Assembly: GCF_900095135.1 (NCBI RefSeq)
Contig: NZ_LT605205.1
Span: 3,348,001 to 3,412,000, forward strand
DNA from: Proteiniphilum saccharofermentans
Lineage (GTDB): Bacteria > Bacteroidota > Bacteroidia > Bacteroidales > Dysgonomonadaceae
Reading direction: 5' to 3'
Length of the DNA stretch: 64,000 nucleotides
Both the position numbers and the translations under genes were made by a program. Positions 1 to 64,000 of this stretch are shown here, one piece after another (positions within the stretch are counted from its first letter, which is position 1; the number at the start of each line of letters is the position of its first letter). The notes below the pieces were generated by a model. It was not told the DNA's origin and ran no database searches. It worked only from the letters and a program-made list of their open reading frames with translations.

Positions 1-758
1 AAACCACCAATATTATAGGTATCTCCCACCTTTCCTTTGTGAAAGATAAGATCGATGGCACGTGCATGGTCCTCTACGTAAAGCCAATCTCTCACGTTCT
101 CTCCCTTTCCGTAGACAGGTAACGGCTTATTTTGACGGATATTATGGATAAACAACGGGATCAATTTCTCAGGGAACTGATTAGGACCATAATTATTAGA
201 ACAATTGGAAATAATGGTCTGCAAACCGTATGTGTCGTGATAAGCCCTGACGAAGTGATCAGATGCGGCCTTTGATGCCGAATAGGGGCTATGCGGATCA
301 TATCGGGTCTCCTCGGTGAAAAGGGTTCCATCGAACTTCAGGGCTCCATACACCTCATCGGTGGAAACATGATAAAAGAGCCTGTCTGAGTATGCACCTT
401 CCCAACTTTCTTTTGCCGCCTGCAATAAATTAAGGGTTCCCAACACATTCGTCTTGGCAAAGGAAAAGGGATCGGTAATAGAACGGTCTACATGGCTTTC
501 GGCTGCCAGATGGATCACATCGGTAATTCCAAAACCAGTGAAAACCTCTTTCATCTTTTCGAAATCGCAAATATCTGCTTTCAGAAACCTGTAATTGGGT
601 TTCCCTTCTATATCTTTCAGATTAGCCAGATTCCCTGCATAAGTGAGTTTATCAAGGTTGATAATCTGACAATCGGGATATTGATTAACAAACAATCGTA
701 CTACATGAGAACCGATAAAACCGGCACCTCCAGTGATCAGTATATTTTTTTTTGCCAT
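1..758 (-). CDS. rfbB: dTDP-glucose 4,6-dehydratase, C-terminal end cut by window edge
   Basis: Converts dTDP-D-glucose to dTDP-4-keto-6-deoxyglucose, the second step of dTDP-L-rhamnose synthesis, in the cytoplasm. I translated the minus strand from the ATG at 758. It starts MAKKNILITGGAGFIGSH, the NAD-binding GxxGxxG of the extended SDR family. It continues through HLAAESHVDRSI, the active-site STDEVYG, the YSASKA catalytic Tyr/Lys motif and the NNYGPNQFPEKLIP substrate loop. About 252 codons are visible of a usual length near 350, so roughly the last third lies off the left edge. It follows rfbA and rfbC in the same direction, and rfbD probably follows outside the window. The product feeds surface polysaccharide or glycoprotein rhamnosylation and is unrelated to the rhamnose-degrading locus to the right. 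Confidence 0.96.
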   Translation of the reverse strand, partial: MAKKNILITGGAGFIGSHVVRLFVNQYPDCQIINLDKLTYAGNLANLKDIEGKPNYRFLKADICDFEKMKEVFTGFGITDVIHLAAESHVDRSITDPFSFAKTNVLGTLNLLQAAKESWEGAYSDRLFYHVSTDEVYGALKFDGTLFTEETRYDPHSPYSASKAASDHFVRAYHDTYGLQTIISNCSNNYGPNQFPEKLIPLFIHNIRQNKPLPVYGKGENVRDWLYVEDHARAIDLIFHKGKVGDTYNIGG

Positions 759-888
759 GTTTGAATTATTCCTCCCTCGGGTTATTTACGTACTATGTTG
801 AAAATTGAAAATTGGTAATTAGCAATTGGAAGCCGCCCATATGTAACCGGTAATAAACAATTAGTAATTTGTAATTGGAAATTAGTAA

Positions 889-1416
889 TTAGAAAGGTGG
901 GTTTCGACGATCTTTTTCCGAAAGAATGATATCTTCAAAGGGTAAACACCAGTCGATACCTAACTTCGGATCATTCCAAAGGATTGCATCTTCATAATCC
1001 GGCGCATAATAATTATCGCATTTATACTGGAAAATAGTCTCTCCGGCCAGCACGGCATAACCATGGGCAAAACCCCGGGGAATAAAGATCTGGCGCTTAT
1101 TCTCTTCGGAAAGTTCTATCGATATATGTTTCCCGTATGTAGGAGAATCCTTACGAATATCCACCGCTACATCCAACACTTTTCCTTTCACCACACGTAC
1201 CAATTTAGCTTGTTCATAGGGTGGTCTCTGAAAATGCAATCCTCTCACAACTCCATATCCCGACAAACTCTCATTGTCCTGTACAAAAACGGTTTTACAC
1301 ACTTTCTCTTCAAACTCTCTCTGAGAAAACGATTCAAAAAAATAACCGCGCTCATCACTATACACGTCCGGCTCAATGATCACAACCCCTTCTATCTTTG
1401 TCTCTACTATATGCAT
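889..1416 (-). CDS. rfbC: dTDP-4-dehydrorhamnose 3,5-epimerase
   Basis: Double epimerisation of dTDP-4-keto-6-deoxy-D-glucose at C3 and C5, third step of dTDP-rhamnose synthesis. The protein has the RmlC cupin signatures DERGYFFESF, QDNESLS, the catalytic VRGLHFQ (His61 counted from the chosen start), DVAVDIRKDSPTYGK and PRGFAHGYAVL. I chose the ATG at 1416 (MHIVETKIEG), which gives 175 residues, close to the family norm. A longer frame from 1440 adds eight residues (MLIHISVY) that do not look like family sequence. It lies about 100 bp downstream of rfbA and 130 bp upstream of rfbB, and the AT-rich gap to rfbB contains TTAGTAATT-type tandem-like repeats. Confidence 0.95.
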   Translation of the reverse strand: MHIVETKIEGVVIIEPDVYSDERGYFFESFSQREFEEKVCKTVFVQDNESLSGYGVVRGLHFQRPPYEQAKLVRVVKGKVLDVAVDIRKDSPTYGKHISIELSEENKRQIFIPRGFAHGYAVLAGETIFQYKCDNYYAPDYEDAILWNDPKLGIDWCLPFEDIILSEKDRRNPPF

Positions 1417-1518
1417 ATAAACACTTATGTGAATTAGCAATTACTAATTCTTTTCTCCTATAACCTACAATCTTCCATCTCTTATTCATCTCACTACCCA
1501 GACACTTCCCCACCTTTC

Positions 1519-2388
1519 TTACACCAATCGAAGCAGGTATTGCCCGTATGGGTTATTCTTCATCGACATCCCGATTTCCGTCAATTGCTCATTGGTAATC
1601 CAACCGTTCCTCCAGGAAATCTCTTCAAGGCAGGATATCTTTAACCCTTGCCGTTTCTCCAATACCTCGATAAAGGTAGATGCTTCCGAGAGGGAATCGT
1701 GAGTTCCTGTATCAAGCCAGGCAAAACCTCGTCCAAAGAGCTGCATCTGTAACTGTCTCTCTTCAAGAAAAGCCTGATTGACGGAAGTAATTTCCAACTC
1801 TCCACGTGCCGATGGTTTGACCTGTTTCGCAATCTTTACAACCCGGTTAGGATAAAAATAAAGCCCTGTAACCGCCCAATTCGACTTTGGTTCAACAGGC
1901 TTCTCTTCTATATTCAAGACCCTCCCCGCAGGATCTATTTCAGCCACACCGTAACGTTGTGGATTAGTCACATTATAACCGAAGATGGTTGCTATCCCTT
2001 CCTTTTCAGCATCCTTTACGGCTTTTTGCAACATGGCGGGAAATCCCTGTCCGTAGAAAATATTATCACCCAGCACCAAACATACAGCATCATCGCCAAT
2101 GAAATTTTCTCCGATAATAAAAGCCTGTGCCAATCCGTCCGGAGAAGGTTGTTCGGCATAACTGAAATGGACACCATAGTCAGAACCATCACCGAGCAAC
2201 CGTTCGAATCCTGGCAGGTCGACCGGAGTGGAGATAATAAGAATATCCCTGATCCCCGCTAACATCAGCGCAGAAATAGGATAATAGATCATAGGTTTAT
2301 CGAAAATGGGAAGTAGTTGCTTCGATATCCCTTTCGTAATGGGGTATAACCTTGTGCCGGATCCTCCGGCTAGAACGATTCCCTTCAT
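1519..2388 (-). CDS. rfbA: glucose-1-phosphate thymidylyltransferase
   Basis: Makes dTDP-glucose from dTTP and glucose-1-phosphate, first step of the dTDP-rhamnose pathway. The N-terminal nucleotide-binding signature [27 protein letters not shown] is complete. It is followed by [45 protein letters not shown] and the C-terminal EISWRNGWI typical of the short RmlA type. Length 289 residues is normal. It is the first gene of rfbA-rfbC-rfbB; a TATCTTTG box lies 20 bases upstream of the start. Confidence 0.97.
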
Positions 2389-2407
2389 ACTTAATCCGGT
2401 TTTTCTA

Positions 2408-2415
2408 CAAAGATA
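2408..2415 (-). promoter_or_regulatory. candidate -7 box upstream of rfbA
   Basis: The minus strand reads TATCTTTG, an exact match to the Bacteroidota -7 consensus TAnnTTTG, 20 bases before the rfbA start. I see no TTTG -33 element at the usual 19-21 base spacing, so the call rests on one box and its position. Confidence 0.4.
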
Positions 2416-2530
2416 GTGAAAGCTGAGAGAAATCGTGAGAGTTTATTATCAAAAGATTTCCGAAGCGCATCCTATCTTATCGAAAGGTATAAAAATATTT
2501 GGCTTACACAGAATAACTACCGAATATTTT

Positions 2531-2554
2531 GGGATTTGGGATTTGGGATTTGGG
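2531..2554. repeat. heptamer tandem repeat GGGATTT
   Basis: Three consecutive GGGATTT units plus a partial fourth lie in the trmD-rfbA gap. The same heptamer and the variant GGATTTA recur at 6032-6073. It is a simple-sequence repeat with no coding potential. Confidence 0.8.
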
Positions 2555-2599
2555 AATTATTTACGTCCTAAATCCGATATCCGACATCCCAAATTTTCA

Positions 2600-2625
2600 C
2601 GAATAACAACTGAACAACTATCGAA
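2600..2625 (-). repeat. short dispersed repeat, copy 1
   Basis: On the minus strand this reads TCGATAGTTGTTCAGTTGTT followed by ATTCGT. It matches 9844-9869 on the plus strand at all but two of 26 positions. It overlaps the last codons of trmD. Confidence 0.55.
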
Positions 2626-3292
2626 GTAAGTCCGGTCTCAATCTCCGGGTGCGTTCCACCGCCTGTTCGTAACGCCATTCCTCTATTTTCCGTTCATGCC
2701 CCGACAACAAGACATCAGGCACTTTCCAGCCCTTGTACTCAGCGGGACGGGTATACACCGGTGGTGCAAGGAGTCCGTCCTGGAATGAGTCGGATAAAGC
2801 GGACTGTTCATCACCGATAGCTCCGGGAATAACGCGGACAACGGCATCTGCAATCATGGCGGCGACCAGTTCTCCTCCTGTAAGCACAAAATCACCAATG
2901 GAGATCTCCCTCGTGACAAGGTGTTCCCTTACCCGGTAATCAACTCCCTTATAATGCCCGCAAAGAATAATAATATTTTCTTTCAGGGAAAGTTCATTGG
3001 CGGCGGACTGGGTAAATTGTTCCCCATCGGGGGTAGTGAAGATCACCTCATCATAGTCCCGTTGCGATTTCAGATAACTGATAACCCTGTCGATAGGCTC
3101 TATCTGCATAACCATGCCGGCCTCTCCGCCAAACGGATAATCATCCACACGCTTATGTTTATCAAGCGTGTAGTCCCGTAGGTTATGCAGTCCGAACTCG
3201 ACCAGTCCTTTTTCCTGAGCCCGCTTCAGAATACTGGTATGGAGCGCTCCTTCAATTATTCCGGGAAGTACGGTAATAATATCAATTCTCAT
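2618..3292 (-). CDS. trmD: tRNA (guanine-N1)-methyltransferase TrmD
   Basis: Methylates G37 N1 of tRNAs that read CNN/CGG codons, using SAM, which prevents +1 frameshifting. The SPOUT fold signatures are present: [12 protein letters not shown] start, [34 protein letters not shown], the knot region [28 protein letters not shown], and [34 protein letters not shown]. Length 224 residues is typical. It stands alone rather than in the rpsP-rimM-trmD-rplS operon seen in many bacteria. A TATCTTTG -7 box is 20 bases upstream. Confidence 0.97.
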
Positions 3293-3312
3293 ACACTTTT
3301 GCTATCATTGAG

Positions 3313-3320
3313 CAAAGATA
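3313..3320 (-). promoter_or_regulatory. candidate -7 box upstream of trmD
   Basis: TATCTTTG on the minus strand, 20 bases before the trmD ATG, matches TAnnTTTG exactly. The identical octamer at nearly the same distance precedes rfbA, which supports a real promoter; no clear -33 box is seen. Confidence 0.4.
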
Positions 3321-3360
3321 ATCAATCGGGACAGGAAAAAGAAATGACAAGGTACAAAAC

Positions 3361-5832
3361 CTATTGGCTCCCCCCTTGTGCCGGAGTGCCGCCTCCTTGA
3401 GAGCCGCCATCCTGATTCTGCATGACATCATCATTACTTATGGTGCGCTGTACCCTTTTCATCGAAGATTTCAAATCGCCAAAGCGGTAAGTAACACTCA
3501 GGTTAATGCTACGCATGGGATTCAGGAATTTGTTCTTTTGAGTGAATCCGTCTCCGGTGGTTGTGGAAGAAAATTCCCTGTATTTGGAGAAAAGACTCTG
3601 TGCATAAAGGGAGACATCCAGTTTTTTATTAAGAAGACTTTTCATCACATTAAAATTGTAATGATAGAAAGGCGATTGTTTGGTCTGCAACTGCACCCGG
3701 CTGGTAAACACTCCTCCGTTAACCCCTACCCGAAGATCTTTGGGAAAGGTAAAAGTAAGCCCCCCGAATGCACGCCCCGAAAAGCCGCTGTTCCTTAATT
3801 CACTGTTCTCCGTACTCTGGATATCTGTATAGTTTATACCCCCATTGAGATAGGTACGGATCATCTGGGTAGGAGTCCAACTCACATACACGTTGGTTCC
3901 CACCGTATGATTGCGGCCGATATTGTCGTAAGTACTATGGGTCACTCCATCCCTGATAAAACTATAACTCGTCACCGCATTCTGTGCAAATGAATAGCTT
4001 ACTGTGGCATTGAAATTGAGTTTTTGGGAGAAGGAGCCGTAGTTGATGTTGAAGTTATGTTGTTGTTCGGCATCGAGATTGGGATTCCCATAACTGATAT
4101 TGTTCGGGTCTATATCATTGACATAAGGATTCAACACCCAGATGCCCGGGCGGGAAATACGCATATTATATCCTCCACGCAATGTACGGGTCATTCCCAA
4201 CTGGTAGGAGATGGTAGCCGATGGAACAAGATCAAAGAAATTGGTCTTGATAATCGTATCCTGGGCCATATTCATAAAATGGATATCCTGTTGGGTATGC
4301 TCGGCACGTAAACCAACTTTCATTCCCACCTTACCTGTTTTATAGCCATAACCGGCGTATGCCGAAGTGATATTCTGCTGGTGATCGAGATCGTTTTTCC
4401 GGGTCAAATCGGGCTTCCACACTTTATCAACCACATCAAAGAAAGTGTGGTCTCCTTCACTGGAATTATCCCTGAAGATATATTTCAATCCGGCTTCAAT
4501 ACTATGTTTTCCGTTAAGCGGATTCACATAATCCACCTGTCCGGTATGTTCATTACCTCCGGCATTATTCACACTTTTTTGCTTGTATCCGTCGGGGAAG
4601 TGGAAAGTGTTTTGGTCATCTATCACATTATTGTATTCACTTTCATATTCGCTGTCGTTGGGATTACGTTCGAAACGATAAGAAACCGTCAACATCTCCC
4701 CCTTTCTTTTGAAGTTACGCTGATAATCGGCCGACAGGTTCATCCCTCCATATTGCGAAGTACTGTTTGTACGGGTATCATAGGAGTGTGGACGTACGCC
4801 CCGGGAAATCGCACTCTGGGCACCAATAGAATTATATTCTCCCCCAAACCGGGATACCGACAGGTTGAAGAGGTTCAACGTATCGGGTTCGTAACTGAGT
4901 GCGCCACTCAGATAGAGCCCCCCACCTTTGCCTTTATTGGTTCCGTCGAGCGATAAGGTATTGGCCGGATCGGTCTCTTCCCGGAAGAAAGAGGATTCGG
5001 ATGCCGGACGCCTGAAATTGTAATATCCGGCATTTCCGGTAAACCCGACTTTACCATACTTGGTAGCCAGGTAAGCATTTCCTCCATAACCGCCAAAGGT
5101 ATCGCCATTGGCACCCACGGAGCCGGAATAACCATCATCGGCACGTTTGTCGGTGACAATATTGATGATCCCTCCTATCCCTTCTGCATCGTACTTGGCC
5201 CCCGGATCGGTGATCACTTCCACATCTTTCACACTGTTGGCCGGCATACTTTTCAATACCTGCGATGGATTGGAGGAGATCATGTTGGAAGGTTTACCGT
5301 TCAGGTAGATTTTAAAATTGGTAGAGCCTTTCAGTTGAATCTCATCCTCGCCATCCACTGTAACAAGAGGTACCTTGCGCAACAGGTCCAACACACTGGA
5401 TGTAGATGACTCCGGATCATCCTTGGCATTATAGGTGAGCTTATCGATCTCCACTTTCACTAAGGGAGCCTGGGCGGTAACACTAATTTCGTCAAGCTCT
5501 GTGGAACTCTCTGTCATCTTAATTTCACCCATATCAACTGATTTTTGCGAGGCGCCGATCTCTACCGGCTTTTCCAACTGGTCCATTCCCACAAAATAGA
5601 AAGTAAAGATATATTTCCCGGGATCGAGTGCCGTGGAGAATGTTCCATTCTCCTGTGTGGCCAGCTTTTTTATGGCAGCGGCGGGAGCAACCTCCCGTGC
5701 AACGGAAATAGTTGCGTAAGGTAATCCGTTCTGATCGGATGCCGATACCAATTTTCCTCTCACTGTAACGGACTCGGCCCATAATGTTGTTGAAAATAGG
5801 ACACTCAACAGTAAAATAAATGTTTGTCTCAT
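3361..5832 (-). CDS. TonB-dependent-receptor-like outer membrane beta-barrel protein
   Basis: Outer-membrane protein of the Bacteroidota outer-membrane beta-barrel receptor group. An N-terminal signal peptide (about residues 1-19, ending TTLWAE) is followed by a carboxypeptidase-regulatory-like domain (about 22-105, SASDQNGLPYATISV and FYFVGMDQLEKPV). Next comes a plug domain (about 115-230) containing LRKVPLVTVDGEDEIQLKGSTNFKIYLNG and DVEVITDPGAKYDAEGIGGIINI, then a long beta-barrel ending LNPMRSINLSVTYRFGD. The last 25 or so residues are a Gly/Gln-rich tail (QDGGSQGGGTPAQGGSQ). No SusD partner, TonB or sigma/anti-sigma pair is adjacent, so the ligand is unknown. Related proteins are often described as putative metal or peptide receptors, but nothing here decides that. 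Confidence 0.85.
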   Translation of the reverse strand: MRQTFILLLSVLFSTTLWAESVTVRGKLVSASDQNGLPYATISVAREVAPAAAIKKLATQENGTFSTALDPGKYIFTFYFVGMDQLEKPVEIGASQKSVDMGEIKMTESSTELDEISVTAQAPLVKVEIDKLTYNAKDDPESSTSSVLDLLRKVPLVTVDGEDEIQLKGSTNFKIYLNGKPSNMISSNPSQVLKSMPANSVKDVEVITDPGAKYDAEGIGGIINIVTDKRADDGYSGSVGANGDTFGGYGGNAYLATKYGKVGFTGNAGYYNFRRPASESSFFREETDPANTLSLDGTNKGKGGGLYLSGALSYEPDTLNLFNLSVSRFGGEYNSIGAQSAISRGVRPHSYDTRTNSTSQYGGMNLSADYQRNFKRKGEMLTVSYRFERNPNDSEYESEYNNVIDDQNTFHFPDGYKQKSVNNAGGNEHTGQVDYVNPLNGKHSIEAGLKYIFRDNSSEGDHTFFDVVDKVWKPDLTRKNDLDHQQNITSAYAGYGYKTGKVGMKVGLRAEHTQQDIHFMNMAQDTIIKTNFFDLVPSATISYQLGMTRTLRGGYNMRISRPGIWVLNPYVNDIDPNNISYGNPNLDAEQQHNFNINYGSFSQKLNFNATVSYSFAQNAVTSYSFIRDGVTHSTYDNIGRNHTVGTNVYVSWTPTQMIRTYLNGGINYTDIQSTENSELRNSGFSGRAFGGLTFTFPKDLRVGVNGGVFTSRVQLQTKQSPFYHYNFNVMKSLLNKKLDVSLYAQSLFSKYREFSSTTTGDGFTQKNKFLNPMRSINLSVTYRFGDLKSSMKRVQRTISNDDVMQNQDGGSQGGGTPAQGGSQ

Positions 5833-6031
5833 ACGATTATTTTATTTTTCAATTTCGGTGTATGGAATGTTTAACCACGCACGTCTCCTCCATTCCTCTT
5901 GTGGTTTCATTTCTGAAGCGCTAAAGTAAGCATTTAATTGGAAGGCTATCGAATAAAACCCCGGTTGTTACGAAAATTTAGTAATCACCTTTTTGTTTAG
6001 TTTCGATTTTTGCATATTTAAACATCAGATG

Positions 6032-6073
6032 GGGATTTAGGATTTAGGATTTAGGATTTGGGATTTGGGATTT
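6032..6073. repeat. heptamer tandem repeat GGATTTA/GGATTTG
   Basis: Six head-to-tail heptamers, GGATTTA giving way to GGATTTG, form a simple-sequence tract. It is the same unit as at 2531-2554. Confidence 0.85.
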
Positions 6074-6085
6074 CAAGATTCAAAA

Positions 6086-6113
6086 ATTATGAATTGCAAA
6101 TCAACGTAGTCAA
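6086..6113 (+). repeat. 28-base dispersed repeat, copy 1
   Basis: ATTATGAATTGCAAATCAAC followed by GTAGTCAA recurs at 15023-15050 with one difference (A to G). Both copies follow AT-rich text containing AAGATTCAA. Confidence 0.7.
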
Positions 6114-6188
6114 ATCCAAAAAAATATAAGGAATAAACAAAAGTAACCATTCAATCGTTTCTTACTTTGATTATAAAACTTTCCGGCC

Positions 6189-7322
6189 ATGCGCGCGTTA
6201 ATCAATGCATTCATCATACACCTTACCCTCAATATCCTGGTTTTCCTGAAAGGCTGGAATGCCTTTGAAGGAAAGAGGACAATACGTATCATCATGATTG
6301 TCATTTTCGGAACGGAATTGATCATCTACTCCATCGGTTTTATTTTCTACCATTACCTTCCGGAATCTGTCACCCAATTCATCCGGGTAATGGGCACCAG
6401 TTGGATGCTCTTTCTCTTATACTGTGGGGGATTATGGCTGGTCATCGATCTGGTCAATGCGATTCGTCAAAAAATATCACGCAGACCATGGCGTATAAGA
6501 GATCAATCCAGGAGGTTCAAAATCATCTCATACCTCGTTCCAATGGTGATTGTCATAGGCATTATGATTCACGGAAGATACAGGTTTATGCACCCTGTGG
6601 TACAACAGGTGTCAATAACAACCCACAAAACGGCAGAAAAAATGGACTCAGTGCGTATCGCCATGATTGGGGACCTGCATCTGGGATATATGATCAACAG
6701 AAAACACACAAAACGGTTTGTTGACCTGATCATGGCGCAACAGCCTGACCTGATCCTATTTGTGGGAGATATTATTGACGGGCATATCGAACCGATACTG
6801 CAACAGCGGATGGATGAAGAGTTGGCACACCTGCATGCACCCTTAGGAGTATTTTCGTGTACAGGGAATCACGAGTACCGCTATGACGCGGAGGAAAAGA
6901 TATCACTGTTGAATAACGCAGGGATCACCATATTACGTGATTCTGCCGTATTGATCGATAGTAGTTTCTACGTGATAGGGCGTGAAGACAAGGTTATGCC
7001 TACCCGGAAACCGCTACGGAAGATACTTTCCGATCAGTCGGTAGAAATGTCAAAACCGGTGATCGTATTGAATCACACTCCCGACAACCTGGCTGAAGAG
7101 GCAGATGCCGGAGCAGATATTGCCTTATACGGACATACACACCACGGACAGGCTTTTCCGGGCAATATTGCCACAGAGATGACGTTCGAGGTGGCACATG
7201 GCTATAAAAAGAAAGGCGACACACATGTTTATGTCACCTCAGGGATCGGTTTGGTAGGCCCCCAATACCGTATCGGCACAGTCTCGGAAATGGTGATGCT
7301 GAACGTAAAATTCAGCCACTAA
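6189..7322 (+). CDS. membrane-anchored metallophosphoesterase
   Basis: Calcineurin-like phosphoesterase with an N-terminal membrane domain. Hydrophobic segments lie at about residues 5-22, 32-56, 68-90 and 111-128. The catalytic domain then carries the full metal-binding set: GDLHLGY (Asp162, His164), VGDIIDG (Asp194), TGNHEY (Asn227, His228), LNHTPDN and GHTHHGQ. This architecture resembles the YkuE/YaeI group, which acts on lipid or UDP-sugar-lipid phosphates, but the substrate cannot be read from sequence. The ATG at 6189 gives 377 residues. It converges tail to tail with murF, with only two bases between the stop codons. Confidence 0.88.
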   Translation: MRALINAFIIHLTLNILVFLKGWNAFEGKRTIRIIMIVIFGTELIIYSIGFIFYHYLPESVTQFIRVMGTSWMLFLLYCGGLWLVIDLVNAIRQKISRRPWRIRDQSRRFKIISYLVPMVIVIGIMIHGRYRFMHPVVQQVSITTHKTAEKMDSVRIAMIGDLHLGYMINRKHTKRFVDLIMAQQPDLILFVGDIIDGHIEPILQQRMDEELAHLHAPLGVFSCTGNHEYRYDAEEKISLLNNAGITILRDSAVLIDSSFYVIGREDKVMPTRKPLRKILSDQSVEMSKPVIVLNHTPDNLAEEADAGADIALYGHTHHGQAFPGNIATEMTFEVAHGYKKKGDTHVYVTSGIGLVGPQYRIGTVSEMVMLNVKFSH

Positions 7323-7324
7323 CC

Positions 7325-8623
7325 TCATAGGCTATCGACGGCCTTCTCCAGATGTACAGAATGAGAACCCTTCAAAAGGATATAGTGATTTGAAACAGGC
7401 TTCTTTTTCAGTGTCTCTATCAATAGGTCCACATCATCAAACAACCGGAAAGATTCATTCTCACTGGTGCATTTATTAAAAGCCGAACCTACCAGATAAA
7501 CCTTGTCATAAGGTTGTTGCTTTAGAAGCTGAACTATCTTTTCATGCTCTTCATCACTGCTTTCCCCTAACTCTTTCATTTCCCCCAGGATTACCATTTT
7601 AGATAACGATGAAGGAATGGATGAGAAAAATTCCAATGCAGCCTTCATGCTGGTAGGATTTGCATTATAAGCATCGATAATCAGGTCATTTTTTTCGGTG
7701 CGTTTAAACTGGGAGCGGAGGTTTGTGGGTTCATATTCTTCCAGTGCAGCACTGATTTGTTCAGCATTAATCCCAAAAAATTTAGAGACGGCAACCGCAG
7801 CAATTGCATTATCAAAGTTGAATTCACCTACCAGTCGGGTTTTGACACGATAAGAATTATCGAAAAAGCTCCAGTCGAATTCCAGAAAAGGAGTAGCATT
7901 GGCAATCGAACCGGAAGCAAAGAGTGAAGGATCATTTTTGCCATAAAGGATCCGGTCCATGCCTTCCGTCTGTTCATACAGGATCGGATTGTCTTTATTG
8001 ACAAATACCTTTCCTTTGCCTTCCCTGATAAAATCATATAATTCGCATTTGGTAGCAACCAGATTCTCAAAACTCCCAAATCCTTCCATATGCGCCTTAC
8101 CCACATTGGTAACGATACCATAATTGGGTTCTGCAATCTCACATAGTTCTTTGATATCTCCCGGATGACTTGCCCCCATCTCCACTACACCTATCTCATG
8201 CGATCTATTCATAGACAACAATGTGAGTGGGACACCAATATGGTTATTCAGGTTTCCCTGTGTATAGGCCACCTTAAACTCTTTCGACAAAGCGACGGCT
8301 ACCAACTCTTTCGTAGTAGTTTTTCCGTTTGTTCCCGTGATGCCGATAATAGGTATTTTCAACTTCTTACGGTGCCAGTTGGCGAGTTTCTGAAGCGAAT
8401 GCAATGCATCTTTTACCAAAATGATCCTGTCATTTTCTTTCTCCGGCTCTTCATCCACCACAGCGTAGGCGCATCCTGCCTCAATCGCTTTTTCCGCAAA
8501 CAGATTACCATTAAATCTATCTCCTTTCAAAGCAAAGAAGATAGAATCTTTGGGACATATCCGTGAGTCGGTGGTAACAGAAGGATATTGAAGAAATAGA
8601 TTATATAGTGCAGCGGTTTCCAT
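7325..8623 (-). CDS. murF: UDP-N-acetylmuramoyl-tripeptide--D-alanyl-D-alanine ligase
   Basis: ATP-dependent addition of D-Ala-D-Ala to the UDP-MurNAc-tripeptide in the cytoplasm, the last soluble peptidoglycan precursor step. It has the Mur ligase signatures: N-domain VTTDSRICPKDSIFFALKGDRFNGN, the P-loop GITGTNGKTTTKELV, NNHIGVPLTLLSM, EMGASHPGDI, GIVTNVGKAHMEGFGS, and the C-domain DAYNANPTSMKAAL and LGEMKELGESS. I chose the ATG at 8623 (METAALYNLF), giving 432 residues. A frame from 8683 would overlap the upstream peptidase gene and adds 20 unconserved residues. It ends only two bases from the convergent phosphoesterase and follows the peptidase gene by 19 bases. Confidence 0.96.
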   Translation of the reverse strand: METAALYNLFLQYPSVTTDSRICPKDSIFFALKGDRFNGNLFAEKAIEAGCAYAVVDEEPEKENDRIILVKDALHSLQKLANWHRKKLKIPIIGITGTNGKTTTKELVAVALSKEFKVAYTQGNLNNHIGVPLTLLSMNRSHEIGVVEMGASHPGDIKELCEIAEPNYGIVTNVGKAHMEGFGSFENLVATKCELYDFIREGKGKVFVNKDNPILYEQTEGMDRILYGKNDPSLFASGSIANATPFLEFDWSFFDNSYRVKTRLVGEFNFDNAIAAVAVSKFFGINAEQISAALEEYEPTNLRSQFKRTEKNDLIIDAYNANPTSMKAALEFFSSIPSSLSKMVILGEMKELGESSDEEHEKIVQLLKQQPYDKVYLVGSAFNKCTSENESFRLFDDVDLLIETLKKKPVSNHYILLKGSHSVHLEKAVDSL

Positions 8624-8642
8624 ATAGCTTAAGCTAAATGAT

Positions 8643-9812
8643 TTACAAACCCAATTTTGCAGCAATCTGTGCGGGGATGGCATCCCTGTGCAAGACGATA
8701 CTTAAAGTCTTGTAGCGTACAAACGGATCTGAGGCATACCACAAACCTTTATAAGGACCGGTTTCACCCCATGAATTTTTTACCATATAAAATTTGTTCC
8801 CATTCTGGTCTTTAGCAATACCATAAATCTGCATACCATGGTCGTCGGTAGTCTGGTAATTATCAAAAGATTGTTGTCTCATCTCCTGGGTAATATGCTT
8901 TTCTGCAAGCACCTCTGTTCCGACGCGTGCTCTCAGATTTGCATCCCGCTCACGTGTGGAGAGGCCAAGCCACTTGGCTTGATCAGAACCTGCATTTTCG
9001 GCCGCATTTTCATCAGGCATGATAGCAATTCCTTCACGTGAAAAGCCGGCTTCACTCACATCCGAAGCCCAGGCAATGGTATATCCTCCCATAATGGCAT
9101 TTTCCATCACTTCCATCAATTCTTCAATAGGGAGGTTGTATGAATTGGCCCAACGCCAGTTATCAGGCACTTCAATAGCAAATGGTTTATAGAAAGGATG
9201 ATGGGTAAAAGAGGTCAAAGAGACATAATCCTCTTGCTTGAGCCCAAGAAATTCCTTAAAGGTATGTGGCGTATACTGCTTGCCTTGATAGGCAAATGTT
9301 TCCGGTAAAGATCCCAGATAAGTATCCAATATTGCTGAGAATGCGTTAGACCATACCGGAGAAAGGTTCCTGGCACCGATAATTCCGTCCATATATCCTT
9401 TCAGGACCTTATCCAGTTCACCGTGATTATGTGTTTCGGAACCGTAATTAAGCCCCCGGTAAGCATCTTCCGGCATTATTCCATATTCATCTATAGTCTC
9501 TATCACATCGGCAAAAGATCCGCCTGCGGCAAAATTGAGATTGCCATGCAGACGAGCATATTTTTGCGCTTTATCCTCATAATTTCTACGGACTATATAC
9601 ATTTCAGAGAGATCGAATTCCCCTTTCCCCATACGGATCAGTTCCGATTCTAGCAATCCTACGCCAGAGAAACTCCAGCAAGTTCCCGAACTGGCCTGAT
9701 TCTTTACCGATGTAATGGGATTTTGTTTTACTACCGAGAAGTTATAAATACCCTGTGCCGAAATGGTTAAAGTCGTTAAAAGAAGAATAAAGACCGTAAT
9801 CAATTTGTTCAT
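8643..9812 (-). CDS. secreted C1B cysteine aminopeptidase (PepC/bleomycin hydrolase-like)
   Basis: Papain-fold peptidase of family C1B. A Sec signal peptide (about residues 1-20, ending TISAQG) makes it exported, unlike cytosolic PepC. The catalytic Cys is Cys45 in SSGTCWSFSG. The catalytic His is in DDHGMQIYGIAKD and the Asn in MVKNSWGETG, both near the C-terminus. Family landmarks LSEMYIVRRNYEDKA and GGSFADVIETIDEYGIMPEDAY are present. Length 389 residues fits the Bacteroidota secreted version. It is probably co-transcribed with murF 19 bases downstream. A TACATTTG box lies 65 bases upstream of the start. Confidence 0.93.
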   Translation of the reverse strand: MNKLITVFILLLTTLTISAQGIYNFSVVKQNPITSVKNQASSGTCWSFSGVGLLESELIRMGKGEFDLSEMYIVRRNYEDKAQKYARLHGNLNFAAGGSFADVIETIDEYGIMPEDAYRGLNYGSETHNHGELDKVLKGYMDGIIGARNLSPVWSNAFSAILDTYLGSLPETFAYQGKQYTPHTFKEFLGLKQEDYVSLTSFTHHPFYKPFAIEVPDNWRWANSYNLPIEELMEVMENAIMGGYTIAWASDVSEAGFSREGIAIMPDENAAENAGSDQAKWLGLSTRERDANLRARVGTEVLAEKHITQEMRQQSFDNYQTTDDHGMQIYGIAKDQNGNKFYMVKNSWGETGPYKGLWYASDPFVRYKTLSIVLHRDAIPAQIAAKLGL

Positions 9813-9843
9813 AATGATACCTGTATTGTTATTTAATAGTTAG

Positions 9844-9869
9844 TCGATAGTTATTCAATTGTTATTCGT
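9844..9869 (+). repeat. short dispersed repeat, copy 2
   Basis: Twenty-six bases (TCGATAGTTATTCAATTGTT then ATTCGT) match the reverse complement of 2600-2625 with two differences. It sits in the leader of the secreted peptidase gene. Confidence 0.55.
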
Positions 9870-9877
9870 GCGAAGCA

Positions 9878-9885
9878 CAAATGTA
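9878..9885 (-). promoter_or_regulatory. candidate -7 box upstream of the C1B peptidase
   Basis: The minus strand reads TACATTTG, an exact TAnnTTTG match. A short repeat copy (9844-9869) would lie in the resulting leader. No TTTG -33 box at the expected spacing was seen. Confidence 0.35.
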
Positions 9886-10049
9886 CCATAAATCGGGGAA
9901 TTTTTTCTGTTTTCAGACTACTATTTCCGTAAAAAGTCAAAAAAGCGGTATATTTACGGCTTCAAATATAAAGAAAGTCGAGAGGTAAGCTAAGCTTGCT
10001 TAAGCTTATCCGAGACGCATCTTATATTCTACAAATAAATTATTGCGAT

Positions 10050-10505
10050 ATGGATGATTTAAGGCCTGCCAAAAAAAGAATGCGTAAGGGACTGTTATGG
10101 TTCCTCGGAATATTGATACTTGCCCTCGGAATTTTTATCTATGTACGTTTCTATTATGTATTTGGAACAGGGGTAAAATCGGGGGAGTTGAACTATCTTG
10201 TTTATAAAGGAGTTGTCTTTAAAACCTACGAAGGGAAACTGATCCAGTCAGGTTTTCGTGCTGATAAACCCGGAGGATTACAGTCGAATCAGTTCGATTT
10301 TTCAGTAGTAGACAAGAAAATTGCAGAACAATTGATGATATCGAGTGGCAAAAATGTGCAATTACATTACAAAGAATATTTCGGTACGCTACCCTGGCGA
10401 GGGTATACCAAATTTATCGTGGACAGCATCATCATGATAGAGGAGAAACCCATCCGGAAAGATCTGGAAGAGGATTTAACTCCTTATATCCTTGAATCGA
10501 TGTAA
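10050..10505 (+). CDS. small inner-membrane protein of unknown function
   Basis: A conserved-looking hypothetical of 151 residues from the ATG at 10050 (MDDLRPAKKR). An alternative TTG start at 9996 adds 18 residues with no apparent role. One transmembrane helix (about residues 15-35, LLWFLGILILALGIFIYVRF) follows a basic N-terminus, so the remaining residues probably face the periplasm. The soluble part contains GVVFKTYEGKLIQSGF and QFDFSVVDKKIAEQL, with no catalytic motif I recognise. It ends 12 bases before the ribonuclease H gene on the same strand, suggesting co-transcription. Such proteins are widespread in Bacteroidales without assigned function (from memory). Confidence 0.75.
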   Translation: MDDLRPAKKRMRKGLLWFLGILILALGIFIYVRFYYVFGTGVKSGELNYLVYKGVVFKTYEGKLIQSGFRADKPGGLQSNQFDFSVVDKKIAEQLMISSGKNVQLHYKEYFGTLPWRGYTKFIVDSIIMIEEKPIRKDLEEDLTPYILESM

Positions 10506-10517
10506 GGGGAAAAATTG

Positions 10518-11168
10518 ATGGCAAAAAAGAAATTTTACGTTGTTTGGAAAGGGATAAAACCGGGGATCTATAGTTCCTGGGATGATTGTAAAGCACAGGT
10601 TTCCGGTTTTGAGAATGCCCTATACAAATCTTTTTCAACCCGGGAGGAGGCAGAAAAAGCATTTTCTTCCAATCCATGGAAATCCCTGAACAACCAGCAG
10701 GGTAAAAAAGTGAAATCCGCCCCATCATCGGGATCTGCATCAGCATCGGAATCCTCTGCAAAAATATTGGCCGGGAGCATCGCTGTAGATGCCGCCTGTA
10801 GTGGTAATCCCGGCTTGATGGAATACCGGGGCGTATTTGTAGCGGACGGGGCCGAAATCTTTCATGTGGGGCCAATGGCCGATGGGACAAACAATATCGG
10901 TGAATTCCTTGCCATTGTACACGCCCTGGCATTACTCAAAAAGAAAAACAGTACAATCCCTATCTATTCCGATAGTGTGAATGCCATGAAATGGGTGACA
11001 AATAAAAAGTGTAAAACCAAACTGGCACAGACTGATGTAAACAAACCGATCTTCGAGTTAATTGAACGAGCCGAGAACTGGCTTCAAAACAACAGCTACT
11101 CCAACCCGATCCTGAAATGGGAGACCAAACTGTGGGGTGAAATCCCCGCCGATTTTGGAAGGAAATGA
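10518..11168 (+). CDS. rnhA: ribonuclease H with N-terminal viroplasmin domain
   Basis: Degrades the RNA strand of RNA-DNA hybrids. Residues 4-50 form a Caulimovirus viroplasmin (hybrid-binding) domain: FYVVWKGIKPGIYSSWDDC and GFENALYKSFSTREEA. A Ser/Ala-rich linker (about 66-82) leads to an RNase H1 domain with probable catalytic Asp91 (AVDAACSGNPG, where many homologues read DGS), Glu129 (NIGEFLAIVHAL) and Asp152 (YSDSVNAMKWV). The start is the ATG at 10518; a TTG lies directly before it at 10515 and AAGGGGA is upstream. It converges with the TatD-like gene; a weak ACAACT/AGTTGT inverted repeat lies in the 78-base gap. Confidence 0.94.
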   Translation: MAKKKFYVVWKGIKPGIYSSWDDCKAQVSGFENALYKSFSTREEAEKAFSSNPWKSLNNQQGKKVKSAPSSGSASASESSAKILAGSIAVDAACSGNPGLMEYRGVFVADGAEIFHVGPMADGTNNIGEFLAIVHALALLKKKNSTIPIYSDSVNAMKWVTNKKCKTKLAQTDVNKPIFELIERAENWLQNNSYSNPILKWETKLWGEIPADFGRK

Positions 11169-11246
11169 TAGGGATAGATTCACAACTGCTATCGGATGAA
11201 CACCTCGCCGGTTTCGTTTAATAGTTGTATATTAAATGGAAAACTC

Positions 11247-11948
11247 TCAGCCCTCCTCTTCCTCTTCGTCCGGATAATAAGATTTGGGTGGTTGAAGTGT
11301 AGGAAATATCCGGCGTACATTTGCAGCTACCCTGTCGGCAAACTCCTCTATATTCATATTCAATGCCCTCGAAGTTTGCAGGTAAACCTGACGAATGGAC
11401 ATTTCACCTTCATCAGTTTCACAAAACAAGGAATCAAGGGGTATTAATTGCATGGAATCCACATTGATATTGTCCCCAATAGAAAAAAGAAATCCTTCTT
11501 TCACAAGCCGTTGGGTAAGCTCCGGCTTACTCCGGTAACCATGAATGATCCAGGGCTGGGTAGGCTTCACCTCTCTTCGAACCTGTATCACCTCTTCCCA
11601 CGCTTTCACGCAGTGGATGATTACCGGTTTTGACAATTTCTCGGAGAGTTCTATATGTTTCTTGAAAACAGGTATTTGCAGGTCGAACGAAGGCCCTTTC
11701 AATCTGTCGAGACCTGTTTCGCCTATAGCGATAATACGAGAATTGGATGCAATTTCGTACAGGTAAGCCATCTGGTTCTCGCTCTCTTCTGAGTACCAGG
11801 GATGAATTCCGCACGAAAAGGCGTGACGTGAATAAGATTCTTTTGCTACTTCAAACTCAAGGGGGTAAACATCAAAGATACACGAGTGATAAGGATCATC
11901 GCTATCTTCAATAAAAATCTGATGGGTGTGTACGTCGTAAAATTCCAT
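11247..11948 (-). CDS. TatD-family metal-dependent hydrolase
   Basis: TIM-barrel metal-dependent hydrolase of the TatD family, 233 residues. The N-terminal metal site is YDVHTHQIF. The central part has FSCGIHPWY and IAIGETGLDRLKGPSFDLQIPVFKKHIELSEKLSKPVIIHCVKAWEEV, the usual TatD order (H-x-H, E, H). Homologues act as 3'-5' DNA exonucleases or D-aminoacyl-tRNA deacylases. The last metal-binding segment is degenerate in this short version, where the usual TDsPy is replaced around SLFCETDEGEMS. Activity is therefore less certain than fold. The gene starts three bases after the yidD stop, so it is part of the hemD-rnpA-yidD unit. Confidence 0.85.
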   Translation of the reverse strand: MEFYDVHTHQIFIEDSDDPYHSCIFDVYPLEFEVAKESYSRHAFSCGIHPWYSEESENQMAYLYEIASNSRIIAIGETGLDRLKGPSFDLQIPVFKKHIELSEKLSKPVIIHCVKAWEEVIQVRREVKPTQPWIIHGYRSKPELTQRLVKEGFLFSIGDNINVDSMQLIPLDSLFCETDEGEMSIRQVYLQTSRALNMNIEEFADRVAANVRRIFPTLQPPKSYYPDEEEEEG

Positions 11949-11951
11949 ATT

Positions 11952-12227
11952 TTAATTGGCCTCTGCTTTCGGCTTCCGCTTTTTCGGCTTCGGATCGGGC
12001 ACGGGGTCATATCCCGACCCTCCCCAGGGATTACAACTTATGATACGCTTGGCAGACAGATAAAAACCTTTGAAAGGGCCATGTTTTTTAAGCGCCTCTA
12101 TCGTATATTGTGAACAGGTAGGCGTATAGCGACAACTTGGAGGCGTAAGGGGAGAAATGATAGCTCGGTAGAAATAAACCGGCAGGAGTAGTATCCACGC
12201 TAGTACGTTTTTGATTATTCTCAGCAC
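11952..12227 (-). CDS. yidD: membrane protein insertion efficiency factor YidD
   Basis: Small membrane-associated protein that assists YidC-dependent insertion. The family core is intact: [58 protein letters not shown], with three conserved Cys and the final GxGYDPVP. An N-terminal amphipathic or hydrophobic segment ([13 protein letters not shown]) would bind the membrane. The C-terminus is basic ([13 protein letters not shown]). Its start overlaps the rnpA stop by seven bases, the classic rnpA-yidD coupling. Confidence 0.96.
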
Positions 12228-12619
12228 TGTTTTTTCTCCTCAATCCGGTGATTCAATTCTTTTATAGCTTTTCGTATTCCTTTCTCTACCGTAGCATAAT
12301 CACACAGCTTATCTGCCACATAAATAAATGCTACGTCAAGATGTTCATTTTCCGCCAATCCATTGGGGAGAAACAGGTGCTTATTGAGCCGATAAGCCTC
12401 TCTCCCAAGCCGCTTCATCCGGTTACGGTCAACTGCCGACTTAACCCTCTTTTTAGGGATGGAGATAAGTATCGATAATGGCATCGATCCGTATTGTGCC
12501 GTCTCCAGATACACTATCCGAAAGGGGTACGACATAAAGGATCGCCCTTGTGTAAAGAGGGCTTCGATTCTTTTTTCACCTGTTACCCGCTCTTTCTTCG
12601 TAAACCTGAAGCGTTCCAT
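12221..12619 (-). CDS. rnpA: ribonuclease P protein component
   Basis: Protein subunit that helps RNase P RNA bind and cleave pre-tRNA 5' leaders. Visible signatures are [33 protein letters not shown] and the RNR motif region [22 protein letters not shown] chose the ATG at 12619 ([12 protein letters not shown]), which matches the usual RnpA N-terminus; an upstream ATG at 12643 adds eight unconserved residues. It is overlapped at its 3' end by yidD. A TATCTTTG box is 33 bases upstream. Confidence 0.95.
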
Positions 12620-12652
12620 ATATATGCAATCCTCCGAAAGCAATTATACCGA

Positions 12653-12660
12653 CAAAGATA
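12653..12660 (-). promoter_or_regulatory. candidate -7 box upstream of rnpA
   Basis: TATCTTTG on the minus strand, an exact TAnnTTTG match, lies in the 80-base gap between the uroporphyrinogen-III synthase gene and rnpA. It could give rnpA-yidD-TatD its own promoter in addition to read-through. Confidence 0.38.
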
Positions 12661-12699
12661 ATTGTTTTTGGATTTAATTGTTACTGATTCGAAAAAAAA

Positions 12700-13464
12700 T
12701 CAAGCCCAATGTTTGTGGTTTTCTTTCAAGAAGGCTTCCAATGCAGCAGCCATGGAAGGATAATCAGGCTGAGGAGCTTCACAATCGAGTCTTAGTCCAG
12801 CATCCACTACAGCTTTTGCCGTAGCATTACCAAAACAGCCTATAGCCCTGTCTCCCTGTTTGAAATCAGGGAAATTTTTCAATAACGATTGTATTCCTAA
12901 TGGGCTAAAGAAGATAATCATATCGTAATCAAACTTCTCATCCTTATCGAAGTCATTGCTCACCGTTCTGTACATTACACTTTTGGTGTAGTTTATCTTC
13001 TTTTGATCAAGAAAATTAGTCACTTCATCATTATGTTCTTCCGGAACAGGAAAAAGAAACTTTTCTTTCGCGTGCTTGGTAAAGGCATTATTCAGTCCGT
13101 CAATCTTACCGGTCTGGCTAAAAAATATTTTCCGTTTCCTATAAACAATATACTTCTGCAGATAAAGTGCCACAGTCTCCGAAATACAGAAATATTTCAT
13201 TGTTTCAGGAATTACAATCTTCATCTCTTCACAGATCGAGAAAAACTTATCAACCGCTGTTCTCGCCGTGAAAATGACCGCCGTAAAATCAAGTATATTA
13301 ATACGCTGTTGACGGAATTCTTTCAATGAGACCCTTTCTACTTTGATCAGAGGATAGAAATGTAAGTCTAGATGAAACTTTTCCGCTATCTCGTAATAAG
13401 GCGATTTTTCGCTACTCGGTTTAGGTTGTGATATGAGAATTTTCTTTACTTTCCGCGCGTTCAT
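12700..13464 (-). CDS. hemD: uroporphyrinogen-III synthase
   Basis: Cyclises and inverts ring D of hydroxymethylbilane to make uroporphyrinogen III, the precursor of haem and corrinoids. The weakly conserved HemD fold is recognisable: KILISQPKPSSEKSPYYEIAEKFHLDLHFYPLIKVERV at the N-terminus, DFTAVIFTARTAVDKFF, YFCISETVALYLQKY, the middle MYRTVSNDF, and the C-terminal DMIIFFSPLGIQSLLKNFPDF, IGCFGNATAKAVVDAGLRLDCEAPQPDYPSMAAALEAFL. Length 254 residues is normal. The ATG overlaps the stop of the upstream DUF4271 gene as ATGA, so the two are translationally coupled. Confidence 0.88.
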   Translation of the reverse strand: MNARKVKKILISQPKPSSEKSPYYEIAEKFHLDLHFYPLIKVERVSLKEFRQQRINILDFTAVIFTARTAVDKFFSICEEMKIVIPETMKYFCISETVALYLQKYIVYRKRKIFFSQTGKIDGLNNAFTKHAKEKFLFPVPEEHNDEVTNFLDQKKINYTKSVMYRTVSNDFDKDEKFDYDMIIFFSPLGIQSLLKNFPDFKQGDRAIGCFGNATAKAVVDAGLRLDCEAPQPDYPSMAAALEAFLKENHKHWA

Positions 13465-14351
13465 ATAATGTTATCTCCTGCAATAGTTATGGCTAAAAGC
13501 ACTCCTTTATATAATAGAAAATAAGGAGCGATTTCAGTGCCGCAAAGATAGACAAAAAAATAGAAAGGACTGATCTTATTTTTAACAAAAATATTTAATA
13601 ACTCAATGTAAATGACCATCCGACTAATAAAAAAGAGTACTGCAATAAGGATTAGCATAATATTCCTAACTTCATGTAAATAAACATAAAAAACTACAGG
13701 AAGAAAAGCAGCCACTCCAAGAATCTCCATTATTCTGGAATAGTAAGTCGACCAACTTTTCATCTCATTCTGTAAAAAGAAAGTCCCAATCAGTCGATAA
13801 CCTGCAATTTTCAGATAGATTAATAAGGCAAGCCCCATAAAAACACCAATAAAGCCAAGTATTTGTGCTCTTAAGGAATATATGGAAAATCCATTGCTCC
13901 ACAACCATGAAAAAATCAGGATAGAGAAAAGCAGAATAGCCTGAAGAAGCAGATAGAACTCTCCCCAGGCTTCTGTTTTGGTTACCTGGCTTTTATGTAC
14001 GGATGCAACCGGTTTTCCAAAAGAAAAAACAGTTTTAAAATTACCTTTTAGGGCTGTTCCTTCCCAACGAAAAATAAAAGCAAATAACATGAAGCTAAAG
14101 AGGAAGAGAAGAAAAAAAACAGAATGTATCCATGGAGAAAAAGGGAGAGGAGCACCAATGGAACCATTCTGCAATAATTGCATAGATGAGGCGGCTCCCC
14201 CATCAAAATTAAAGAAAACCTGGGTACTGTCAGTGGGAAAAAAATCATACTGTCCGAAACTCATTTGCCATGACTCCGGAACGACCTGCTCCCCCTCAAC
14301 CTTTAAATAGTAAGGGAGGGTGTCGGAAATAGTATCTGAAACCAGTATCAT
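13461..14351 (-). CDS. DUF4271-type multi-pass membrane protein
   Basis: A 296-residue protein with a soluble N-terminal stretch (about 1-78) followed by roughly seven hydrophobic segments: HSVFFLLFLFSFMLFAFIF, LLLQAILLFSILIFSWLW, ILGFIGVFMGLALLIYL, ILGVAAFLPVVFYVYL, IMLILIAVLFFISRMVIYI, ISPFYFFVYLCGTEIAPYFLLYKG. Content and its place directly before hemD match the Bacteroidota DUF4271 family, whose function is unknown. The stop overlaps the hemD start by four bases. The gene is AT-rich compared with the flanking genes, as expected for a membrane protein. Confidence 0.82.
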   Translation of the reverse strand: MILVSDTISDTLPYYLKVEGEQVVPESWQMSFGQYDFFPTDSTQVFFNFDGGAASSMQLLQNGSIGAPLPFSPWIHSVFFLLFLFSFMLFAFIFRWEGTALKGNFKTVFSFGKPVASVHKSQVTKTEAWGEFYLLLQAILLFSILIFSWLWSNGFSIYSLRAQILGFIGVFMGLALLIYLKIAGYRLIGTFFLQNEMKSWSTYYSRIMEILGVAAFLPVVFYVYLHEVRNIMLILIAVLFFISRMVIYIELLNIFVKNKISPFYFFVYLCGTEIAPYFLLYKGVLLAITIAGDNII

Positions 14352-14373
14352 ACTTTTCAGTGCAATACCACCA

Positions 14374-14958
14374 TTAATCGTATTTGGTATACCCGGGATT
14401 CCAGTCTGGAATAGTCCGGATGAGGGTGACAGCCTCTTCCGGGGTGGTTACTACCTGCCATAACTGCCGGTAAGACTCTCTCATAAACCTCTCACTAATC
14501 ATCTTCTCGAAAAAAGAGAGTAATGGCTGGTAGTAATTGTTTACATTTAAAATAATAATCGGCTTACGATATAAGCCCAACTGCCTCCAGGTAATAATCT
14601 CCGCCAACTCTTCCAACGTTCCCACTCCGCCGGGAAGAGCAATTACTGCATCGGCCGTTTTCACCATAGCCGCTTTCCGTTCATGAATGGTCTCAGTGAC
14701 AATAGTCTCTGTAAGATGAGAATGTCCCCAACCGGCATCCACCATAAACCGGGGGATAATACCTTTCACCCTGCCTCCATGCTCCAGTACCGCATCATTC
14801 AAAACTCCCATCAATCCTTCTTTTCCTGCACCGTTTATACATATGTAACCATTCTCCGCAAGTAACTTTCCTAAAGCAGACGCGACATCAAAATAGAGCT
14901 GGCCGATCTCTGTGCTGGATGCACAATAAACCACTACTTCTTTTTTCCCGTTTTCCAT
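14374..14958 (-). CDS. LOG-family protein (TIGR00730 Rossmann fold)
   Basis: Lysine-decarboxylase-like Rossmann protein of the LOG family. Characterised members are cytokinin riboside 5'-monophosphate phosphoribohydrolases or nucleotide nucleosidases. The family motifs are complete: YCASSTEIGQLYFDVASALGKLLAENGYICINGAGKEGLMG, then HERKAAM (Arg94) and PGGVGTLEE (residues 109-117), the catalytic pair of motifs. Length 194 residues is typical. It lies 22 bases upstream of the DUF4271 gene on the same strand and so may head that operon. Confidence 0.93.
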   Translation of the reverse strand: MENGKKEVVVYCASSTEIGQLYFDVASALGKLLAENGYICINGAGKEGLMGVLNDAVLEHGGRVKGIIPRFMVDAGWGHSHLTETIVTETIHERKAAMVKTADAVIALPGGVGTLEELAEIITWRQLGLYRKPIIILNVNNYYQPLLSFFEKMISERFMRESYRQLWQVVTTPEEAVTLIRTIPDWNPGYTKYD

Positions 14959-14969
14959 ATTTTTAATTC

Positions 14970-15205
14970 AAAATTCAAGATTCAAGATTCAAGGATTTAG
15001 CTACGCTGATTTTCAATTCAAGATTATGAATTGCAAATCGACGTAGTCAATTAACAATCGGCGTAAGCCAAATTGTAAAATCCAACATCCCAGTCACCTA
15101 ATCACCCAAGTCCCATATCCCAAGTTCCAAATCCTAAATTTTCACTTTTAATTTTTCACTCTTCAGTCTCCCCAGTCTCCTCGTCTCCCCAACCTCCTTG
15201 TCTCC
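14970..15205. repeat. simple and dispersed repeats between metK and the LOG gene
   Basis: This intergenic stretch is almost entirely low-complexity: repeated ATTCAAG units (14970-14995), a second copy of the 28-base dispersed repeat (15023-15050), repeated CCCAAGT/CCAAAT words (15100-15140), and a pyrimidine tract of CAGTCTCC/CGTCTCCCC words (15165-15205). I see no gene in it. Confidence 0.75.
15023..15050 (+). repeat. 28-base dispersed repeat, copy 2
   Basis: Matches 6086-6113 with one difference (AAATCGACG here, AAATCAACG there). Both are intergenic and in the same orientation. Confidence 0.7.
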
Positions 15206-15213
15206 CAGTCCTT

Positions 15214-16518
15214 CTACAGACCAAACTCCTTTTTGATCTTGTCTACATAATCCAGTTTCTCCCAGGTAAACAGTTCCACTTCAAGCCGTACAGGCTCTGG
15301 CATATAACGCGAATTGAACACCTTTTTCACTATTTTTGGTTCGCGCCCCATATGACCATATGATGCTGTTTCCCTATAAATTGGATTACGAAGTTTTAAT
15401 CGTTGCTCGATAGCTTTCGGACGCAAATCAAACAACATCTCAATCTTTTTCGCAATCTCCGCATCTGAAAGGTCGACATTGCTCTTTCCAAAGGTATTCA
15501 CGTAGATATTCATAGGATCAGCTACCCCGATGGCGTAAGAGACCTGGATCAGCATCTCCTGGGCGACACCTGCCGCCACCATATTCTTGGCGATATGCCG
15601 TGCTGCATAGGCAGCGGAACGATCCACCTTTGAAGGATCCTTCCCCGAGAAAGCACCTCCTCCATGAGGGGCTTTTCCTCCGTATGTATCCACAATAATT
15701 TTCCGGCCTGTCAATCCGGTATCCCCATGCGGACCTCCAATCACAAATTTCCCTGTTGGGTTCACATGATAAGTAATATCCCCGTCAAACAGTTTGTGTA
15801 CATCTTTTCTCTTTCTGTATTGTGCCTGTACCCTCGGTATAAGGATTGACTTAACATCCGATCTTATACGTGATTGCATTCTTCTATCAGCTTCAAGCGC
15901 CGCTTCCTTCGTATTGCCTTTCGGTTGTTCAAATTCATCATGCTGTGTTGAGATCACAATGGTATCAATGCGCTGGGGCACTCCCTCTTCATTATATTCA
16001 ATCGTTACTTGCGACTTGGCATCAGGACGCAGGTAAGGCATCAGTTCCGGCTCATTTTTCCTGATATTGGCCAGTTCCTGCAATAAGGCATGGCTCAAGT
16101 CGATAGGCAGAGGCATGTAATTTGCCGTCTCATCTGTAGCATACCCAAACATCATCCCTTGGTCGCCAGCTCCCTGATCCATAGGATCGGCCTTTTGATC
16201 CACGCCACGATTAATATCATCAGATTGTTCATGTATACTGGAAAAAACGCCGCAGGAAAGCGCCTCGAAACGATATTCACTTTTGGTATAACCAATATCC
16301 GCAATAACACCACGTGCGACTTCGGCCACATCGACATAGGTATTCGACTTCACTTCGCCCGCCAACACAACTTGCCCGGTTGTCACAAGGGTTTCACACG
16401 CTACTTTTGAATCACGGTCGTATGCTAAAAACTCATCAAGCAAAGCATCCGATATCTGATCGGCCACTTTATCGGGGTGCCCTTCCGACACCGACTCGGA
16501 GGTAAAAAAATAATTCAT
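15214..16518 (-). CDS. metK: S-adenosylmethionine synthetase
   Basis: Makes SAM from methionine and ATP in the cytoplasm. All MetK signatures are present: [54 protein letters not shown], the phosphate loop [28 protein letters not shown], and [31 protein letters not shown] chose the ATG at 16518 ([10 protein letters not shown]), giving 434 residues; an upstream frame to 16554 runs into the leader and has no family support. The roughly 120-base leader contains a probable SAM-responsive RNA, so the gene is likely repressed by its own product. Confidence 0.97.
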
Positions 16519-16562
16519 TTTAAAGCTGATAAAAAATTTGAAGAACTGAAGCAATGAAGAAG

Positions 16563-16626
16563 GGAAAATGCAGCAAGCGTTTTAGCATTTTTTTCTGTGG
16601 TTGCAAGCAGTTCAAATCTGTCCACA
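16563..16626 (-). ncRNA. candidate SAM-sensing (S-box-like) leader RNA of metK
   Basis: Read on the minus strand, the metK leader contains nested pairing. GTGG (16625-16622) pairs with CCAC (16600-16597), enclosing CAG-ATTTGAA-CTG. Then come the core words CTTGCAACC and TGCTAAAAC (16587-16579), and an AAAATGC/GCATTTT stem. CAACC followed by TGCTAA is the core of SAM-I-type riboswitches, and location before metK agrees with a SAM sensor. I did not find a convincing closing P1 helix, so the exact borders and class are uncertain. Confidence 0.5.
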
Positions 16627-16642
16627 TTCATTTTGTCGACTG

Positions 16643-16650
16643 CAAAGATA
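16643..16650 (-). promoter_or_regulatory. candidate -7 box upstream of metK
   Basis: TATCTTTG on the minus strand, an exact TAnnTTTG match, sits just upstream of the putative riboswitch. That places the transcription start so that the structured leader would be included in the mRNA. Confidence 0.45.
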
Positions 16651-16775
16651 ACAATAAAACAGGCTGAATAGTCTCGAATAAAGGTTAAAATGTATTATCA
16701 GTTCTTTCTATAAGAGGTAAACAGAAATAAAATAGCTATTTTTGACGACAATCCGAACAGGTTAATTTCATTCTT

Positions 16776-16799
16776 CCCGTTGCTATTTCTCCTCACGGG
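16776..16799. other. short inverted repeat before the amidase gene
   Basis: CCCGT and ACGGG form a five-base-pair stem with a 14-base loop in the intergenic stretch between metK and the amidase. It ends 19 bases before the amidase ATG and might affect amidase translation. Otherwise this part of the gap shows nothing I can name. Confidence 0.3.
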
Positions 16800-16818
16800 G
16801 TAGAACGACATTTTGTGT

Positions 16819-17835
16819 ATGAAGATCTATTTTTTTCGCACTATTATCATAGGGATATTGCTTTTGGGAATTCTACCGTCAATGGCACAAGATATGGCTT
16901 ACCCGGTGGAGGGTGACGGTATACTCTCTTTCCTGCGCCGTTGGAACAGGATCGGCGACTCGTATGTACAGGAATTTATGGAACTGAATGGTGACAGGCT
17001 CAATGACCAGGGTGGCCTTGAATTGGGAACGGTTTACCTGATTCCTCCACTACACCCGGGAGATGAGTATCCTCCTTCCGAAAAGTTAGCAGGTGGTGGA
17101 ACTGATCCTGCCATTTTTGGAAAAAAACTAAGTGAGGTCACACCGCAGTCTGACCGATTGAAAGATGCTTGTTTTTATATCATCAGCGGCCATGGAGGAC
17201 CTGATCCGGGAGCAGTGGCACGTGTGGGTAACAGGCAGTTGCATGAAGACGAGTATGCATACGATATAGCTTTACGGCTTGCCCGTAATTTGATGATGGA
17301 AAGCGCCACAGTATACGTGATTATTCAGGATCCAAACGACGGAATCCGAGACGAAATGTACCTGGACAACAGTTCTAATGAGACATGCATGGGTGAACCA
17401 ATTCCCAGGGATCAACTCGACCGGCTAAAACAACGTGTGGACAAAGTAAACGAGTTGTACCAGAGAGACAAAGGGGAATTTAAATATATCCGTGCCATCG
17501 ACATCCATGTAGACAGCCGTAACAAGGGAAAACGTATCGATGTCTTTTTCTACCATTCCGACGACAAGCATTCCAAATTACTTGCGACTACCATGCGCGA
17601 CCTGTTCCGCGTAAAATATGACACGCATCAGCCCGGCAGAGGATTCGGAGGATTTGTAGAACAACGCAACCTCTATGTGCTCCGCCATCTGAAACCACCG
17701 TCCATTTTAGTCGAAACAGGAAATATCCAAAACGAATTTGACCGCCGGCGTATCCTTTCAAGCAACAATCGCCAGGCATTGGCCAATTGGATGGCACAGG
17801 CGTTTATGGAAGATTACAAGAAATCGGTCCGGTGA
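16819..17835 (+). CDS. exported N-acetylmuramoyl-L-alanine amidase
   Basis: Zinc amidase (Amidase_3 fold) cleaving the bond between MurNAc and the stem peptide. A signal peptide (about residues 1-23, ending LPSMAQ) exports it. A region at about 28-75 (EGDGILSFLRRW and LELGTVYLIPP) resembles a degenerate LysM-like module. The catalytic domain starts near 115 with IISGHGGPDPGA (metal-binding His), then the Glu in HEDEYAYDIALRLARNL, IDIHVDSRNKGKRIDVFFYH and the C-terminal ILVETGNIQNEFDRR (catalytic Glu). I chose the ATG at 16819 rather than the TTG at 16813. It converges with the sigma factor gene, 10 bases apart. Confidence 0.9.
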   Translation: MKIYFFRTIIIGILLLGILPSMAQDMAYPVEGDGILSFLRRWNRIGDSYVQEFMELNGDRLNDQGGLELGTVYLIPPLHPGDEYPPSEKLAGGGTDPAIFGKKLSEVTPQSDRLKDACFYIISGHGGPDPGAVARVGNRQLHEDEYAYDIALRLARNLMMESATVYVIIQDPNDGIRDEMYLDNSSNETCMGEPIPRDQLDRLKQRVDKVNELYQRDKGEFKYIRAIDIHVDSRNKGKRIDVFFYHSDDKHSKLLATTMRDLFRVKYDTHQPGRGFGGFVEQRNLYVLRHLKPPSILVETGNIQNEFDRRRILSSNNRQALANWMAQAFMEDYKKSVR

Positions 17836-17845
17836 ACACTCCGGG

Positions 17846-18412
17846 TCAATTCGCTATTACCCGTAATCTTGTAAGCCCTCTATGAATTAAATTTCGCAAT
17901 GATTGATAATTGATATCCATAATTACGCAGATATCCTCATATTTTCTTTCTTCCAGATAGTAGAGAGTGATTGCTTCCTTTTGTCGCACGGAAAGCTGAT
18001 TTAACAGGGTGGTAACTTTTTTATTAAAAAATCTCTCTTTTTCGTTTATAATATAATCAGCCTCTACGTTCTCAGCGGCGACAGGATGATACTCTTCTAC
18101 CTGTTTTTCGGCAAGCAGGGTCTTCTTCTTTAATTCATCAAATATCTTATTTTTTAACGAAACAAACAGATACGATTTGAAATTAAATACTTCATCCAAT
18201 TCATAGCGTTTATTATATATTTTGATGAACACATCATGGATACAATCTTTCAACATTTCATGATCACTGGTCAATTTACATCCATAATTGAAAAGAGAAT
18301 CGGCATAGACATCATACAAATAAGTAAAGGTATCCACATCTTTCAGATTAAGAAATTCCATCGGATTTCCTTCCATTATTTTTTCTGCGGTATTCGGAAT
18401 TTGAGTAATCAT
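17846..18412 (-). CDS. ECF-type RNA polymerase sigma factor
   Basis: Sigma-70 family factor with regions 2 and 4 only. Region 2 is at about residues 28-90 (FTYLYDVYADSLFNYGCKLTSDHEMLKDCIHDVFIKIYNKR), and region 4 at about 135-186 (LLNQLSVRQKEAITLYYLEERKYEDICVIMDINYQSLRNLIHRGLTRLR). Length 188 residues is usual for Bacteroidota ECF factors. No anti-sigma (FecR-like) gene or SusC-like receptor is next to it, so its signal is unknown. The adjacent carbohydrate locus starts 237 bases away with its own HTCS regulator, and a functional link is not shown. Confidence 0.92.
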   Translation of the reverse strand: MITQIPNTAEKIMEGNPMEFLNLKDVDTFTYLYDVYADSLFNYGCKLTSDHEMLKDCIHDVFIKIYNKRYELDEVFNFKSYLFVSLKNKIFDELKKKTLLAEKQVEEYHPVAAENVEADYIINEKERFFNKKVTTLLNQLSVRQKEAITLYYLEERKYEDICVIMDINYQSLRNLIHRGLTRLRVIAN

Positions 18413-18446
18413 AGTAAAATACGTTTTATCTTTTATTTATTTTTGA

Positions 18447-18475
18447 CAAACGTACAGCATATTTATCCCGACAAT
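18447..18475 (-). promoter_or_regulatory. candidate promoter of the ECF sigma factor
   Basis: On the minus strand, ATTG (18475-18472) is followed after 17 bases by TACGTTTG (18454-18447), an exact TAnnTTTG -7 box. This is the only place where I see a plausible -33 partner, though the spacing is two bases shorter than usual. Confidence 0.42.
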
Positions 18476-18649
18476 TGGTGTTTTCTGGTATTATACTGGA
18501 AAAAATTGACAAACATGTCCTATAACACATTTTCCGCAGAAAAAAGAATCTCCAAGAGAGTGTTTTCTTAAGGCTAACACCTTAAAACAATTCTAAATCA
18601 AATAATTACACAATTCGATCTATTTACAACACAAGAGATTATTAATACC

Positions 18650-21600
18650 TTAATTACCAATCCGCTTAAACCAATATACCTGCTCTTTATCGTGAGAGGG
18701 GTTGAAAGTGTATGTTTCTTTTACAACTATTTCACTGTCTATAATGGCTACATTACCCGTTTTTGTGTCAACATTTTTTAACTGGTATACCCCGGAAGAA
18801 AGCTGCACAGGGGTATTTTCCAGGTTATTTCGAGAATAAATGATTGCTCCTATACCGGATTTTTCAAGTTTATAATAGTCAGGGGTCACCTTGGCATCCA
18901 TCAACAAAGCATCTTTAAAAAATGATGCATCCTGTATTACCGGCAGTTGCGACAAGGAACCGCCGGCCATAAAAATGGCCCATGCCATTTCCGGGTATTT
19001 CTGGGAATAATAGGTAACTGCTTTCTGCGGATATTTTTCACGATACTCTTTCACGGCTTTATAGACATCCTCAAAAGTAATTTTACCGACTTTCATCTGT
19101 CTCGCAAACTGGCGCGGCGCCATATTTTTGCCCCCTTCCGGTGCATACAGATCCCCGTTATCTTTGTAATGCCAATACCTGATATCAATAATATCAACAA
19201 CTTCCGATCTGACAGGGTCGTTCAATATTGCATCCTGCACATCTTTGGTCGTACTCAGGGCCACTATGGCATTTTTTTCCGTTTCCTGTTCCCAGGCGGC
19301 AATTTCGTCTATCCAAAACTGTACAAAATGGAGCGGACCGGTAAATTCCGCGCTTATCAACTGTATTACATTGGTATTGTCTGCGAAAGAATTAAGGCAC
19401 TGACGGATGTATTCCCTATGCAACTCCTTTCTCACAGGATTATCGGTATCATAGAACATATCGGCAATAAATATTCGCTTATCTCCGGCGAACGGTACAG
19501 GTTCGGGAAATCCGGTAGAATTTATATTGTTCGCTGTCCGCCAGGGAGAATCCACCCAATGCGCGCCCGCTTCGAGTATATTATGCTGAAAATAATTTTC
19601 GTGGAATAACAGGATCCCTTTATCCGAAGCTTTGTCGGCAAACTCTTTAAGCCTCGACCAGTACCATTCATTCGGTTTCGATAAATCATATCTGGACAAT
19701 CCGTCCCAGGCAGTTCCTGTTCCGCTTCTGGCGAAAGGTTGTTCGTAAAATGGTCCCCAGACGTCACCATCTTTCCTTCTTACCCGCTGATGATCGTCCC
19801 GTCTCCGATCATACCATAATCCGTAATTATGATCCAGAACCACCAGGTTATTCCCGGCCATAAAAGCTATCACAGAATCAATTCTGTCGGTCAATCCCCA
19901 GCCTTCTCTTCCCGGTACAAACCGGGTTATATGCGGTTTTGAATTTTGGATATTACCGGTCCTCAATTTTCCGCTCCACCAAGGCACATCCTGTTTTCCA
20001 CCGGTCAACAGACGCTTATCCATACTGATCTTGCCATCTACAATTTCAATGGAACGTATAAACTGCTTGTTCTCAGAATTATCCGATTCATCCAACTCAC
20101 TAACGGATAAAAGAGTACTGCTTCCGGCAGTATCCATACAGAGATTATCTTCAATCCACTTTTGCAAGGTCAGTCTGGGATTATATGCTTCCTGTGCCAT
20201 TTCCATCGCCTGTTCGACCGTTGGACTACTTGTAGCGCTTGTATTTATCGGTAAGATTCTCGCTCTCTCATCGATATTTACATTCAATCGTTCTGATAAT
20301 TGAGCGTAAAATATACTTCTCGGCCGCAAATGATTATTCGATCCGTACCATTCCCCATCACCCGAAAATTGGGCCCAACACCCGTATGCCCTGTTTTTAT
20401 TCTCCGGATCGGGGGAATAACACTCTATTTCCGCTGCTGTAGACTGCCAAAACAGGCTATTGGCCGTACCCCACCCTGCTCCGTTTTTATGCTGTCCGAG
20501 ATGCTTAAATACCAGGTTATTTCCGTCGATATCGACAATATCGAATAACAGACCGCACGCCCAACTATCTATTGCACCACTATATCCTTTTGAATCTTTT
20601 GTCGCGCATTGTACAAATGCATTGGGTCCGGGCGCACAATATCCTGCGGCAAAGTCATGGATACCCTCTTCGGAATAGCAACGCTGAAAAAGATTCAACT
20701 GACCCATGGTTAGGAATGTGTTTCTCCTCATCCCCCCTATTTCAGAAACAGGTTGCAAAGAGATACAGTCTTCCACGGTTATCCGTGAACCGGAGGGTTG
20801 AAGTATGACGGCGCTTCCTGCGAAATGCTTAAAAACGATCTTTCTTACCCAGCAATCCCGGGCATTTTCTATCGATATAGCCGTCCAGCAATGGTCTTCA
20901 TCCTTTGGATAATTTTTATCGTATTCCGATTCAAGTTGTATATTTTCTATCCCGCTATTCGTTATCCGCCCCGGCCATTGATAAGTATATATTTCAGACG
21001 CTGCCTCTTTGGAGTCAAGTGTCATACTGAGCGGAGCATCTATTTCAATGGCACCATCATTTACTTCCCTAATATTTCGATCCCACATTATGTCTATATC
21101 GCCCGCCTTCCATCCCAAAGCGGTGATACCACCACCAAAATGATCGCATCCAAGTTTGGAAATCCATTCTGTGGAGGAGGGTCGGAATACCATTATCCCA
21201 TCCCCTTTGTTTAGACCTGAAACCGTTTGCAGAACTACCACACGGGAATTTACCGGAATATACTCAGAAGAAATGGCAAATGTATCTATGTATTGTATGT
21301 CATTTTTACCTTCAATTCGGATAAAGGCATTACGGTCAGTCCCTGCTTTTCGCAGCACCGTCTCGTTTCTCCCGGTTCCTCTCAGCACAACACCCGACTG
21401 GGTGATCGTTAACGGTTCGTTAAGAGTAAAAACACCTCTATCCAGCAAAACAGCCCCTCTGAATCCATCGTCATTTAGCGGGAGACTCTCTACATACTTT
21501 ATGGCCCGTTGGATTATTTGGGAGGCATCTCCGACTTGATGCGCCACAAAAACCGTATTGTCTATATAAGGAATATCTTCATTTGAATTTTTATACCCGC

Positions 21601-21763
21601 AATAAGAAAAATCCAGCACCCTATTCCCCAAATGGTCTTCGTTGTATATAATTTTACCTTCTTCTACGGCTAACGAGTAGTTTTGAGCAAAAAGCAGCGG
21701 TATTGTAAAGAAGAATGCTGCATAAAATACCATTATCCGAAAATTGAATTTTCGCAATACCAT
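18650..21763 (-). CDS. secreted beta-helix plus TIM-barrel-like carbohydrate-active protein
   Basis: A 1037-residue exported protein (signal peptide about 1-26, ending PLLFAQ). Residues about 60-480 look like a right-handed parallel beta-helix of the pectate-lyase type: DASQIIQRAIKYVESLP, FRGAVLLDRGVFTLNEPLTITQSGVVLRGTG, then regularly spaced turns such as NSGIENIQLES and SRITVEDCISL. Residues about 610-960 look like a TIM-barrel hydrolase: HITRFVPGREGWGLTDRIDSVIAF, NNLVVLDHNYGLWYDRR, KGILLFHENYFQHNI, VIQLISAEFTGPLHFVQFWIDE. A short C-terminal beta domain (VYQLKNVDTKTGNVAI) follows. The layout recalls DUF6298-type proteins of Bacteroidota carbohydrate loci. I cannot assign a CAZy family or substrate. 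It is the last gene of the locus, 44 bases after the HTCS gene. Confidence 0.7.
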   Translation of the reverse strand: MVLRKFNFRIMVFYAAFFFTIPLLFAQNYSLAVEEGKIIYNEDHLGNRVLDFSYCGYKNSNEDIPYIDNTVFVAHQVGDASQIIQRAIKYVESLPLNDDGFRGAVLLDRGVFTLNEPLTITQSGVVLRGTGRNETVLRKAGTDRNAFIRIEGKNDIQYIDTFAISSEYIPVNSRVVVLQTVSGLNKGDGIMVFRPSSTEWISKLGCDHFGGGITALGWKAGDIDIMWDRNIREVNDGAIEIDAPLSMTLDSKEAASEIYTYQWPGRITNSGIENIQLESEYDKNYPKDEDHCWTAISIENARDCWVRKIVFKHFAGSAVILQPSGSRITVEDCISLQPVSEIGGMRRNTFLTMGQLNLFQRCYSEEGIHDFAAGYCAPGPNAFVQCATKDSKGYSGAIDSWACGLLFDIVDIDGNNLVFKHLGQHKNGAGWGTANSLFWQSTAAEIECYSPDPENKNRAYGCWAQFSGDGEWYGSNNHLRPRSIFYAQLSERLNVNIDERARILPINTSATSSPTVEQAMEMAQEAYNPRLTLQKWIEDNLCMDTAGSSTLLSVSELDESDNSENKQFIRSIEIVDGKISMDKRLLTGGKQDVPWWSGKLRTGNIQNSKPHITRFVPGREGWGLTDRIDSVIAFMAGNNLVVLDHNYGLWYDRRRDDHQRVRRKDGDVWGPFYEQPFARSGTGTAWDGLSRYDLSKPNEWYWSRLKEFADKASDKGILLFHENYFQHNILEAGAHWVDSPWRTANNINSTGFPEPVPFAGDKRIFIADMFYDTDNPVRKELHREYIRQCLNSFADNTNVIQLISAEFTGPLHFVQFWIDEIAAWEQETEKNAIVALSTTKDVQDAILNDPVRSEVVDIIDIRYWHYKDNGDLYAPEGGKNMAPRQFARQMKVGKITFEDVYKAVKEYREKYPQKAVTYYSQKYPEMAWAIFMAGGSLSQLPVIQDASFFKDALLMDAKVTPDYYKLEKSGIGAIIYSRNNLENTPVQLSSGVYQLKNVDTKTGNVAIIDSEIVVKETYTFNPSHDKEQVYWFKRIGN

Positions 21764-21807
21764 ATACGATTATTTTATTTATAGACGAACAGGAGCCTAT
21801 TTTGTAA

Positions 21808-24800
21808 TCAAACTTTACTATACCTGTATTCATTCAGGTAATCACGGGGAGAAAGATTGTATTTTTTCTTGAAACATTTTCCGAAATAACCGGGATCTTT
21901 GAATCCGACAGCAAAAGCGATCTCTGATACCGACAGGTCTGTACTCTTGATTAACTCAACGGCTTTCCTTAGCCTGGTCTCTTTTACAAGATCCACAGGC
22001 GCCAGCCCTGTAATACTTTTCAGTTTCTTAAAAAAGGCGGATCGACTTATACTCAGACTCGAGGCAATGGTATCAATGTTGAAATCGCTGTTCTCCAAAT
22101 TATCTTCAATTATCTGATTAATATCTCTCAGAAACTCCACATCCTTTTTGATAAGGTATTCCCCATAACTGTTGCTCGACGGCAATGCATTCTCGTCCAT
22201 ATTCCATAACTTTTCCCTGAAAATTTTCCGATCATTCAATAGTTGATCAATCCGGGCAATCAGATATTTTTTACTGAAGGGTTTGGTAATATAGGCATTT
22301 GCACCCGAATGCATGGACTTGATCTGGGTTTCATCGTCGTCTTTCGCGGTAAGAATAATTACGGGAATATGACTTATCTGAAAATCATCCCTGATATGCT
22401 TCAATAGTTCCAATCCACTGACGTTTGGCATCATTTGATCCGTGATAACAATATCGGGATAGTAGAGATGAACCTTCTTCAGTCCTTCCTCTCCATCATA
22501 AGCAACATGTACATTGAATGAGTCTTCCAACTGAAGTCTCAGGAAATCACACAACGATTTGTTATCTTCCACGATAAGGATATTCGGCAAATCGGATCTG
22601 TCATCCGTATATTCATTTTCGTTTGTCGTATCCGGAAATCCATTCGTTTGTAAAGCGAAATCTGTTTCAATGATGTCATTCATATAAAATTCCACTTCCG
22701 ATTCTTTGAAATGCTCCTTTCCTAATGGCAACACCACAGTAAATGCAGATCCCTCATTCTGAATACTTTCTACTTCTATACGGCCATGATGCAGTGTAAT
22801 GAGCTCTTTCGACAACGCCAATCCGATCCCTGTGCCCTGATAATAAGAGCTGTTTTGGGTAAAACGTTCGAATATTTCATCCAGTTTGTTTTTCGGAATA
22901 CCAATACCATTATCCTCAATACGCACAAAACAGGTGTTGTTCTGTTCATCACAACCACCTGTAATCAAAACACTTCCACCGGAAGGAGTAAACTTAAACG
23001 CATTGGAAATAATATTGCGTATCACTGTCTCCAGTTTCTCCTTGTCTACCCATACCACAATATTATCACCCAATAAGTGATAATCATAGCTGATGTTTGT
23101 TTCCATGGAGAGCAGGGAAAATTCATTGTAAAACGATTCAATAAGTGTATTCAAACGAACTGGAGAAATATGCAGCCGCATTTTTTTATTTTGAATTTTA
23201 CGGAAATCCAGGATTTGATTAACCAACCCCAACATATGATTGGTGTTTTTCTCCATAAGAGTTATATACTTAGCCCCCTTCTCTGAAAGGTTCTCGTTCT
23301 CTTTCAATTCCTGGATGGGCCCTTTGATCAAAGTGAGCGGAGTGCGCAGTTCATGCGATACGTTGGTGAAGAATTTTATTTTAAGTTCAGAGACTTTCTG
23401 TTCGATATAGACATCGTTCTTCATTTTAATCATCAGCGCTATAAATCTGAGCAAGAAATATAAAAAGAAGAGCAAAAGAATGATATAAATAACATATGCC
23501 CATGTTGATTTCCACCAGGGCGGAAGTATCCTTATCTGGAGCGTTCTTTCCGAGAATAGTGAAGGATTCGTTTCATCAACAGTATGTACTCTGAACAAAT
23601 ATCTTCCGGGCGGTACATTTGTATACGAGGCGATCCTGTTTTTGTCGGTAATATGCCATTCTTTCTCATATCCATCCAGAATATATTTATAACGCACATG
23701 ATTTTGAGTATGATAGTTAAGCGCGGCAAATTCAATGGAGAACATGGATTGGTTATGCTTCAACTCCACTTCATCCAAATATTTAATCGATATGCTATCG
23801 GTACTCCACTCATCATAATTCCTATTTGAGACCTTCATGTCTATGATATAAGTGGGATAAGTCACGTGATAGTCACTTATATCTTCCGGCTTAAATTGCA
23901 GGATACCTTCTCTGCTCCCAAACCATATGGTACCGTCAACCAGTTTAAGAGCGCTTGTTTCTTCCATCGAAAAGTCGGCTAATCCGTCATATTTACCATA
24001 GTTACGAAAAGTTTTGGTGTGGGGATCAAAGCGGGAAATTCCTTTTTCCGTTGAAAGCCATAAATTGTTGTGGTCATCTTCCACTATCGACAAAATGACG
24101 TCGCTGTTAATTCCGTCTTTAATACCAAAAGATTCAAACAGAGGTTTCTTTTTCTCTTCGTCATACTTCACTAACCTATTTAATCCCACACCAAAGACAC
24201 TTAGCCATAAGGTACCGTTTTTGTCTTTATACAGATTATAAATATCATTACTTATATTCAAATCATTTCTGTACGTTTCGAATGCAATATTTTTAGACAA
24301 GGTGAAATTTCCATCGAAGGACATCAATCCGTCACTTGTACCTACCCATATTCTACCGTTTTTGCCTTCTGTAATTGCCCGTACTTCCATATACTGCCCA
24401 TATTCCGGATAGTTGGAAAAAGAATTGTATTTATGTTTAAACAAAATAAAACCCTGCTCCTCCTGCATCAGGTTCAAACCACCGCCAAAAGTGGCGACCC
24501 ATATTCGCCCCTTACCGTCCTGATATGTATAATAGACATCATTACTACTGATAGAATTGGCAATATCCGCATCGTGCAGGTATCTTTTAAATTGATATCC
24601 GAGGGGATTCTTTTCATCCCGTATAGCACTTACAAGCCCTTTTCCCTTTGTTGAGAACCACAGCGTGCCTTGCCGGTCTTCCATAATGTGATACACATTC
24701 CCGATATTATAATTGGAAGAGGAAAAAGTATGCTTCAGCACACCATCACTACTAAAACAGAAAACTTCCGATAACCGGTTTCCTATCCATATATCGCCGT

Positions 24801-26190
24801 TTTTGGCTCGAAAGAGCATTTTCACCGGCATTATATCTCTTTCTGAAACAAGATCAGCTATGTTAAAAGCAGAGAAAGGATTGAACAGATTGAACTGTTT
24901 TTCCGGAAAACTAATTTTGAAAATTCCATTCTCATAAGAAGTAAGCCATAAAATACCGTTGTCATCAAATAACAGGTTGGAGGTCTTATTGCTTATATCG
25001 TCACCCTGATCAGAAATACCGTTCAATGGGGCACACTTCATGCTTTTTCTGTCAATCTGATAAACAGTTCCCGATGTTGCAAGGAAAAACATACCCAGTT
25101 CCTGTCCATCCTGCCAGTTCAGTGTTTCGTTTATTTGTTGCTGTCCGTGAAATTCAAAAATGTTTGTACTCTCATTTCCGGGATCAAATACGATGACACT
25201 ATTGCTGTCCGTCACAAACCACATCATTCCACTATCGTCACGGAATGAGTCGACAATGTTTAATTTCGTAGGGATAAGCATTTTCGATTCATTGGTTTTC
25301 GGGTTCAGCCTGTATATCCCTTTATCTTTTACAGCTGCATACAGTATGGAGTCAACACCCGGAATTATATTCCGGATCTCTCCTACACCTGACAACGTCT
25401 TGTTTATATCAATATCTCCATCCGATAGGTATACGCAAATAATCTCTCCCGTCCTGTTCCCCAACCATAGTCTATCATCCTGCTCAAAAGCACACGTATA
25501 ATAATAGCCGTCAGATAATGGGGAAAGTTTTTCCGAAATATACTTCACCGTTTTTTTCCTTAGTTCATCCCCCTTTTTACAGGATAAGATCGAAAAATCC
25601 ATTCCTATCCAATTAATATAGTCGGCACTTTCATAGAGAATATTCTTTTTTAGTTTCGAATCTCCGGTTCTGTTATCCGACTTATACTGCAACAATATGT
25701 CAACAAAAATATCTTCGGAAGGTATGGCCAGCAAGAGATCTTTATCTTTGGTCAGCAAAAGGAAGTTCCCTTCTTCTGTTTCTGTCATCTTAATGATTTG
25801 TGTATTCACCGAGAACTCACTGGACAAGCGATTGAATATGGCATGGAATCGTTCCTTTTTCTTATCAAAGATATATAATTTATGATCGGTTGTTTTCAGC
25901 CACAGATTCCCGTATTTATCTTCAATGATATGCTGGATTTTGCGTGGCGGCACATCTGCCTGAAATTTATGGCTGCTGTTATAGGTTTTGAATTCTTTTC
26001 CATCGAAACTGCACAAACCATACCATGTGCCGATCCATAAAAACCCATCGGGGGATTTTAATATACAATTCACTGTTTCATGAGCCAATCCTTTTTCCGT
26101 AGAGTATTGCTCTATGATGATAGTATTATCGGTCCATGCAAAGAAAGCATAAAACAGACATAAAAAAAGAGATATAAATTTGAGTTTCAT
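21808..26190 (-). CDS. hybrid two-component system regulator (HTCS)
   Basis: Sensor and transcription factor in one 1460-residue chain, likely controlling this carbohydrate locus. A signal peptide (about 1-19) precedes a periplasmic double beta-propeller made of Reg_prop repeats (about 22-780, repeated DGxLWxGT-like motifs). Then come a Y_Y_Y domain (about 810-875), one transmembrane helix (about 893-915), a histidine kinase with phospho-acceptor His946 in SHELRTPLT, and an ATPase domain with NIISNAFKFTP, DNGIGIP and GTGIGLALSKE (about 1060-1140). A receiver follows with phospho-acceptor Asp1251 (VITDQMMP), then an AraC-type HTH (about 1355-1455). All key residues are intact. The ligand is normally an oligosaccharide from the target glycan; it cannot be named from sequence. 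Confidence 0.96.
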   Translation of the reverse strand: MKLKFISLFLCLFYAFFAWTDNTIIIEQYSTEKGLAHETVNCILKSPDGFLWIGTWYGLCSFDGKEFKTYNSSHKFQADVPPRKIQHIIEDKYGNLWLKTTDHKLYIFDKKKERFHAIFNRLSSEFSVNTQIIKMTETEEGNFLLLTKDKDLLLAIPSEDIFVDILLQYKSDNRTGDSKLKKNILYESADYINWIGMDFSILSCKKGDELRKKTVKYISEKLSPLSDGYYYTCAFEQDDRLWLGNRTGEIICVYLSDGDIDINKTLSGVGEIRNIIPGVDSILYAAVKDKGIYRLNPKTNESKMLIPTKLNIVDSFRDDSGMMWFVTDSNSVIVFDPGNESTNIFEFHGQQQINETLNWQDGQELGMFFLATSGTVYQIDRKSMKCAPLNGISDQGDDISNKTSNLLFDDNGILWLTSYENGIFKISFPEKQFNLFNPFSAFNIADLVSERDIMPVKMLFRAKNGDIWIGNRLSEVFCFSSDGVLKHTFSSSNYNIGNVYHIMEDRQGTLWFSTKGKGLVSAIRDEKNPLGYQFKRYLHDADIANSISSNDVYYTYQDGKGRIWVATFGGGLNLMQEEQGFILFKHKYNSFSNYPEYGQYMEVRAITEGKNGRIWVGTSDGLMSFDGNFTLSKNIAFETYRNDLNISNDIYNLYKDKNGTLWLSVFGVGLNRLVKYDEEKKKPLFESFGIKDGINSDVILSIVEDDHNNLWLSTEKGISRFDPHTKTFRNYGKYDGLADFSMEETSALKLVDGTIWFGSREGILQFKPEDISDYHVTYPTYIIDMKVSNRNYDEWSTDSISIKYLDEVELKHNQSMFSIEFAALNYHTQNHVRYKYILDGYEKEWHITDKNRIASYTNVPPGRYLFRVHTVDETNPSLFSERTLQIRILPPWWKSTWAYVIYIILLLFFLYFLLRFIALMIKMKNDVYIEQKVSELKIKFFTNVSHELRTPLTLIKGPIQELKENENLSEKGAKYITLMEKNTNHMLGLVNQILDFRKIQNKKMRLHISPVRLNTLIESFYNEFSLLSMETNISYDYHLLGDNIVVWVDKEKLETVIRNIISNAFKFTPSGGSVLITGGCDEQNNTCFVRIEDNGIGIPKNKLDEIFERFTQNSSYYQGTGIGLALSKELITLHHGRIEVESIQNEGSAFTVVLPLGKEHFKESEVEFYMNDIIETDFALQTNGFPDTTNENEYTDDRSDLPNILIVEDNKSLCDFLRLQLEDSFNVHVAYDGEEGLKKVHLYYPDIVITDQMMPNVSGLELLKHIRDDFQISHIPVIILTAKDDDETQIKSMHSGANAYITKPFSKKYLIARIDQLLNDRKIFREKLWNMDENALPSSNSYGEYLIKKDVEFLRDINQIIEDNLENSDFNIDTIASSLSISRSAFFKKLKSITGLAPVDLVKETRLRKAVELIKSTDLSVSEIAFAVGFKDPGYFGKCFKKKYNLSPRDYLNEYRYSKV

Positions 26191-26242
26191 ACTATTAAAT
26201 TCCTTTCTCTTGCCGGTATGGTATATGCAACTTCAGTACGGT

Positions 26243-27166
26243 TTATTCCGACATATTTTTGATATACGGTAAATCGACAAGATTATCAAATCCATAAAAT
26301 TGTTCGGCATTGGCCCGAAGGAATTGTCTCTTTTCTTCTTCGGTAAGCAAGTCCGATTTCAGCACAAAATCATACGACATACGGTATGTAATAGCTGTGA
26401 CGGTGCGGGGATAATCAGATCCCCACATCAATTTTTCCATCCCCACCAACGAAGCGGCTTCTTTAATTGCCCGGACAGCTCCTTTGAAAGGATAGAACTC
26501 GTCATTGAACAACCAGGTAATGCCTCCCGATTCTATCATTACATTCTCGTGTCCGGCCAATTTAATTTGCCCGGTCCACTGAGGACGGGTAACCATTCCA
26601 AAATGGCCTATGGCAATCTTTAATCCGGGATATTCAGCGATTACTTCTTCCATCTCGGCAACCTGGGCCGCCCCGTCCGCGAGGTCAATCGACAGCAAAA
26701 TACAATTTTTTTCCATCAATTCAAAAACCTGCATCATCTCATTGCATGTAAGATAGATTCTTTTGTCAGGCAATAAAAACCGGTTAGCAGGCAGTTTAAT
26801 GGCCCTGAATCCCTGTCGGATCAATTGTACGGCATGCTGTAAATACCCCTCCTTACGGACATCGACCATGCCACAACAGAGAAACCGGTCAGGATATTTC
26901 TGTTGTACCTCCCAAAGATAATCATTTTGGAGCCCGTCGATATATTCCTGGGTAATCACCGCTGCCGACACCTGCGCATAATCCATATTCGACAAAAAGA
27001 TTTCGGCCGTGTTTCGTCCGTCGGTGATAAACGGGGGTAGCATCTGGCGGATCTCACCCATAAAGAGTGATTTGCCATTATCCAGGGTCTGTATCCGCTG
27101 CCCGTTGACTTCGGTATCCTGCCGGAGCCATAGATGGGCATGGGCATCAATGATGGTATAATCCAT
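26243..27166 (-). CDS. amidohydrolase-2 family protein, candidate sugar lactonase
   Basis: Cytoplasmic TIM-barrel metal hydrolase of 307 residues with an N-terminal DAHAHLW (His9, His11), central IGHFGMV and C-terminal MWGSDYPRTV, the metal and catalytic motifs of amidohydrolase-2 enzymes. That family includes sugar lactonases such as L-fucono- and L-rhamnono-lactonases. There is no signal peptide. The gene starts six bases after the stop of the LgoD-like dehydrogenase and follows the L-galactose-dehydrogenase-like reductase. A lactonase hydrolysing L-galactono- or L-fucono-lactone would fill the missing step between them. That role is inferred from context; a decarboxylase-type or other hydrolase activity is also possible. 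Confidence 0.75.
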   Translation of the reverse strand: MDYTIIDAHAHLWLRQDTEVNGQRIQTLDNGKSLFMGEIRQMLPPFITDGRNTAEIFLSNMDYAQVSAAVITQEYIDGLQNDYLWEVQQKYPDRFLCCGMVDVRKEGYLQHAVQLIRQGFRAIKLPANRFLLPDKRIYLTCNEMMQVFELMEKNCILLSIDLADGAAQVAEMEEVIAEYPGLKIAIGHFGMVTRPQWTGQIKLAGHENVMIESGGITWLFNDEFYPFKGAVRAIKEAASLVGMEKLMWGSDYPRTVTAITYRMSYDFVLKSDLLTEEEKRQFLRANAEQFYGFDNLVDLPYIKNMSE

Positions 27167-27171
27167 ACCAG

Positions 27172-28185
27172 TTAAAATTTAATAAATATTCTAAATACTT
27201 TTCCCGTATTCTCCGACCAGTATTCCAACGCTTCCTGTCCCTTTTCAGGGGGATAGATTGCGGTGACAAAGGTATCGGGTAGCTCGTTCCGCTTTACATA
27301 TTCCATCACTGCCCGGAAATCTTCCGGCAGCGCATTGCGCGATCCCCTGATATCCAGTTCTTTTGCAACAAAATATTTGGTTTCGAAAGCAACTTCCGAT
27401 TTGGCATAACCGATATATACCACCCTTCCGGTGAAGGCAACTTCGTCCACTGCCATGCGGTAAGTGGCCGGTGCTCCTACCGCTTCAATAACAACATCCG
27501 GACCCATATTCCGCGTAATTTCCATCAAACGGGAATGCAGGTCTTCCGTTGCCGAATTGATCTTGTATTGTGCTCCTAACTTTTCCGCCAGTTGTAACTT
27601 CTCATCATCCAGATCGACCACAATCACACGGGCTCCACGTAATACGGAGCGAATGACAGCACCTATGCCGATCATCCCGCAACCAATCACCATCACCATA
27701 TCGAGATCCGTCACTTGCGCCCTTGAGACCGCATGAAATCCGACGCTCAGGGGTTCGATCAACGCAAGATCCCGGCCCGAGATAGCATCATCCGCGATCA
27801 CCTTCTGCCACGGAACAACCATATATTCACTCATCGCCCCGTCGCGTTGCACACCTAACGTCTGATTAAACTGACAAGCGTTGACGCGTCCGTTGCGACA
27901 CGACGGACATTTCCCACAACTGGTATAGGGATTCACCGTACAGGGCATCCCCTCCCTGATTGTATCGGGTACACCTGTGGTAGTCTTTTCCACCACGGCG
28001 CTGATCTCATGGCCGGGAATAACCGGCATCTTCACCATCGGGTTCCTGCCCAGGAAGGTGTTCAGATCGGATCCGCAGAAACCGACATGCTTTATTTTCA
28101 ACAATACTTCACCATGCTGAGGTACCGGTTTCTCTTTCTCAACCAATGCGACCTGTTTACTATCTAAAATACTGAGAGATTTCAT
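27172..28185 (-). CDS. zinc-dependent MDR dehydrogenase, LgoD/RspB-like
   Basis: NAD(P)-dependent medium-chain dehydrogenase of 337 residues. Catalytic zinc ligands are Cys37 (FCGSD) and His59/Glu60 (PGHE). The structural zinc site is Cys90, Cys93, Cys96 and Cys104 (CGKCPSCRNGRVNAC). The Rossmann motif is VIGCGMIGIGAV. From memory of E. coli LgoD (YjjN, L-galactonate 5-dehydrogenase), the segment GSRNALPEDFRAVMEY and the overall length match well. That enzyme makes D-tagaturonate from L-galactonate. With the reductase upstream and the amidohydrolase downstream it would complete L-galactose to D-tagaturonate. L-threonine- or sorbitol-dehydrogenase-like activity cannot be excluded. Confidence 0.8.
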   Translation of the reverse strand: MKSLSILDSKQVALVEKEKPVPQHGEVLLKIKHVGFCGSDLNTFLGRNPMVKMPVIPGHEISAVVEKTTTGVPDTIREGMPCTVNPYTSCGKCPSCRNGRVNACQFNQTLGVQRDGAMSEYMVVPWQKVIADDAISGRDLALIEPLSVGFHAVSRAQVTDLDMVMVIGCGMIGIGAVIRSVLRGARVIVVDLDDEKLQLAEKLGAQYKINSATEDLHSRLMEITRNMGPDVVIEAVGAPATYRMAVDEVAFTGRVVYIGYAKSEVAFETKYFVAKELDIRGSRNALPEDFRAVMEYVKRNELPDTFVTAIYPPEKGQEALEYWSENTGKVFRIFIKF

Positions 28186-28286
28186 ATTTATTTTTCACAT
28201 TATCATTACTCGTCGGGATCATTCAATCGACTTACATACTCGTTTCACACGATTATTTTAATCATGTCGGTTCCATCTTATATTGT

Positions 28287-29219
28287 TCAACTGTTCAACC
28301 ACGTATCACGGAAACGGGGTTTCAGAATTCTTCTTACATCTTCCAGCAATTCCTCATCCAATGGCTCGTTCGCCCATTCTATATTGTTGATCACAGAGGA
28401 TGCCCGTGTAGTGCTGAATAAGGTAGTAACGATCCGCGGATTGGAAACCGAATACTGCACAGCCAGTTTTTCAATACTTTTCCCTTTGCTCCTGCAAAAA
28501 TCAGCCGCTTTCTTACACAGGGTTTTTAACGGTTCCGGCGCAGGGTGCCAGTCGGGCGCTCCTCTTTCGGTAAGCAATCCCATTGAGAAGGGGGATGCAT
28601 TGATCACGCCGATACCGTGTTGTTCAAAGAAATCCAGATAATCGACCAACGAATCATCATTCAGGGTGAAATGGCAAAACGACAGCACTGTCTCTACGGT
28701 ACCAGGCGGAACATGCTCAATCACATAGACAAAATGGCGCAGTGTCAGGTTGGTGATCCCGACATGTTTTACAATCCCTTTGTCTCGCAACTCAACCAAA
28801 GCTGGAAGCGTCTCATTACATACAAGATCCAGATCGGCAAACTCAATATCATGGACATTGATCAGATCAATATAATCCACATTCAACCTTTCCATGCTTT
28901 CGTAGACGCTTTCCACAGCTCTTCCTGCCGAGTAATCCCAATAGTTATTACCGTCTTTACCGTATCGTCCCACTTTTGTAGAAAGATAGTAACTGTTTCT
29001 GGTAATATTTTTCAATGCCTTCCCCAGAATGATCTCTGCTTTCAGGTGTCCGTAATAGGGTGATACATCAATAAAATTGATCCCTTTTTCCACAGCAGTA
29101 TGGACTGCTTCAATCCCTTCGTTTTCCTTCAGGGAATGAAAAACGCCTCCCAGTGAGGATGCACCGAAGCTTAAAGGAAAGACCTTCATTCCTGTTTTTC
29201 CAAGTTCTCTTTGTTCCAT
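28287..29219 (-). CDS. aldo/keto reductase resembling plant L-galactose dehydrogenase
   Basis: NAD(P)-linked oxidoreductase of the AKR superfamily, 310 residues from the ATG at 29219 (a TTG at 29228 adds three residues). The tetrad is visible: Asp51 and Tyr56 (INFIDVSPYYG), Lys82 (STKVGRYG), His123 (NVHDIEF). Several segments recall plant L-galactose dehydrogenase as I remember it: GINFxDxSPYYG, HDIEF, VPPGTV, LSFCHFTLND, INASPFSMGLLTERG-PxWHPA and CRSKGKSIEKLAVQYS. The same subfamily contains bacterial L-fucose dehydrogenases. The reaction would be C1 oxidation of L-galactose or L-fucose to the lactone. No signal peptide. It is about 100 bases upstream of the LgoD-like gene. Confidence 0.85.
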   Translation of the reverse strand: MEQRELGKTGMKVFPLSFGASSLGGVFHSLKENEGIEAVHTAVEKGINFIDVSPYYGHLKAEIILGKALKNITRNSYYLSTKVGRYGKDGNNYWDYSAGRAVESVYESMERLNVDYIDLINVHDIEFADLDLVCNETLPALVELRDKGIVKHVGITNLTLRHFVYVIEHVPPGTVETVLSFCHFTLNDDSLVDYLDFFEQHGIGVINASPFSMGLLTERGAPDWHPAPEPLKTLCKKAADFCRSKGKSIEKLAVQYSVSNPRIVTTLFSTTRASSVINNIEWANEPLDEELLEDVRRILKPRFRDTWLNS

Positions 29220-29310
29220 ATCTTCCAATAGGCATAATATTGATTACGGAATAAGATAACAGACAACCAGACATCTAATATATCTTATTCGATATAAACT
29301 ATAATAACAA

Positions 29311-31932
29311 TTACTTTTTCTGATGCTTCTCACCAAAATCTGTCTGCTGCCGCTCCACTTCGTCCAACGCTTTTCTGATCTGCTCTTCACTCATCGGTTC
29401 TTCTACCGGTCGTTTTACATCGAAAAATCCGGGTCCTCCGGAATAGTCATCGTCCTCTTCCAGGTAATTCATTTCCCTCACAGGAGCGACACTCTCTATC
29501 TCAATTTCAGCGGGCGTGGGAGCATGTGCCCCTTCAAATAACACGCGTGCCTTGACGGTTATTTTACCAGGAGTTTTGGTCGACCGGATCAATACGGGCG
29601 CCGACCCGAACTCTACAGCCCGGGGGTTGGCGCCGATATGCGCGTCTCCGATAATGGTTCCCTCTCCCTCTACGGAAAAGAGGATATTCTCTTTGGCCAG
29701 CCTCTTCACATTGCCGTTGTCATCGGTCACTTCAGCCACTACCGTCACAAAATCGGAGCCGTCCGCAACCAGCGATGTTCCTTCATGATCGACATACAGC
29801 CTGAGTTTCGTGGAACGTCTCGACGGCATCTTTGTAGTAGTAGCTACCACTTTTCCATCGATAATCCCTTCTGCCACGAAACGGATCTTTTGCCAGTTTT
29901 TCTGTACGTAGGTATATTCTCTCATCTCCCAAAAGTCAAAAACATCCTTGAATACCACGGGAACATACGGAATTCCATTCACCCCGTTTTCCACTTTCTG
30001 TACGATCGTATCCGTTTCATAGACAATCAGGCGTACCGAATCGCAGTTACTGAATACCACCACGTCACTGCCGGAGAAAGGTGTGATCTCGTGGGCGATA
30101 AACACCATGGGCCCTGTCTCGGCTACCGGATGCGATATTTCCGGATCAACCTGACTTTTAAACAGCTGAAAGGCGTATTTCGGTTGACGGAAAGCATCGA
30201 AAATACCGCCGAAATAGGGATCGGGATGATAACCGCGCTGATGATCGAACGGATGCCAGTGCGCTCCACCGATAAACTGCCCTGTAGTGTTGAACATATC
30301 CCCATAGGATTGGGCCAGTGATAACGCCTGCACCAATTGAGGATGCTCACCCCAGCTTCTGGATGCCCTGTTATTGTTATTATGGGCATACCAGTCATCC
30401 ACATTTTCGCCGAATTCACGGGTAAAGATACTCTGTTTTACCTTACCTTCATCGGTCGGCCAGCCATACACCAAATCATAATGATCCGCAATCCCTTCGG
30501 AATGAAGGTCACCCGCCGCTACCGGAGCACCCGGGTAAGGGTATTCCTCCTTCGTGATCTTCAATGCCTCTAACGAAAAATCAAGAGGGAAGCGGGTTTC
30601 GTTTAAGATCGGTTCCCAGACGAGCACCGAGGGGTGGTTCCTGTCACGGCGGATCATTTGCCGGTTGTTTTCCTGTGCCAAACGTCCGAATTCCGAATCT
30701 TTGTTCCAATACTGCCAGCCGGGAGTGGCTACGATCACAAAAAGCCCCAGTTCATCACAGGCATCCATAAAGGCGGGATCCTGCGGATAATGGGCCGCAC
30801 GGATGATTTCGCATCCGGCATCACGCAGCTTTTTCGCGTCACGCCATTGTTGTGAGTTGGGTACTGCATTACCTACGTATGCAAAATCCTGATGGCGGTT
30901 CGCTCCGATGAGCTGACCGTAGGGTTTCCCGTTCAGATAGAACCCGTCTTTTCCCCGGAATTCCGCTTTCCTTATTCCGATACGTGTGGTACCACCGTCC
31001 AGCGGTGTATTCCCGTCCAACACCCTCGAATTGATCCGGTAGAGGTACGGACTACGGGGCGACCAAAGGTCCGGATTTTCCACGGTCATCTTTTGTTTCA
31101 CGGCTTTGCTCTCTCCGGGGCCAAGCCGTACCTGCTTCCTGTCCGATCGCAACACATTGCCTTCGCTATCACAAAGTTCGGTCAACAGCACCACACTTCT
31201 GCTTCTGGTATCCCTGTTCCGGATATCGGTATCCACAAAAATATCGGCGCTTTTTTCACTGATATTGTCGTAGTGAACGAATACCCCTCCGCCTGCCACT
31301 TTGTTGGCCTCTACCGCATCGGTAATGGCGACTTTTGCTTTTGCCATCATCCACACATCCCGGTAAATTCCTCCGTGATAGGCGAAATCGAGCGTGTATT
31401 GCGGCTTTCCCGGTGGATACCCCTTGTCGTCGCTATTATCGGCAAATACCGCCACTAGGCAGGTATCCCCTGCCTGCACACCGGCATCGGTCAACGAAAC
31501 CGTAAAGGGAAGGTATCCCCCGATATGTTCTTTTACTTTTCTGCCGTTGATATATACGATCGATTTCCCCATAACGGCTTCAAAATAAAGGGATACATCT
31601 CTGTTCGTTAGTGACTGGTCGACCACAAAATGTTTCCTGTACCAGGCAGGTCCCTGGTAATTGCGGTTGCCGCTCGCTTCAGCCGGCATCAGTTCAACGG
31701 TATGGGGAATAGAAACCACCCTCCATGAGGAGTCGTCCAACCGGGGAGATTCCCCGTTATCCACATCTCCCTTATGATATCGCCATCCGGGATTAAAATT
31801 ATAGATGATCCGTCCGCTCTTTTCCAGGTCAAAAAAACCGGCTACGGATGTCTCCGGGTTATTGGCCAATATACCGGGTTGAATACCGAAGAAAAGGATC
31901 GCTATACATAGCAATGTCTGATTTTTTCTCAT
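29311..31932 (-). CDS. secreted GH2-family glycosidase
   Basis: An 873-residue exported protein (signal peptide about 1-23). Order of domains: GH2 sugar-binding jelly roll (about 40-215, WRYHKGDVDNGESPRLDDSSWRVVSIPHTVEL and the RKHFVVDQSL region), immunoglobulin-like GH2 domain (about 216-325), TIM barrel (about 327-605), then Ig-like and DUF4982-type C-terminal domains (about 620-830, including VVAEVTDDNGNVKRLAKENILFSVEGEGTIIGDA). The acid/base is Glu445 in WEPILNETRFP; the nucleophile is probably Glu506 in FTREFGE. The charged tail (residues 830-873) is unusual. Likely beta-galactosidase or another beta-glycosidase; specificity is not readable. Confidence 0.9.
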   Translation of the reverse strand: MRKNQTLLCIAILFFGIQPGILANNPETSVAGFFDLEKSGRIIYNFNPGWRYHKGDVDNGESPRLDDSSWRVVSIPHTVELMPAEASGNRNYQGPAWYRKHFVVDQSLTNRDVSLYFEAVMGKSIVYINGRKVKEHIGGYLPFTVSLTDAGVQAGDTCLVAVFADNSDDKGYPPGKPQYTLDFAYHGGIYRDVWMMAKAKVAITDAVEANKVAGGGVFVHYDNISEKSADIFVDTDIRNRDTRSRSVVLLTELCDSEGNVLRSDRKQVRLGPGESKAVKQKMTVENPDLWSPRSPYLYRINSRVLDGNTPLDGGTTRIGIRKAEFRGKDGFYLNGKPYGQLIGANRHQDFAYVGNAVPNSQQWRDAKKLRDAGCEIIRAAHYPQDPAFMDACDELGLFVIVATPGWQYWNKDSEFGRLAQENNRQMIRRDRNHPSVLVWEPILNETRFPLDFSLEALKITKEEYPYPGAPVAAGDLHSEGIADHYDLVYGWPTDEGKVKQSIFTREFGENVDDWYAHNNNNRASRSWGEHPQLVQALSLAQSYGDMFNTTGQFIGGAHWHPFDHQRGYHPDPYFGGIFDAFRQPKYAFQLFKSQVDPEISHPVAETGPMVFIAHEITPFSGSDVVVFSNCDSVRLIVYETDTIVQKVENGVNGIPYVPVVFKDVFDFWEMREYTYVQKNWQKIRFVAEGIIDGKVVATTTKMPSRRSTKLRLYVDHEGTSLVADGSDFVTVVAEVTDDNGNVKRLAKENILFSVEGEGTIIGDAHIGANPRAVEFGSAPVLIRSTKTPGKITVKARVLFEGAHAPTPAEIEIESVAPVREMNYLEEDDDYSGGPGFFDVKRPVEEPMSEEQIRKALDEVERQQTDFGEKHQKK

Positions 31933-31969
31933 TACTTATCGTTTATTATTTATCATTTGTAGGATAACA

Positions 31970-32014
31970 GCAACTAAACAGGAGACATCCCAAATTTACA
32001 TACGAAACTTCAGT
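31970..32014 (+). repeat. locus repeat family, degenerate copy E
   Basis: GCAACTAAACAGGAGAC joined to AAATTTACATACGAAACTTCAGT. Both parts recur in the full-length hairpin repeats: GCAACTAAAAC-GGAGACC at 35804 and AAATTTGCATACGAAACTT at 42449. The central hairpin is missing here. It lies in the leader of the GH2 gene at 31932. Confidence 0.5.
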
Positions 32015-32020
32015 CATTTA

Positions 32021-34321
32021 TCATCTATCACCTATCATGTTTATTACGTCTTTCAACCTGTGGGAAGGCGAGACATTCAGCTTTCCCAGTTTTCCGTTCA
32101 CAAGCTCAGCCTCAACAATTGTATTGCCGCTCAGATGCAGTTTAAAGTGGACGTTCCACTCTTTGGGCCATGCAGGGAACAGGTAGATTTTGTCGTCCAC
32201 CGTCTGCACAAGCATTTCCTGTAATCCTATCATACCGCTCCCGCCCCAATTATGGTCGGGTGTCCAATCGAATCCGGGTCCCCAGAATGCGGGAAAACGA
32301 AAAGGGCCATCGGCCATCTTCAGCAATGTCAACCGCTTCGCTTCATCAGTGAGTCCCAGGCAAGCCGCAAAAATATTATCCTGCTTCCAGCCGACATGAC
32401 TCCTGAACTTCAGCATATCGGGATCGTACAGGTAGGTATTGATCGCCAAATGGATATCTTTTTTCCCGATACCATACAGGCGCCAGGGAAAAACCGGGTA
32501 CAACTGGGGGGACTCCACATTATTTACCCGCTCCCACAATCTTGCCGGGGCAATCAGTTCCCTGCCGTCCATTACACGGGTAGTGATAGGCGGAATACGG
32601 GATAACATACCCTCCCACTTTTCTTTGTCCACAGGGTGGTTGTCTAACGCCACCAGCCTCTCCAGCACAACCGTCAATGCCGCGACAGTGGGGGTCGCAT
32701 TATATGCCATTTTATAGGTTTCACACGCCGTGCCGGGATATAAAACCAGATGACCGTTTTCATCCAACGATTTGGCACCTCTTCTCTTCGCAAGACGGGT
32801 ATAATGTTCATCGAAAAAGGTGAGACAACTCTCTATAAACGGAATATACCGGGTGATGTCGCTGTTATTGTACGCGTTGGTCTCCAATATCATCAGGCAA
32901 AATTCCAGGACCGTATCCCATTGATACTCCAACCAGGCGTTGTACTCGATACCCTTGTCGAAATAGTCGGGCCTTTTCCATCCGTATTCACTTGGGTTGG
33001 GCAAACCGAAATTCTCCATCTGTTCGGTAAAACAGGCACCGTCATGTCCCCAGTAGCTCTGCGATCGGATTTCGGCATTTCTCAGGATACGCAGGTAAAA
33101 ATCAAATTGCGCACCCATCATATCAAAATCCCCGCTTTTCAGCATTGGAAAATATACCAGGCGTTGGTTCTGCGCGGTGAAGGTGCCGCCGCCCCATTTC
33201 CTGTAATCGGGCGTAAAAGCCTGTGTTGAATCGACGAACACGGGATCGAATGTAAACAGCCCGCCATTGAATTTGGTCGGATAAGCACCATAGGCATTGC
33301 ATCCCAGCATATAACGGAAGAGTTGATAGTTCCGTCCTGTTTTCCATGCTTCCGATCCTTTCCTGTCCTTATCTATAATGATATAACTCCTTTCCCAGTA
33401 ATCCTGCCACCATTTCTGTGCAGTTTGTTTTGCCGACAGCACATCCGCCTGACGGGAAATCCGATCCAATGCTTTTTTCCAGTCGTCGATACCCTCTTCC
33501 TGCGCAGTATGCAAAGCCACACAGATACGATGTCCGGAAGCCGGTTTTTTACTTTTAAGCGACCAGAATTGATAGTCTGTATCCATATACGTTCCATACC
33601 CCGTGTGACTGTATTTCAGATTATCGCCCCATAATTTTCCGCCCGAGATCAGGTTTTCCAGCGGATTGAAAAATCTGTTTTTCACCGAGTCCAGTCCCTG
33701 CTGAGAAACAGTTACATCGAAAATGGTCGGTGAACTGTTCCTGTGATAAAAGCAGACGGCTTCTTTTTCGACTTCTATGATGTCACTCTTTGTGAATAAC
33801 TTTTCAGGCAGCGCCCATTTATAGGAATTCTGGTTCCCCTCTCCTTTTCTCACCAAACGGTCCTTATATCGCCAGTTTTCGTAAAACACTTCGGTTTCAA
33901 CCTTCTCTTTACTGTTTACTTCTACATGAATAATGGGATTATGTACATCCACCCATACCTCTATTGCCGTAGTGCCGCCCCTTATTATCACTTTACCGTC
34001 AGACAGATTGAGCGTTTGACTGAAATCGTTATCCCGGAAAGGATTGGGTGTCAACCTGAGACGAACGCGCCCGGATTTTAACAGGGTATTGTTCTCGTCG
34101 AACGAACCACTGCGCGAAATATAGAACAGGACATCATCCTTCTCCACCCACACATTCAGGCCGATATCCCCGCCCCCGCACGGCATCGACTCATGGGAGC
34201 CGGCGCTTTGTGAGGTCCATACAGGGTTATATATATCCATCCTGTTACCCGGTGGTTGCGAATAACAAAAAACAGGAATGCAAACAACTAAAAATCCTAT
34301 AATTAATTGTCGGTTCATCAT
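32021..34321 (-). CDS. secreted GH95-like (DUF5703-type) glycosidase
   Basis: A 766-residue exported protein (signal about 1-21, ending VFCYSQ). The N-terminal beta domain has NPVWTSQSAGSHESMPCGGGDIGLNVWV and SGSFDENNTLLKSGRVRLRL, as in DUF5703. The middle, about residues 290-690, is an alpha-helical toroid (FRYMLGCNAYGAYPTKFNGGLFTFDP, WGHDGACFTEQMENFGLP, CETYKMAYNATPTVAALTVVLERL). The C-terminal part, GGSGMIGLQEMLVQTVDDKIYLFPAWPKEWNVHFKL, closely resembles the end of GH95 enzymes. GH95 members are alpha-L-fucosidases and alpha-L-galactosidases, which would suit the downstream L-galactose/L-fucose oxidation genes (inference). I chose the ATG at 34321, which overlaps the esterase stop as TGATG, so translation is coupled; the GTG at 34324 is less likely. 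Confidence 0.75.
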   Translation of the reverse strand: MMNRQLIIGFLVVCIPVFCYSQPPGNRMDIYNPVWTSQSAGSHESMPCGGGDIGLNVWVEKDDVLFYISRSGSFDENNTLLKSGRVRLRLTPNPFRDNDFSQTLNLSDGKVIIRGGTTAIEVWVDVHNPIIHVEVNSKEKVETEVFYENWRYKDRLVRKGEGNQNSYKWALPEKLFTKSDIIEVEKEAVCFYHRNSSPTIFDVTVSQQGLDSVKNRFFNPLENLISGGKLWGDNLKYSHTGYGTYMDTDYQFWSLKSKKPASGHRICVALHTAQEEGIDDWKKALDRISRQADVLSAKQTAQKWWQDYWERSYIIIDKDRKGSEAWKTGRNYQLFRYMLGCNAYGAYPTKFNGGLFTFDPVFVDSTQAFTPDYRKWGGGTFTAQNQRLVYFPMLKSGDFDMMGAQFDFYLRILRNAEIRSQSYWGHDGACFTEQMENFGLPNPSEYGWKRPDYFDKGIEYNAWLEYQWDTVLEFCLMILETNAYNNSDITRYIPFIESCLTFFDEHYTRLAKRRGAKSLDENGHLVLYPGTACETYKMAYNATPTVAALTVVLERLVALDNHPVDKEKWEGMLSRIPPITTRVMDGRELIAPARLWERVNNVESPQLYPVFPWRLYGIGKKDIHLAINTYLYDPDMLKFRSHVGWKQDNIFAACLGLTDEAKRLTLLKMADGPFRFPAFWGPGFDWTPDHNWGGSGMIGLQEMLVQTVDDKIYLFPAWPKEWNVHFKLHLSGNTIVEAELVNGKLGKLNVSPSHRLKDVINMIGDR

Positions 34322-35757
34322 CACCAGTTATCTGTTCTGAAAGAAGATACGGGTAATCCCTCGGTCCCGAAGAGATCCCCTTCCACATAATTCTCAAACG
34401 CATAGCGTACGGCCACAGGCTCCTTCACCATATCCGCTTTCACATACACTTTACTTCGGCTTATCCATGCTTCGGCTTTGTGGAATTGCCTGTCGCTTCC
34501 CGCTATTGTAAAATGATTCAATTCACCGTTCAATGCGGTGATCCACATATCGGTCCTGTCGAAACTCAGGATGACCGTATCTCCCCGGATCTCCATTTCT
34601 TTGTAAACGGGCGAGTCTGCCGTAATTCCTTCGATCTTATAGGTTTTTGCCAGAGCCTGTAATGCCAGCCGCTCTCCGGGAACCTGCTTTTTTGCGGGAT
34701 GGATCCCCTTTTCCGATCCGGCATCCAGCAAAACCACCATTCCCGAATTTTCAATCGCTCTCTCCGCATTCAACTGCGCTTCCCTCAAATAAGCCGAATT
34801 AATCACCTCTTCCCCTTCCGGTGTGACCAATGCATAGTCGTACGGGGCTATCTGGCAATAATAAAACGGAAAAGGGCCTTGATCCCATTTTGATCTCCAC
34901 CCGTCCACCATGGTTTTAAACAGGTCGGTATAGTTGTGATAACGGTCATAATTGGATTCTCCCTGATACCAGATCACTCCCCGGATTGAAAAACCAACCA
35001 GCGGAGAGATCATCGCATTGTAAAGCGTCGTGGGCGTCCTGTTTTTCTCCCTGATATCGCTCTCCTTTTCCGGCAGACGGACTTCCGGGAATGACTGTAA
35101 CATATCTGTTCCCATCCAGCCCTCAATCCATGATCCGCCCCAACTCGCACAAACCAGTCCTACGGGAACATCGAGTATCTCCTGCAGCAACCGTCCGAAA
35201 TAGTAGCCGGTAGCGCTGAATTCTTTTACAGAAGCAGGGGTTGCCGGTGCCCATTCGCCTGTCACATCTTCCTGGATAGCAAGGGTTGAATTTCTTTTTA
35301 CCGTAAACAGCCTGATCCGGGGATTGGCCGATTTCAGGATATCCATATTGGCATTCTCTACCGGCTGGTTCTTAAACCCTTTCATCGGCATCTCCATATT
35401 CGACTGGCCGGAACAGAGCCACACTTCACCGATCAGGATATCCTGCAGGGTAATGGAATTGTTTTCTTCTTTAAAAGTGATGGAATAGGGTCCGCCCGCC
35501 CCAGGTGTTTCAACCCTCAGCTTCCAGTACCCTCTGTTATCAGATTCGGTCACATATTCTTTATTGTTCCAGGAAGTGACTACAGTGACCCGGTTGCCGG
35601 CGGACGTCTTTCCCCATAAAGGGGCATTGGTCTGCTGCTGCAGTACCATGCCGTCGGAAATAAAGGCCGGAAAAATAATATCGGCCTTTACTGTTGATCC
35701 TGCAAGAAACAGCAAACAAAAGAATATTGCTTTTAGAATTTTATCCATCCCATTCAT
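34321..35757 (-). CDS. secreted SASA-family carbohydrate O-acetylesterase
   Basis: SGNH-type esterase of the sialate O-acetylesterase (SASA) family, 478 residues with a signal peptide (about 1-25, ending STVKAD). An N-terminal Ig-like region (about 28-105) precedes block I WLCSGQSNMEMPM with nucleophile Ser119, GLVCASWGGSWIEGW and VIWYQGESNYDRY. The DxxH pair is seen as DAGSEKGIHP with His353. It should remove acetyl groups from sugars so that the glycosidases can act. Acetylated plant pectins such as RG-II carry such groups (established), but the actual substrate is inferred. The stop codon overlaps the start of the GH95-like gene. Confidence 0.92.
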   Translation of the reverse strand: MNGMDKILKAIFFCLLFLAGSTVKADIIFPAFISDGMVLQQQTNAPLWGKTSAGNRVTVVTSWNNKEYVTESDNRGYWKLRVETPGAGGPYSITFKEENNSITLQDILIGEVWLCSGQSNMEMPMKGFKNQPVENANMDILKSANPRIRLFTVKRNSTLAIQEDVTGEWAPATPASVKEFSATGYYFGRLLQEILDVPVGLVCASWGGSWIEGWMGTDMLQSFPEVRLPEKESDIREKNRTPTTLYNAMISPLVGFSIRGVIWYQGESNYDRYHNYTDLFKTMVDGWRSKWDQGPFPFYYCQIAPYDYALVTPEGEEVINSAYLREAQLNAERAIENSGMVVLLDAGSEKGIHPAKKQVPGERLALQALAKTYKIEGITADSPVYKEMEIRGDTVILSFDRTDMWITALNGELNHFTIAGSDRQFHKAEAWISRSKVYVKADMVKEPVAVRYAFENYVEGDLFGTEGLPVSSFRTDNW

Positions 35758-35803
35758 TTTATTTGTTACTCAGCTTTCGTATGTATCTTTGGAGAGTATA
35801 TAT

Positions 35804-35959
35804 GCAACTAAAACGGAGACCTTTAGATATTTTGTGGGGACCCATAACTCGTGAAGAGCGTAAAAAGAGTAATTGTTTGAGCGAAGCGAGTTTTTACTCT
35901 TTTAGCGAATGAGAGTTATAATGGGTCACAAAATATCGCCAGACGAATGTTTTAGTTGC
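35804..35959 (+). repeat. 156-base hairpin repeat, full copy A
   Basis: Bounded by perfect 11-base inverted repeats GCAACTAAAAC (35804-35814) and GTTTTAGTTGC (35949-35959). Within them, TATTTTGTGGGGACCCAT pairs imperfectly with ATGGGTCACAAAATA, and AAAAGAGTAA pairs with TTACTCTTTT, leaving a loop with the mirror sequence GAGCGAAGCGAG. The whole unit can fold as one long hairpin. Homologous flanks extend to about 35771 and 35985 (CTTTCGTATG; CATACGACTTGCGAAACTTGAG). It lies between the GH106 and esterase genes and resembles the inverse of copy B. Confidence 0.85.
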
Positions 35960-35993
35960 AATCATACGACTTGCGAAACTTGAGTTTCCTATT

Positions 35994-38900
35994 CTATTCT
36001 GAAACCACGAGCGTCAACGGGCCCAGCAAGCCGGATGTTTGCAGAGGTTGGTTTTCAATCCAGTAACGGGCATTTGTCCAGATATGTCCATCTGTGATCT
36101 GCTTGTCATGCACCCCTTTTATCCTGTTGGCCCATCCGTTTACAACTCTTACTTCCAGGGCATTATCACCCTCTCTTACAACTTCTGTCACATTTACTCT
36201 ATCCGGATATGTCCAGACGGATCCGCAATATACATCGTTTACATACACTTCCGCCATATCGTGCACTTTTCCTAAATCCAACCGGATATCCTCTTTATCC
36301 AAACCTGTGTCTAACTGGAAATTGGTTGTATAAATGGCCGTCCCCGCATAGTACTTCACGCTCTTATCCTCCTCCTTACTCCAATCGAATAACTCTTTTA
36401 CGGTATAATGCAACGAGGGATCCCGTTCGAAAACAATGTTCCACTCTGCTGTCTCTAATGGTATTGTCCGGGATGCTGTAACAGCGTCTATCTGTGTATG
36501 CGAGGTCGGATTCCGAAAGACAATAAAAACCGATTGATGCGGGAAGAGTTCCAGACTTATATGGGTTCTTCCGTTTTCAATGCTCCATTTCTCTATATTT
36601 TTTATTCCACCGGTCACAGGATCCCATAACTCGGGTTGTTTCCCTGCGCATCGTAAAGAGATATTCAGATTCCGGTTCTCCTCTTTCTGATTCGATATAA
36701 AATAAATATCCATTCCCTCACTTGCCCGATGTGTCCAGGCAATCTCTTTCGCTCCATACAGGTCTACATCCTTCTCCAACCCAAACTGACGGAAATCCGG
36801 TTCATGATAGGGCAACAGATATGCATCGGAAACCGACCAGATCCTGTCCGTAAGCTCTTTCAGGTTTTCGGTTGCATGCTCTTTATTATGAAAAGAAGGT
36901 GTTCGGGACGGTTTTTCTCCCAGCAAGACAATAACGCCTTGCTCCTGTATCTCCCTGATTTTTGATGCGACCTCTTCACTCATATACTCACCATGAGGCG
37001 ACAGACTATAGGGTTTCGGAATAACCAATATACTGTATTCCATACCTCCCGGAAAGACAAGCTTTCCATTTTTCACCTTCGCATCATTCAGCAGCGCATC
37101 CCGGTTGAAAGAGTCGTATGCATATCCTCTCAACGCATCGATCCAGTCTCCTGCATCCGTCACTCCTGCGGAATGCGTAACACCTACCGGTTTTACCCTG
37201 AGGGGTTGTCCTACATTCGCGATTCTCTTCTGTTCCGCTTTCACTTTCTCTTCGCCAAAGATCCCGGGCAGCGAACTTACCAGTCTTTCCGGAAGGAACG
37301 CCCTTCGGGGTGTTTCCTCTCCTGTAAAGACCGCAATATCCACGACGGGATGGCCGGACTGTAACAATGTCTGGCAACGTTTTATATAATCGATCCATGC
37401 TTTGCCCTGCTTCCACCAGGTCTGGTCACGTTGAAAATAAAGCCCGATCCCGTCGAGCGTTACTCCGGGATACTGATCCATAAAAGGATTGTGCACATAG
37501 ACATGGTGAAAGACCTTATTCAACCCCAGTGCATAATTCCTGTCCAACAACGGTTTAACCATCCTCGGGTTTTCATTCCACATGGTACGGAGTTGGGTGA
37601 ATCCTTCACCCTGGATGATATTCTTTCCGTAAATACGTCCCCCGGAGATGGCATCCAGCATATCGTTGAACTTATCGTGGGTAGGGCTATCCAACCAGAA
37701 TTCACCCATGGGCCTGTCTACCATCCGGTAGTGCATCATCCCGTCACTTACCATGGTGGGCGAAACACACTCTGCCGATAATTCACAATCGTATTCTTTC
37801 GCAAAGCCGGCCAACGTATCATAAAACACCTCTACCACCAACTCGGCAATGGTCTGACGAATATCGTGCAGGATACTCTCCGTAGCTTCCACACTTCCTA
37901 CCGGTATTCCGGTATAGACCAACAGATGGGGTGAAAGGTCATATCCTCTGCGCTCTTTGAATTCGCTCAGGAAGTTTTCCGACCAGTTCTGACTGCCGCA
38001 CTCCCAACTGTCTACATGCATATATTTGAGCACCTTCCGGGCAAGCACCGGATCTGTCTTGTGGAAAGCGGCACCAAACCAGTTCTCCAATTGGATCCTT
38101 ACTACCTCCCTGCTGAATTTATCACATTCCAATCCTCTTCCTGCACCACCGGTAGCATTGGTATGCCCTGTCGAAGTGTGGCCCATCCGGATTATTCTCC
38201 ATTTTCCGGAAGGAAGGGTCGTACTTAAATCATTATTTTCCAGTGAAGAGAGGGGTATCTCCATCACATCTTCGGGGTTCACACACGCTTCGTCCGGTAT
38301 CTCGTCGGATGGTGTCCTTTGGGCTACCCGCCATACCAGTCCGCTTTTCCCTTCATGGTGATCAATGGCCGCCTCACCGGACAAAAAGATATGGTTGACC
38401 CTCAGGTTAGGCCTCCACTTAGCGGCATCCAGATCCTCCGCACCCGGTTCGGTGCCGGCAGGATCCCAGTAAAACCGAAAGAAACGGGCCTCTGTGGCTG
38501 GAATAGAATAGGTAAAGTTCTCGTCGGTGTTTTGCCATCCCTGACGAGGGGGAGTCAATTGTTTGATCTTGTTGAAACGGATACCGTCATCGCTGGCATA
38601 CACGGCCAGACGCTGCGCCTGAAAATTGTTCCCTCCCGGAACAACCTGAACCGATCTACAGAGGAAAGGGGTATCAAAGGTGTATTGAATCCAGCAGGGA
38701 TCAGCACTTCTGAACGTTCCGGAAGCCTCCCTGTCGGCCAGATAAGCGGGATTTCTATCCTTTGTGTCGGAAGTCACCACAGGTTTTTTATCATCCAGGG
38801 AAATATCGCGCGTAACAGGAATTGCATAAAGAGCAATATCCCTGTAAAAACCTTCATAACTCTCAGGCTGCGGGATGGGCAGTTGGTCCACTGCCCCACC

Positions 38901-39374
38901 GTCGATCACCGTGTCACTCCAGACCACTTTCTGCATCGACTTTTCAGGCGTGATCCACGGTCCTCCCGCCAGCGCAAATCCGTCACAGATATGCATTCCC
39001 AGTTTCAACCCCAGCCGGTCTGCCTCCTCCATGGAAAAACGGACCAACTCCCACCATTCGGGGGTAAGCTGGTCATAAGCGGGCGAATAGTCAAACGTTT
39101 TATTCTCGGCCGCGCTCCTGATAGGCATCAGATAAGCGCCACCCAAACCGATCTCCTGCATGGCTTCCAGGTCTGCCGTGATTCCCTCTTTTGAGACTGC
39201 ACCATACATCCAATACCAGAATGTCCAGGGAGCGGCTTCTTCCGACAGGGGATTACGAAACTGCTCTTCCAGATTGGTCTTTTGCACAGCATTACCACAA
39301 CCGATCATCATCGGCAGCAACAGGAATGTTGTCATCAACAGGCATAATTGACTTTTCTTCTTGCTCACAATCAT
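35994..39374 (-). CDS. GH106 alpha-L-rhamnosidase, lipoprotein
   Basis: Large surface or periplasmic alpha-L-rhamnosidase of 1126 residues. I place the start at the ATG at 39374, which overlaps the upstream GH2 stop as TGATG and gives a lipoprotein signal (MIVSKKKSQLCLLMTTFLLL then PMMIGCGN, lipobox Cys). A longer frame from 39422 would put charged residues ahead of the signal. GH106 signatures include APWTFWYWMYGAVSKEGITADLEAMQEIGLGGAYLMPI, LTPEWWELVRFSMEEADRLGLKLGMHICDGFALAGGPWI, YMHVDSWECGSQNWSENFLSEFKERRGYDLSPHL and ECVSPTMVSDGMMHY. The C-terminal beta-sandwich (DLGKVHDMAEVYVNDVYCGSVWTYPDRVNVT) is a GH2-type binding domain. Known members release rhamnose from RG-I or RG-II. Confidence 0.93.
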   Translation of the reverse strand: MIVSKKKSQLCLLMTTFLLLPMMIGCGNAVQKTNLEEQFRNPLSEEAAPWTFWYWMYGAVSKEGITADLEAMQEIGLGGAYLMPIRSAAENKTFDYSPAYDQLTPEWWELVRFSMEEADRLGLKLGMHICDGFALAGGPWITPEKSMQKVVWSDTVIDGGAVDQLPIPQPESYEGFYRDIALYAIPVTRDISLDDKKPVVTSDTKDRNPAYLADREASGTFRSADPCWIQYTFDTPFLCRSVQVVPGGNNFQAQRLAVYASDDGIRFNKIKQLTPPRQGWQNTDENFTYSIPATEARFFRFYWDPAGTEPGAEDLDAAKWRPNLRVNHIFLSGEAAIDHHEGKSGLVWRVAQRTPSDEIPDEACVNPEDVMEIPLSSLENNDLSTTLPSGKWRIIRMGHTSTGHTNATGGAGRGLECDKFSREVVRIQLENWFGAAFHKTDPVLARKVLKYMHVDSWECGSQNWSENFLSEFKERRGYDLSPHLLVYTGIPVGSVEATESILHDIRQTIAELVVEVFYDTLAGFAKEYDCELSAECVSPTMVSDGMMHYRMVDRPMGEFWLDSPTHDKFNDMLDAISGGRIYGKNIIQGEGFTQLRTMWNENPRMVKPLLDRNYALGLNKVFHHVYVHNPFMDQYPGVTLDGIGLYFQRDQTWWKQGKAWIDYIKRCQTLLQSGHPVVDIAVFTGEETPRRAFLPERLVSSLPGIFGEEKVKAEQKRIANVGQPLRVKPVGVTHSAGVTDAGDWIDALRGYAYDSFNRDALLNDAKVKNGKLVFPGGMEYSILVIPKPYSLSPHGEYMSEEVASKIREIQEQGVIVLLGEKPSRTPSFHNKEHATENLKELTDRIWSVSDAYLLPYHEPDFRQFGLEKDVDLYGAKEIAWTHRASEGMDIYFISNQKEENRNLNISLRCAGKQPELWDPVTGGIKNIEKWSIENGRTHISLELFPHQSVFIVFRNPTSHTQIDAVTASRTIPLETAEWNIVFERDPSLHYTVKELFDWSKEEDKSVKYYAGTAIYTTNFQLDTGLDKEDIRLDLGKVHDMAEVYVNDVYCGSVWTYPDRVNVTEVVREGDNALEVRVVNGWANRIKGVHDKQITDGHIWTNARYWIENQPLQTSGLLGPLTLVVSE

Positions 39375-42244
39375 CAATGAAATCTTAAAATAATTCTTCC
39401 GCTTTTGTCCCCGTTCGCCCACTTTGGTTGTGACGATGGCCCGATAAGATCGGTCGTATTTACTTTGTTACGTACAGGGGGAATTACATCCAGTATCGAT
39501 ATTCCGCTGTCGGGGAAAGTATATAACAGGGCATCCCTGCCGTCACGGGGCTGATAAACACCAATATATGCATCCGGCGTCTCATTGGAGATCGAGATGA
39601 CCCCTTCCTGCGTCTCAATATTCATCCAACTGCAATTGGCAAAATAACCCTTGAATTCGGGATAGGTAAATGATTCACCGGGCACCGGGTCGTTATATTT
39701 ATTTTCCCAGACATTGTAAGTTGTACCGTGAAGCCTGTTTTGCCAAACCCGGTAAGGGCCGTCTCCGAGCCATCGCTTACCGACAACTTTTTCCTCAGGA
39801 TAATCAAAACGAACACCCATCATATCTACCACCCCATTGAAATTATAGGTATAATTCAATTCGACTGTACCATCGGGCATCACTGTCCATGCCGCTTCTT
39901 TCATATTCCCCAGTTTATAGAGAACGTGCAATGTGCGCCTGTCACCCTCTTCACTTACAAAAACGGTATCGAGACGGGCGGCATCCTCAAATTCCTTGTA
40001 TATCCTCTCTGCGCTTCTGGCATCCGGATCATCGTGATTGTAGAATTGATCGAACGACCGGTCTCCTCTCCGGACACCGAAAAATCTCGGGCCATTGCCA
40101 AAAGATATGCTGCGCCCATCCGCTTCAACCTGCTCTAAATAACCGTTTCCCTTATTAAAAGTATATTTCCTGCCGGATGCCGAGAGGATGATATGATTCG
40201 CTGTTTCATCATAGGATGCCCTGGTACCGCTTTTGCTTACCTCCGCACTGCTCTTTTCAGTTCCTTCGATTCTCCAGCTCCACCGCCAAAGCTCCTCTCC
40301 GAATTTATCGATGACCGTTACAAACAAACCATTCACCTTATCACTGAAGGGCGGCATATTGATCGACATTACTCCACTCTCATGCGGGGCGATATCACTT
40401 CCCCTGAGACTACCGCTTCGTATGACGGAAACATCGTCCCCGGCATTGAATACGGAAGGGAACGAAACCTGTTCCCATTTAAAGGTACACGCATTCAGGC
40501 TGGTAAAATCATACCGGTTCTCTACAACAAAGTTGCCATCGAAATCTTTTCCGATACGTTCATTCATGATCTGTACGGGCGACCAGATCTCTTTCACGGT
40601 ATAAAAGCTGCCTTCCTTTTCGTGATGGGGTCCCACAATACCATCGGCCGCATAATTACCCTGGTTATCGATCCGCCCGTCTTCATCTACCCTCTTTACG
40701 CCTTCATCGGCAAAAACCCATAAAAACGCTCCGGCACAACGGGGATGATTGCGCATCATCTCCCAATAGTCGTATAATCCTGCACCATGACCGCCATCGT
40801 ACAATCCATGCAAAATCTCGGTGGGCATGAATATCTCCGGCAAACGCAGATATTCCTGCGTTTCGCCATACGAACGATAGTGCATTGTTTCAAAGCCTCC
40901 GAAATTACCTTGCGGATGCAGTACAGGACGTTGTTGCGGGTCCCATCTGTGATACTCACCATCCAGTTCGGTATTCCATCCTTTTTCATTGCCGTTGCTC
41001 CACCAGATGACAGAGGGATGATTCACGTCGCGGGTAACCAGTGACTCTACCAGCTTTTTCCCGATAGGCGTATCGTATTTACCATGCCAGCCGGCCAATT
41101 CGTTCATCACATACAGCCCCAACTCATCACAGGCTTCAAGGAACTCCGGATCGGCAGGATAATGGGAAAGCCGGACAGCATTCATATTCATCTCCCTGAT
41201 CAGACGTACATCTTCGTAATTTTTTTCACGGTCCAGTGTGCGGCCGGTTTCAGGACGGAAACTGTGCCTGTTGATTCCCCGGATATTCACCTTTACACCA
41301 TTGATATAGAGCCCGTCACTTTCTCTGACCTCTATGGTTCTGAAACCGAATCGCTCTTCAGTCTGATGAAGGATCTCACCCGCATCTCCTGTCAATGAAA
41401 ATTGCACTGTGTAAAGGTTCGGGGTCTCGGCAGTCCACAATGCAGGAGTCGGTACATGCATGGAAACGGTCGTCCAGTCGCTTCCTTTTTTTATTGGCGA
41501 GACGGTCTCACGAACCTTACGGCCTGCCGCATCGAAAATCTCTGCTTTGATACTCAACGCGTCCGACACCGCATTTCCCAGATAACATTCTGCTGTAAAT
41601 GATCCGTCGGCTTCTGCCTTGATGGCGGTTCTGTGAATATGCCGGACCGGTTTGATCTCTAAAAATACAGGACGGATGATCCCGCCGAAATTCCAGTAAT
41701 CGGCTCTCCGTTCCGCCAGATTCACACTTGCGTTCTCCGATTCCTTTTTTACGGTTACTTCCAACAGATTCTTTCCACCGTATCTCAACTTATCGGTCAC
41801 ATCGTAGGAAAAACGGTAAAACCCACCCTGATGGGTTGGGCCGGCTTTCAATCCGTTTAACCGAACTTCGGTGTCGGTCATCGACGCTTCAAACACAAGC
41901 CGGATATGGCGGTTTCTCCATTCTTCCGGAGCTTCAAATTCGTATTTGTACCTCCCTTCTTCTTTGGCAATTCCTTCGGGAAACGGTTTTCCATAAAAAG
42001 AGATCCCGTACTGAAACTGTCCGAAACCCTGTGTTTCCCAGCATGATGGAACCTTGATGGTAGTCCATTCTCCCGAATTCATACCCCCGGTAACATAAAA
42101 ATCCCAGTCTACCGCATCATCGGCGCCTTTTCCGGAGAGATACTCAATCACCGTTTTCGGGGCGCTTTTTTGTGCGTACAAAAAAGAAAAGTTCGCAGCC
42201 AAGAGGATGCATACTACGTAGCATAAAAGAAATTTAGTCCGCAT
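39374..42244 (-). CDS. secreted GH2-family glycosidase (beta-galactosidase-like)
   Basis: A 956-residue exported protein with a signal peptide (about 1-24, ending FSFLYAQ). It has a short LacZ-like five-domain layout: sugar-binding domain (about 45-200, TIKVPSCWETQGFGQFQYGISFYGKPFPEG), Ig domain (about 205-305), and TIM barrel (about 307-590) with NIRGINRHSFRPETGRTLD. Acid/base is Glu420 (SNGNEKGW) and nucleophile probably Glu476 (MPTEILHG). A C-terminal beta-galactosidase small-chain-like domain follows (about 700-950, GNGPRFFGVRRGD, WLGDGPYRVWQNRLHGTTYNVWENKY). The nucleophile sequence TEILHG is not the classic SEYxHAMGN, so specificity may differ from lactose-type galactosidase. Translationally coupled to the GH106 gene downstream. 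Confidence 0.9.
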   Translation of the reverse strand: MRTKFLLCYVVCILLAANFSFLYAQKSAPKTVIEYLSGKGADDAVDWDFYVTGGMNSGEWTTIKVPSCWETQGFGQFQYGISFYGKPFPEGIAKEEGRYKYEFEAPEEWRNRHIRLVFEASMTDTEVRLNGLKAGPTHQGGFYRFSYDVTDKLRYGGKNLLEVTVKKESENASVNLAERRADYWNFGGIIRPVFLEIKPVRHIHRTAIKAEADGSFTAECYLGNAVSDALSIKAEIFDAAGRKVRETVSPIKKGSDWTTVSMHVPTPALWTAETPNLYTVQFSLTGDAGEILHQTEERFGFRTIEVRESDGLYINGVKVNIRGINRHSFRPETGRTLDREKNYEDVRLIREMNMNAVRLSHYPADPEFLEACDELGLYVMNELAGWHGKYDTPIGKKLVESLVTRDVNHPSVIWWSNGNEKGWNTELDGEYHRWDPQQRPVLHPQGNFGGFETMHYRSYGETQEYLRLPEIFMPTEILHGLYDGGHGAGLYDYWEMMRNHPRCAGAFLWVFADEGVKRVDEDGRIDNQGNYAADGIVGPHHEKEGSFYTVKEIWSPVQIMNERIGKDFDGNFVVENRYDFTSLNACTFKWEQVSFPSVFNAGDDVSVIRSGSLRGSDIAPHESGVMSINMPPFSDKVNGLFVTVIDKFGEELWRWSWRIEGTEKSSAEVSKSGTRASYDETANHIILSASGRKYTFNKGNGYLEQVEADGRSISFGNGPRFFGVRRGDRSFDQFYNHDDPDARSAERIYKEFEDAARLDTVFVSEEGDRRTLHVLYKLGNMKEAAWTVMPDGTVELNYTYNFNGVVDMMGVRFDYPEEKVVGKRWLGDGPYRVWQNRLHGTTYNVWENKYNDPVPGESFTYPEFKGYFANCSWMNIETQEGVISISNETPDAYIGVYQPRDGRDALLYTFPDSGISILDVIPPVRNKVNTTDLIGPSSQPKWANGDKSGRIILRFH

Positions 42245-42287
42245 AGAAGTAATCGTAAGTATTTTAAGTTTCGTAATTCGTGTAATT

Positions 42288-42438
42288 GCAACTAAAATCT
42301 CCGACTGACAATATTTTATGACCCATAATAGTGCTCGCTAAAAGAGTAGAACTCGCTTCGCTCAGACAACTACTCTTTTGACACTCATCAAGCACTATGG
42401 GTCCCCATAAAATATCTAAAGGTCTCCTTTTTAGTTGC
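42288..42438 (-). repeat. 151-base hairpin repeat, full copy B (inverted)
   Basis: The reverse complement of this stretch aligns along its whole length with copy A: GCAACTAAAA, GGAGACCTTTAGATATTTT, GGGGACCCAT, AAAAGAGTA, GAGCGAAGCGAG, TACTCTTTTAGCGA, ATGGGTCA-AAAATAT and TTTTAGTTGC are all shared. The flanks match too (CGAAACTTAAG on both sides). It lies in the leader of the GH2 gene at 42244. Orientation is opposite to copy A. Confidence 0.85.
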
Positions 42439-42525
42439 ATACACTATTAAATTTGCATACGAAACTTAAGTAAGTATATAATATCTGTTTTTTGAGAGAC
42501 GTTTATAACCGTCATTTGTACCCAT

Positions 42526-45798
<3,273 letters not shown>

Positions 45799-45813
45799 TT
45801 ATTTTTAATTTAG

Positions 45814-45851
45814 ATGGGTCACAAAATATCGTCAGTCGAAAATTTAGTTGC
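45814..45851 (+). repeat. locus repeat family, half copy C
   Basis: ATGGGTCACAAAATATCGTC followed by AGTCGAAAATTTAGTTGC matches the right arm of hairpin copy A (35922-35959) with few differences. The left arm is absent. It sits in the leader of the LacZ-type gene. Confidence 0.65.
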
Positions 45852-45874
45852 ATAAATACCAATACTTTAACACT

Positions 45875-48800
45875 TTATTGTACAGTCAGAGAATTCAATC
45901 TCAAACCGTTCATATTTTCCGACGACAATTCTACTTTATAACGCCCGGCATTGATATAACCACCGGTACTTGTATTCAATGTACGCCATTTCTCATTTTC
46001 CATCGGGAAAGTGATCAAATCATCTTTCAATACCGTTCCATCTTCAACGATCAGTCTGAATCGCACCTCTTTGGGCGCGCCACTTGTATTCATATAGGAA
46101 AATCTGAAGGCGTAGATATTGGCTACACCGGTAAAAACATCCCATGTAATAGCGCCTTGCCTGTCACCTGTAAAACCGATTGACGTCCTGTTTCTCACCT
46201 CACTCTTTTCTGTGGTTCCGTCGATATCCGCTTCTTCTGCCGGATACAGGGTCGCTGTTCTGCCGTCATCTCCTTCCGGCAATGTTTCTACAGGGGTTTT
46301 GGCAATTCTGTCGATATTATTCCATGACCATCCTGCAGCGGGGGATACTTTTGCAGGCTCAATACCGGGATATTCGGAAGCAATGGCTATTGCTGAGATT
46401 ACCGCCTGCCCTGCTTTTACTTCCGGAAAGGAGATTTTCAGTTCACCTCCCACTATTTCAGCATCGATCACCTGTTTATATGCCGTGTCATGTCCTGCTT
46501 CTGCCCATATATCCAAATCGTCTATATAGACGGAGTCGTTGAGTGCAACATCAAATATCCGGTATCCTTCACAATCATTGTTTCCACCAGTGCCATACCA
46601 GGGTTCTGCAAAATAGAGCTCCACCCTGTATTTTCCGTCGGGAAGAGGAAAATGGTATGCCAGTTTGTGACGGCCATACCGAAACTGTCCGAACAGTTTC
46701 CAATCCCTGATACCTTTTATCGGATCTGTGGTATAACGTTGGCTTCCCTGGTAAGGATTCACATCTTCAAAATCATCCGCCCAGGAGACCGAACCCCAGC
46801 TTCCATTATCCTTCCTTGCAATATCGGCACTCCACTCCTGTCCGAATTCATCCACATAGGCATCTCCACCGCAATTGACACGATAAATATAATGATAACC
46901 CTCTTCCGCCTTTAATATCGGCCGGGCATCCTGATAAAGCTTCTCAAAATTAGGGGATTGTTCCAGATTATCCAATACGAGACAGTCTTTTGCTACCGGC
47001 TTGCCATCCACGTAGCCAACGGCATAAAGCACATTGTACTTGATATCCGCATTATTCCAAACGAAGTGTGTACCTTTGGCGCCTCTTTTTTGCCGCCCCA
47101 GTGATTCCGAGTGGATATCATTAAAAAGTTCCACTTCATCGCAGTTTGAAAAGACACGTATACCATCCTTTTTTCCGGGCGAACTCCATCTATCGGCCCA
47201 GGTATGGGATACGATATAAACCATAGGATCTGCTTTTGGCGGGGCATAGTTCGAGCGGTACATATAATATACATCCAACGGCTCTCCCCATGATGTGAGC
47301 AAACCCTTATAGTTTACCGGCCCTATCTTGTCGATGACACGGTATCCCTCATCGGGATGTCTTCTTCCGGGATTGTCATGCGAATTGAATATCCATTGAA
47401 ATTGTCCGATGACGCTGTCTCTCACGGTTTCTGCCAACCGCACCTTCTGCTCCATCAACAGGGACATTCTGTCTTCACTCCAGGGGCCATCCTGTTCGAA
47501 ATCACCTTCGGCATGAAAATCGAGAGAGCGCCAGGCGCCATATTCCCCGTTCAACAACTGTATTTTCAACTCATTGGCATAATTATCCGGATCGCCTCCA
47601 TAGGTACCCGACCAGTTCTGTACAACGTTCCAGTCGGTCCCCTGACCACCGTTACAGGTTGTAATGACCCGCTGGACGGTTGCCGTAGGATCCATATCCC
47701 GGATAATGGCGACGCATTCCTCGGCAAATTCTTTAGGAAGCACGCTCTCATTTTGTAATCCCCACATGATCACCGACGGTGAATTTCGCCGCTCTTTTAC
47801 CCATTGACGAAGCAGTTGTTTGAAGTTTTCCCGGAATTCCGGCGTATCATACCAGATGTGGGCAGAAAACTGCGGCCAGAAAAGAATACCGTTCTTATCC
47901 CAGGCCTCCTTATACAACAGGTTATGAGGCTGATGGGCATCCCTGAACGCATTGAACCCGGCATCCTGTATCTGTCTGACCCTTGCCTGTATCTCTTCTT
48001 TCGAAAAAGCATGCGACTGTCCGAACCGGTGTTCGTATTCAGCCGTACCGTTCAGGAAGAAGGATTGACCGTTCAGATGAAAAGTGGGATCACCGTCATT
48101 TCGTATAACCGGCCAACTGACTGTTCGTATTCCGTAAGGGGTGGTCACTTCATCTGTGGTGGCCCCGTTTCTCTTCAATACCGATGCAAGCCGATAAAGG
48201 TATGGATCTTCCACAGACCACAGGCGGGCATCTTTTATTTCAGGACTGACCTGTTTGATAACCCTGGTTTCACCCGGTTGCAGCATAATCGTGTCGGATA
48301 AGCGGAATACAGCAATGCCGTTATCGTCGTTCAATCTGGTGACCAGTTCGAATGTTTCTTCGTTATCACTATAATTTTTTATCTCTGTCTCGATATGTAA
48401 CAACCGGGTATCGTTATTCCAGATATGTACACCAAACGGCTCTATTCTGACTTTATCGACTACCTCCAACACCACAGGACGAAATATCCCCATCGGTTGC
48501 GATCCTTCGGAGAAACCCCATTCGGAAGAACATCCTCCGCATACCCAGGGCATATTGGTGATAAACGACGGATGTTCGGCTTTCACCGTAAGGATATTAT
48601 TCTCCCCTTTATTGACAGCATCCGTCACATCCAGCGTAAAAGTAGTTCTTCCCCCCGGATGGCGGCCAAGATCTTTTCCGTTTAAAGAGACCGTAGCATA
48701 GGTGCCAACCCCTTCAAAACGGATAAAAAACCGTTTATCGGTATCATATTCCGGCAAAAAGAACTCTTTCATATACCATGCATTTCCATGCCTGTTTCCA

Positions 48801-50104
48801 TGAAGATATTGGCGATAACCATGATAATCATCCCAATTGTGAGGGATATCCACTTTTATCCAGTTACTATCCACGGTAAAAGCATCGTACTGACCACTGT
48901 TTTCTTCCGCAGCAATGGTATACCAATCCTTATCAAGTGCTATAATCCCTCTTTTCCCTTTCTGCTCCGGTTCGGGGAATCTCAACTTTGACCGCCCCAC
49001 CGGCCTGGAGACCGCAACCGCGATCCCCCGCTGGTCATGCTCATTGACGGCACAATAAAAATGATACACAACGCCGTCATGCTTGATCAGGTAAGATTTA
49101 TGAGCGAACAGGTTGTCATAGTCTTTCGAGGGTACAATCAGATCATCACCATTCCAATCGGTCCAGTTTACCAGATCATAGGAACAGGAAAAAGTATTGA
49201 ATGCTTTGTATTTCCGGTCCGCACGAAATGCTCCAAAATAAAACATCACGTACAGGTCGCCCATCTTTTGAATGTGTGCGTCACCGGTGATCCCCTCTTC
49301 ATGAGAAAAGACGGGATTATTCTCATAGCGTTCCCAGTTGACCATATCATCGGAATAGGCAATACCTATTCTCTCGGCCTTCACATTGTTTTCCGGATTG
49401 ATCCCGCCGGCGTTATAGAACATAACAAACGGCTTACCGAATTTCCCGGTTTTATCCCAAAACACGCTGCTTTTATATTGGATGATATTTTCGAACCATT
49501 GCGCCTCTTTGTCGTTCGGCGACATCCCGGGTCGATCGAAACCCTGCCATTCATGGGCTACGGAAGGATCCTTGTCCGTGTAGGCAACCCCTATCTTCAA
49601 CGGGCCTGTCTCGTACCCCCTTTCGGCTCCCCCGATATAAGTCATCCAATACTTATTATCGAAGGTATTCAATTCGTAGCTGCCGCCCCAGGTATGATCT
49701 TCCAATGCAGGATAGCCGCCACGCTGATTCTCATCCCACTTTCCATCACGAAAAGAGAGTATCCGTCCCAATGTTTTCCACTGTAACAAATCGTCACTTT
49801 CAGCCAGCCATGTCTCATATCCCCGTCCATCTTTGCCGGATTGACCATCATAGCGAAGATAGGTCATATACCATTTATCACCCTTGCGGAAGACGGTGGG
49901 GCAATCCATTTTCTCGTTATTTGTTCCGGGAGCGATCACCAGTCCGTATTTATAGGGTGTTTTTACCTCCTCATATACTTTCTCCATCTTTGATTGCGGA
50001 ACAACCGTTTGGGAAAGGAGATGTATACAATTGAGAGAGGTCAGTAAAAAGAGAATTATACTTGGATACAATCTTTTTTTATTTATATTCTTCATTTTGC
50101 TCAT
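45875..50104 (-). CDS. multi-module secreted glycosidase: beta-propeller, GH2, malectin
   Basis: A 1409-residue exported protein. The start is the ATG at 50104 or 50095 (a TTG at 50107 is less likely); the signal peptide ends near residue 32. Residues about 45-395 form a five-bladed-propeller-like glycosidase domain (MDCPTVFRKGDKWYMTYLRYDG, ETWLAESDDLLQWKTLG, GDAHIQKMGDLYVMFYFGA). A complete GH2 unit follows (about 400-960) with acid/base Glu786 (WGLQNESVLP) and nucleophile Glu854 (LLNGEYGAW). Next are a DUF4982-like Ig domain, a malectin/CBM57 domain (about 1085-1255, YRVNCGGDAYVDEFGQEW) and a C-terminal beta-sandwich. The layout recalls BT0996 of B. thetaiotaomicron, a GH137-GH2 enzyme of RG-II breakdown, as I remember it; GH43-like remains possible for the propeller. 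Confidence 0.8.
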   Translation of the reverse strand: MSKMKNINKKRLYPSIILFLLTSLNCIHLLSQTVVPQSKMEKVYEEVKTPYKYGLVIAPGTNNEKMDCPTVFRKGDKWYMTYLRYDGQSGKDGRGYETWLAESDDLLQWKTLGRILSFRDGKWDENQRGGYPALEDHTWGGSYELNTFDNKYWMTYIGGAERGYETGPLKIGVAYTDKDPSVAHEWQGFDRPGMSPNDKEAQWFENIIQYKSSVFWDKTGKFGKPFVMFYNAGGINPENNVKAERIGIAYSDDMVNWERYENNPVFSHEEGITGDAHIQKMGDLYVMFYFGAFRADRKYKAFNTFSCSYDLVNWTDWNGDDLIVPSKDYDNLFAHKSYLIKHDGVVYHFYCAVNEHDQRGIAVAVSRPVGRSKLRFPEPEQKGKRGIIALDKDWYTIAAEENSGQYDAFTVDSNWIKVDIPHNWDDYHGYRQYLHGNRHGNAWYMKEFFLPEYDTDKRFFIRFEGVGTYATVSLNGKDLGRHPGGRTTFTLDVTDAVNKGENNILTVKAEHPSFITNMPWVCGGCSSEWGFSEGSQPMGIFRPVVLEVVDKVRIEPFGVHIWNNDTRLLHIETEIKNYSDNEETFELVTRLNDDNGIAVFRLSDTIMLQPGETRVIKQVSPEIKDARLWSVEDPYLYRLASVLKRNGATTDEVTTPYGIRTVSWPVIRNDGDPTFHLNGQSFFLNGTAEYEHRFGQSHAFSKEEIQARVRQIQDAGFNAFRDAHQPHNLLYKEAWDKNGILFWPQFSAHIWYDTPEFRENFKQLLRQWVKERRNSPSVIMWGLQNESVLPKEFAEECVAIIRDMDPTATVQRVITTCNGGQGTDWNVVQNWSGTYGGDPDNYANELKIQLLNGEYGAWRSLDFHAEGDFEQDGPWSEDRMSLLMEQKVRLAETVRDSVIGQFQWIFNSHDNPGRRHPDEGYRVIDKIGPVNYKGLLTSWGEPLDVYYMYRSNYAPPKADPMVYIVSHTWADRWSSPGKKDGIRVFSNCDEVELFNDIHSESLGRQKRGAKGTHFVWNNADIKYNVLYAVGYVDGKPVAKDCLVLDNLEQSPNFEKLYQDARPILKAEEGYHYIYRVNCGGDAYVDEFGQEWSADIARKDNGSWGSVSWADDFEDVNPYQGSQRYTTDPIKGIRDWKLFGQFRYGRHKLAYHFPLPDGKYRVELYFAEPWYGTGGNNDCEGYRIFDVALNDSVYIDDLDIWAEAGHDTAYKQVIDAEIVGGELKISFPEVKAGQAVISAIAIASEYPGIEPAKVSPAAGWSWNNIDRIAKTPVETLPEGDDGRTATLYPAEEADIDGTTEKSEVRNRTSIGFTGDRQGAITWDVFTGVANIYAFRFSYMNTSGAPKEVRFRLIVEDGTVLKDDLITFPMENEKWRTLNTSTGGYINAGRYKVELSSENMNGLRLNSLTVQ

Positions 50105-50798
50105 CAATTATTTTTCTATATGTGCAGGTACTGTTATTACATATCTTACAACCATATGCACGTTTCCTCAGGTTGCGTCCAATACCTATAATCCCACTCA
50201 CTGATTTTGCCGGAATCATAAGAGAGGAGTCCGTGAGAGTCACACCTACCGGATTTCTGCCAATAAGTGAAAACAATTTTTTCTGCTCCTGCAGCTCCCA
50301 GTTACAGTAGCCCGGACTGTATCTGTTGCTGATATGCATGCCCCTTTGCCGCATTTCATCGGAAAGCACCTGTTGAACATGATCCATCGCCTTTTCCACT
50401 GTCAACGAACCGATTGCATCAAGAAGGTATGCCTCCATGATATTCCCCTGTTGACTCTGCTCATTGATCATATCCGTGAAAACCGGCCCTGCACTACAGA
50501 CAAAAAGAGCCATGGAAGAAGCTTCTTTGAGATAACCTGAAATCTGGCGGCCTATTTGTAATTCAGTTTGGTCGATCTGTACACTACCCTGTTTCACGGA
50601 AACAGGGCTGTTTTTTTTTATCAGATAACCTCCTGAAATTCCTTCTATATATTTCAATTTTTCCCTTATCTGGTGGACGAAAATCTTTGCAGGGTGTTCA
50701 TCTTCTATATCGGTTGATTGAATAAAACGGAAGATTTCGCCCGAAGCAGGTCCGACTTCCCGAAACGCAAACTGAAAATATTGAAATGTATCCGACAT
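50079..50798 (-). CDS. MetH-activation-domain protein, candidate corrinoid reactivation factor
   Basis: A 239-residue cytoplasmic protein matching the C-terminal (SAM-binding, reactivation) domain of cobalamin-dependent methionine synthase, without the rest of MetH. The core RYSPGYCNW (159-167) and VGVTLTDSSLMIPAKSVSGIIGIG (184-207) are conserved. A C-terminal CKICNNSTC cluster (Cys217, Cys220, Cys225) may bind an iron-sulfur centre or metal. Such stand-alone proteins occur with corrinoid methyltransferases and probably return cob(II)alamin to an active state. It follows the zinc methyltransferase by 12 bases that contain AAGGAGGTGA, an unusually strong ribosome binding site for Bacteroidota. 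Its 3' end overlaps the start of the multi-module glycosidase. Confidence 0.85.
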   Translation of the reverse strand: MSDTFQYFQFAFREVGPASGEIFRFIQSTDIEDEHPAKIFVHQIREKLKYIEGISGGYLIKKNSPVSVKQGSVQIDQTELQIGRQISGYLKEASSMALFVCSAGPVFTDMINEQSQQGNIMEAYLLDAIGSLTVEKAMDHVQQVLSDEMRQRGMHISNRYSPGYCNWELQEQKKLFSLIGRNPVGVTLTDSSLMIPAKSVSGIIGIGRNLRKRAYGCKICNNSTCTYRKIIDEQNEEYK

Positions 50799-50810
50799 CT
50801 GTCACCTCCT
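50799..50810 (-). promoter_or_regulatory. strong Shine-Dalgarno site of the activation-protein gene
   Basis: The intergenic minus strand reads GAAGGAGGTGACAG immediately before the ATG, nearly full complementarity to the 16S 3' end. Other genes of this locus that I inspected (for example 51809 and 45798) lack such a site. Confidence 0.7.
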
Positions 50811-51809
50811 TCAGATAGAGCGATTAAACTCTTCTACAGCCTCCAAAAAAGCGCGAATATTTTCCAGCGGGGTTTGTGGAGGGAGATCGCATCCGCTGGA
50901 TATCACAAAGTTAGGATAATTTTTTGTACGATTTAATAGTTCCAAGGTCGACTGTTTTACTTGATCGGGATTGGACTGTTTGAACAAACTTACAGGATCA
51001 AGGTTTCCCATCACGATCAAGTGGGGAGGGCACTCACTCAGTGCTTCCGTTATATCTATCGCGTTGCCGAAATGCAAAGCATTGGCACCACTCTCTATCA
51101 TTGCCTGGGTACATTGGCCGCTATTGCCGCAATTGTGGAGGATGACCGTAAAATTATCATCTTGCACCTCCTGTACAATTTGCTTCACAAAATCGGACGA
51201 ATAGAGACGGCAATCCTCATCCGACAATAGTCCTGCAGCGGGTTCAGCCATAATAACACCGGCAGTTCCCGTACTTTTCATCGCTTTGCAGTAGTCCACC
51301 AAAAAGGCACTACATTTCGAGAGCAGCAAGAGAATTGTCTCCGGCTCGGTATAGATTGAAACCATTATTTCTGACATGTCGTACAACCTGCCGGCTAAAG
51401 AAAAGGGGCCGATACATCCTGAAAAGAGCGTTCTCTCCTTGATATTACTGACACACAATTGATTTGCCAGCAGATAAGCAGGCAGACGCCCCTGATCCAA
51501 AGCCGGCACTTGCAGTTGCTCCACGTCGGACATCTCCTTCAATAATCTTCCCACCACGCGCGGTGTTTCATCCTCAGGCATATTCACCATTGCACCAAAT
51601 GCTTCGGCCTCCACTGTCAGATCCATCATGGAGCTACAGGTCGACAGATGGAATGTTTCAGACGCCGCTCTGATAGCTTCATACTGCACCCTTCCATCAG
51701 AGACCGCACTTTTTACCGTGGCACCCATCAGTTCAATTCCGGGATGGGTGATCAATGGAAAGGCCTGTCGCCTCTTATGGTTTAACACGCTGTCTATCCA
51801 CTCTTTCAT
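50811..51809 (-). CDS. URO-D-fold zinc methyltransferase, MtaA/MtbA-like
   Basis: Cytoplasmic corrinoid-dependent methyltransferase of the uroporphyrinogen-decarboxylase superfamily, 332 residues. The zinc-binding triad of methylcobamide:CoM methyltransferases is present: His225 and Cys227 in VILHNCGNSGQC and Cys307 in ISSGCDLPPQTP. The C-to-C spacing of 80 is close to that of MtbA. Other family landmarks are FPLITHPGIELMGATV, CSSMMDLTVEAEAFGA, FSGCIGPFSLAGRLYDM and MGNLDPVSLF. True URO-D enzymes lack this triad. It lies 11 bases after the corrinoid-protein gene and 12 before the activation gene. Zinc-bound thiolate chemistry suggests that a thiol is the methyl acceptor, but which thiol is unknown because coenzyme M is not expected here. 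Confidence 0.88.
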   Translation of the reverse strand: MKEWIDSVLNHKRRQAFPLITHPGIELMGATVKSAVSDGRVQYEAIRAASETFHLSTCSSMMDLTVEAEAFGAMVNMPEDETPRVVGRLLKEMSDVEQLQVPALDQGRLPAYLLANQLCVSNIKERTLFSGCIGPFSLAGRLYDMSEIMVSIYTEPETILLLLSKCSAFLVDYCKAMKSTGTAGVIMAEPAAGLLSDEDCRLYSSDFVKQIVQEVQDDNFTVILHNCGNSGQCTQAMIESGANALHFGNAIDITEALSECPPHLIVMGNLDPVSLFKQSNPDQVKQSTLELLNRTKNYPNFVISSGCDLPPQTPLENIRAFLEAVEEFNRSI

Positions 51810-51820
51810 TACTTTGTCAA

Positions 51821-52504
51821 TTAGTTATTCATTTTTTGGGATTGTAAGTCTAACCATATAATGCCTTCTCTGGGATTTTTTCCATATGCATCGGCACCGA
51901 TAGAGGCAGCAAAAGCAGCAGTGAGTGGTGCGCCTCCTACAATCACTTTGGTAGCGGGTGAAGCCTGCTTAATGGCTTTGATCACCGGTTCAATGTTCAC
52001 CATTGTGGTGGTAAGTAGTGCCGAGATACCCACCACTGCATCGGGATATTCTTTTACTTTTTCCACGAATGCCTCTGTGTTCACATCTATCCCCAAGTCA
52101 ATCACCTCCCATCCGGCTCCTTCCACCATCATACTCAATAGATTTTTACCGATATCATGTAAATCTCCAAAAACGGTGCCCACAATAAAAACTCCTTTCC
52201 GTTTGACAAAGCCGTCAGCAAAGTAAGGCTTCAGATGGTTCATGGAGGCATTCATTGCTTTTGCCGATAGCAACATTTGTGGTACGAAGATTTTTTTCTC
52301 CGTAAACTTTTCTCCTACTTTGTTCATGGCAGCAATCAGCGCCCGGTTTAATATTTCATCGGGATTTACTCCTGCTACCAATGCTTCTTGGGTGATCTCA
52401 TCGGCACCGGGTAGTCCCTCCATTTGCGGAGGATAAGGCGAGTTGATATTAATTTTCCCGAACTCCACACACTCAAATAATTTATTAATCAATTCCAACT
52501 TCAT
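51821..52504 (-). CDS. methyltransferase corrinoid protein
   Basis: Methyl-carrying B12 protein of 227 residues. An N-terminal four-helix cap (about 1-92, EALVAGVNPDEILNRALIAAMNKVGEKFTEKKIFVPQMLLSAKAMN) precedes a Rossmann B12 domain. That domain has the DxHxxG motif VFGDLHDIGKNL; His116 is the lower axial ligand, followed by GWEVIDLGIDV, VGISALLTTTM and GGAPLTAAFAASIGADAYGKN. It belongs with MtbC/MtaC/MtvC-like proteins that shuttle a methyl group between a substrate-specific and a second methyltransferase. It heads the tight three-gene unit corrinoid protein, zinc methyltransferase, activation protein. The 186-base gap upstream contains a fragment of the locus repeat but no cobalamin riboswitch that I can see. 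Confidence 0.95.
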   Translation of the reverse strand: MKLELINKLFECVEFGKININSPYPPQMEGLPGADEITQEALVAGVNPDEILNRALIAAMNKVGEKFTEKKIFVPQMLLSAKAMNASMNHLKPYFADGFVKRKGVFIVGTVFGDLHDIGKNLLSMMVEGAGWEVIDLGIDVNTEAFVEKVKEYPDAVVGISALLTTTMVNIEPVIKAIKQASPATKVIVGGAPLTAAFAASIGADAYGKNPREGIIWLDLQSQKMNN

Positions 52505-52625
52505 ACTTTTTTATTATTGATTGAGTCGCCTTTAAAAAGTATATTTTTTCAATTTTGCCCCATCCAGAAGTATCTGTAGGGCGTTATTTTTACTTAAATT
52601 CGACTTATTCAAGTGGACTCTTGAT

Positions 52626-52664
52626 TCAACTTTTGCAAGTCGTATGATTACAACTAAAGCATTC
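52626..52664 (-). repeat. locus repeat family, flank fragment D
   Basis: TTCAACTTTTGCAAGTCGTATGATT-ACAACTAAAGCATTC closely matches the reverse complement of 35945-35983 at the right edge of copy A. Only the arm end and flank are present. It is the main content of the gap between the symporter and corrinoid-protein genes. Confidence 0.6.
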
Positions 52665-52690
52665 AAGAACCAAGAAAGGCATTGACCTTC

Positions 52691-54244
52691 CTAATTGAAT
52701 ATGATATAGACCATGACCATGACAAGAATTAATACCAGCCAGACAATTTTTACAGATCTGTCTACTTTCACGGGGCGATAATCCAATAACCGGGCAGTAT
52801 CGTCGCTTTTATCGAACAGAGAATAGAGAAAGAGAAACAGACATAGAATGACAAAAATCAATGCGGAAACGTAGAGATAGTGAATCCCCTGAAAAACCAC
52901 ATTGCCGTAATAGAGCAGTCCCGTCCCCAAACTACACAGTGTTCCTGCAGAGAGTACCCAATTCACGGCATTTCGAGATGTTTTTTTCCACAGTACAGCG
53001 GACAAAAAGGCAGCTGCCATGGGCGGAGCCAGAAATCCAAGCACCGACTGAAAAATATTGAAAAAGCTCAACCCCCGGATAGAGGAGATACCGATAGCGA
53101 GAAAAACGGATAATATTGCTCCTGTCAATACCACAATCCGTCCGATCTTCTTGATCTCTTTCTGTTCGATATCGGGTTTATACCTCTTTATAATATCCAT
53201 TGTAAATACCGTACTCAATGAATTGAGCGCCGATCCTATTGTACTTATCAGTGCAGCAAGCATTACCACCACTACCAGGCCTGTCAGTCCGATCGGAAGC
53301 ACGGCCTGGACCAGGGAGAGATAGGCATCGGTGGAGTTTGACAGATCCGGAAGAAGGATAAACGCCAGAATTCCCGGGAGGATGAAAAGAGGTATATCGA
53401 TCAGTTTCAACCATGCAACGAAATTGGCACCTTTTTGTCCCTCCTTAAGATTTTTCGCACCCAGTACCGATTGAACCATCGATTGGTCAGTGCACCAGAA
53501 CCATATACCCATGACGGGATAGCCTAACAGAATGGCCAGCCATGGAAAGTCTTTGTCTTCTAACGGCTGGAACAGTTTCCAGTATGTAGGCGGTGTGGCC
53601 TCTATCACACTTCCTATACCTCCAATTTTGTGCAAGGCCAATACCACTAAGAGGAATGAGACACCAATCAGCAGGAGCATCTGAAACACATTGGTATAGG
53701 CAATTGTCTTCAGTCCTCCGGTAATCACAAAAAGGGCGGAAACCAACACCAGTAGAACGATACATAACCAGAGTGGCAGATCCAGTATCTGGGCCATGAA
53801 TATACCTCCGGAGAAAAGTGTCAGTCCCAGCCATGAAATAAGCGTTGTAACGACTGTATACCACGCAATGTATCGCCGCGATGTATCGCCAAAACGTTTA
53901 CCCATATATTCCGGGAGGGTGGTCACTTCTGCTCCCAGGTAGCGGGGTGCGAAGACAAAAGCCAACAGAAAAATAAAAAGAAAAGCGTACCATGAAAAAT
54001 TACCGGCAACAATACCGCTCTCGTATCCGCTGCTGGCATTGGCAATTAACATCGAAGGACCCACGTTGGTACCCCACATGGTTAAACCAATTGCCAGCCA
54101 CCCCAGGGATTTATTGGCAAGGAAAAGGTTGTCACTTCTGTTTTTTTTACTGAAGCCGGACCAATAGGCTATGATTCCAAGGAGAATAAAATAGGCTATG
54201 ATCACAGCAATATCTACTGAAGATAATTGTATCAGGGCGTCCAT
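52691..54244 (-). CDS. sodium/solute symporter (SSS family)
   Basis: Inner-membrane importer of 517 residues with about 13 hydrophobic segments and the SSS/SLC5 pattern: VDIAVIIAYFILLGIIAYWSGF, FLANKSLGWLAIGLTMWGTNVGPSMLIANASSGYESGIV, ITGGLKTIAYTNVFQMLLLIGVSF, GIWFWCTDQSMVQSVLGAKNLKEGQKG and MLAALISTIGSALNSLSTVFTMDI. These features place it near the SglT-type sugar transporters. It lies between the URO-D-like gene (23 bases upstream) and the corrinoid gene, so the imported compound is probably what the module processes: a methylated sugar or small glycoside (inference). Confidence 0.93.
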   Translation of the reverse strand: MDALIQLSSVDIAVIIAYFILLGIIAYWSGFSKKNRSDNLFLANKSLGWLAIGLTMWGTNVGPSMLIANASSGYESGIVAGNFSWYAFLFIFLLAFVFAPRYLGAEVTTLPEYMGKRFGDTSRRYIAWYTVVTTLISWLGLTLFSGGIFMAQILDLPLWLCIVLLVLVSALFVITGGLKTIAYTNVFQMLLLIGVSFLLVVLALHKIGGIGSVIEATPPTYWKLFQPLEDKDFPWLAILLGYPVMGIWFWCTDQSMVQSVLGAKNLKEGQKGANFVAWLKLIDIPLFILPGILAFILLPDLSNSTDAYLSLVQAVLPIGLTGLVVVVMLAALISTIGSALNSLSTVFTMDIIKRYKPDIEQKEIKKIGRIVVLTGAILSVFLAIGISSIRGLSFFNIFQSVLGFLAPPMAAAFLSAVLWKKTSRNAVNWVLSAGTLCSLGTGLLYYGNVVFQGIHYLYVSALIFVILCLFLFLYSLFDKSDDTARLLDYRPVKVDRSVKIVWLVLILVMVMVYIIFN

Positions 54245-54267
54245 GCGGTATTATCTGTTTTTATTGT

Positions 54268-55332
54268 TTATCTGTACTTATCGACAATTGTCAATGCTTT
54301 CTCAATCTCTCTTTCAGATTTAAAATCCACATTAATATGCAATCCCTGATTGCCCACATGATCAATCAGCGGCTCCAGTTCATCCAATGTCACCCAGTTT
54401 ATCATAACAGATTTTCCGGCAGCAAGGACACGCTTATACAAATCGTACCACCGGGAATTTCCCCCTTGTGGTTGCCCGTAACCCGGTGCCCATTGTACCC
54501 CGTTCAGCTCTTTCAACTCCAATACGGCATCCAGATGGCGGATGGCATCTACCCCATCGAGATGATAGAGTGTATAATCAATTTGCCTGGTCTGCTCCTC
54601 CAGGAAAGGGAGACAAAAGTGTCTAAAATCCTCTTCTGAAATCATGATGGAGAGGTCGACCTGTAGTTTAGATACTTTCCCCGGTGCCCAAAGCGAAAAG
54701 TAGCAGAAAGCCATCTCACCCTCCATATTGATGATATCATAGATGCGGTCGAAGACATCAAAATAAACTTTGTTTATTTCCGCCAACTGCTCCAAAGTCC
54801 TCTCAGGCTCAAGGATGAGGTCTACCAGCACGTTGTCGGGTCCTTTCAGACTGGCCAGCACATCCAATCCCTCTATCAGGTCAGGACAGCCCACCATATA
54901 TTTTCCTTCCGATCTTTTTTTCACAGCACTCAGCAAATCCCGGTGTAATTTCCACCACCGGTTATCTTCATCAAACTGAATTGTTTCATCGAAATCCTTT
55001 TTTGGGTGAATCCAGATTGTATCGTCACGCCCTTCTAATTCCGAACCCAGCAAGGAAGCCAAAGATCCCGGTCCCAGTTGTGTGTTTGCTACAGGAAGGA
55101 TATCTGCCATATAGGAGTTCCGCGACATTCTGTAATGCAGATAATCTGACCGCCACTCCGGATCGAACCAAAACTGGTTGATATCTTTATGGCGCGGAGG
55201 GGGTGGAATCTCTTCATAAGGTTCACCTTCTTTGAAGAGATGCTCCCACATCGATAAGACGATACCTTTCCCCTTCCACCAATCCAGGTAATGTTTTTTG
55301 GTCTCGTCAAAGTTTGATTTCCATGTCATCAT
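54268..55332 (-). CDS. URO-D-superfamily protein without the zinc triad, candidate substrate methyltransferase
   Basis: A 354-residue cytoplasmic protein of the uroporphyrinogen-decarboxylase-like superfamily, in the subgroup often labelled trimethylamine corrinoid protein 2 despite having no corrinoid domain. Family text includes WWKGKGIVLSMWEHL, LGPGSLASLLGSELEGRDDTIW, RWWKLHRDLLSAVKKRSEGKYMVGCPDLIEGLDVLASLKG, SEEDFRHFCLPFLEEQ and YTLYHLDGVDAIRHLDAVLELKELNGVQWAPGYGQPQGG. At the H-x-C position of zinc methyltransferases it has His257-Leu-Asp259, and there is no Cys after Cys240. It cannot form the same zinc site. Its place between GH31 and the symporter and close to the corrinoid gene makes it the best candidate for the methoxy-substrate enzyme. 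Confidence 0.75.
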   Translation of the reverse strand: MMTWKSNFDETKKHYLDWWKGKGIVLSMWEHLFKEGEPYEEIPPPPRHKDINQFWFDPEWRSDYLHYRMSRNSYMADILPVANTQLGPGSLASLLGSELEGRDDTIWIHPKKDFDETIQFDEDNRWWKLHRDLLSAVKKRSEGKYMVGCPDLIEGLDVLASLKGPDNVLVDLILEPERTLEQLAEINKVYFDVFDRIYDIINMEGEMAFCYFSLWAPGKVSKLQVDLSIMISEEDFRHFCLPFLEEQTRQIDYTLYHLDGVDAIRHLDAVLELKELNGVQWAPGYGQPQGGNSRWYDLYKRVLAAGKSVMINWVTLDELEPLIDHVGNQGLHINVDFKSEREIEKALTIVDKYR

Positions 55333-55349
55333 AAGCAGTTTGCAATAAT

Positions 55350-57566
55350 TCAGGCGAAAACGACTTCAATCACTTTACTCAAATCCATCTCGTCCGTACA
55401 GGAGACCTCTTCCGGATAGAGTGGAATGATAGCTCCTTTTTTCACAAATACAGGTATCGTATCCAGTGGGACATCGCTATTTCTCAACCATTGGTTGCCT
55501 TTAAAACACTCTTTTGTGAAAAAATGGATCCACTCTCCTTCAGGCAGGTAGATATCTCTTTTGTTGTCAGAATTCATTACCGGTGCTACCATCATATTTT
55601 CCCCAAAATAATACTGGTCATCAATATGGCGGCAGGTTTTGTCGTCAGGATGATGCAGTATGAGTGCACGCAGCATCGGCATTCCGGTCCGGATTGTGAT
55701 CATGCTTTGTTGTATAATATAGGGAATTAGCTGGTAACGAAGCCTCCATAATTTTCTTATATTCTCCTTAATTGCGGGATAGTGCCATGGCTCACGTTTA
55801 CAGGTGCCGTGGTAGCGGAAGTGAGAGGTAAAAACGCCGAACTGTGTCCATCGGATATAGAGATCATCCGGAATAACAGAATTCATAAAATCAGGTACAC
55901 CATGAAATCCGGGAACATCGTGACTCCAAAAGCCAAAGCCGGAAAGTCCCAGTTGCAGCCCTCCTCTCAGTGAGGCGGCCATTCCGTCCCATGAAGCAGC
56001 GGCATCACCTCCCCAGTGGAGGGGATAGCGCTGGCATCCGCTCCACCCGGCCCTTGCCCAGATGATTCCTTCACCTGTAACCTCTTTTGTCACTTCATAG
56101 GCCGCTTTCTGATACAACAGCGGGTAGAGATTATGCAGCTTTTCAGCTGTCATACCGTGATAAACAGCATCCAGATGAATATCTTCTCCAAAATCGGTCT
56201 TGATACAAACAACCCCCATCTTCAATAATTTCCTAAGCAGCTCCTTATACCATTCTGAGGCCTTCCTACAGGTGAAATCGATGGTGCCGGCATAATCCTC
56301 CATACTGAAATTGGAAGCTCCGGAGATATTCTTATTGCTTTTGCTGATATAGTTATTTGCAGCGGCTTCTTCATATTGTTTGGCCTGATGTGAGATATAG
56401 GGCAATTGCCACAAGCTTACCCTGAATCCTTTCTTTTTCAGCTTGTCGATAAACTTTTCGGGGTCGGGGAAACGCTCCTCGTTGAATTTCCACTCACAAA
56501 GCCAGTCAGTCTTAAACCACCCGGTATCTAAGTGGATCACATCACAGGGATAATCTTCTTCACGCAGCCTGTCGCAGACCTCATTCACCTCATCAGCGGA
56601 AAAATAGGACATACGGCTCATCCAAATGCCAAAACTCCATAGAGGGGGCAGCGACGGGAATCCGGTCAGTTGGCGATAGCCGCGTAGGATCTCTTCCGGA
56701 TGGTCCCCTCCGATCAGGAAGAGATCAATAAGCGGTTCATCTGTCAGAATTTGTACAGAACGTGTAGAATGGTCGGCCAGTGAAAACTTCGCAAATGATG
56801 TAGTGTGCAAAAAGAGTCCATAATCTTCGGAAGAGAGATAAAAAGGAATATTTTTGTATGTACGACGATTATTGACTCCCTGTCCGTCCTGATTACGCAG
56901 TTGAAAGGTCTTCCCGGCAAGGTCTATTTTTGTAAAGCGTTCACCTGTACCGTAAAAGCACTCATCCGGTTTTGCCTTGATTGAACAGGTAGCTCTGTCG
57001 GGCTTTCCGTTATGCTCTACATAGGCCAGGGCAAATGCATCATGCCGTGCCGGGGAAAACATGTCGTATGCAGAAAGCGAAATTTCCTTTTCACCATCAG
57101 GAAAAAAACTGATCTGTATCGTATCTTCAGGTGGAGGAATAAGATCACTCCAATGGTCTATCATTGGTTTTGCAAAGCTGACAGCCGCCTTTTTATTTCC
57201 GGCGGTATCTTTTACGATCCATTTATCTTCTAATTGCAGGTAAGACAAGGAGGTATCAGTTTTCAGCTCAGCGGCAAAGGAAAGCATTTCGGAATCTTCA
57301 CTGATTTCATCACCCAGAGAGAGTGAGAGCCTCAAAATTTTATTCCCGTATTTCCTGATACGTAATATATGCTCTTTTTTCCTGTACGTTGTATCGGGCT
57401 TTATTTCGTTAGAGTTGTGTTGTTGTTGAAAAGGGATGGAGATATAGATATCCCCTTCCCTCTCTACAATCCGTGTAGGTGTACATGCACGCCACAGTCG
57501 GTCGCCTTCGTCCAACAACGGACTAAAATCTAAAAAATCAAAAAGCTGATAATTAGTCTGTCTCAT
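55350..57566 (-). CDS. cytoplasmic GH31 alpha-xylosidase-like glycosidase
   Basis: A 738-residue GH31 enzyme closely resembling YicI-type alpha-xylosidases. The nucleophile is Asp458 in CIKTDFGED and the acid/base Asp521 in HWGGDAAASW, followed by SLRGGLQLGLSGFGFWSHDVPGF. Earlier landmarks are ERFTKIDLAGKTFQLRNQDGQG, SLPPLWSFGIWMSRMSYFSADEVNEVCDRLREEDYPCDVIHLDTGWF, and a C-terminal beta domain from about 640. There is no signal peptide, so it works in the cytoplasm, unlike most glycosidases of this locus. It starts directly after the mutarotase-like stop and precedes the URO-D-like gene by 17 bases. An imported xyloside, possibly 2-O-methylxyloside, would be a fitting substrate (inference). 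Confidence 0.93.
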   Translation of the reverse strand: MRQTNYQLFDFLDFSPLLDEGDRLWRACTPTRIVEREGDIYISIPFQQQHNSNEIKPDTTYRKKEHILRIRKYGNKILRLSLSLGDEISEDSEMLSFAAELKTDTSLSYLQLEDKWIVKDTAGNKKAAVSFAKPMIDHWSDLIPPPEDTIQISFFPDGEKEISLSAYDMFSPARHDAFALAYVEHNGKPDRATCSIKAKPDECFYGTGERFTKIDLAGKTFQLRNQDGQGVNNRRTYKNIPFYLSSEDYGLFLHTTSFAKFSLADHSTRSVQILTDEPLIDLFLIGGDHPEEILRGYRQLTGFPSLPPLWSFGIWMSRMSYFSADEVNEVCDRLREEDYPCDVIHLDTGWFKTDWLCEWKFNEERFPDPEKFIDKLKKKGFRVSLWQLPYISHQAKQYEEAAANNYISKSNKNISGASNFSMEDYAGTIDFTCRKASEWYKELLRKLLKMGVVCIKTDFGEDIHLDAVYHGMTAEKLHNLYPLLYQKAAYEVTKEVTGEGIIWARAGWSGCQRYPLHWGGDAAASWDGMAASLRGGLQLGLSGFGFWSHDVPGFHGVPDFMNSVIPDDLYIRWTQFGVFTSHFRYHGTCKREPWHYPAIKENIRKLWRLRYQLIPYIIQQSMITIRTGMPMLRALILHHPDDKTCRHIDDQYYFGENMMVAPVMNSDNKRDIYLPEGEWIHFFTKECFKGNQWLRNSDVPLDTIPVFVKKGAIIPLYPEEVSCTDEMDLSKVIEVVFA

Positions 57567-58262
57567 CTATTTCCCGCTTTTTACCTGCTTTAATTCAATC
57601 CATACAACACCTTCCGGAGCATTCTCAATTCCTTCCTGATACCCCGCCATGATACTGTTCCATTCATCCACCCGCGGATTATTTTCTGTCGTCTTAGGAT
57701 TCAGCTCGTCCAGGTTTTCGCCTGCAGGAATGCTGATCACCAACATCAGTTGTCGGCCGTCACGAAAGAGCAGCACCTGTTGAAAAAGGGCATTGCAAAA
57801 GCCGTTCGACACCTCCGGCCATTCTTCGAATTGCAGACGGTGATACTCCATATATTCGTCCTGCAATTGGGTATCTGCAATCAGGTTAGCGGTCATAATA
57901 GTATGAGACCACTGCGCCGCACTTTTTTTGTTGCAGTTTTTCTCGCGGCCAAAGTGATAGAACGGTTTTGCAAAGACCTTTATTTCCAACCCCTTAAAAC
58001 GATCTTCAAGTCCGGATTTCACCTCATCCAATCTGTTCTCATCCAGATACAATACCCAACGATTCTCCCAGTTGTATAATGAATTCTTATCGATCCGACA
58101 CTCTTCGGCATATCGGATCATCTCTTCTTTCGAAATCACAGACCGTCCATCCACAATTTCAATAATGGAAGGAGAAAAAGAACGGTCGTTGGATGTACAT
58201 GAAACAAGAACGACAGTAACAAGAAAAACAGCGATCGTTTTTATCGGACTACTGAAGGTCAT
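57567..58262 (-). CDS. lipoprotein with L-rhamnose mutarotase (RhaM/DUF718) domain
   Basis: A 231-residue protein with a lipoprotein signal (hydrophobic segment then VVLVSCTSN; lipobox Cys at about 22). The C-terminal half (about 125-228) has the dimeric alpha/beta RhaM pattern: LQDEYMEYHRLQFEEWPEV, the WPEV motif, VLLFRDGRQLMLVISIP, and NNPRVDEWNSIMAGYQEGIENAPEGVVWIELKQV. The first half (about 60-110, NRWVLYLDENRLDEVKSGLEDRF) may be a degenerate second copy. RhaM interconverts alpha and beta rhamnopyranose and is normally cytosolic, so export is odd. It fits an extracytoplasmic rhamnose release step near GH78 (inference). Its stop is adjacent to the GH31 start. Confidence 0.72.
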   Translation of the reverse strand: MTFSSPIKTIAVFLVTVVLVSCTSNDRSFSPSIIEIVDGRSVISKEEMIRYAEECRIDKNSLYNWENRWVLYLDENRLDEVKSGLEDRFKGLEIKVFAKPFYHFGREKNCNKKSAAQWSHTIMTANLIADTQLQDEYMEYHRLQFEEWPEVSNGFCNALFQQVLLFRDGRQLMLVISIPAGENLDELNPKTTENNPRVDEWNSIMAGYQEGIENAPEGVVWIELKQVKSGK

Positions 58263-58275
58263 ACCTTTTTTTATT

Positions 58276-61008
58276 TTAATAAAACAACCAATCTACGGTT
58301 TCGCTTCCATCCTCATCCGTCAATCCGGCGTTTCTCGGGGGCACATCAGATCCCGTGAAACCCAATACCAGTAACATACCTTTTCCAAGAGTCAACGTAT
58401 GTTTACCCGGCGAAAAGGAGTAGGTATGAATATTTACAGCCGGTTGATCCGACAGTTGAATCGCGTTGAGAAGCACCGGATCAGCCTGTCCGTATAAATT
58501 GGCGGATGCATCGGTCTCCAATGTGGGTGCTTTCGCATATCTGTTCTGATCGTTTCTGAAGTAACCCACCAGTAGTTTTACCGGTCCTGCCGTTTCAAAT
58601 TCGAGGGTGGTTCCGTTCTCCCTCTGTTCACCAGCGTTCAAACTCAACATCTTCATATTTTGCAATTCCGGGGCAATCTTCTCAATTACCGTATTACTCC
58701 CCGATATAGCTCTTTGTCCCTCAGACACAGGTATCCATTGGGATTTTGGATTTAACAAGGTCACCTCAGCAGGGACGAGCGCCGGAATTGCGATATCGCT
58801 ACCCATTGAATGATCGGATTTCAACAATGCCAGATTCTCCATAAAATTTTTCAATTCCTGCTCATAATGGGGTAACAACTCCTCCCATGTCTTGTTTTTT
58901 CCGTCATCTCCACCGATAGGAATACGTCTCTGGGCCGTCTGCATGCTATTCGCGTAGTGGTAGGTATCTTTAGTCAACTCCACCAGCCTCCTGTAGTGAT
59001 TCAGGCTCTCCTCCATCAAAGGGATCGCCTTTTCAAGATCATTGATATCCTTGCTGTACTGGTAATCCAGTACATGCTCGGCAGCCCTCACTTTGGTATT
59101 GAAAAACCAGGCAAATTCCCGGTAGCAATATACATCGTTTTTCAACCGTAAAAATTCGTCCCTGTTTTTTGTCACTTTACTTTCCGCCTTATCAATAGCA
59201 GCCACTGCCTTGTCGCCGTGTTCAACGGCCTGCGCAACGATATCGAGCGGTAATTCACCGGTATGAGGAATATTTTTCCACTTTTTATCAACAAATTCTA
59301 TCAGTTTCTCCCCTTCGGGGCCACACGACTCGTAGAAACCGGGATAAATTGTATATTTATAAGGATTGACCAACTGGCTCATAAACATTCCCAGCAGAAG
59401 AGTTTGTCTGTTACCTTCCGTGATGCCAAAACGGCGCAAAAGCTTCGGAGATATTTCTCCGGTTTGTTCATATGCTTCCAAGATAGAGGCAGCCTCACTT
59501 CCACAACCGTACAGATCGTCCAACCGGTCACTCCAGTAACCGATCTCCTGTTCCCGCGGCCGGTCGGCTTTCCACGCGTAACGTCCCCATGCTTTATACC
59601 AGATCCAGTCCCGGTCTATCTGCCGAAGGCGTTCTCCATCCGCCAGTTTATCGGCGGTGTAGGGCCAGTCCCAGTAAGAAGCCTGCGGGTATAGGTGCAA
59701 TGCGTTTGCACCATGCACCTGATGCATTGCCTGTACCGATTTCCGGATAAAATCGGGGGAGCCGTACCGGAAAGGTTCCAGATTGGCGAGGATATGTACA
59801 TTATCGATATGTACCGACCCGAGAGCACTGAGTTCCTGATGGATTTCCGACCAGGGGCCTCTCGGCTCATAGGTTGTCAGTGATTCACCGTTATACTTGT
59901 GCATGGTGTACAGGTTTTTATATATCGGTAGCGCCTTATCCATCACCATCCCGGCATCGGTATCGTGTGCACGCAGAATAATCGGCGGTTCATCGGTACG
60001 CCCCAATGCATCCAACCCGTCCTTTACTCCCGGTATCACAGTTTCGGTAAACCATACTACATCGTCCTCAAGGGTAGCCATCGCCTCACCCAGGCAGACC
60101 AGCAGTCCCACATTGGGATATTTTTCCACGAATGCAGCGATGGACTTCCGGGTATAATCGGCGATATAAGGGATGATCGGCCTGTTCCTGTCCTGTGTTT
60201 TTATACCGTAATGTTCCGCAAAAGGTTTGGATACGATTATATTATAAAACATCTGTATCACATAGATCCCTCTTTTATCAGCCTCTTCTGTCAGAAAAGA
60301 GAAAATCTCTTCATTTTTCCTGAAAGTCTCCTCGTCCACCTCTAATGCAAAAGGATAGTCATCCAGTTTCACAAGTGAAGCGAACGGATGCCCGTTCCAC
60401 AGATAGAGAGAATTCATCCTGTTCTCCACCAGCATATCCAGATAATCTATCCATAACTCTTTATCGTAGAACCAGGGAAATGTCTCCGGTGTATAAGGAT
60501 ATTCATACACGGTTCTTTCCGGCAGGTAATAAGGTTTCTGCAGGCCGACACAGGCCCCGCGTAAAACCATTTCAGGAGCGTCCACCAACTCAGCGGGGAG
60601 AGGTTGCTTCTCATTGAACAGGTCAGATAGTGTATAACATCCATACAGTGCGCCGGATGGGTCCTCTCCATAGACCAGTGTCCGATTATTCTCAGTAGCG
60701 ATATAATACCCCTCATTGTCCATTTCTTCGGGGAGTGAAAAACCCAGTCCATCGATAACACCCGAAGCAAGCGGATCTTCTTTCTCCAGTATCCAGATAA
60801 TTCTTTCATTATTCCCTGAAAGGTCTGTCGATCCGCCTTCCCTGATAACCACTTTATATTTAAGTTCCGCCAGGCTGTTCTTCAGATGTTCAGCTCCGAA
60901 TAACAGTCTTTCCGATGCGGAAGGAGATGTAAGGATAGTCACAGACTCTTTTTTACAGGACACAATTAAAATGAGTGCCGAAAGAATAAATAGTGTTCTT
61001 ATCTTCAT
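58276..61008 (-). CDS. large lipoprotein glycosidase of unassigned family (GH67/GH115/GH20-like start)
   Basis: A 910-residue lipoprotein (ATG at 61008; signal ILIVSCKKES). Residues about 22-140 resemble the N-terminal domain of GH67/GH115 glucuronidases and GH20 hexosaminidases (SASERLLFGAEHLKNSLAEL, GYYIATENNRTLVYGEDPSGALYGCYTLSDLF). A TIM barrel follows (about 145-480: MVLRGACVGLQKPYYLP, WIDYLDMLVENRMNSLYLWNGHPFASLV, LLVCLGEAMATLEDD, IILRAHDTDAGM, NVHILANLEPFRYGS). Next is an all-alpha region rich in charged helices (about 480-740) and a C-terminal beta-sandwich (about 770-890). Candidate acidic residues are in CLGEAM and HDTD. I could not assign a CAZy family or substrate. It sits between GH78 and the mutarotase-like gene. 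Confidence 0.7.
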   Translation of the reverse strand: MKIRTLFILSALILIVSCKKESVTILTSPSASERLLFGAEHLKNSLAELKYKVVIREGGSTDLSGNNERIIWILEKEDPLASGVIDGLGFSLPEEMDNEGYYIATENNRTLVYGEDPSGALYGCYTLSDLFNEKQPLPAELVDAPEMVLRGACVGLQKPYYLPERTVYEYPYTPETFPWFYDKELWIDYLDMLVENRMNSLYLWNGHPFASLVKLDDYPFALEVDEETFRKNEEIFSFLTEEADKRGIYVIQMFYNIIVSKPFAEHYGIKTQDRNRPIIPYIADYTRKSIAAFVEKYPNVGLLVCLGEAMATLEDDVVWFTETVIPGVKDGLDALGRTDEPPIILRAHDTDAGMVMDKALPIYKNLYTMHKYNGESLTTYEPRGPWSEIHQELSALGSVHIDNVHILANLEPFRYGSPDFIRKSVQAMHQVHGANALHLYPQASYWDWPYTADKLADGERLRQIDRDWIWYKAWGRYAWKADRPREQEIGYWSDRLDDLYGCGSEAASILEAYEQTGEISPKLLRRFGITEGNRQTLLLGMFMSQLVNPYKYTIYPGFYESCGPEGEKLIEFVDKKWKNIPHTGELPLDIVAQAVEHGDKAVAAIDKAESKVTKNRDEFLRLKNDVYCYREFAWFFNTKVRAAEHVLDYQYSKDINDLEKAIPLMEESLNHYRRLVELTKDTYHYANSMQTAQRRIPIGGDDGKNKTWEELLPHYEQELKNFMENLALLKSDHSMGSDIAIPALVPAEVTLLNPKSQWIPVSEGQRAISGSNTVIEKIAPELQNMKMLSLNAGEQRENGTTLEFETAGPVKLLVGYFRNDQNRYAKAPTLETDASANLYGQADPVLLNAIQLSDQPAVNIHTYSFSPGKHTLTLGKGMLLVLGFTGSDVPPRNAGLTDEDGSETVDWLFY

Positions 61009-61057
61009 TTTTAATTCCAATTTGTATTATCGAGACGATGAAGGAACTTTTCTGTAC

Positions 61058-63262
61058 TCAAAATTTATATATCACAACCACCTCTTTTCCCTCTTCAATC
61101 CATAGCCTGTAATGGTTTTCATCCATTTTTTCGATTGTTCCCACGGATGTGGTTGGTTTTGATTTACTGACAAAAGTAAGGTAACCATTCCCTTCAGAGG
61201 CTTTCACCCTGATAGTCTTTTCATCCATCCGGATCTTTATCTCTCCGTTAGGTGTCGGTACAGAGCCTTCCATCCATTTTAGCCCGCCTAAATTCGGCGT
61301 GATGGAAAATTCACTGTATCCTGCTTTTACCGGCTGTATGCCCAGATAATATTTTCCCAGAAGATAGAGGGGACTTGCTCCCCAGGAGTGACAAAGACTT
61401 TTCCCATACGGGCGCCCGTACATTTCCAGATGCTCAATTCCCTCGTCCGATGGGTTGTACTTTTCCCAGAAGGAGGTAGCCCCTTCACGGATCATTCCGC
61501 CCCAATAATCTTTCATCTCGGTCATTACCCTGTCGTGTTCACCCAATGCACAGAGCGCTTCCAGTTCATAAAAACGCATATAGGGTGTGGTAATTTTCAT
61601 GACGGAATCATTGAACAATACCGAGTTCTTAATGGATTGCCGTTGCTCAGGAGTGAGATAGTCATAGAATACCGCGAACATATTGGAATAGCGGGTCACT
61701 TCGGATTGTTGGATACCATTGACACGATTATGCACCAACGCCTGTTGGTCTTCATCCCAGAATGCGGGAATCAACTTTTCCCGCAGGCCGGATGCCATTT
61801 CTTCGTACTTAACCTTATCTTCCTCGTTGTTGGTCAGCTCAGCACAAAGCGCCATCGTTTCGAGGCTTTTGCAGAAAAGTACCTGCTCGAAGGAGAGTTC
61901 TCCCTGCTTATCGAGATAACCGTCGGCCCAGTCCACAAACACCCAGTCACCGGCCAATCCTTCTACCATTCCGTTTTTATTCGTCCTGCCCAGTACGAAT
62001 TCCATCATTGACTGCATACGTGGGTATATCTCCGAAATAAACCGACTGTCGCCGGTAAACAGATAATAATCGTAAATGGATAAGAACCAGTAAAAAGTAT
62101 AGTCCATAATTGTATTAATATGGCTGGTCACCGGATCTTTACCACGCAGGAGCCAGATGGTATTCCTTACCGTTTGTGAATCAAAAAAGAGGTAATAATT
62201 CATCAGATAACTCTGATACGCATCGCCGCTCCACACCCAACGATCGCGTTTGATGCCGTCGATAAAGAATTCCCTTGTGGTAAGGTGCATCGTGTATGTG
62301 CTTACATCCCATATCCTGTTCAGCTCTTCGTCGTTGCAACGGAAAGTACCGCGGTACTCCTCCGGCTTGTATTCATACAACATACCGATGTCACTATAGG
62401 TAACATCCGCATCTTTCGTGATGTAAATGTAACGGAACGCTTTGCTGTTCTCCATTGTAAAAGTGTCCGAGAGGGGATATGTAAGGCCGAGTGATTCATC
62501 CCTGATCCGGACGCCGTCCACAGAAAACCTGTCAAGTGTTTCACAATAGGCGGTATCGAGTGCCTCCTCCCGGCTTTCACCGTAAAAAATATGGATGTTT
62601 CCCTTTCCCCGTAAACCTTTCAATTGAAGAAACCCGATGGTTTCTTTCCCGAAATCGAGCAACTCACCCTCTCCATATCTCTCTTTGCTGACCACAGACT
62701 GAGGTGTTACGGCAAGTTTGTATGCTGAAGGGGGATTGTCGATCGAATTAAAACCGGCCGATCCGGCATGCATATAGAATGTGGTGGATGTATCACTTGC
62801 TTTTCCGCTTTCATCGATCCATTCCTTGTCTTCAAAAGTTACCTTCCATGTTCCGTCCGATTTCACGGTCTTTCCGTTTACAAAGATGGCCGGGGGAGTA
62901 GCCTGATTCCAGACTTTGATATTCAGGCTGTATTTTCCGGCCGGCAACAAGAATCTTTCCGGCATTCCAAACTGCAGTTTCCCATCCAGTTTGATGTTGT
63001 ATCTGCCCTCCACCTTGATTTCTATTTCTTCCGGTTCGGTCAGCGCTACCTCTTTACTGAATTCAACCACGACATAATGGCTGTCTATCTTCCAAAACGG
63101 CGGAAAAAAAGCGCCCCGTTCCGTACGACGGTTATTCATTTCGTTTCCCAACCATATTTCATAGTCTCCCGGATACCAGATCCATGTGGCAGTGCCGGAA
63201 GCAAACAGACTGTTTTGAAACAGTAAAAAGAGAGCAACAATAAACAGATATGACTTTTTCAT
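61058..63262 (-). CDS. secreted GH78 alpha-L-rhamnosidase
   Basis: A 734-residue exported enzyme (signal about 1-22, ending NSLFASG). N-terminal beta domains (about 25-300) include the rhamnosidase sugar-binding region (GNIHIFYGESREEALDTAY, FRYIYITKDADVTYSDIGMLYEY). The (alpha/alpha)6 barrel (about 310-640) has FRCNDEELNRIWDVSTYTMHLTTREFFIDGIKRDRWVWSGDAYQSYLMNYY, where acidic residues of the GIKRDRWVWSGD motif (about residue 336) carry catalysis. Also visible are AGDWVFVDWAD and EMKDYWGGMIREGATSFWEKYNP. A C-terminal beta domain begins CHSWGASPLYLLGKYYLGIQPV. The family is inverting and releases L-rhamnose from pectins, flavonoids or ulvan-type polymers. It lies 15 bases after the Gfo/Idh/MocA gene. 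Confidence 0.93.
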   Translation of the reverse strand: MKKSYLFIVALFLLFQNSLFASGTATWIWYPGDYEIWLGNEMNNRRTERGAFFPPFWKIDSHYVVVEFSKEVALTEPEEIEIKVEGRYNIKLDGKLQFGMPERFLLPAGKYSLNIKVWNQATPPAIFVNGKTVKSDGTWKVTFEDKEWIDESGKASDTSTTFYMHAGSAGFNSIDNPPSAYKLAVTPQSVVSKERYGEGELLDFGKETIGFLQLKGLRGKGNIHIFYGESREEALDTAYCETLDRFSVDGVRIRDESLGLTYPLSDTFTMENSKAFRYIYITKDADVTYSDIGMLYEYKPEEYRGTFRCNDEELNRIWDVSTYTMHLTTREFFIDGIKRDRWVWSGDAYQSYLMNYYLFFDSQTVRNTIWLLRGKDPVTSHINTIMDYTFYWFLSIYDYYLFTGDSRFISEIYPRMQSMMEFVLGRTNKNGMVEGLAGDWVFVDWADGYLDKQGELSFEQVLFCKSLETMALCAELTNNEEDKVKYEEMASGLREKLIPAFWDEDQQALVHNRVNGIQQSEVTRYSNMFAVFYDYLTPEQRQSIKNSVLFNDSVMKITTPYMRFYELEALCALGEHDRVMTEMKDYWGGMIREGATSFWEKYNPSDEGIEHLEMYGRPYGKSLCHSWGASPLYLLGKYYLGIQPVKAGYSEFSITPNLGGLKWMEGSVPTPNGEIKIRMDEKTIRVKASEGNGYLTFVSKSKPTTSVGTIEKMDENHYRLWIEEGKEVVVIYKF

Positions 63263-63277
63263 TGATTTGAAGCGTAA

Positions 63278-64000
63278 TTATAAGTTGATATTGTATTCCT
63301 TTAAGATATCGTCGATTTTGATCTTTTCCCCGGTTTGTAAAGAGCGGTCCATTGCCTGAAGAAGCGCCACTGTCCCGATTCCCTCCCTAATATCGGGATA
63401 AGCGGTGAAATTCTGCTCAATGCTATCGGCAAAATATTCCAGGTAGTTCTGGTATTCACCGGCATGATGGCTTTGTCCTTCGAAGCGGAAATAGTAATTC
63501 TTAAAGTCTTCTCCCCAGGTAATTATCTTTTCCTCGCCTTCACGGGTAGTGACCGAATATCGTAATTCATGATAATCGGCCTGACTTGCACCTTCTGTTC
63601 CACGCAGAATACAGCTCATCTCGCTTTCACGCATAGCAGGTTGTACCGGGGAGGTATAGATCCCACTCACACGGGCAATTCTACCATCTTTTGCCCTAAA
63701 GATAAAATGCATCGTATCTTCGTTTTTGAGGCCGGCCTTTACCCCATTTTGGCTGAGCATACCGTATCCCACCACCTCTTCGATTTCAGGCAGATACCAC
63801 CGGATGAAGTCCACGGGATGGCTCAGACCACCATATAACCACTTAAATTCGGATTTCAATGACCAATCTTTATTCAAAAACCAGCGATGATCGGCATTAT
63901 AAAATGCTTCAACGGTTATTAAATCGCCTATTACTCCTTTCTCGAAGTCGGTCCGTTGACGCTTCATCGGCTCAAAAAAGCGGGAACTCTGTCCCACAAA
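63278..64000 (-). CDS. Gfo/Idh/MocA-family oxidoreductase, N-terminal part cut by window edge
   Basis: The frame is open through the right edge, so the gene starts outside the window. About 240 codons are visible. The first residues, FVGQSSRFFEPMKRQRTDFEKGVIGDLITVE, are the typical middle of this family, after the missing NAD(P)-binding Rossmann domain and EKP motif. The C-terminal alpha/beta domain shows LYGGLSHPVDFIRWYLPEIEEVVGYG with the catalytic-type GGLSHPVDFIRW segment, and GEYQNYLEYFADSIEQNFTAYPDIREGIGTVALLQAMDRSLQTGE. Such enzymes oxidise sugars or sugar derivatives; the actual substrate is unknown. It is the most upstream visible gene of the locus. Confidence 0.88.
   Translation of the reverse strand, partial: FVGQSSRFFEPMKRQRTDFEKGVIGDLITVEAFYNADHRWFLNKDWSLKSEFKWLYGGLSHPVDFIRWYLPEIEEVVGYGMLSQNGVKAGLKNEDTMHFIFRAKDGRIARVSGIYTSPVQPAMRESEMSCILRGTEGASQADYHELRYSVTTREGEEKIITWGEDFKNYYFRFEGQSHHAGEYQNYLEYFADSIEQNFTAYPDIREGIGTVALLQAMDRSLQTGEKIKIDDILKEYNINL

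Follow-up and report, generated by a model that had tools for sequence, protein, structure and literature searches.

A candidate corrinoid-dependent O-demethylase module for a methylated RG-II sugar in Proteiniphilum saccharofermentans

The stretch of DNA analyzed here (the window; 64,000 nucleotides of the plant-fiber degrader Proteiniphilum saccharofermentans, contig NZ_LT605205.1, positions 3,348,001 to 3,412,000) carries a six-gene module that, with a probability we put at roughly 0.65, encodes a corrinoid-dependent O-demethylase acting on a methylated sugar from side chain A of rhamnogalacturonan-II (RG-II), the most complex pectin, most likely 2-O-methyl-D-xylose-alpha-1,3-L-fucose. An earlier sequence-only reading had proposed that the module imports an O-methylated sugar or glycoside, cleaves it in the cytoplasm, and removes the methyl group through cobalamin, a proposal that both sequence and genomic context appear to support. 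Beyond it, we infer the polymer (RG-II), the likely substrate, and, for part of the family, homocysteine as the methyl acceptor. The observations behind this reading are gene content, gene order, gene fusions, and co-occurrence with GH138 and GH141.

Each of the six genes is an open minus-strand frame that lies where the sequence-only reading had placed it. In the direction of transcription, the module comprises GH31 (55350-57566), an alpha-xylosidase-like glycoside hydrolase (Pfam GH31, 2.1e-90); UROL (54268-55332), a 354-aa candidate substrate methyltransferase (MT I); SSS (52691-54244), a sodium/solute symporter and candidate sugar importer (Pfam SSF, 1.8e-51; TIGR00813 at 246 bits, exceeding its cut-off of 184); CORR (51821-52504), a corrinoid protein (Pfam B12-binding, 4.3e-26; B12-binding_2, 8.6e-18); MTII (50811-51809), a URO-D-family methyltransferase and candidate acceptor-side enzyme (Pfam URO-D, 4e-55); and ACT (50079-50798), a stand-alone MetH-type activation protein (Pfam Met_synt_B12, 1.1e-8, C-terminal part only). 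The importer and glycoside hydrolase calls of the sequence-only reading thus hold. The short gaps it described are found between most of the genes (11-23 bases), but 186 bases separate SSS from CORR. A simple hydropathy check found no hydrophobic N-terminus in ACT, MTII, CORR, UROL, or GH31, in agreement with the earlier claim that these proteins lack signal peptides, and found one in each of the next three genes upstream of the module. The order rhaM-like gene, GH31, UROL, SSS, CORR, MTII, ACT is kept in 9/9 loci from the same family and is, given this conservation, not due to chance; CORR is intact in eight of the nine and split into two frames in the ninth (L014). With regard to riboswitch control, no Rfam match reached the gathering score in positions 20000-64000 of the window or in seven related loci.

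Three of the six proteins can be assigned to parts of a corrinoid methyl-transfer system. CORR carries the cobalt-ligand histidine claimed for it (His116 in DLHDIG, a DxHxxG motif); its best NCBIfam models, every one under its cut-off, are MtgC, pyl_corrinoid, and MtbC. PF02607 is matched twice in the genome, by CORR and by a 1236-aa frame that we take to be full-length MetH. A corrinoid domain of the CORR type, fused or separate, was found in all 15 UROL genomes searched (out of 80). MTII has the three zinc-site residues previously noted, H225-x-C227 and C307, all invariant across 16 aligned MTII sequences, and appears to be the second methyltransferase, with a predicted zinc site. Its best NCBIfam models are methylcobalamin:CoM methyltransferases, all under cut-off. 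The HxC...C residues and a score of 133.2 bits against TIGR01463 (MtaA/CmuA) recall MtaA/MtbA and CmuA, but this score lies below the curated cut-off of 235.4; to our knowledge, coenzyme M is an unlikely acceptor in Bacteroidota. MTII is present in 10/10 UROL-bearing Bacteroides genomes (one copy, in G815, with an internal stop) versus 4/60 others. It is also retained in 22 loci where a homocysteine S-methyltransferase (Hcy) domain and a corrinoid domain are found too, which, as a point against our reading, makes its acceptor harder to name. The earlier assignment of ACT is borne out by the Met_synt_B12 match and by its sole solved match, 1j6r, named methionine synthase and presumably T. maritima TM0269; ACT would thus be a predicted activator of the MetH type, unlike the ATP-dependent type of O-demethylase systems.

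The sequence-only reading took UROL for a second URO-D-like protein, a call that receives only indirect support. In favor, two weak relatives (L003 and L004; 24% and 22% identity) match PF01208 at 1.5e-16 and 3.1e-17, and an AF2 model built from 39 rows (mean pLDDT 95.2) has strands alternating with helices; a model built from nine close rows was poor (pLDDT 56). On the other side, UROL matches no Pfam or NCBIfam family, and an hhalign comparison of UROL (39 rows) with MTII (16 rows) fell short of significance (probability 1%). Nothing credible came out of PDB sequence searches, whether started from UROL itself or from its profile, and no UROL relatives were found in viral contigs. The His-Cys-Cys zinc site is absent from UROL (only Cys210 is conserved), which speaks against our reading in that such a site does not account for activation of the alkoxide leaving group. 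The E-X14-E-X20-H zinc pattern, a feature of some O-demethylases, is likewise absent from the window UROL.

Direct support for corrinoid chemistry comes from gene fusions, which tie putative UROL function to cobalamin. UROL is fused to a corrinoid domain in 49/80 related loci, and 44 of these fusions have an Hcy domain between the two; two more loci, cut by contig ends, show UROL-Hcy. These counts rely on BLAST against the window CORR and the Hcy domain of locus L048, and Pfam confirms six fusion examples, four of them with PF02574. B. salyersiae has a fused UROL-corrinoid protein, whose B. theta counterpart is likely BT_0340. The division of labor between UROL and MTII could still be the reverse of the one we favor, with MTII demethylating the sugar and UROL serving as an acceptor-side or sugar-modifying enzyme: MTII is a clear URO-D methyltransferase with zinc-site residues, whereas the fold of UROL is assigned indirectly. 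However, relatives of MTII, CORR, and ACT recur with other URO-D proteins (L168-L171), while UROL recurs with its own GH31, a pattern suggesting that UROL acts as the specificity part; moreover, PF02574 serves homocysteine in the fused forms. We therefore regard this reversal as very improbable.

The GH31 enzyme is a frequent partner of UROL. Its best NCBIfam model is the alpha-xylosidase PRK10658, although the score of 509 bits does not reach the cut-off of 606, and it contains D458 in KTDFGE and D521 in HWGGD, presumably the catalytic Asp pair. The closest solved chain is 5f7c (1134.7 bits), which we take to be B. theta BT_0339; a near relative of 5f7c (L137, 97.6% over 205 residues) belongs to a full module set (L148). 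We surveyed 80 loci with UROL relatives, 41 of them well flanked (9 kb or more on the upstream side, 7.7 kb or more on the downstream side). The association with glycosidases anticipated earlier is evident: GH31 lies in the fetched stretch of 58/80 loci, three of which have a different GH31 (23-26% identical), and related clusters mostly do carry glycan genes, with GH31 in 32/41 well-flanked loci, contrary to the outcome that the sequence-only reading had named as refuting it. The genes might nevertheless have come together by hitch-hiking, as a cassette whose members share no pathway, as nine of the 41 well-flanked loci have no GH31 in reach (L046, L051, L056, L058, L062, L067, L069, L071, and L100), and GH31 sits more than 300 bases from UROL in 11 of the 58 GH31-bearing loci. 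Against this, UROL and GH31 (the latter at E<=1e-150) occur in identical genomes of the Bacteroides sample (10/70 each), the order is the same throughout the same-family loci, and an Anaerolineae UROL is paired with a different GH31 (L074, where the neighbors also include genes for a sugar ABC transporter and an alpha-L-fucosidase). Mere hitch-hiking is exceedingly improbable.

The shared distribution of UROL and GH31 also bears on whether the module is of a methylotrophy type, serving methanol, methylamines, or glycine betaine, and is merely sited in a glycan locus, as an Mta label would have it. The best NCBIfam models of CORR and MTII are indeed C1 types, all under cut-offs, and B. theta BT_0340/0342/0343 are listed as Mta, methylamine/trimethylamine corrinoid proteins, in PMC8941943. 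RG-II also bears methyl esters, according to PMC7939467, and methanol would therefore be produced nearby. However, NCBIfam models of the MtmB, MtbB, MttB, and MtaB families match neither UROL nor, among the families listed, any of 39 aligned UROL sequences, no MtaB, MtmB, MtbB, or MttB-type match was found among the scanned module genes, and a dedicated GH31 confined to the same 10/70 genomes as UROL has no role in C1 use. UROL thus matches none of the methyltransferase families for methylamines, betaine, or methanol; with a substrate-enzyme match absent, this interpretation is not favored and seems decidedly improbable.

The gene neighborhood, by comparison, points to RG-II. Directly upstream of GH31, all on the minus strand, are a lipoprotein-like protein with an L-rhamnose mutarotase domain (PF05336; 57567-58262), found in 9/9 same-family loci and 13/80 related loci; an alpha-D-galacturonidase and RG-II marker that we take to be GH138 (58276-61020; NCBIfam NF049878, 1521 bits, cut-off 1300; 1261 bits against solved BPa0997); an alpha-L-rhamnosidase-like protein (61058-63262; PF21209 and PF17389); and a Gfo/Idh/MocA oxidoreductase (63278-63997, Pfam) running beyond the window end. 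Directly past the latter, outside the window, lies a GH141; among solved structures it best matches BT_1002, the chain-A fucosidase (925 bits). Downstream of the module, also on the minus strand, are three GH2-type enzymes (39374-42244, 42526-45798, and 45875-50107; the third also carries malectin and DUF4982 domains) and a GH106, an RG-II-type rhamnosidase (35994-39422; Pfam GH106; 1382 bits against solved 5mqm, presumably BT0986). Finding GH138, GH106, and GH141 in one gene string places the window in an RG-II utilization locus. Farther along the same strand, a trio assigned by family matches (amidohydrolase, zinc dehydrogenase, and aldo/keto reductase; 26243-29228) may hint weakly at fucose oxidation, given that the L-fuconolactonase model scores only 19 bits on it (cut-off 400); in 6/80 loci, UROL has a comparable trio as its neighbor.

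This context recurs elsewhere. BT_1002-like GH141 is found in 32/80 loci, within 300 bases of GH31 in 22 of the 32, and L064 has GH138, GH2 types, GH31, UROL, SSS, GH2 types, and GH106 in a single row. GH138 is present in 10/10 UROL-bearing Bacteroides versus 9/60 others, and in a Prevotella sample in 77/80 UROL genomes versus 19/219 others (Fisher 6e-49, a value that ignores shared ancestry and genome size). Such co-occurrence indicates RG-II but no single sugar, and the same chemistry may act on another methylated sugar of RG-II or pectin, such as the chain B sugar 2-O-methyl-fucose, or on a less common alpha-xyloside or alpha-glucoside that bears a methyl group. Glucosidases are found among the GH31 relatives, and PMC7939467 labels MeFuc beside MeXyl-Fuc in the spent media of a BT1017 deletion strain. 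Conversely, an alpha-xylosidase-like GH31 and a BT_1002-like GH141 beside UROL suit a xylose-fucose pair, and release of 2-O-Me-fucose is attributed to GH139 in PMC12282258. A different sugar is hence unlikely, though to be taken seriously.

The xylose-fucose pair has a counterpart in the B. theta literature. PMC7939467 reports that B. theta cleaves 21 of the 22 RG-II linkages, the exception being 2-O-Me-Xyl-alpha1,3-Fuc, which the wild type accumulates when given an RG-II oligosaccharide, and names BT1002 an alpha-L-fucosidase. BT_0338 is given as a GH141 in PMC8264420 and BT0339 as an alpha-xylosidase in PMC10434189. Judging from the labels of BT_0338-BT_0343 and the near relative of 5f7c in the full set of L148, B. 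theta probably owns the module. That it accumulates the disaccharide all the same speaks against our main reading. In PMC8941943, where five B12-binding proteins or complexes were already known, the B12 probe captured all but the Mta set.

The reactions, the substrate, the acceptor, and the order of steps that we consider plausible for demethylation of the disaccharide are as follows. (i) Release and import: a secreted BT_1002-like GH141, together with other RG-II enzymes, would liberate the disaccharide, which the SSS symporter would bring into the cell. (ii) Demethylation and cleavage: cytoplasmic UROL would transfer the 2-O-methyl group to CORR-bound cob(I)alamin, and the GH31 alpha-xylosidase would cut the xyloside before or, preferably, after this step, since an ordinary alpha-xylosidase should be impeded by a 2-O-methyl group so close to the anomeric carbon. 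(iii) Methyl disposal: in fused UROL-Hcy-CORR proteins, the methyl group may pass directly from CORR to homocysteine, and in the window version from CORR to MTII and on to homocysteine or tetrahydrofolate. ACT would aid the re-reduction of oxidized CORR with SAM, in the manner of methionine synthase.

The P450 demethylase for 6-O-methyl-galactose in marine bacteria also takes a methyl ether off a sugar, as proposed for this module, but it is oxidative, oxygen-dependent, and works without cobalamin. MetH is similar in having a homocysteine domain, a corrinoid domain, and an activation protein (ACT matches 1j6r), and differs in that the fused proteins have UROL where MetH has its folate domain and that the window genome keeps its separate 1236-aa frame with a B12-binding domain. 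A split MetH with a separate activation protein is described for T. maritima TM0268/TM0269 in a study cited by PMC7857596. PMC13222342 assigns the substrate enzymes MtvB, OdmB, VdmB, MtoB, and CdmB to the UroD superfamily; the UroD-superfamily O-demethylases and CdmBCA share with the module a substrate methyltransferase, a corrinoid protein, a second methyltransferase, and an activator. Those systems, as presented there, act on methoxylated aromatics or haloalkanes, whereas the module has a pectin sugar context, a UROL outside family models, a MetH-like activator, and a URO-D-type MTII. The B. theta RG-II system has relatives of the GH138, GH106, and GH141 that share a locus with the module, but the pathway as published in PMC7939467 ends at 2-O-Me-Xyl-alpha1,3-Fuc. 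Among the matches listed in a search of titles and abstract openings (literature without subscription papers or preprints), no description of corrinoid-dependent sugar demethylation was found.

If the main reading is correct, the module would provide a named gene set for the sole RG-II linkage that B. theta leaves uncleaved according to PMC7939467, plus a fate for its methyl group, and a testable function for the B. theta B12-binding genes now labeled methylamine methyltransferase in PMC8941943. Vitamin B12 supply would be linked to dietary pectin use, and there may be a methionine synthase supplied by plant sugar methyl groups, not methyl-folate. On balance, we lean towards the broader view that gut and rumen Bacteroidota demethylate plant cell-wall sugars via B12, that UROL is the founding member of a new sugar O-demethylase class, and that the fused UROL-Hcy-B12 proteins in many Prevotella-related loci make methionine directly from pectin methyl groups. 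If so, the pathway would be general and modular across methylated glycans, with relatives of CORR, ACT, and MTII accompanying different URO-D proteins at further glycan loci.

The six genes of the module are open frames on the minus strand, in the order given by the sequence-only reading: ACT, the activation protein (50079–50798), MTII, the second methyltransferase (50811–51809), CORR, the corrinoid protein (51821–52504), SSS, the symporter (52691–54244), UROL, the candidate substrate methyltransferase (54268–55332), and GH31 (55350–57566). Family searches confirmed five of the assignments: CORR as a corrinoid protein, MTII as a URO-D methyltransferase carrying zinc-site residues, ACT as an activation protein of the MetH type that stands alone, and the symporter and glycosidase as members of SSS and GH31. 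The residues named earlier for these proteins were correct on checking. The genome is a single contig of 4,414,963 bases, and, as judged from sequence, the surroundings of the module are a rhamnogalacturonan-II (RG-II) locus. Two genes upstream of GH31 lies a GH138 gene whose product matches the NCBIfam alpha-D-galacturonidase model (1521 bits, cut-off 1300) and the solved BPa0997 (1261 bits); a GH106 gene (35994–39422) matches 5mqm (1382 bits); and a GH141 gene directly past the window end, after a MocA-type gene, matches BT_1002 (925 bits). According to PMC7939467, BT1002 is an alpha-L-fucosidase used on RG-II chain A. The same glycan locus holds DUF6298 (18650–21763) and DUF5703 (32021–34324) proteins, and directly before GH31 in nine family loci stands a lipoprotein-like protein (57567–58262) that carries an L-rhamnose mutarotase domain. 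ACT overlaps the next downstream gene, a GH2 with a malectin domain and a listed TTG start, by 29 bases (50079–50107), which points to possible co-transcription of the module with the RG-II enzymes.

The order rhaM-like gene, GH31, UROL, SSS, CORR, MTII, ACT recurs in all nine loci from the other nine same-family genomes; CORR is intact in eight and split into two frames in one (L014). The genome collection yielded 88 UROL relatives, and the locus counts rest on the best 80 of these. The neighborhood check for glycosidases, proposed earlier, found GH31 at 58 of these 80 fetched stretches, along with SSS (47), MTII (39), ACT (36), a BT_1002-like GH141 (32), and GH138 (10). In 47 of these 58 loci GH31 and UROL lie at most 300 bases apart; the 58 include three Anaerolineae loci whose only GH31 is distantly related. 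Restricting the count to the 41 loci that extend 9 kb or more upstream and 7.7 kb or more downstream gives 32 with GH31, 36 with CORR (fused or separate), 30 with ACT, 28 with SSS, 27 with MTII, 21 with GH141, and nine with GH138. The nine of the 41 in which GH31 was not found (L046, L051, L056, L058, L062, L067, L069, L071, L100) all carry a long fused UROL; this count tips the balance very slightly from the main reading toward a hitch-hiking association. A corrinoid domain of the CORR type, fused or separate, was present in 15 of 15 UROL genomes searched, and a CORR absent nearby can be encoded elsewhere in the genome. Four Bacteroides loci (L148, L149, L152, L155) have GH141, GH31, UROL-CORR, and SSS in order, with ACT and MTII beside, while a Prolixibacteraceae locus (L064) aligns GH138, GH2 types, GH31, UROL, SSS, GH2 types, and GH106 in one row. 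An Anaerolineae locus (L074) has sugar ABC transporter genes instead of SSS, a different GH31 (26% identical), and an alpha-L-fucosidase gene in the vicinity.

Among the best 80 of the 88 relatives, the closest named one (Proteiniphilum sp. X52, L023) is 99% identical in UROL, and the others are labeled as Bacteroides, Phocaeicola, Prevotella, Dysgonomonas, Draconibacterium, Muribaculaceae, Alistipes, other Bacteroidota, and three Anaerolineae. UROL is present in 10 of 101 same-family genomes, own genome counted, and is rare across the phylum and class samples, where 296 genomes gave, own genome aside, two weak matches only; a profile search hit 2 of 395 genomes, this one and one of its family. 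In the Bacteroides sample (70 genomes, genus of B. salyersiae), the ten genomes with UROL are identical to the ten with the GH31 ortholog (E ≤ 1e-150), and all ten fall among the 19 with GH138 and the 14 with MTII. The Prevotella sample (299 genomes, genus of Prevotella pectinovora) holds UROL in 80, GH138 in 96, and both in 77, an association with a Fisher P of 6e-49; three UROL genomes have no GH138 (G963, G1005, G1041). In both samples the co-occurrence tests leave relatedness, completeness, and genome size out of account.

UROL, the second URO-D-like protein of the sequence-only reading, matched no Pfam or NCBIfam model and, by sequence, no solved structure. Its AlphaFold2 model (39 diverse rows; mean pLDDT 95.2, pTM 0.92) predicts alternating strands and helices, the order expected of a TIM barrel, with the polar residues invariant in the 39 rows (H31, D77, N83, D151, E154, C210, H257, D259, Q280, W281) placed mostly at or near strand ends; E30 is the same in 38 of 39 rows. 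We read YHLDG as occupying the position of LHNCG in URO-D proteins, the profile comparison being not significant. Two weak matches from other genomes, at 24 and 22% identity over part of the length, belong to URO-D by Pfam; each likewise adjoins a GH31 and has relatives of CORR, ACT, and MTII in the vicinity, and one also has a homocysteine methyltransferase that stands alone.

Domain fusions were called by BLAST over the 80 loci of the best relatives, with Pfam run on six examples. UROL is fused to a corrinoid domain in five and joined with a homocysteine S-methyltransferase and a corrinoid domain in a single protein in 44 (L048:9977–12907 and 43 others); two further loci show the UROL-homocysteine part before a contig end, and in 29 UROL is stand-alone or cut by a contig end. 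The triple fusion resembles MetH, except that UROL replaces the folate domain. Of the sequence evidence for methyl exchange between UROL and the cobalt-carrying domain, the fusion of the two is the strongest, and the homocysteine domain makes homocysteine the likely methyl acceptor in the fused branch. MTII is nearby in 22 loci that also hold homocysteine and corrinoid domains.

Four Bacteroides-sample genomes carry MTII without UROL. In three (L170:8095–11453, L171:9765–13525, L173:7681–11321), MTII occurs with ACT, CORR, and another gene at the substrate-enzyme position, which is URO-D by Pfam in L170 and L171 and resembles that of L171 in L173; glycosidase neighbors are GH127 in L170 and GH3 in L171. 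In the fourth (L172), the sequence stops beyond MTII and a piece of CORR. This pattern suggests a shared kit of CORR, ACT, and MTII, to which a URO-D-type protein that would set the substrate is added. Two further Bacteroidota families have a second kind of module (the whole of L168; L169:3113–12689), with another GH31 (39–41% identical, partial length), several URO-D proteins, and relatives of CORR, ACT, and MTII; L169 also holds a GH38 alpha-mannosidase and a homocysteine S-methyltransferase that stands alone. This type possibly serves another methylated sugar.

The main counter-evidence to the proposed substrate, the chain-A disaccharide 2-O-Me-Xyl-alpha1,3-Fuc, is the B. theta data. BT_0338 is labeled a GH141 (PMC8264420), BT0339 an alpha-xylosidase (PMC10434189), and BT_0340/0342/0343 corrinoid methyltransferase proteins (PMC8941943); by these published labels the genes fit the order of L148 where listed, and the L148 GH31 is 97.6% identical to 5f7c over 205 residues. 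According to PMC7939467, 2-O-Me-Xyl-Fuc accumulates in B. theta, which needs explaining if B. theta has the whole module: the module might not be induced, the methyl acceptor or B12 might be limiting, or the substrate might be different. A B12 probe in PMC8941943 caught four of five known B12-binding proteins or complexes, the BT_0340/0342/0343 set being the one missed. PMC8264420 reports more than 2.8-fold changes of four fucosidase genes in a co-culture, BT_0338, BT_0984, and BT_1002 among them, a hint of common regulation.

Corrinoid-dependent O-demethylation of a methylated RG-II sugar is how we would now sharpen the earlier interpretation, import of an O-methylated sugar and loss of its methyl group through cobalamin, which sequence and gene context support. 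SSS would import 2-O-Me-Xyl-alpha1,3-Fuc; UROL would demethylate the disaccharide, passing the methyl onto the cob(I)alamin of CORR; GH31 would cleave it afterward; the methyl would go to homocysteine in fused forms, and elsewhere MTII would hand it to homocysteine or tetrahydrofolate; and ACT would re-reduce the corrinoid. The chemistry is of a known kind; for its substrate class, protein family, and domain fusion, the literature searches yielded no description. Glycosidase chemistry suggests that the 2-O-methyl group must be removed before GH31 can cut, which would explain why the disaccharide survives the action of RG-II enzyme sets lacking the B12 module.
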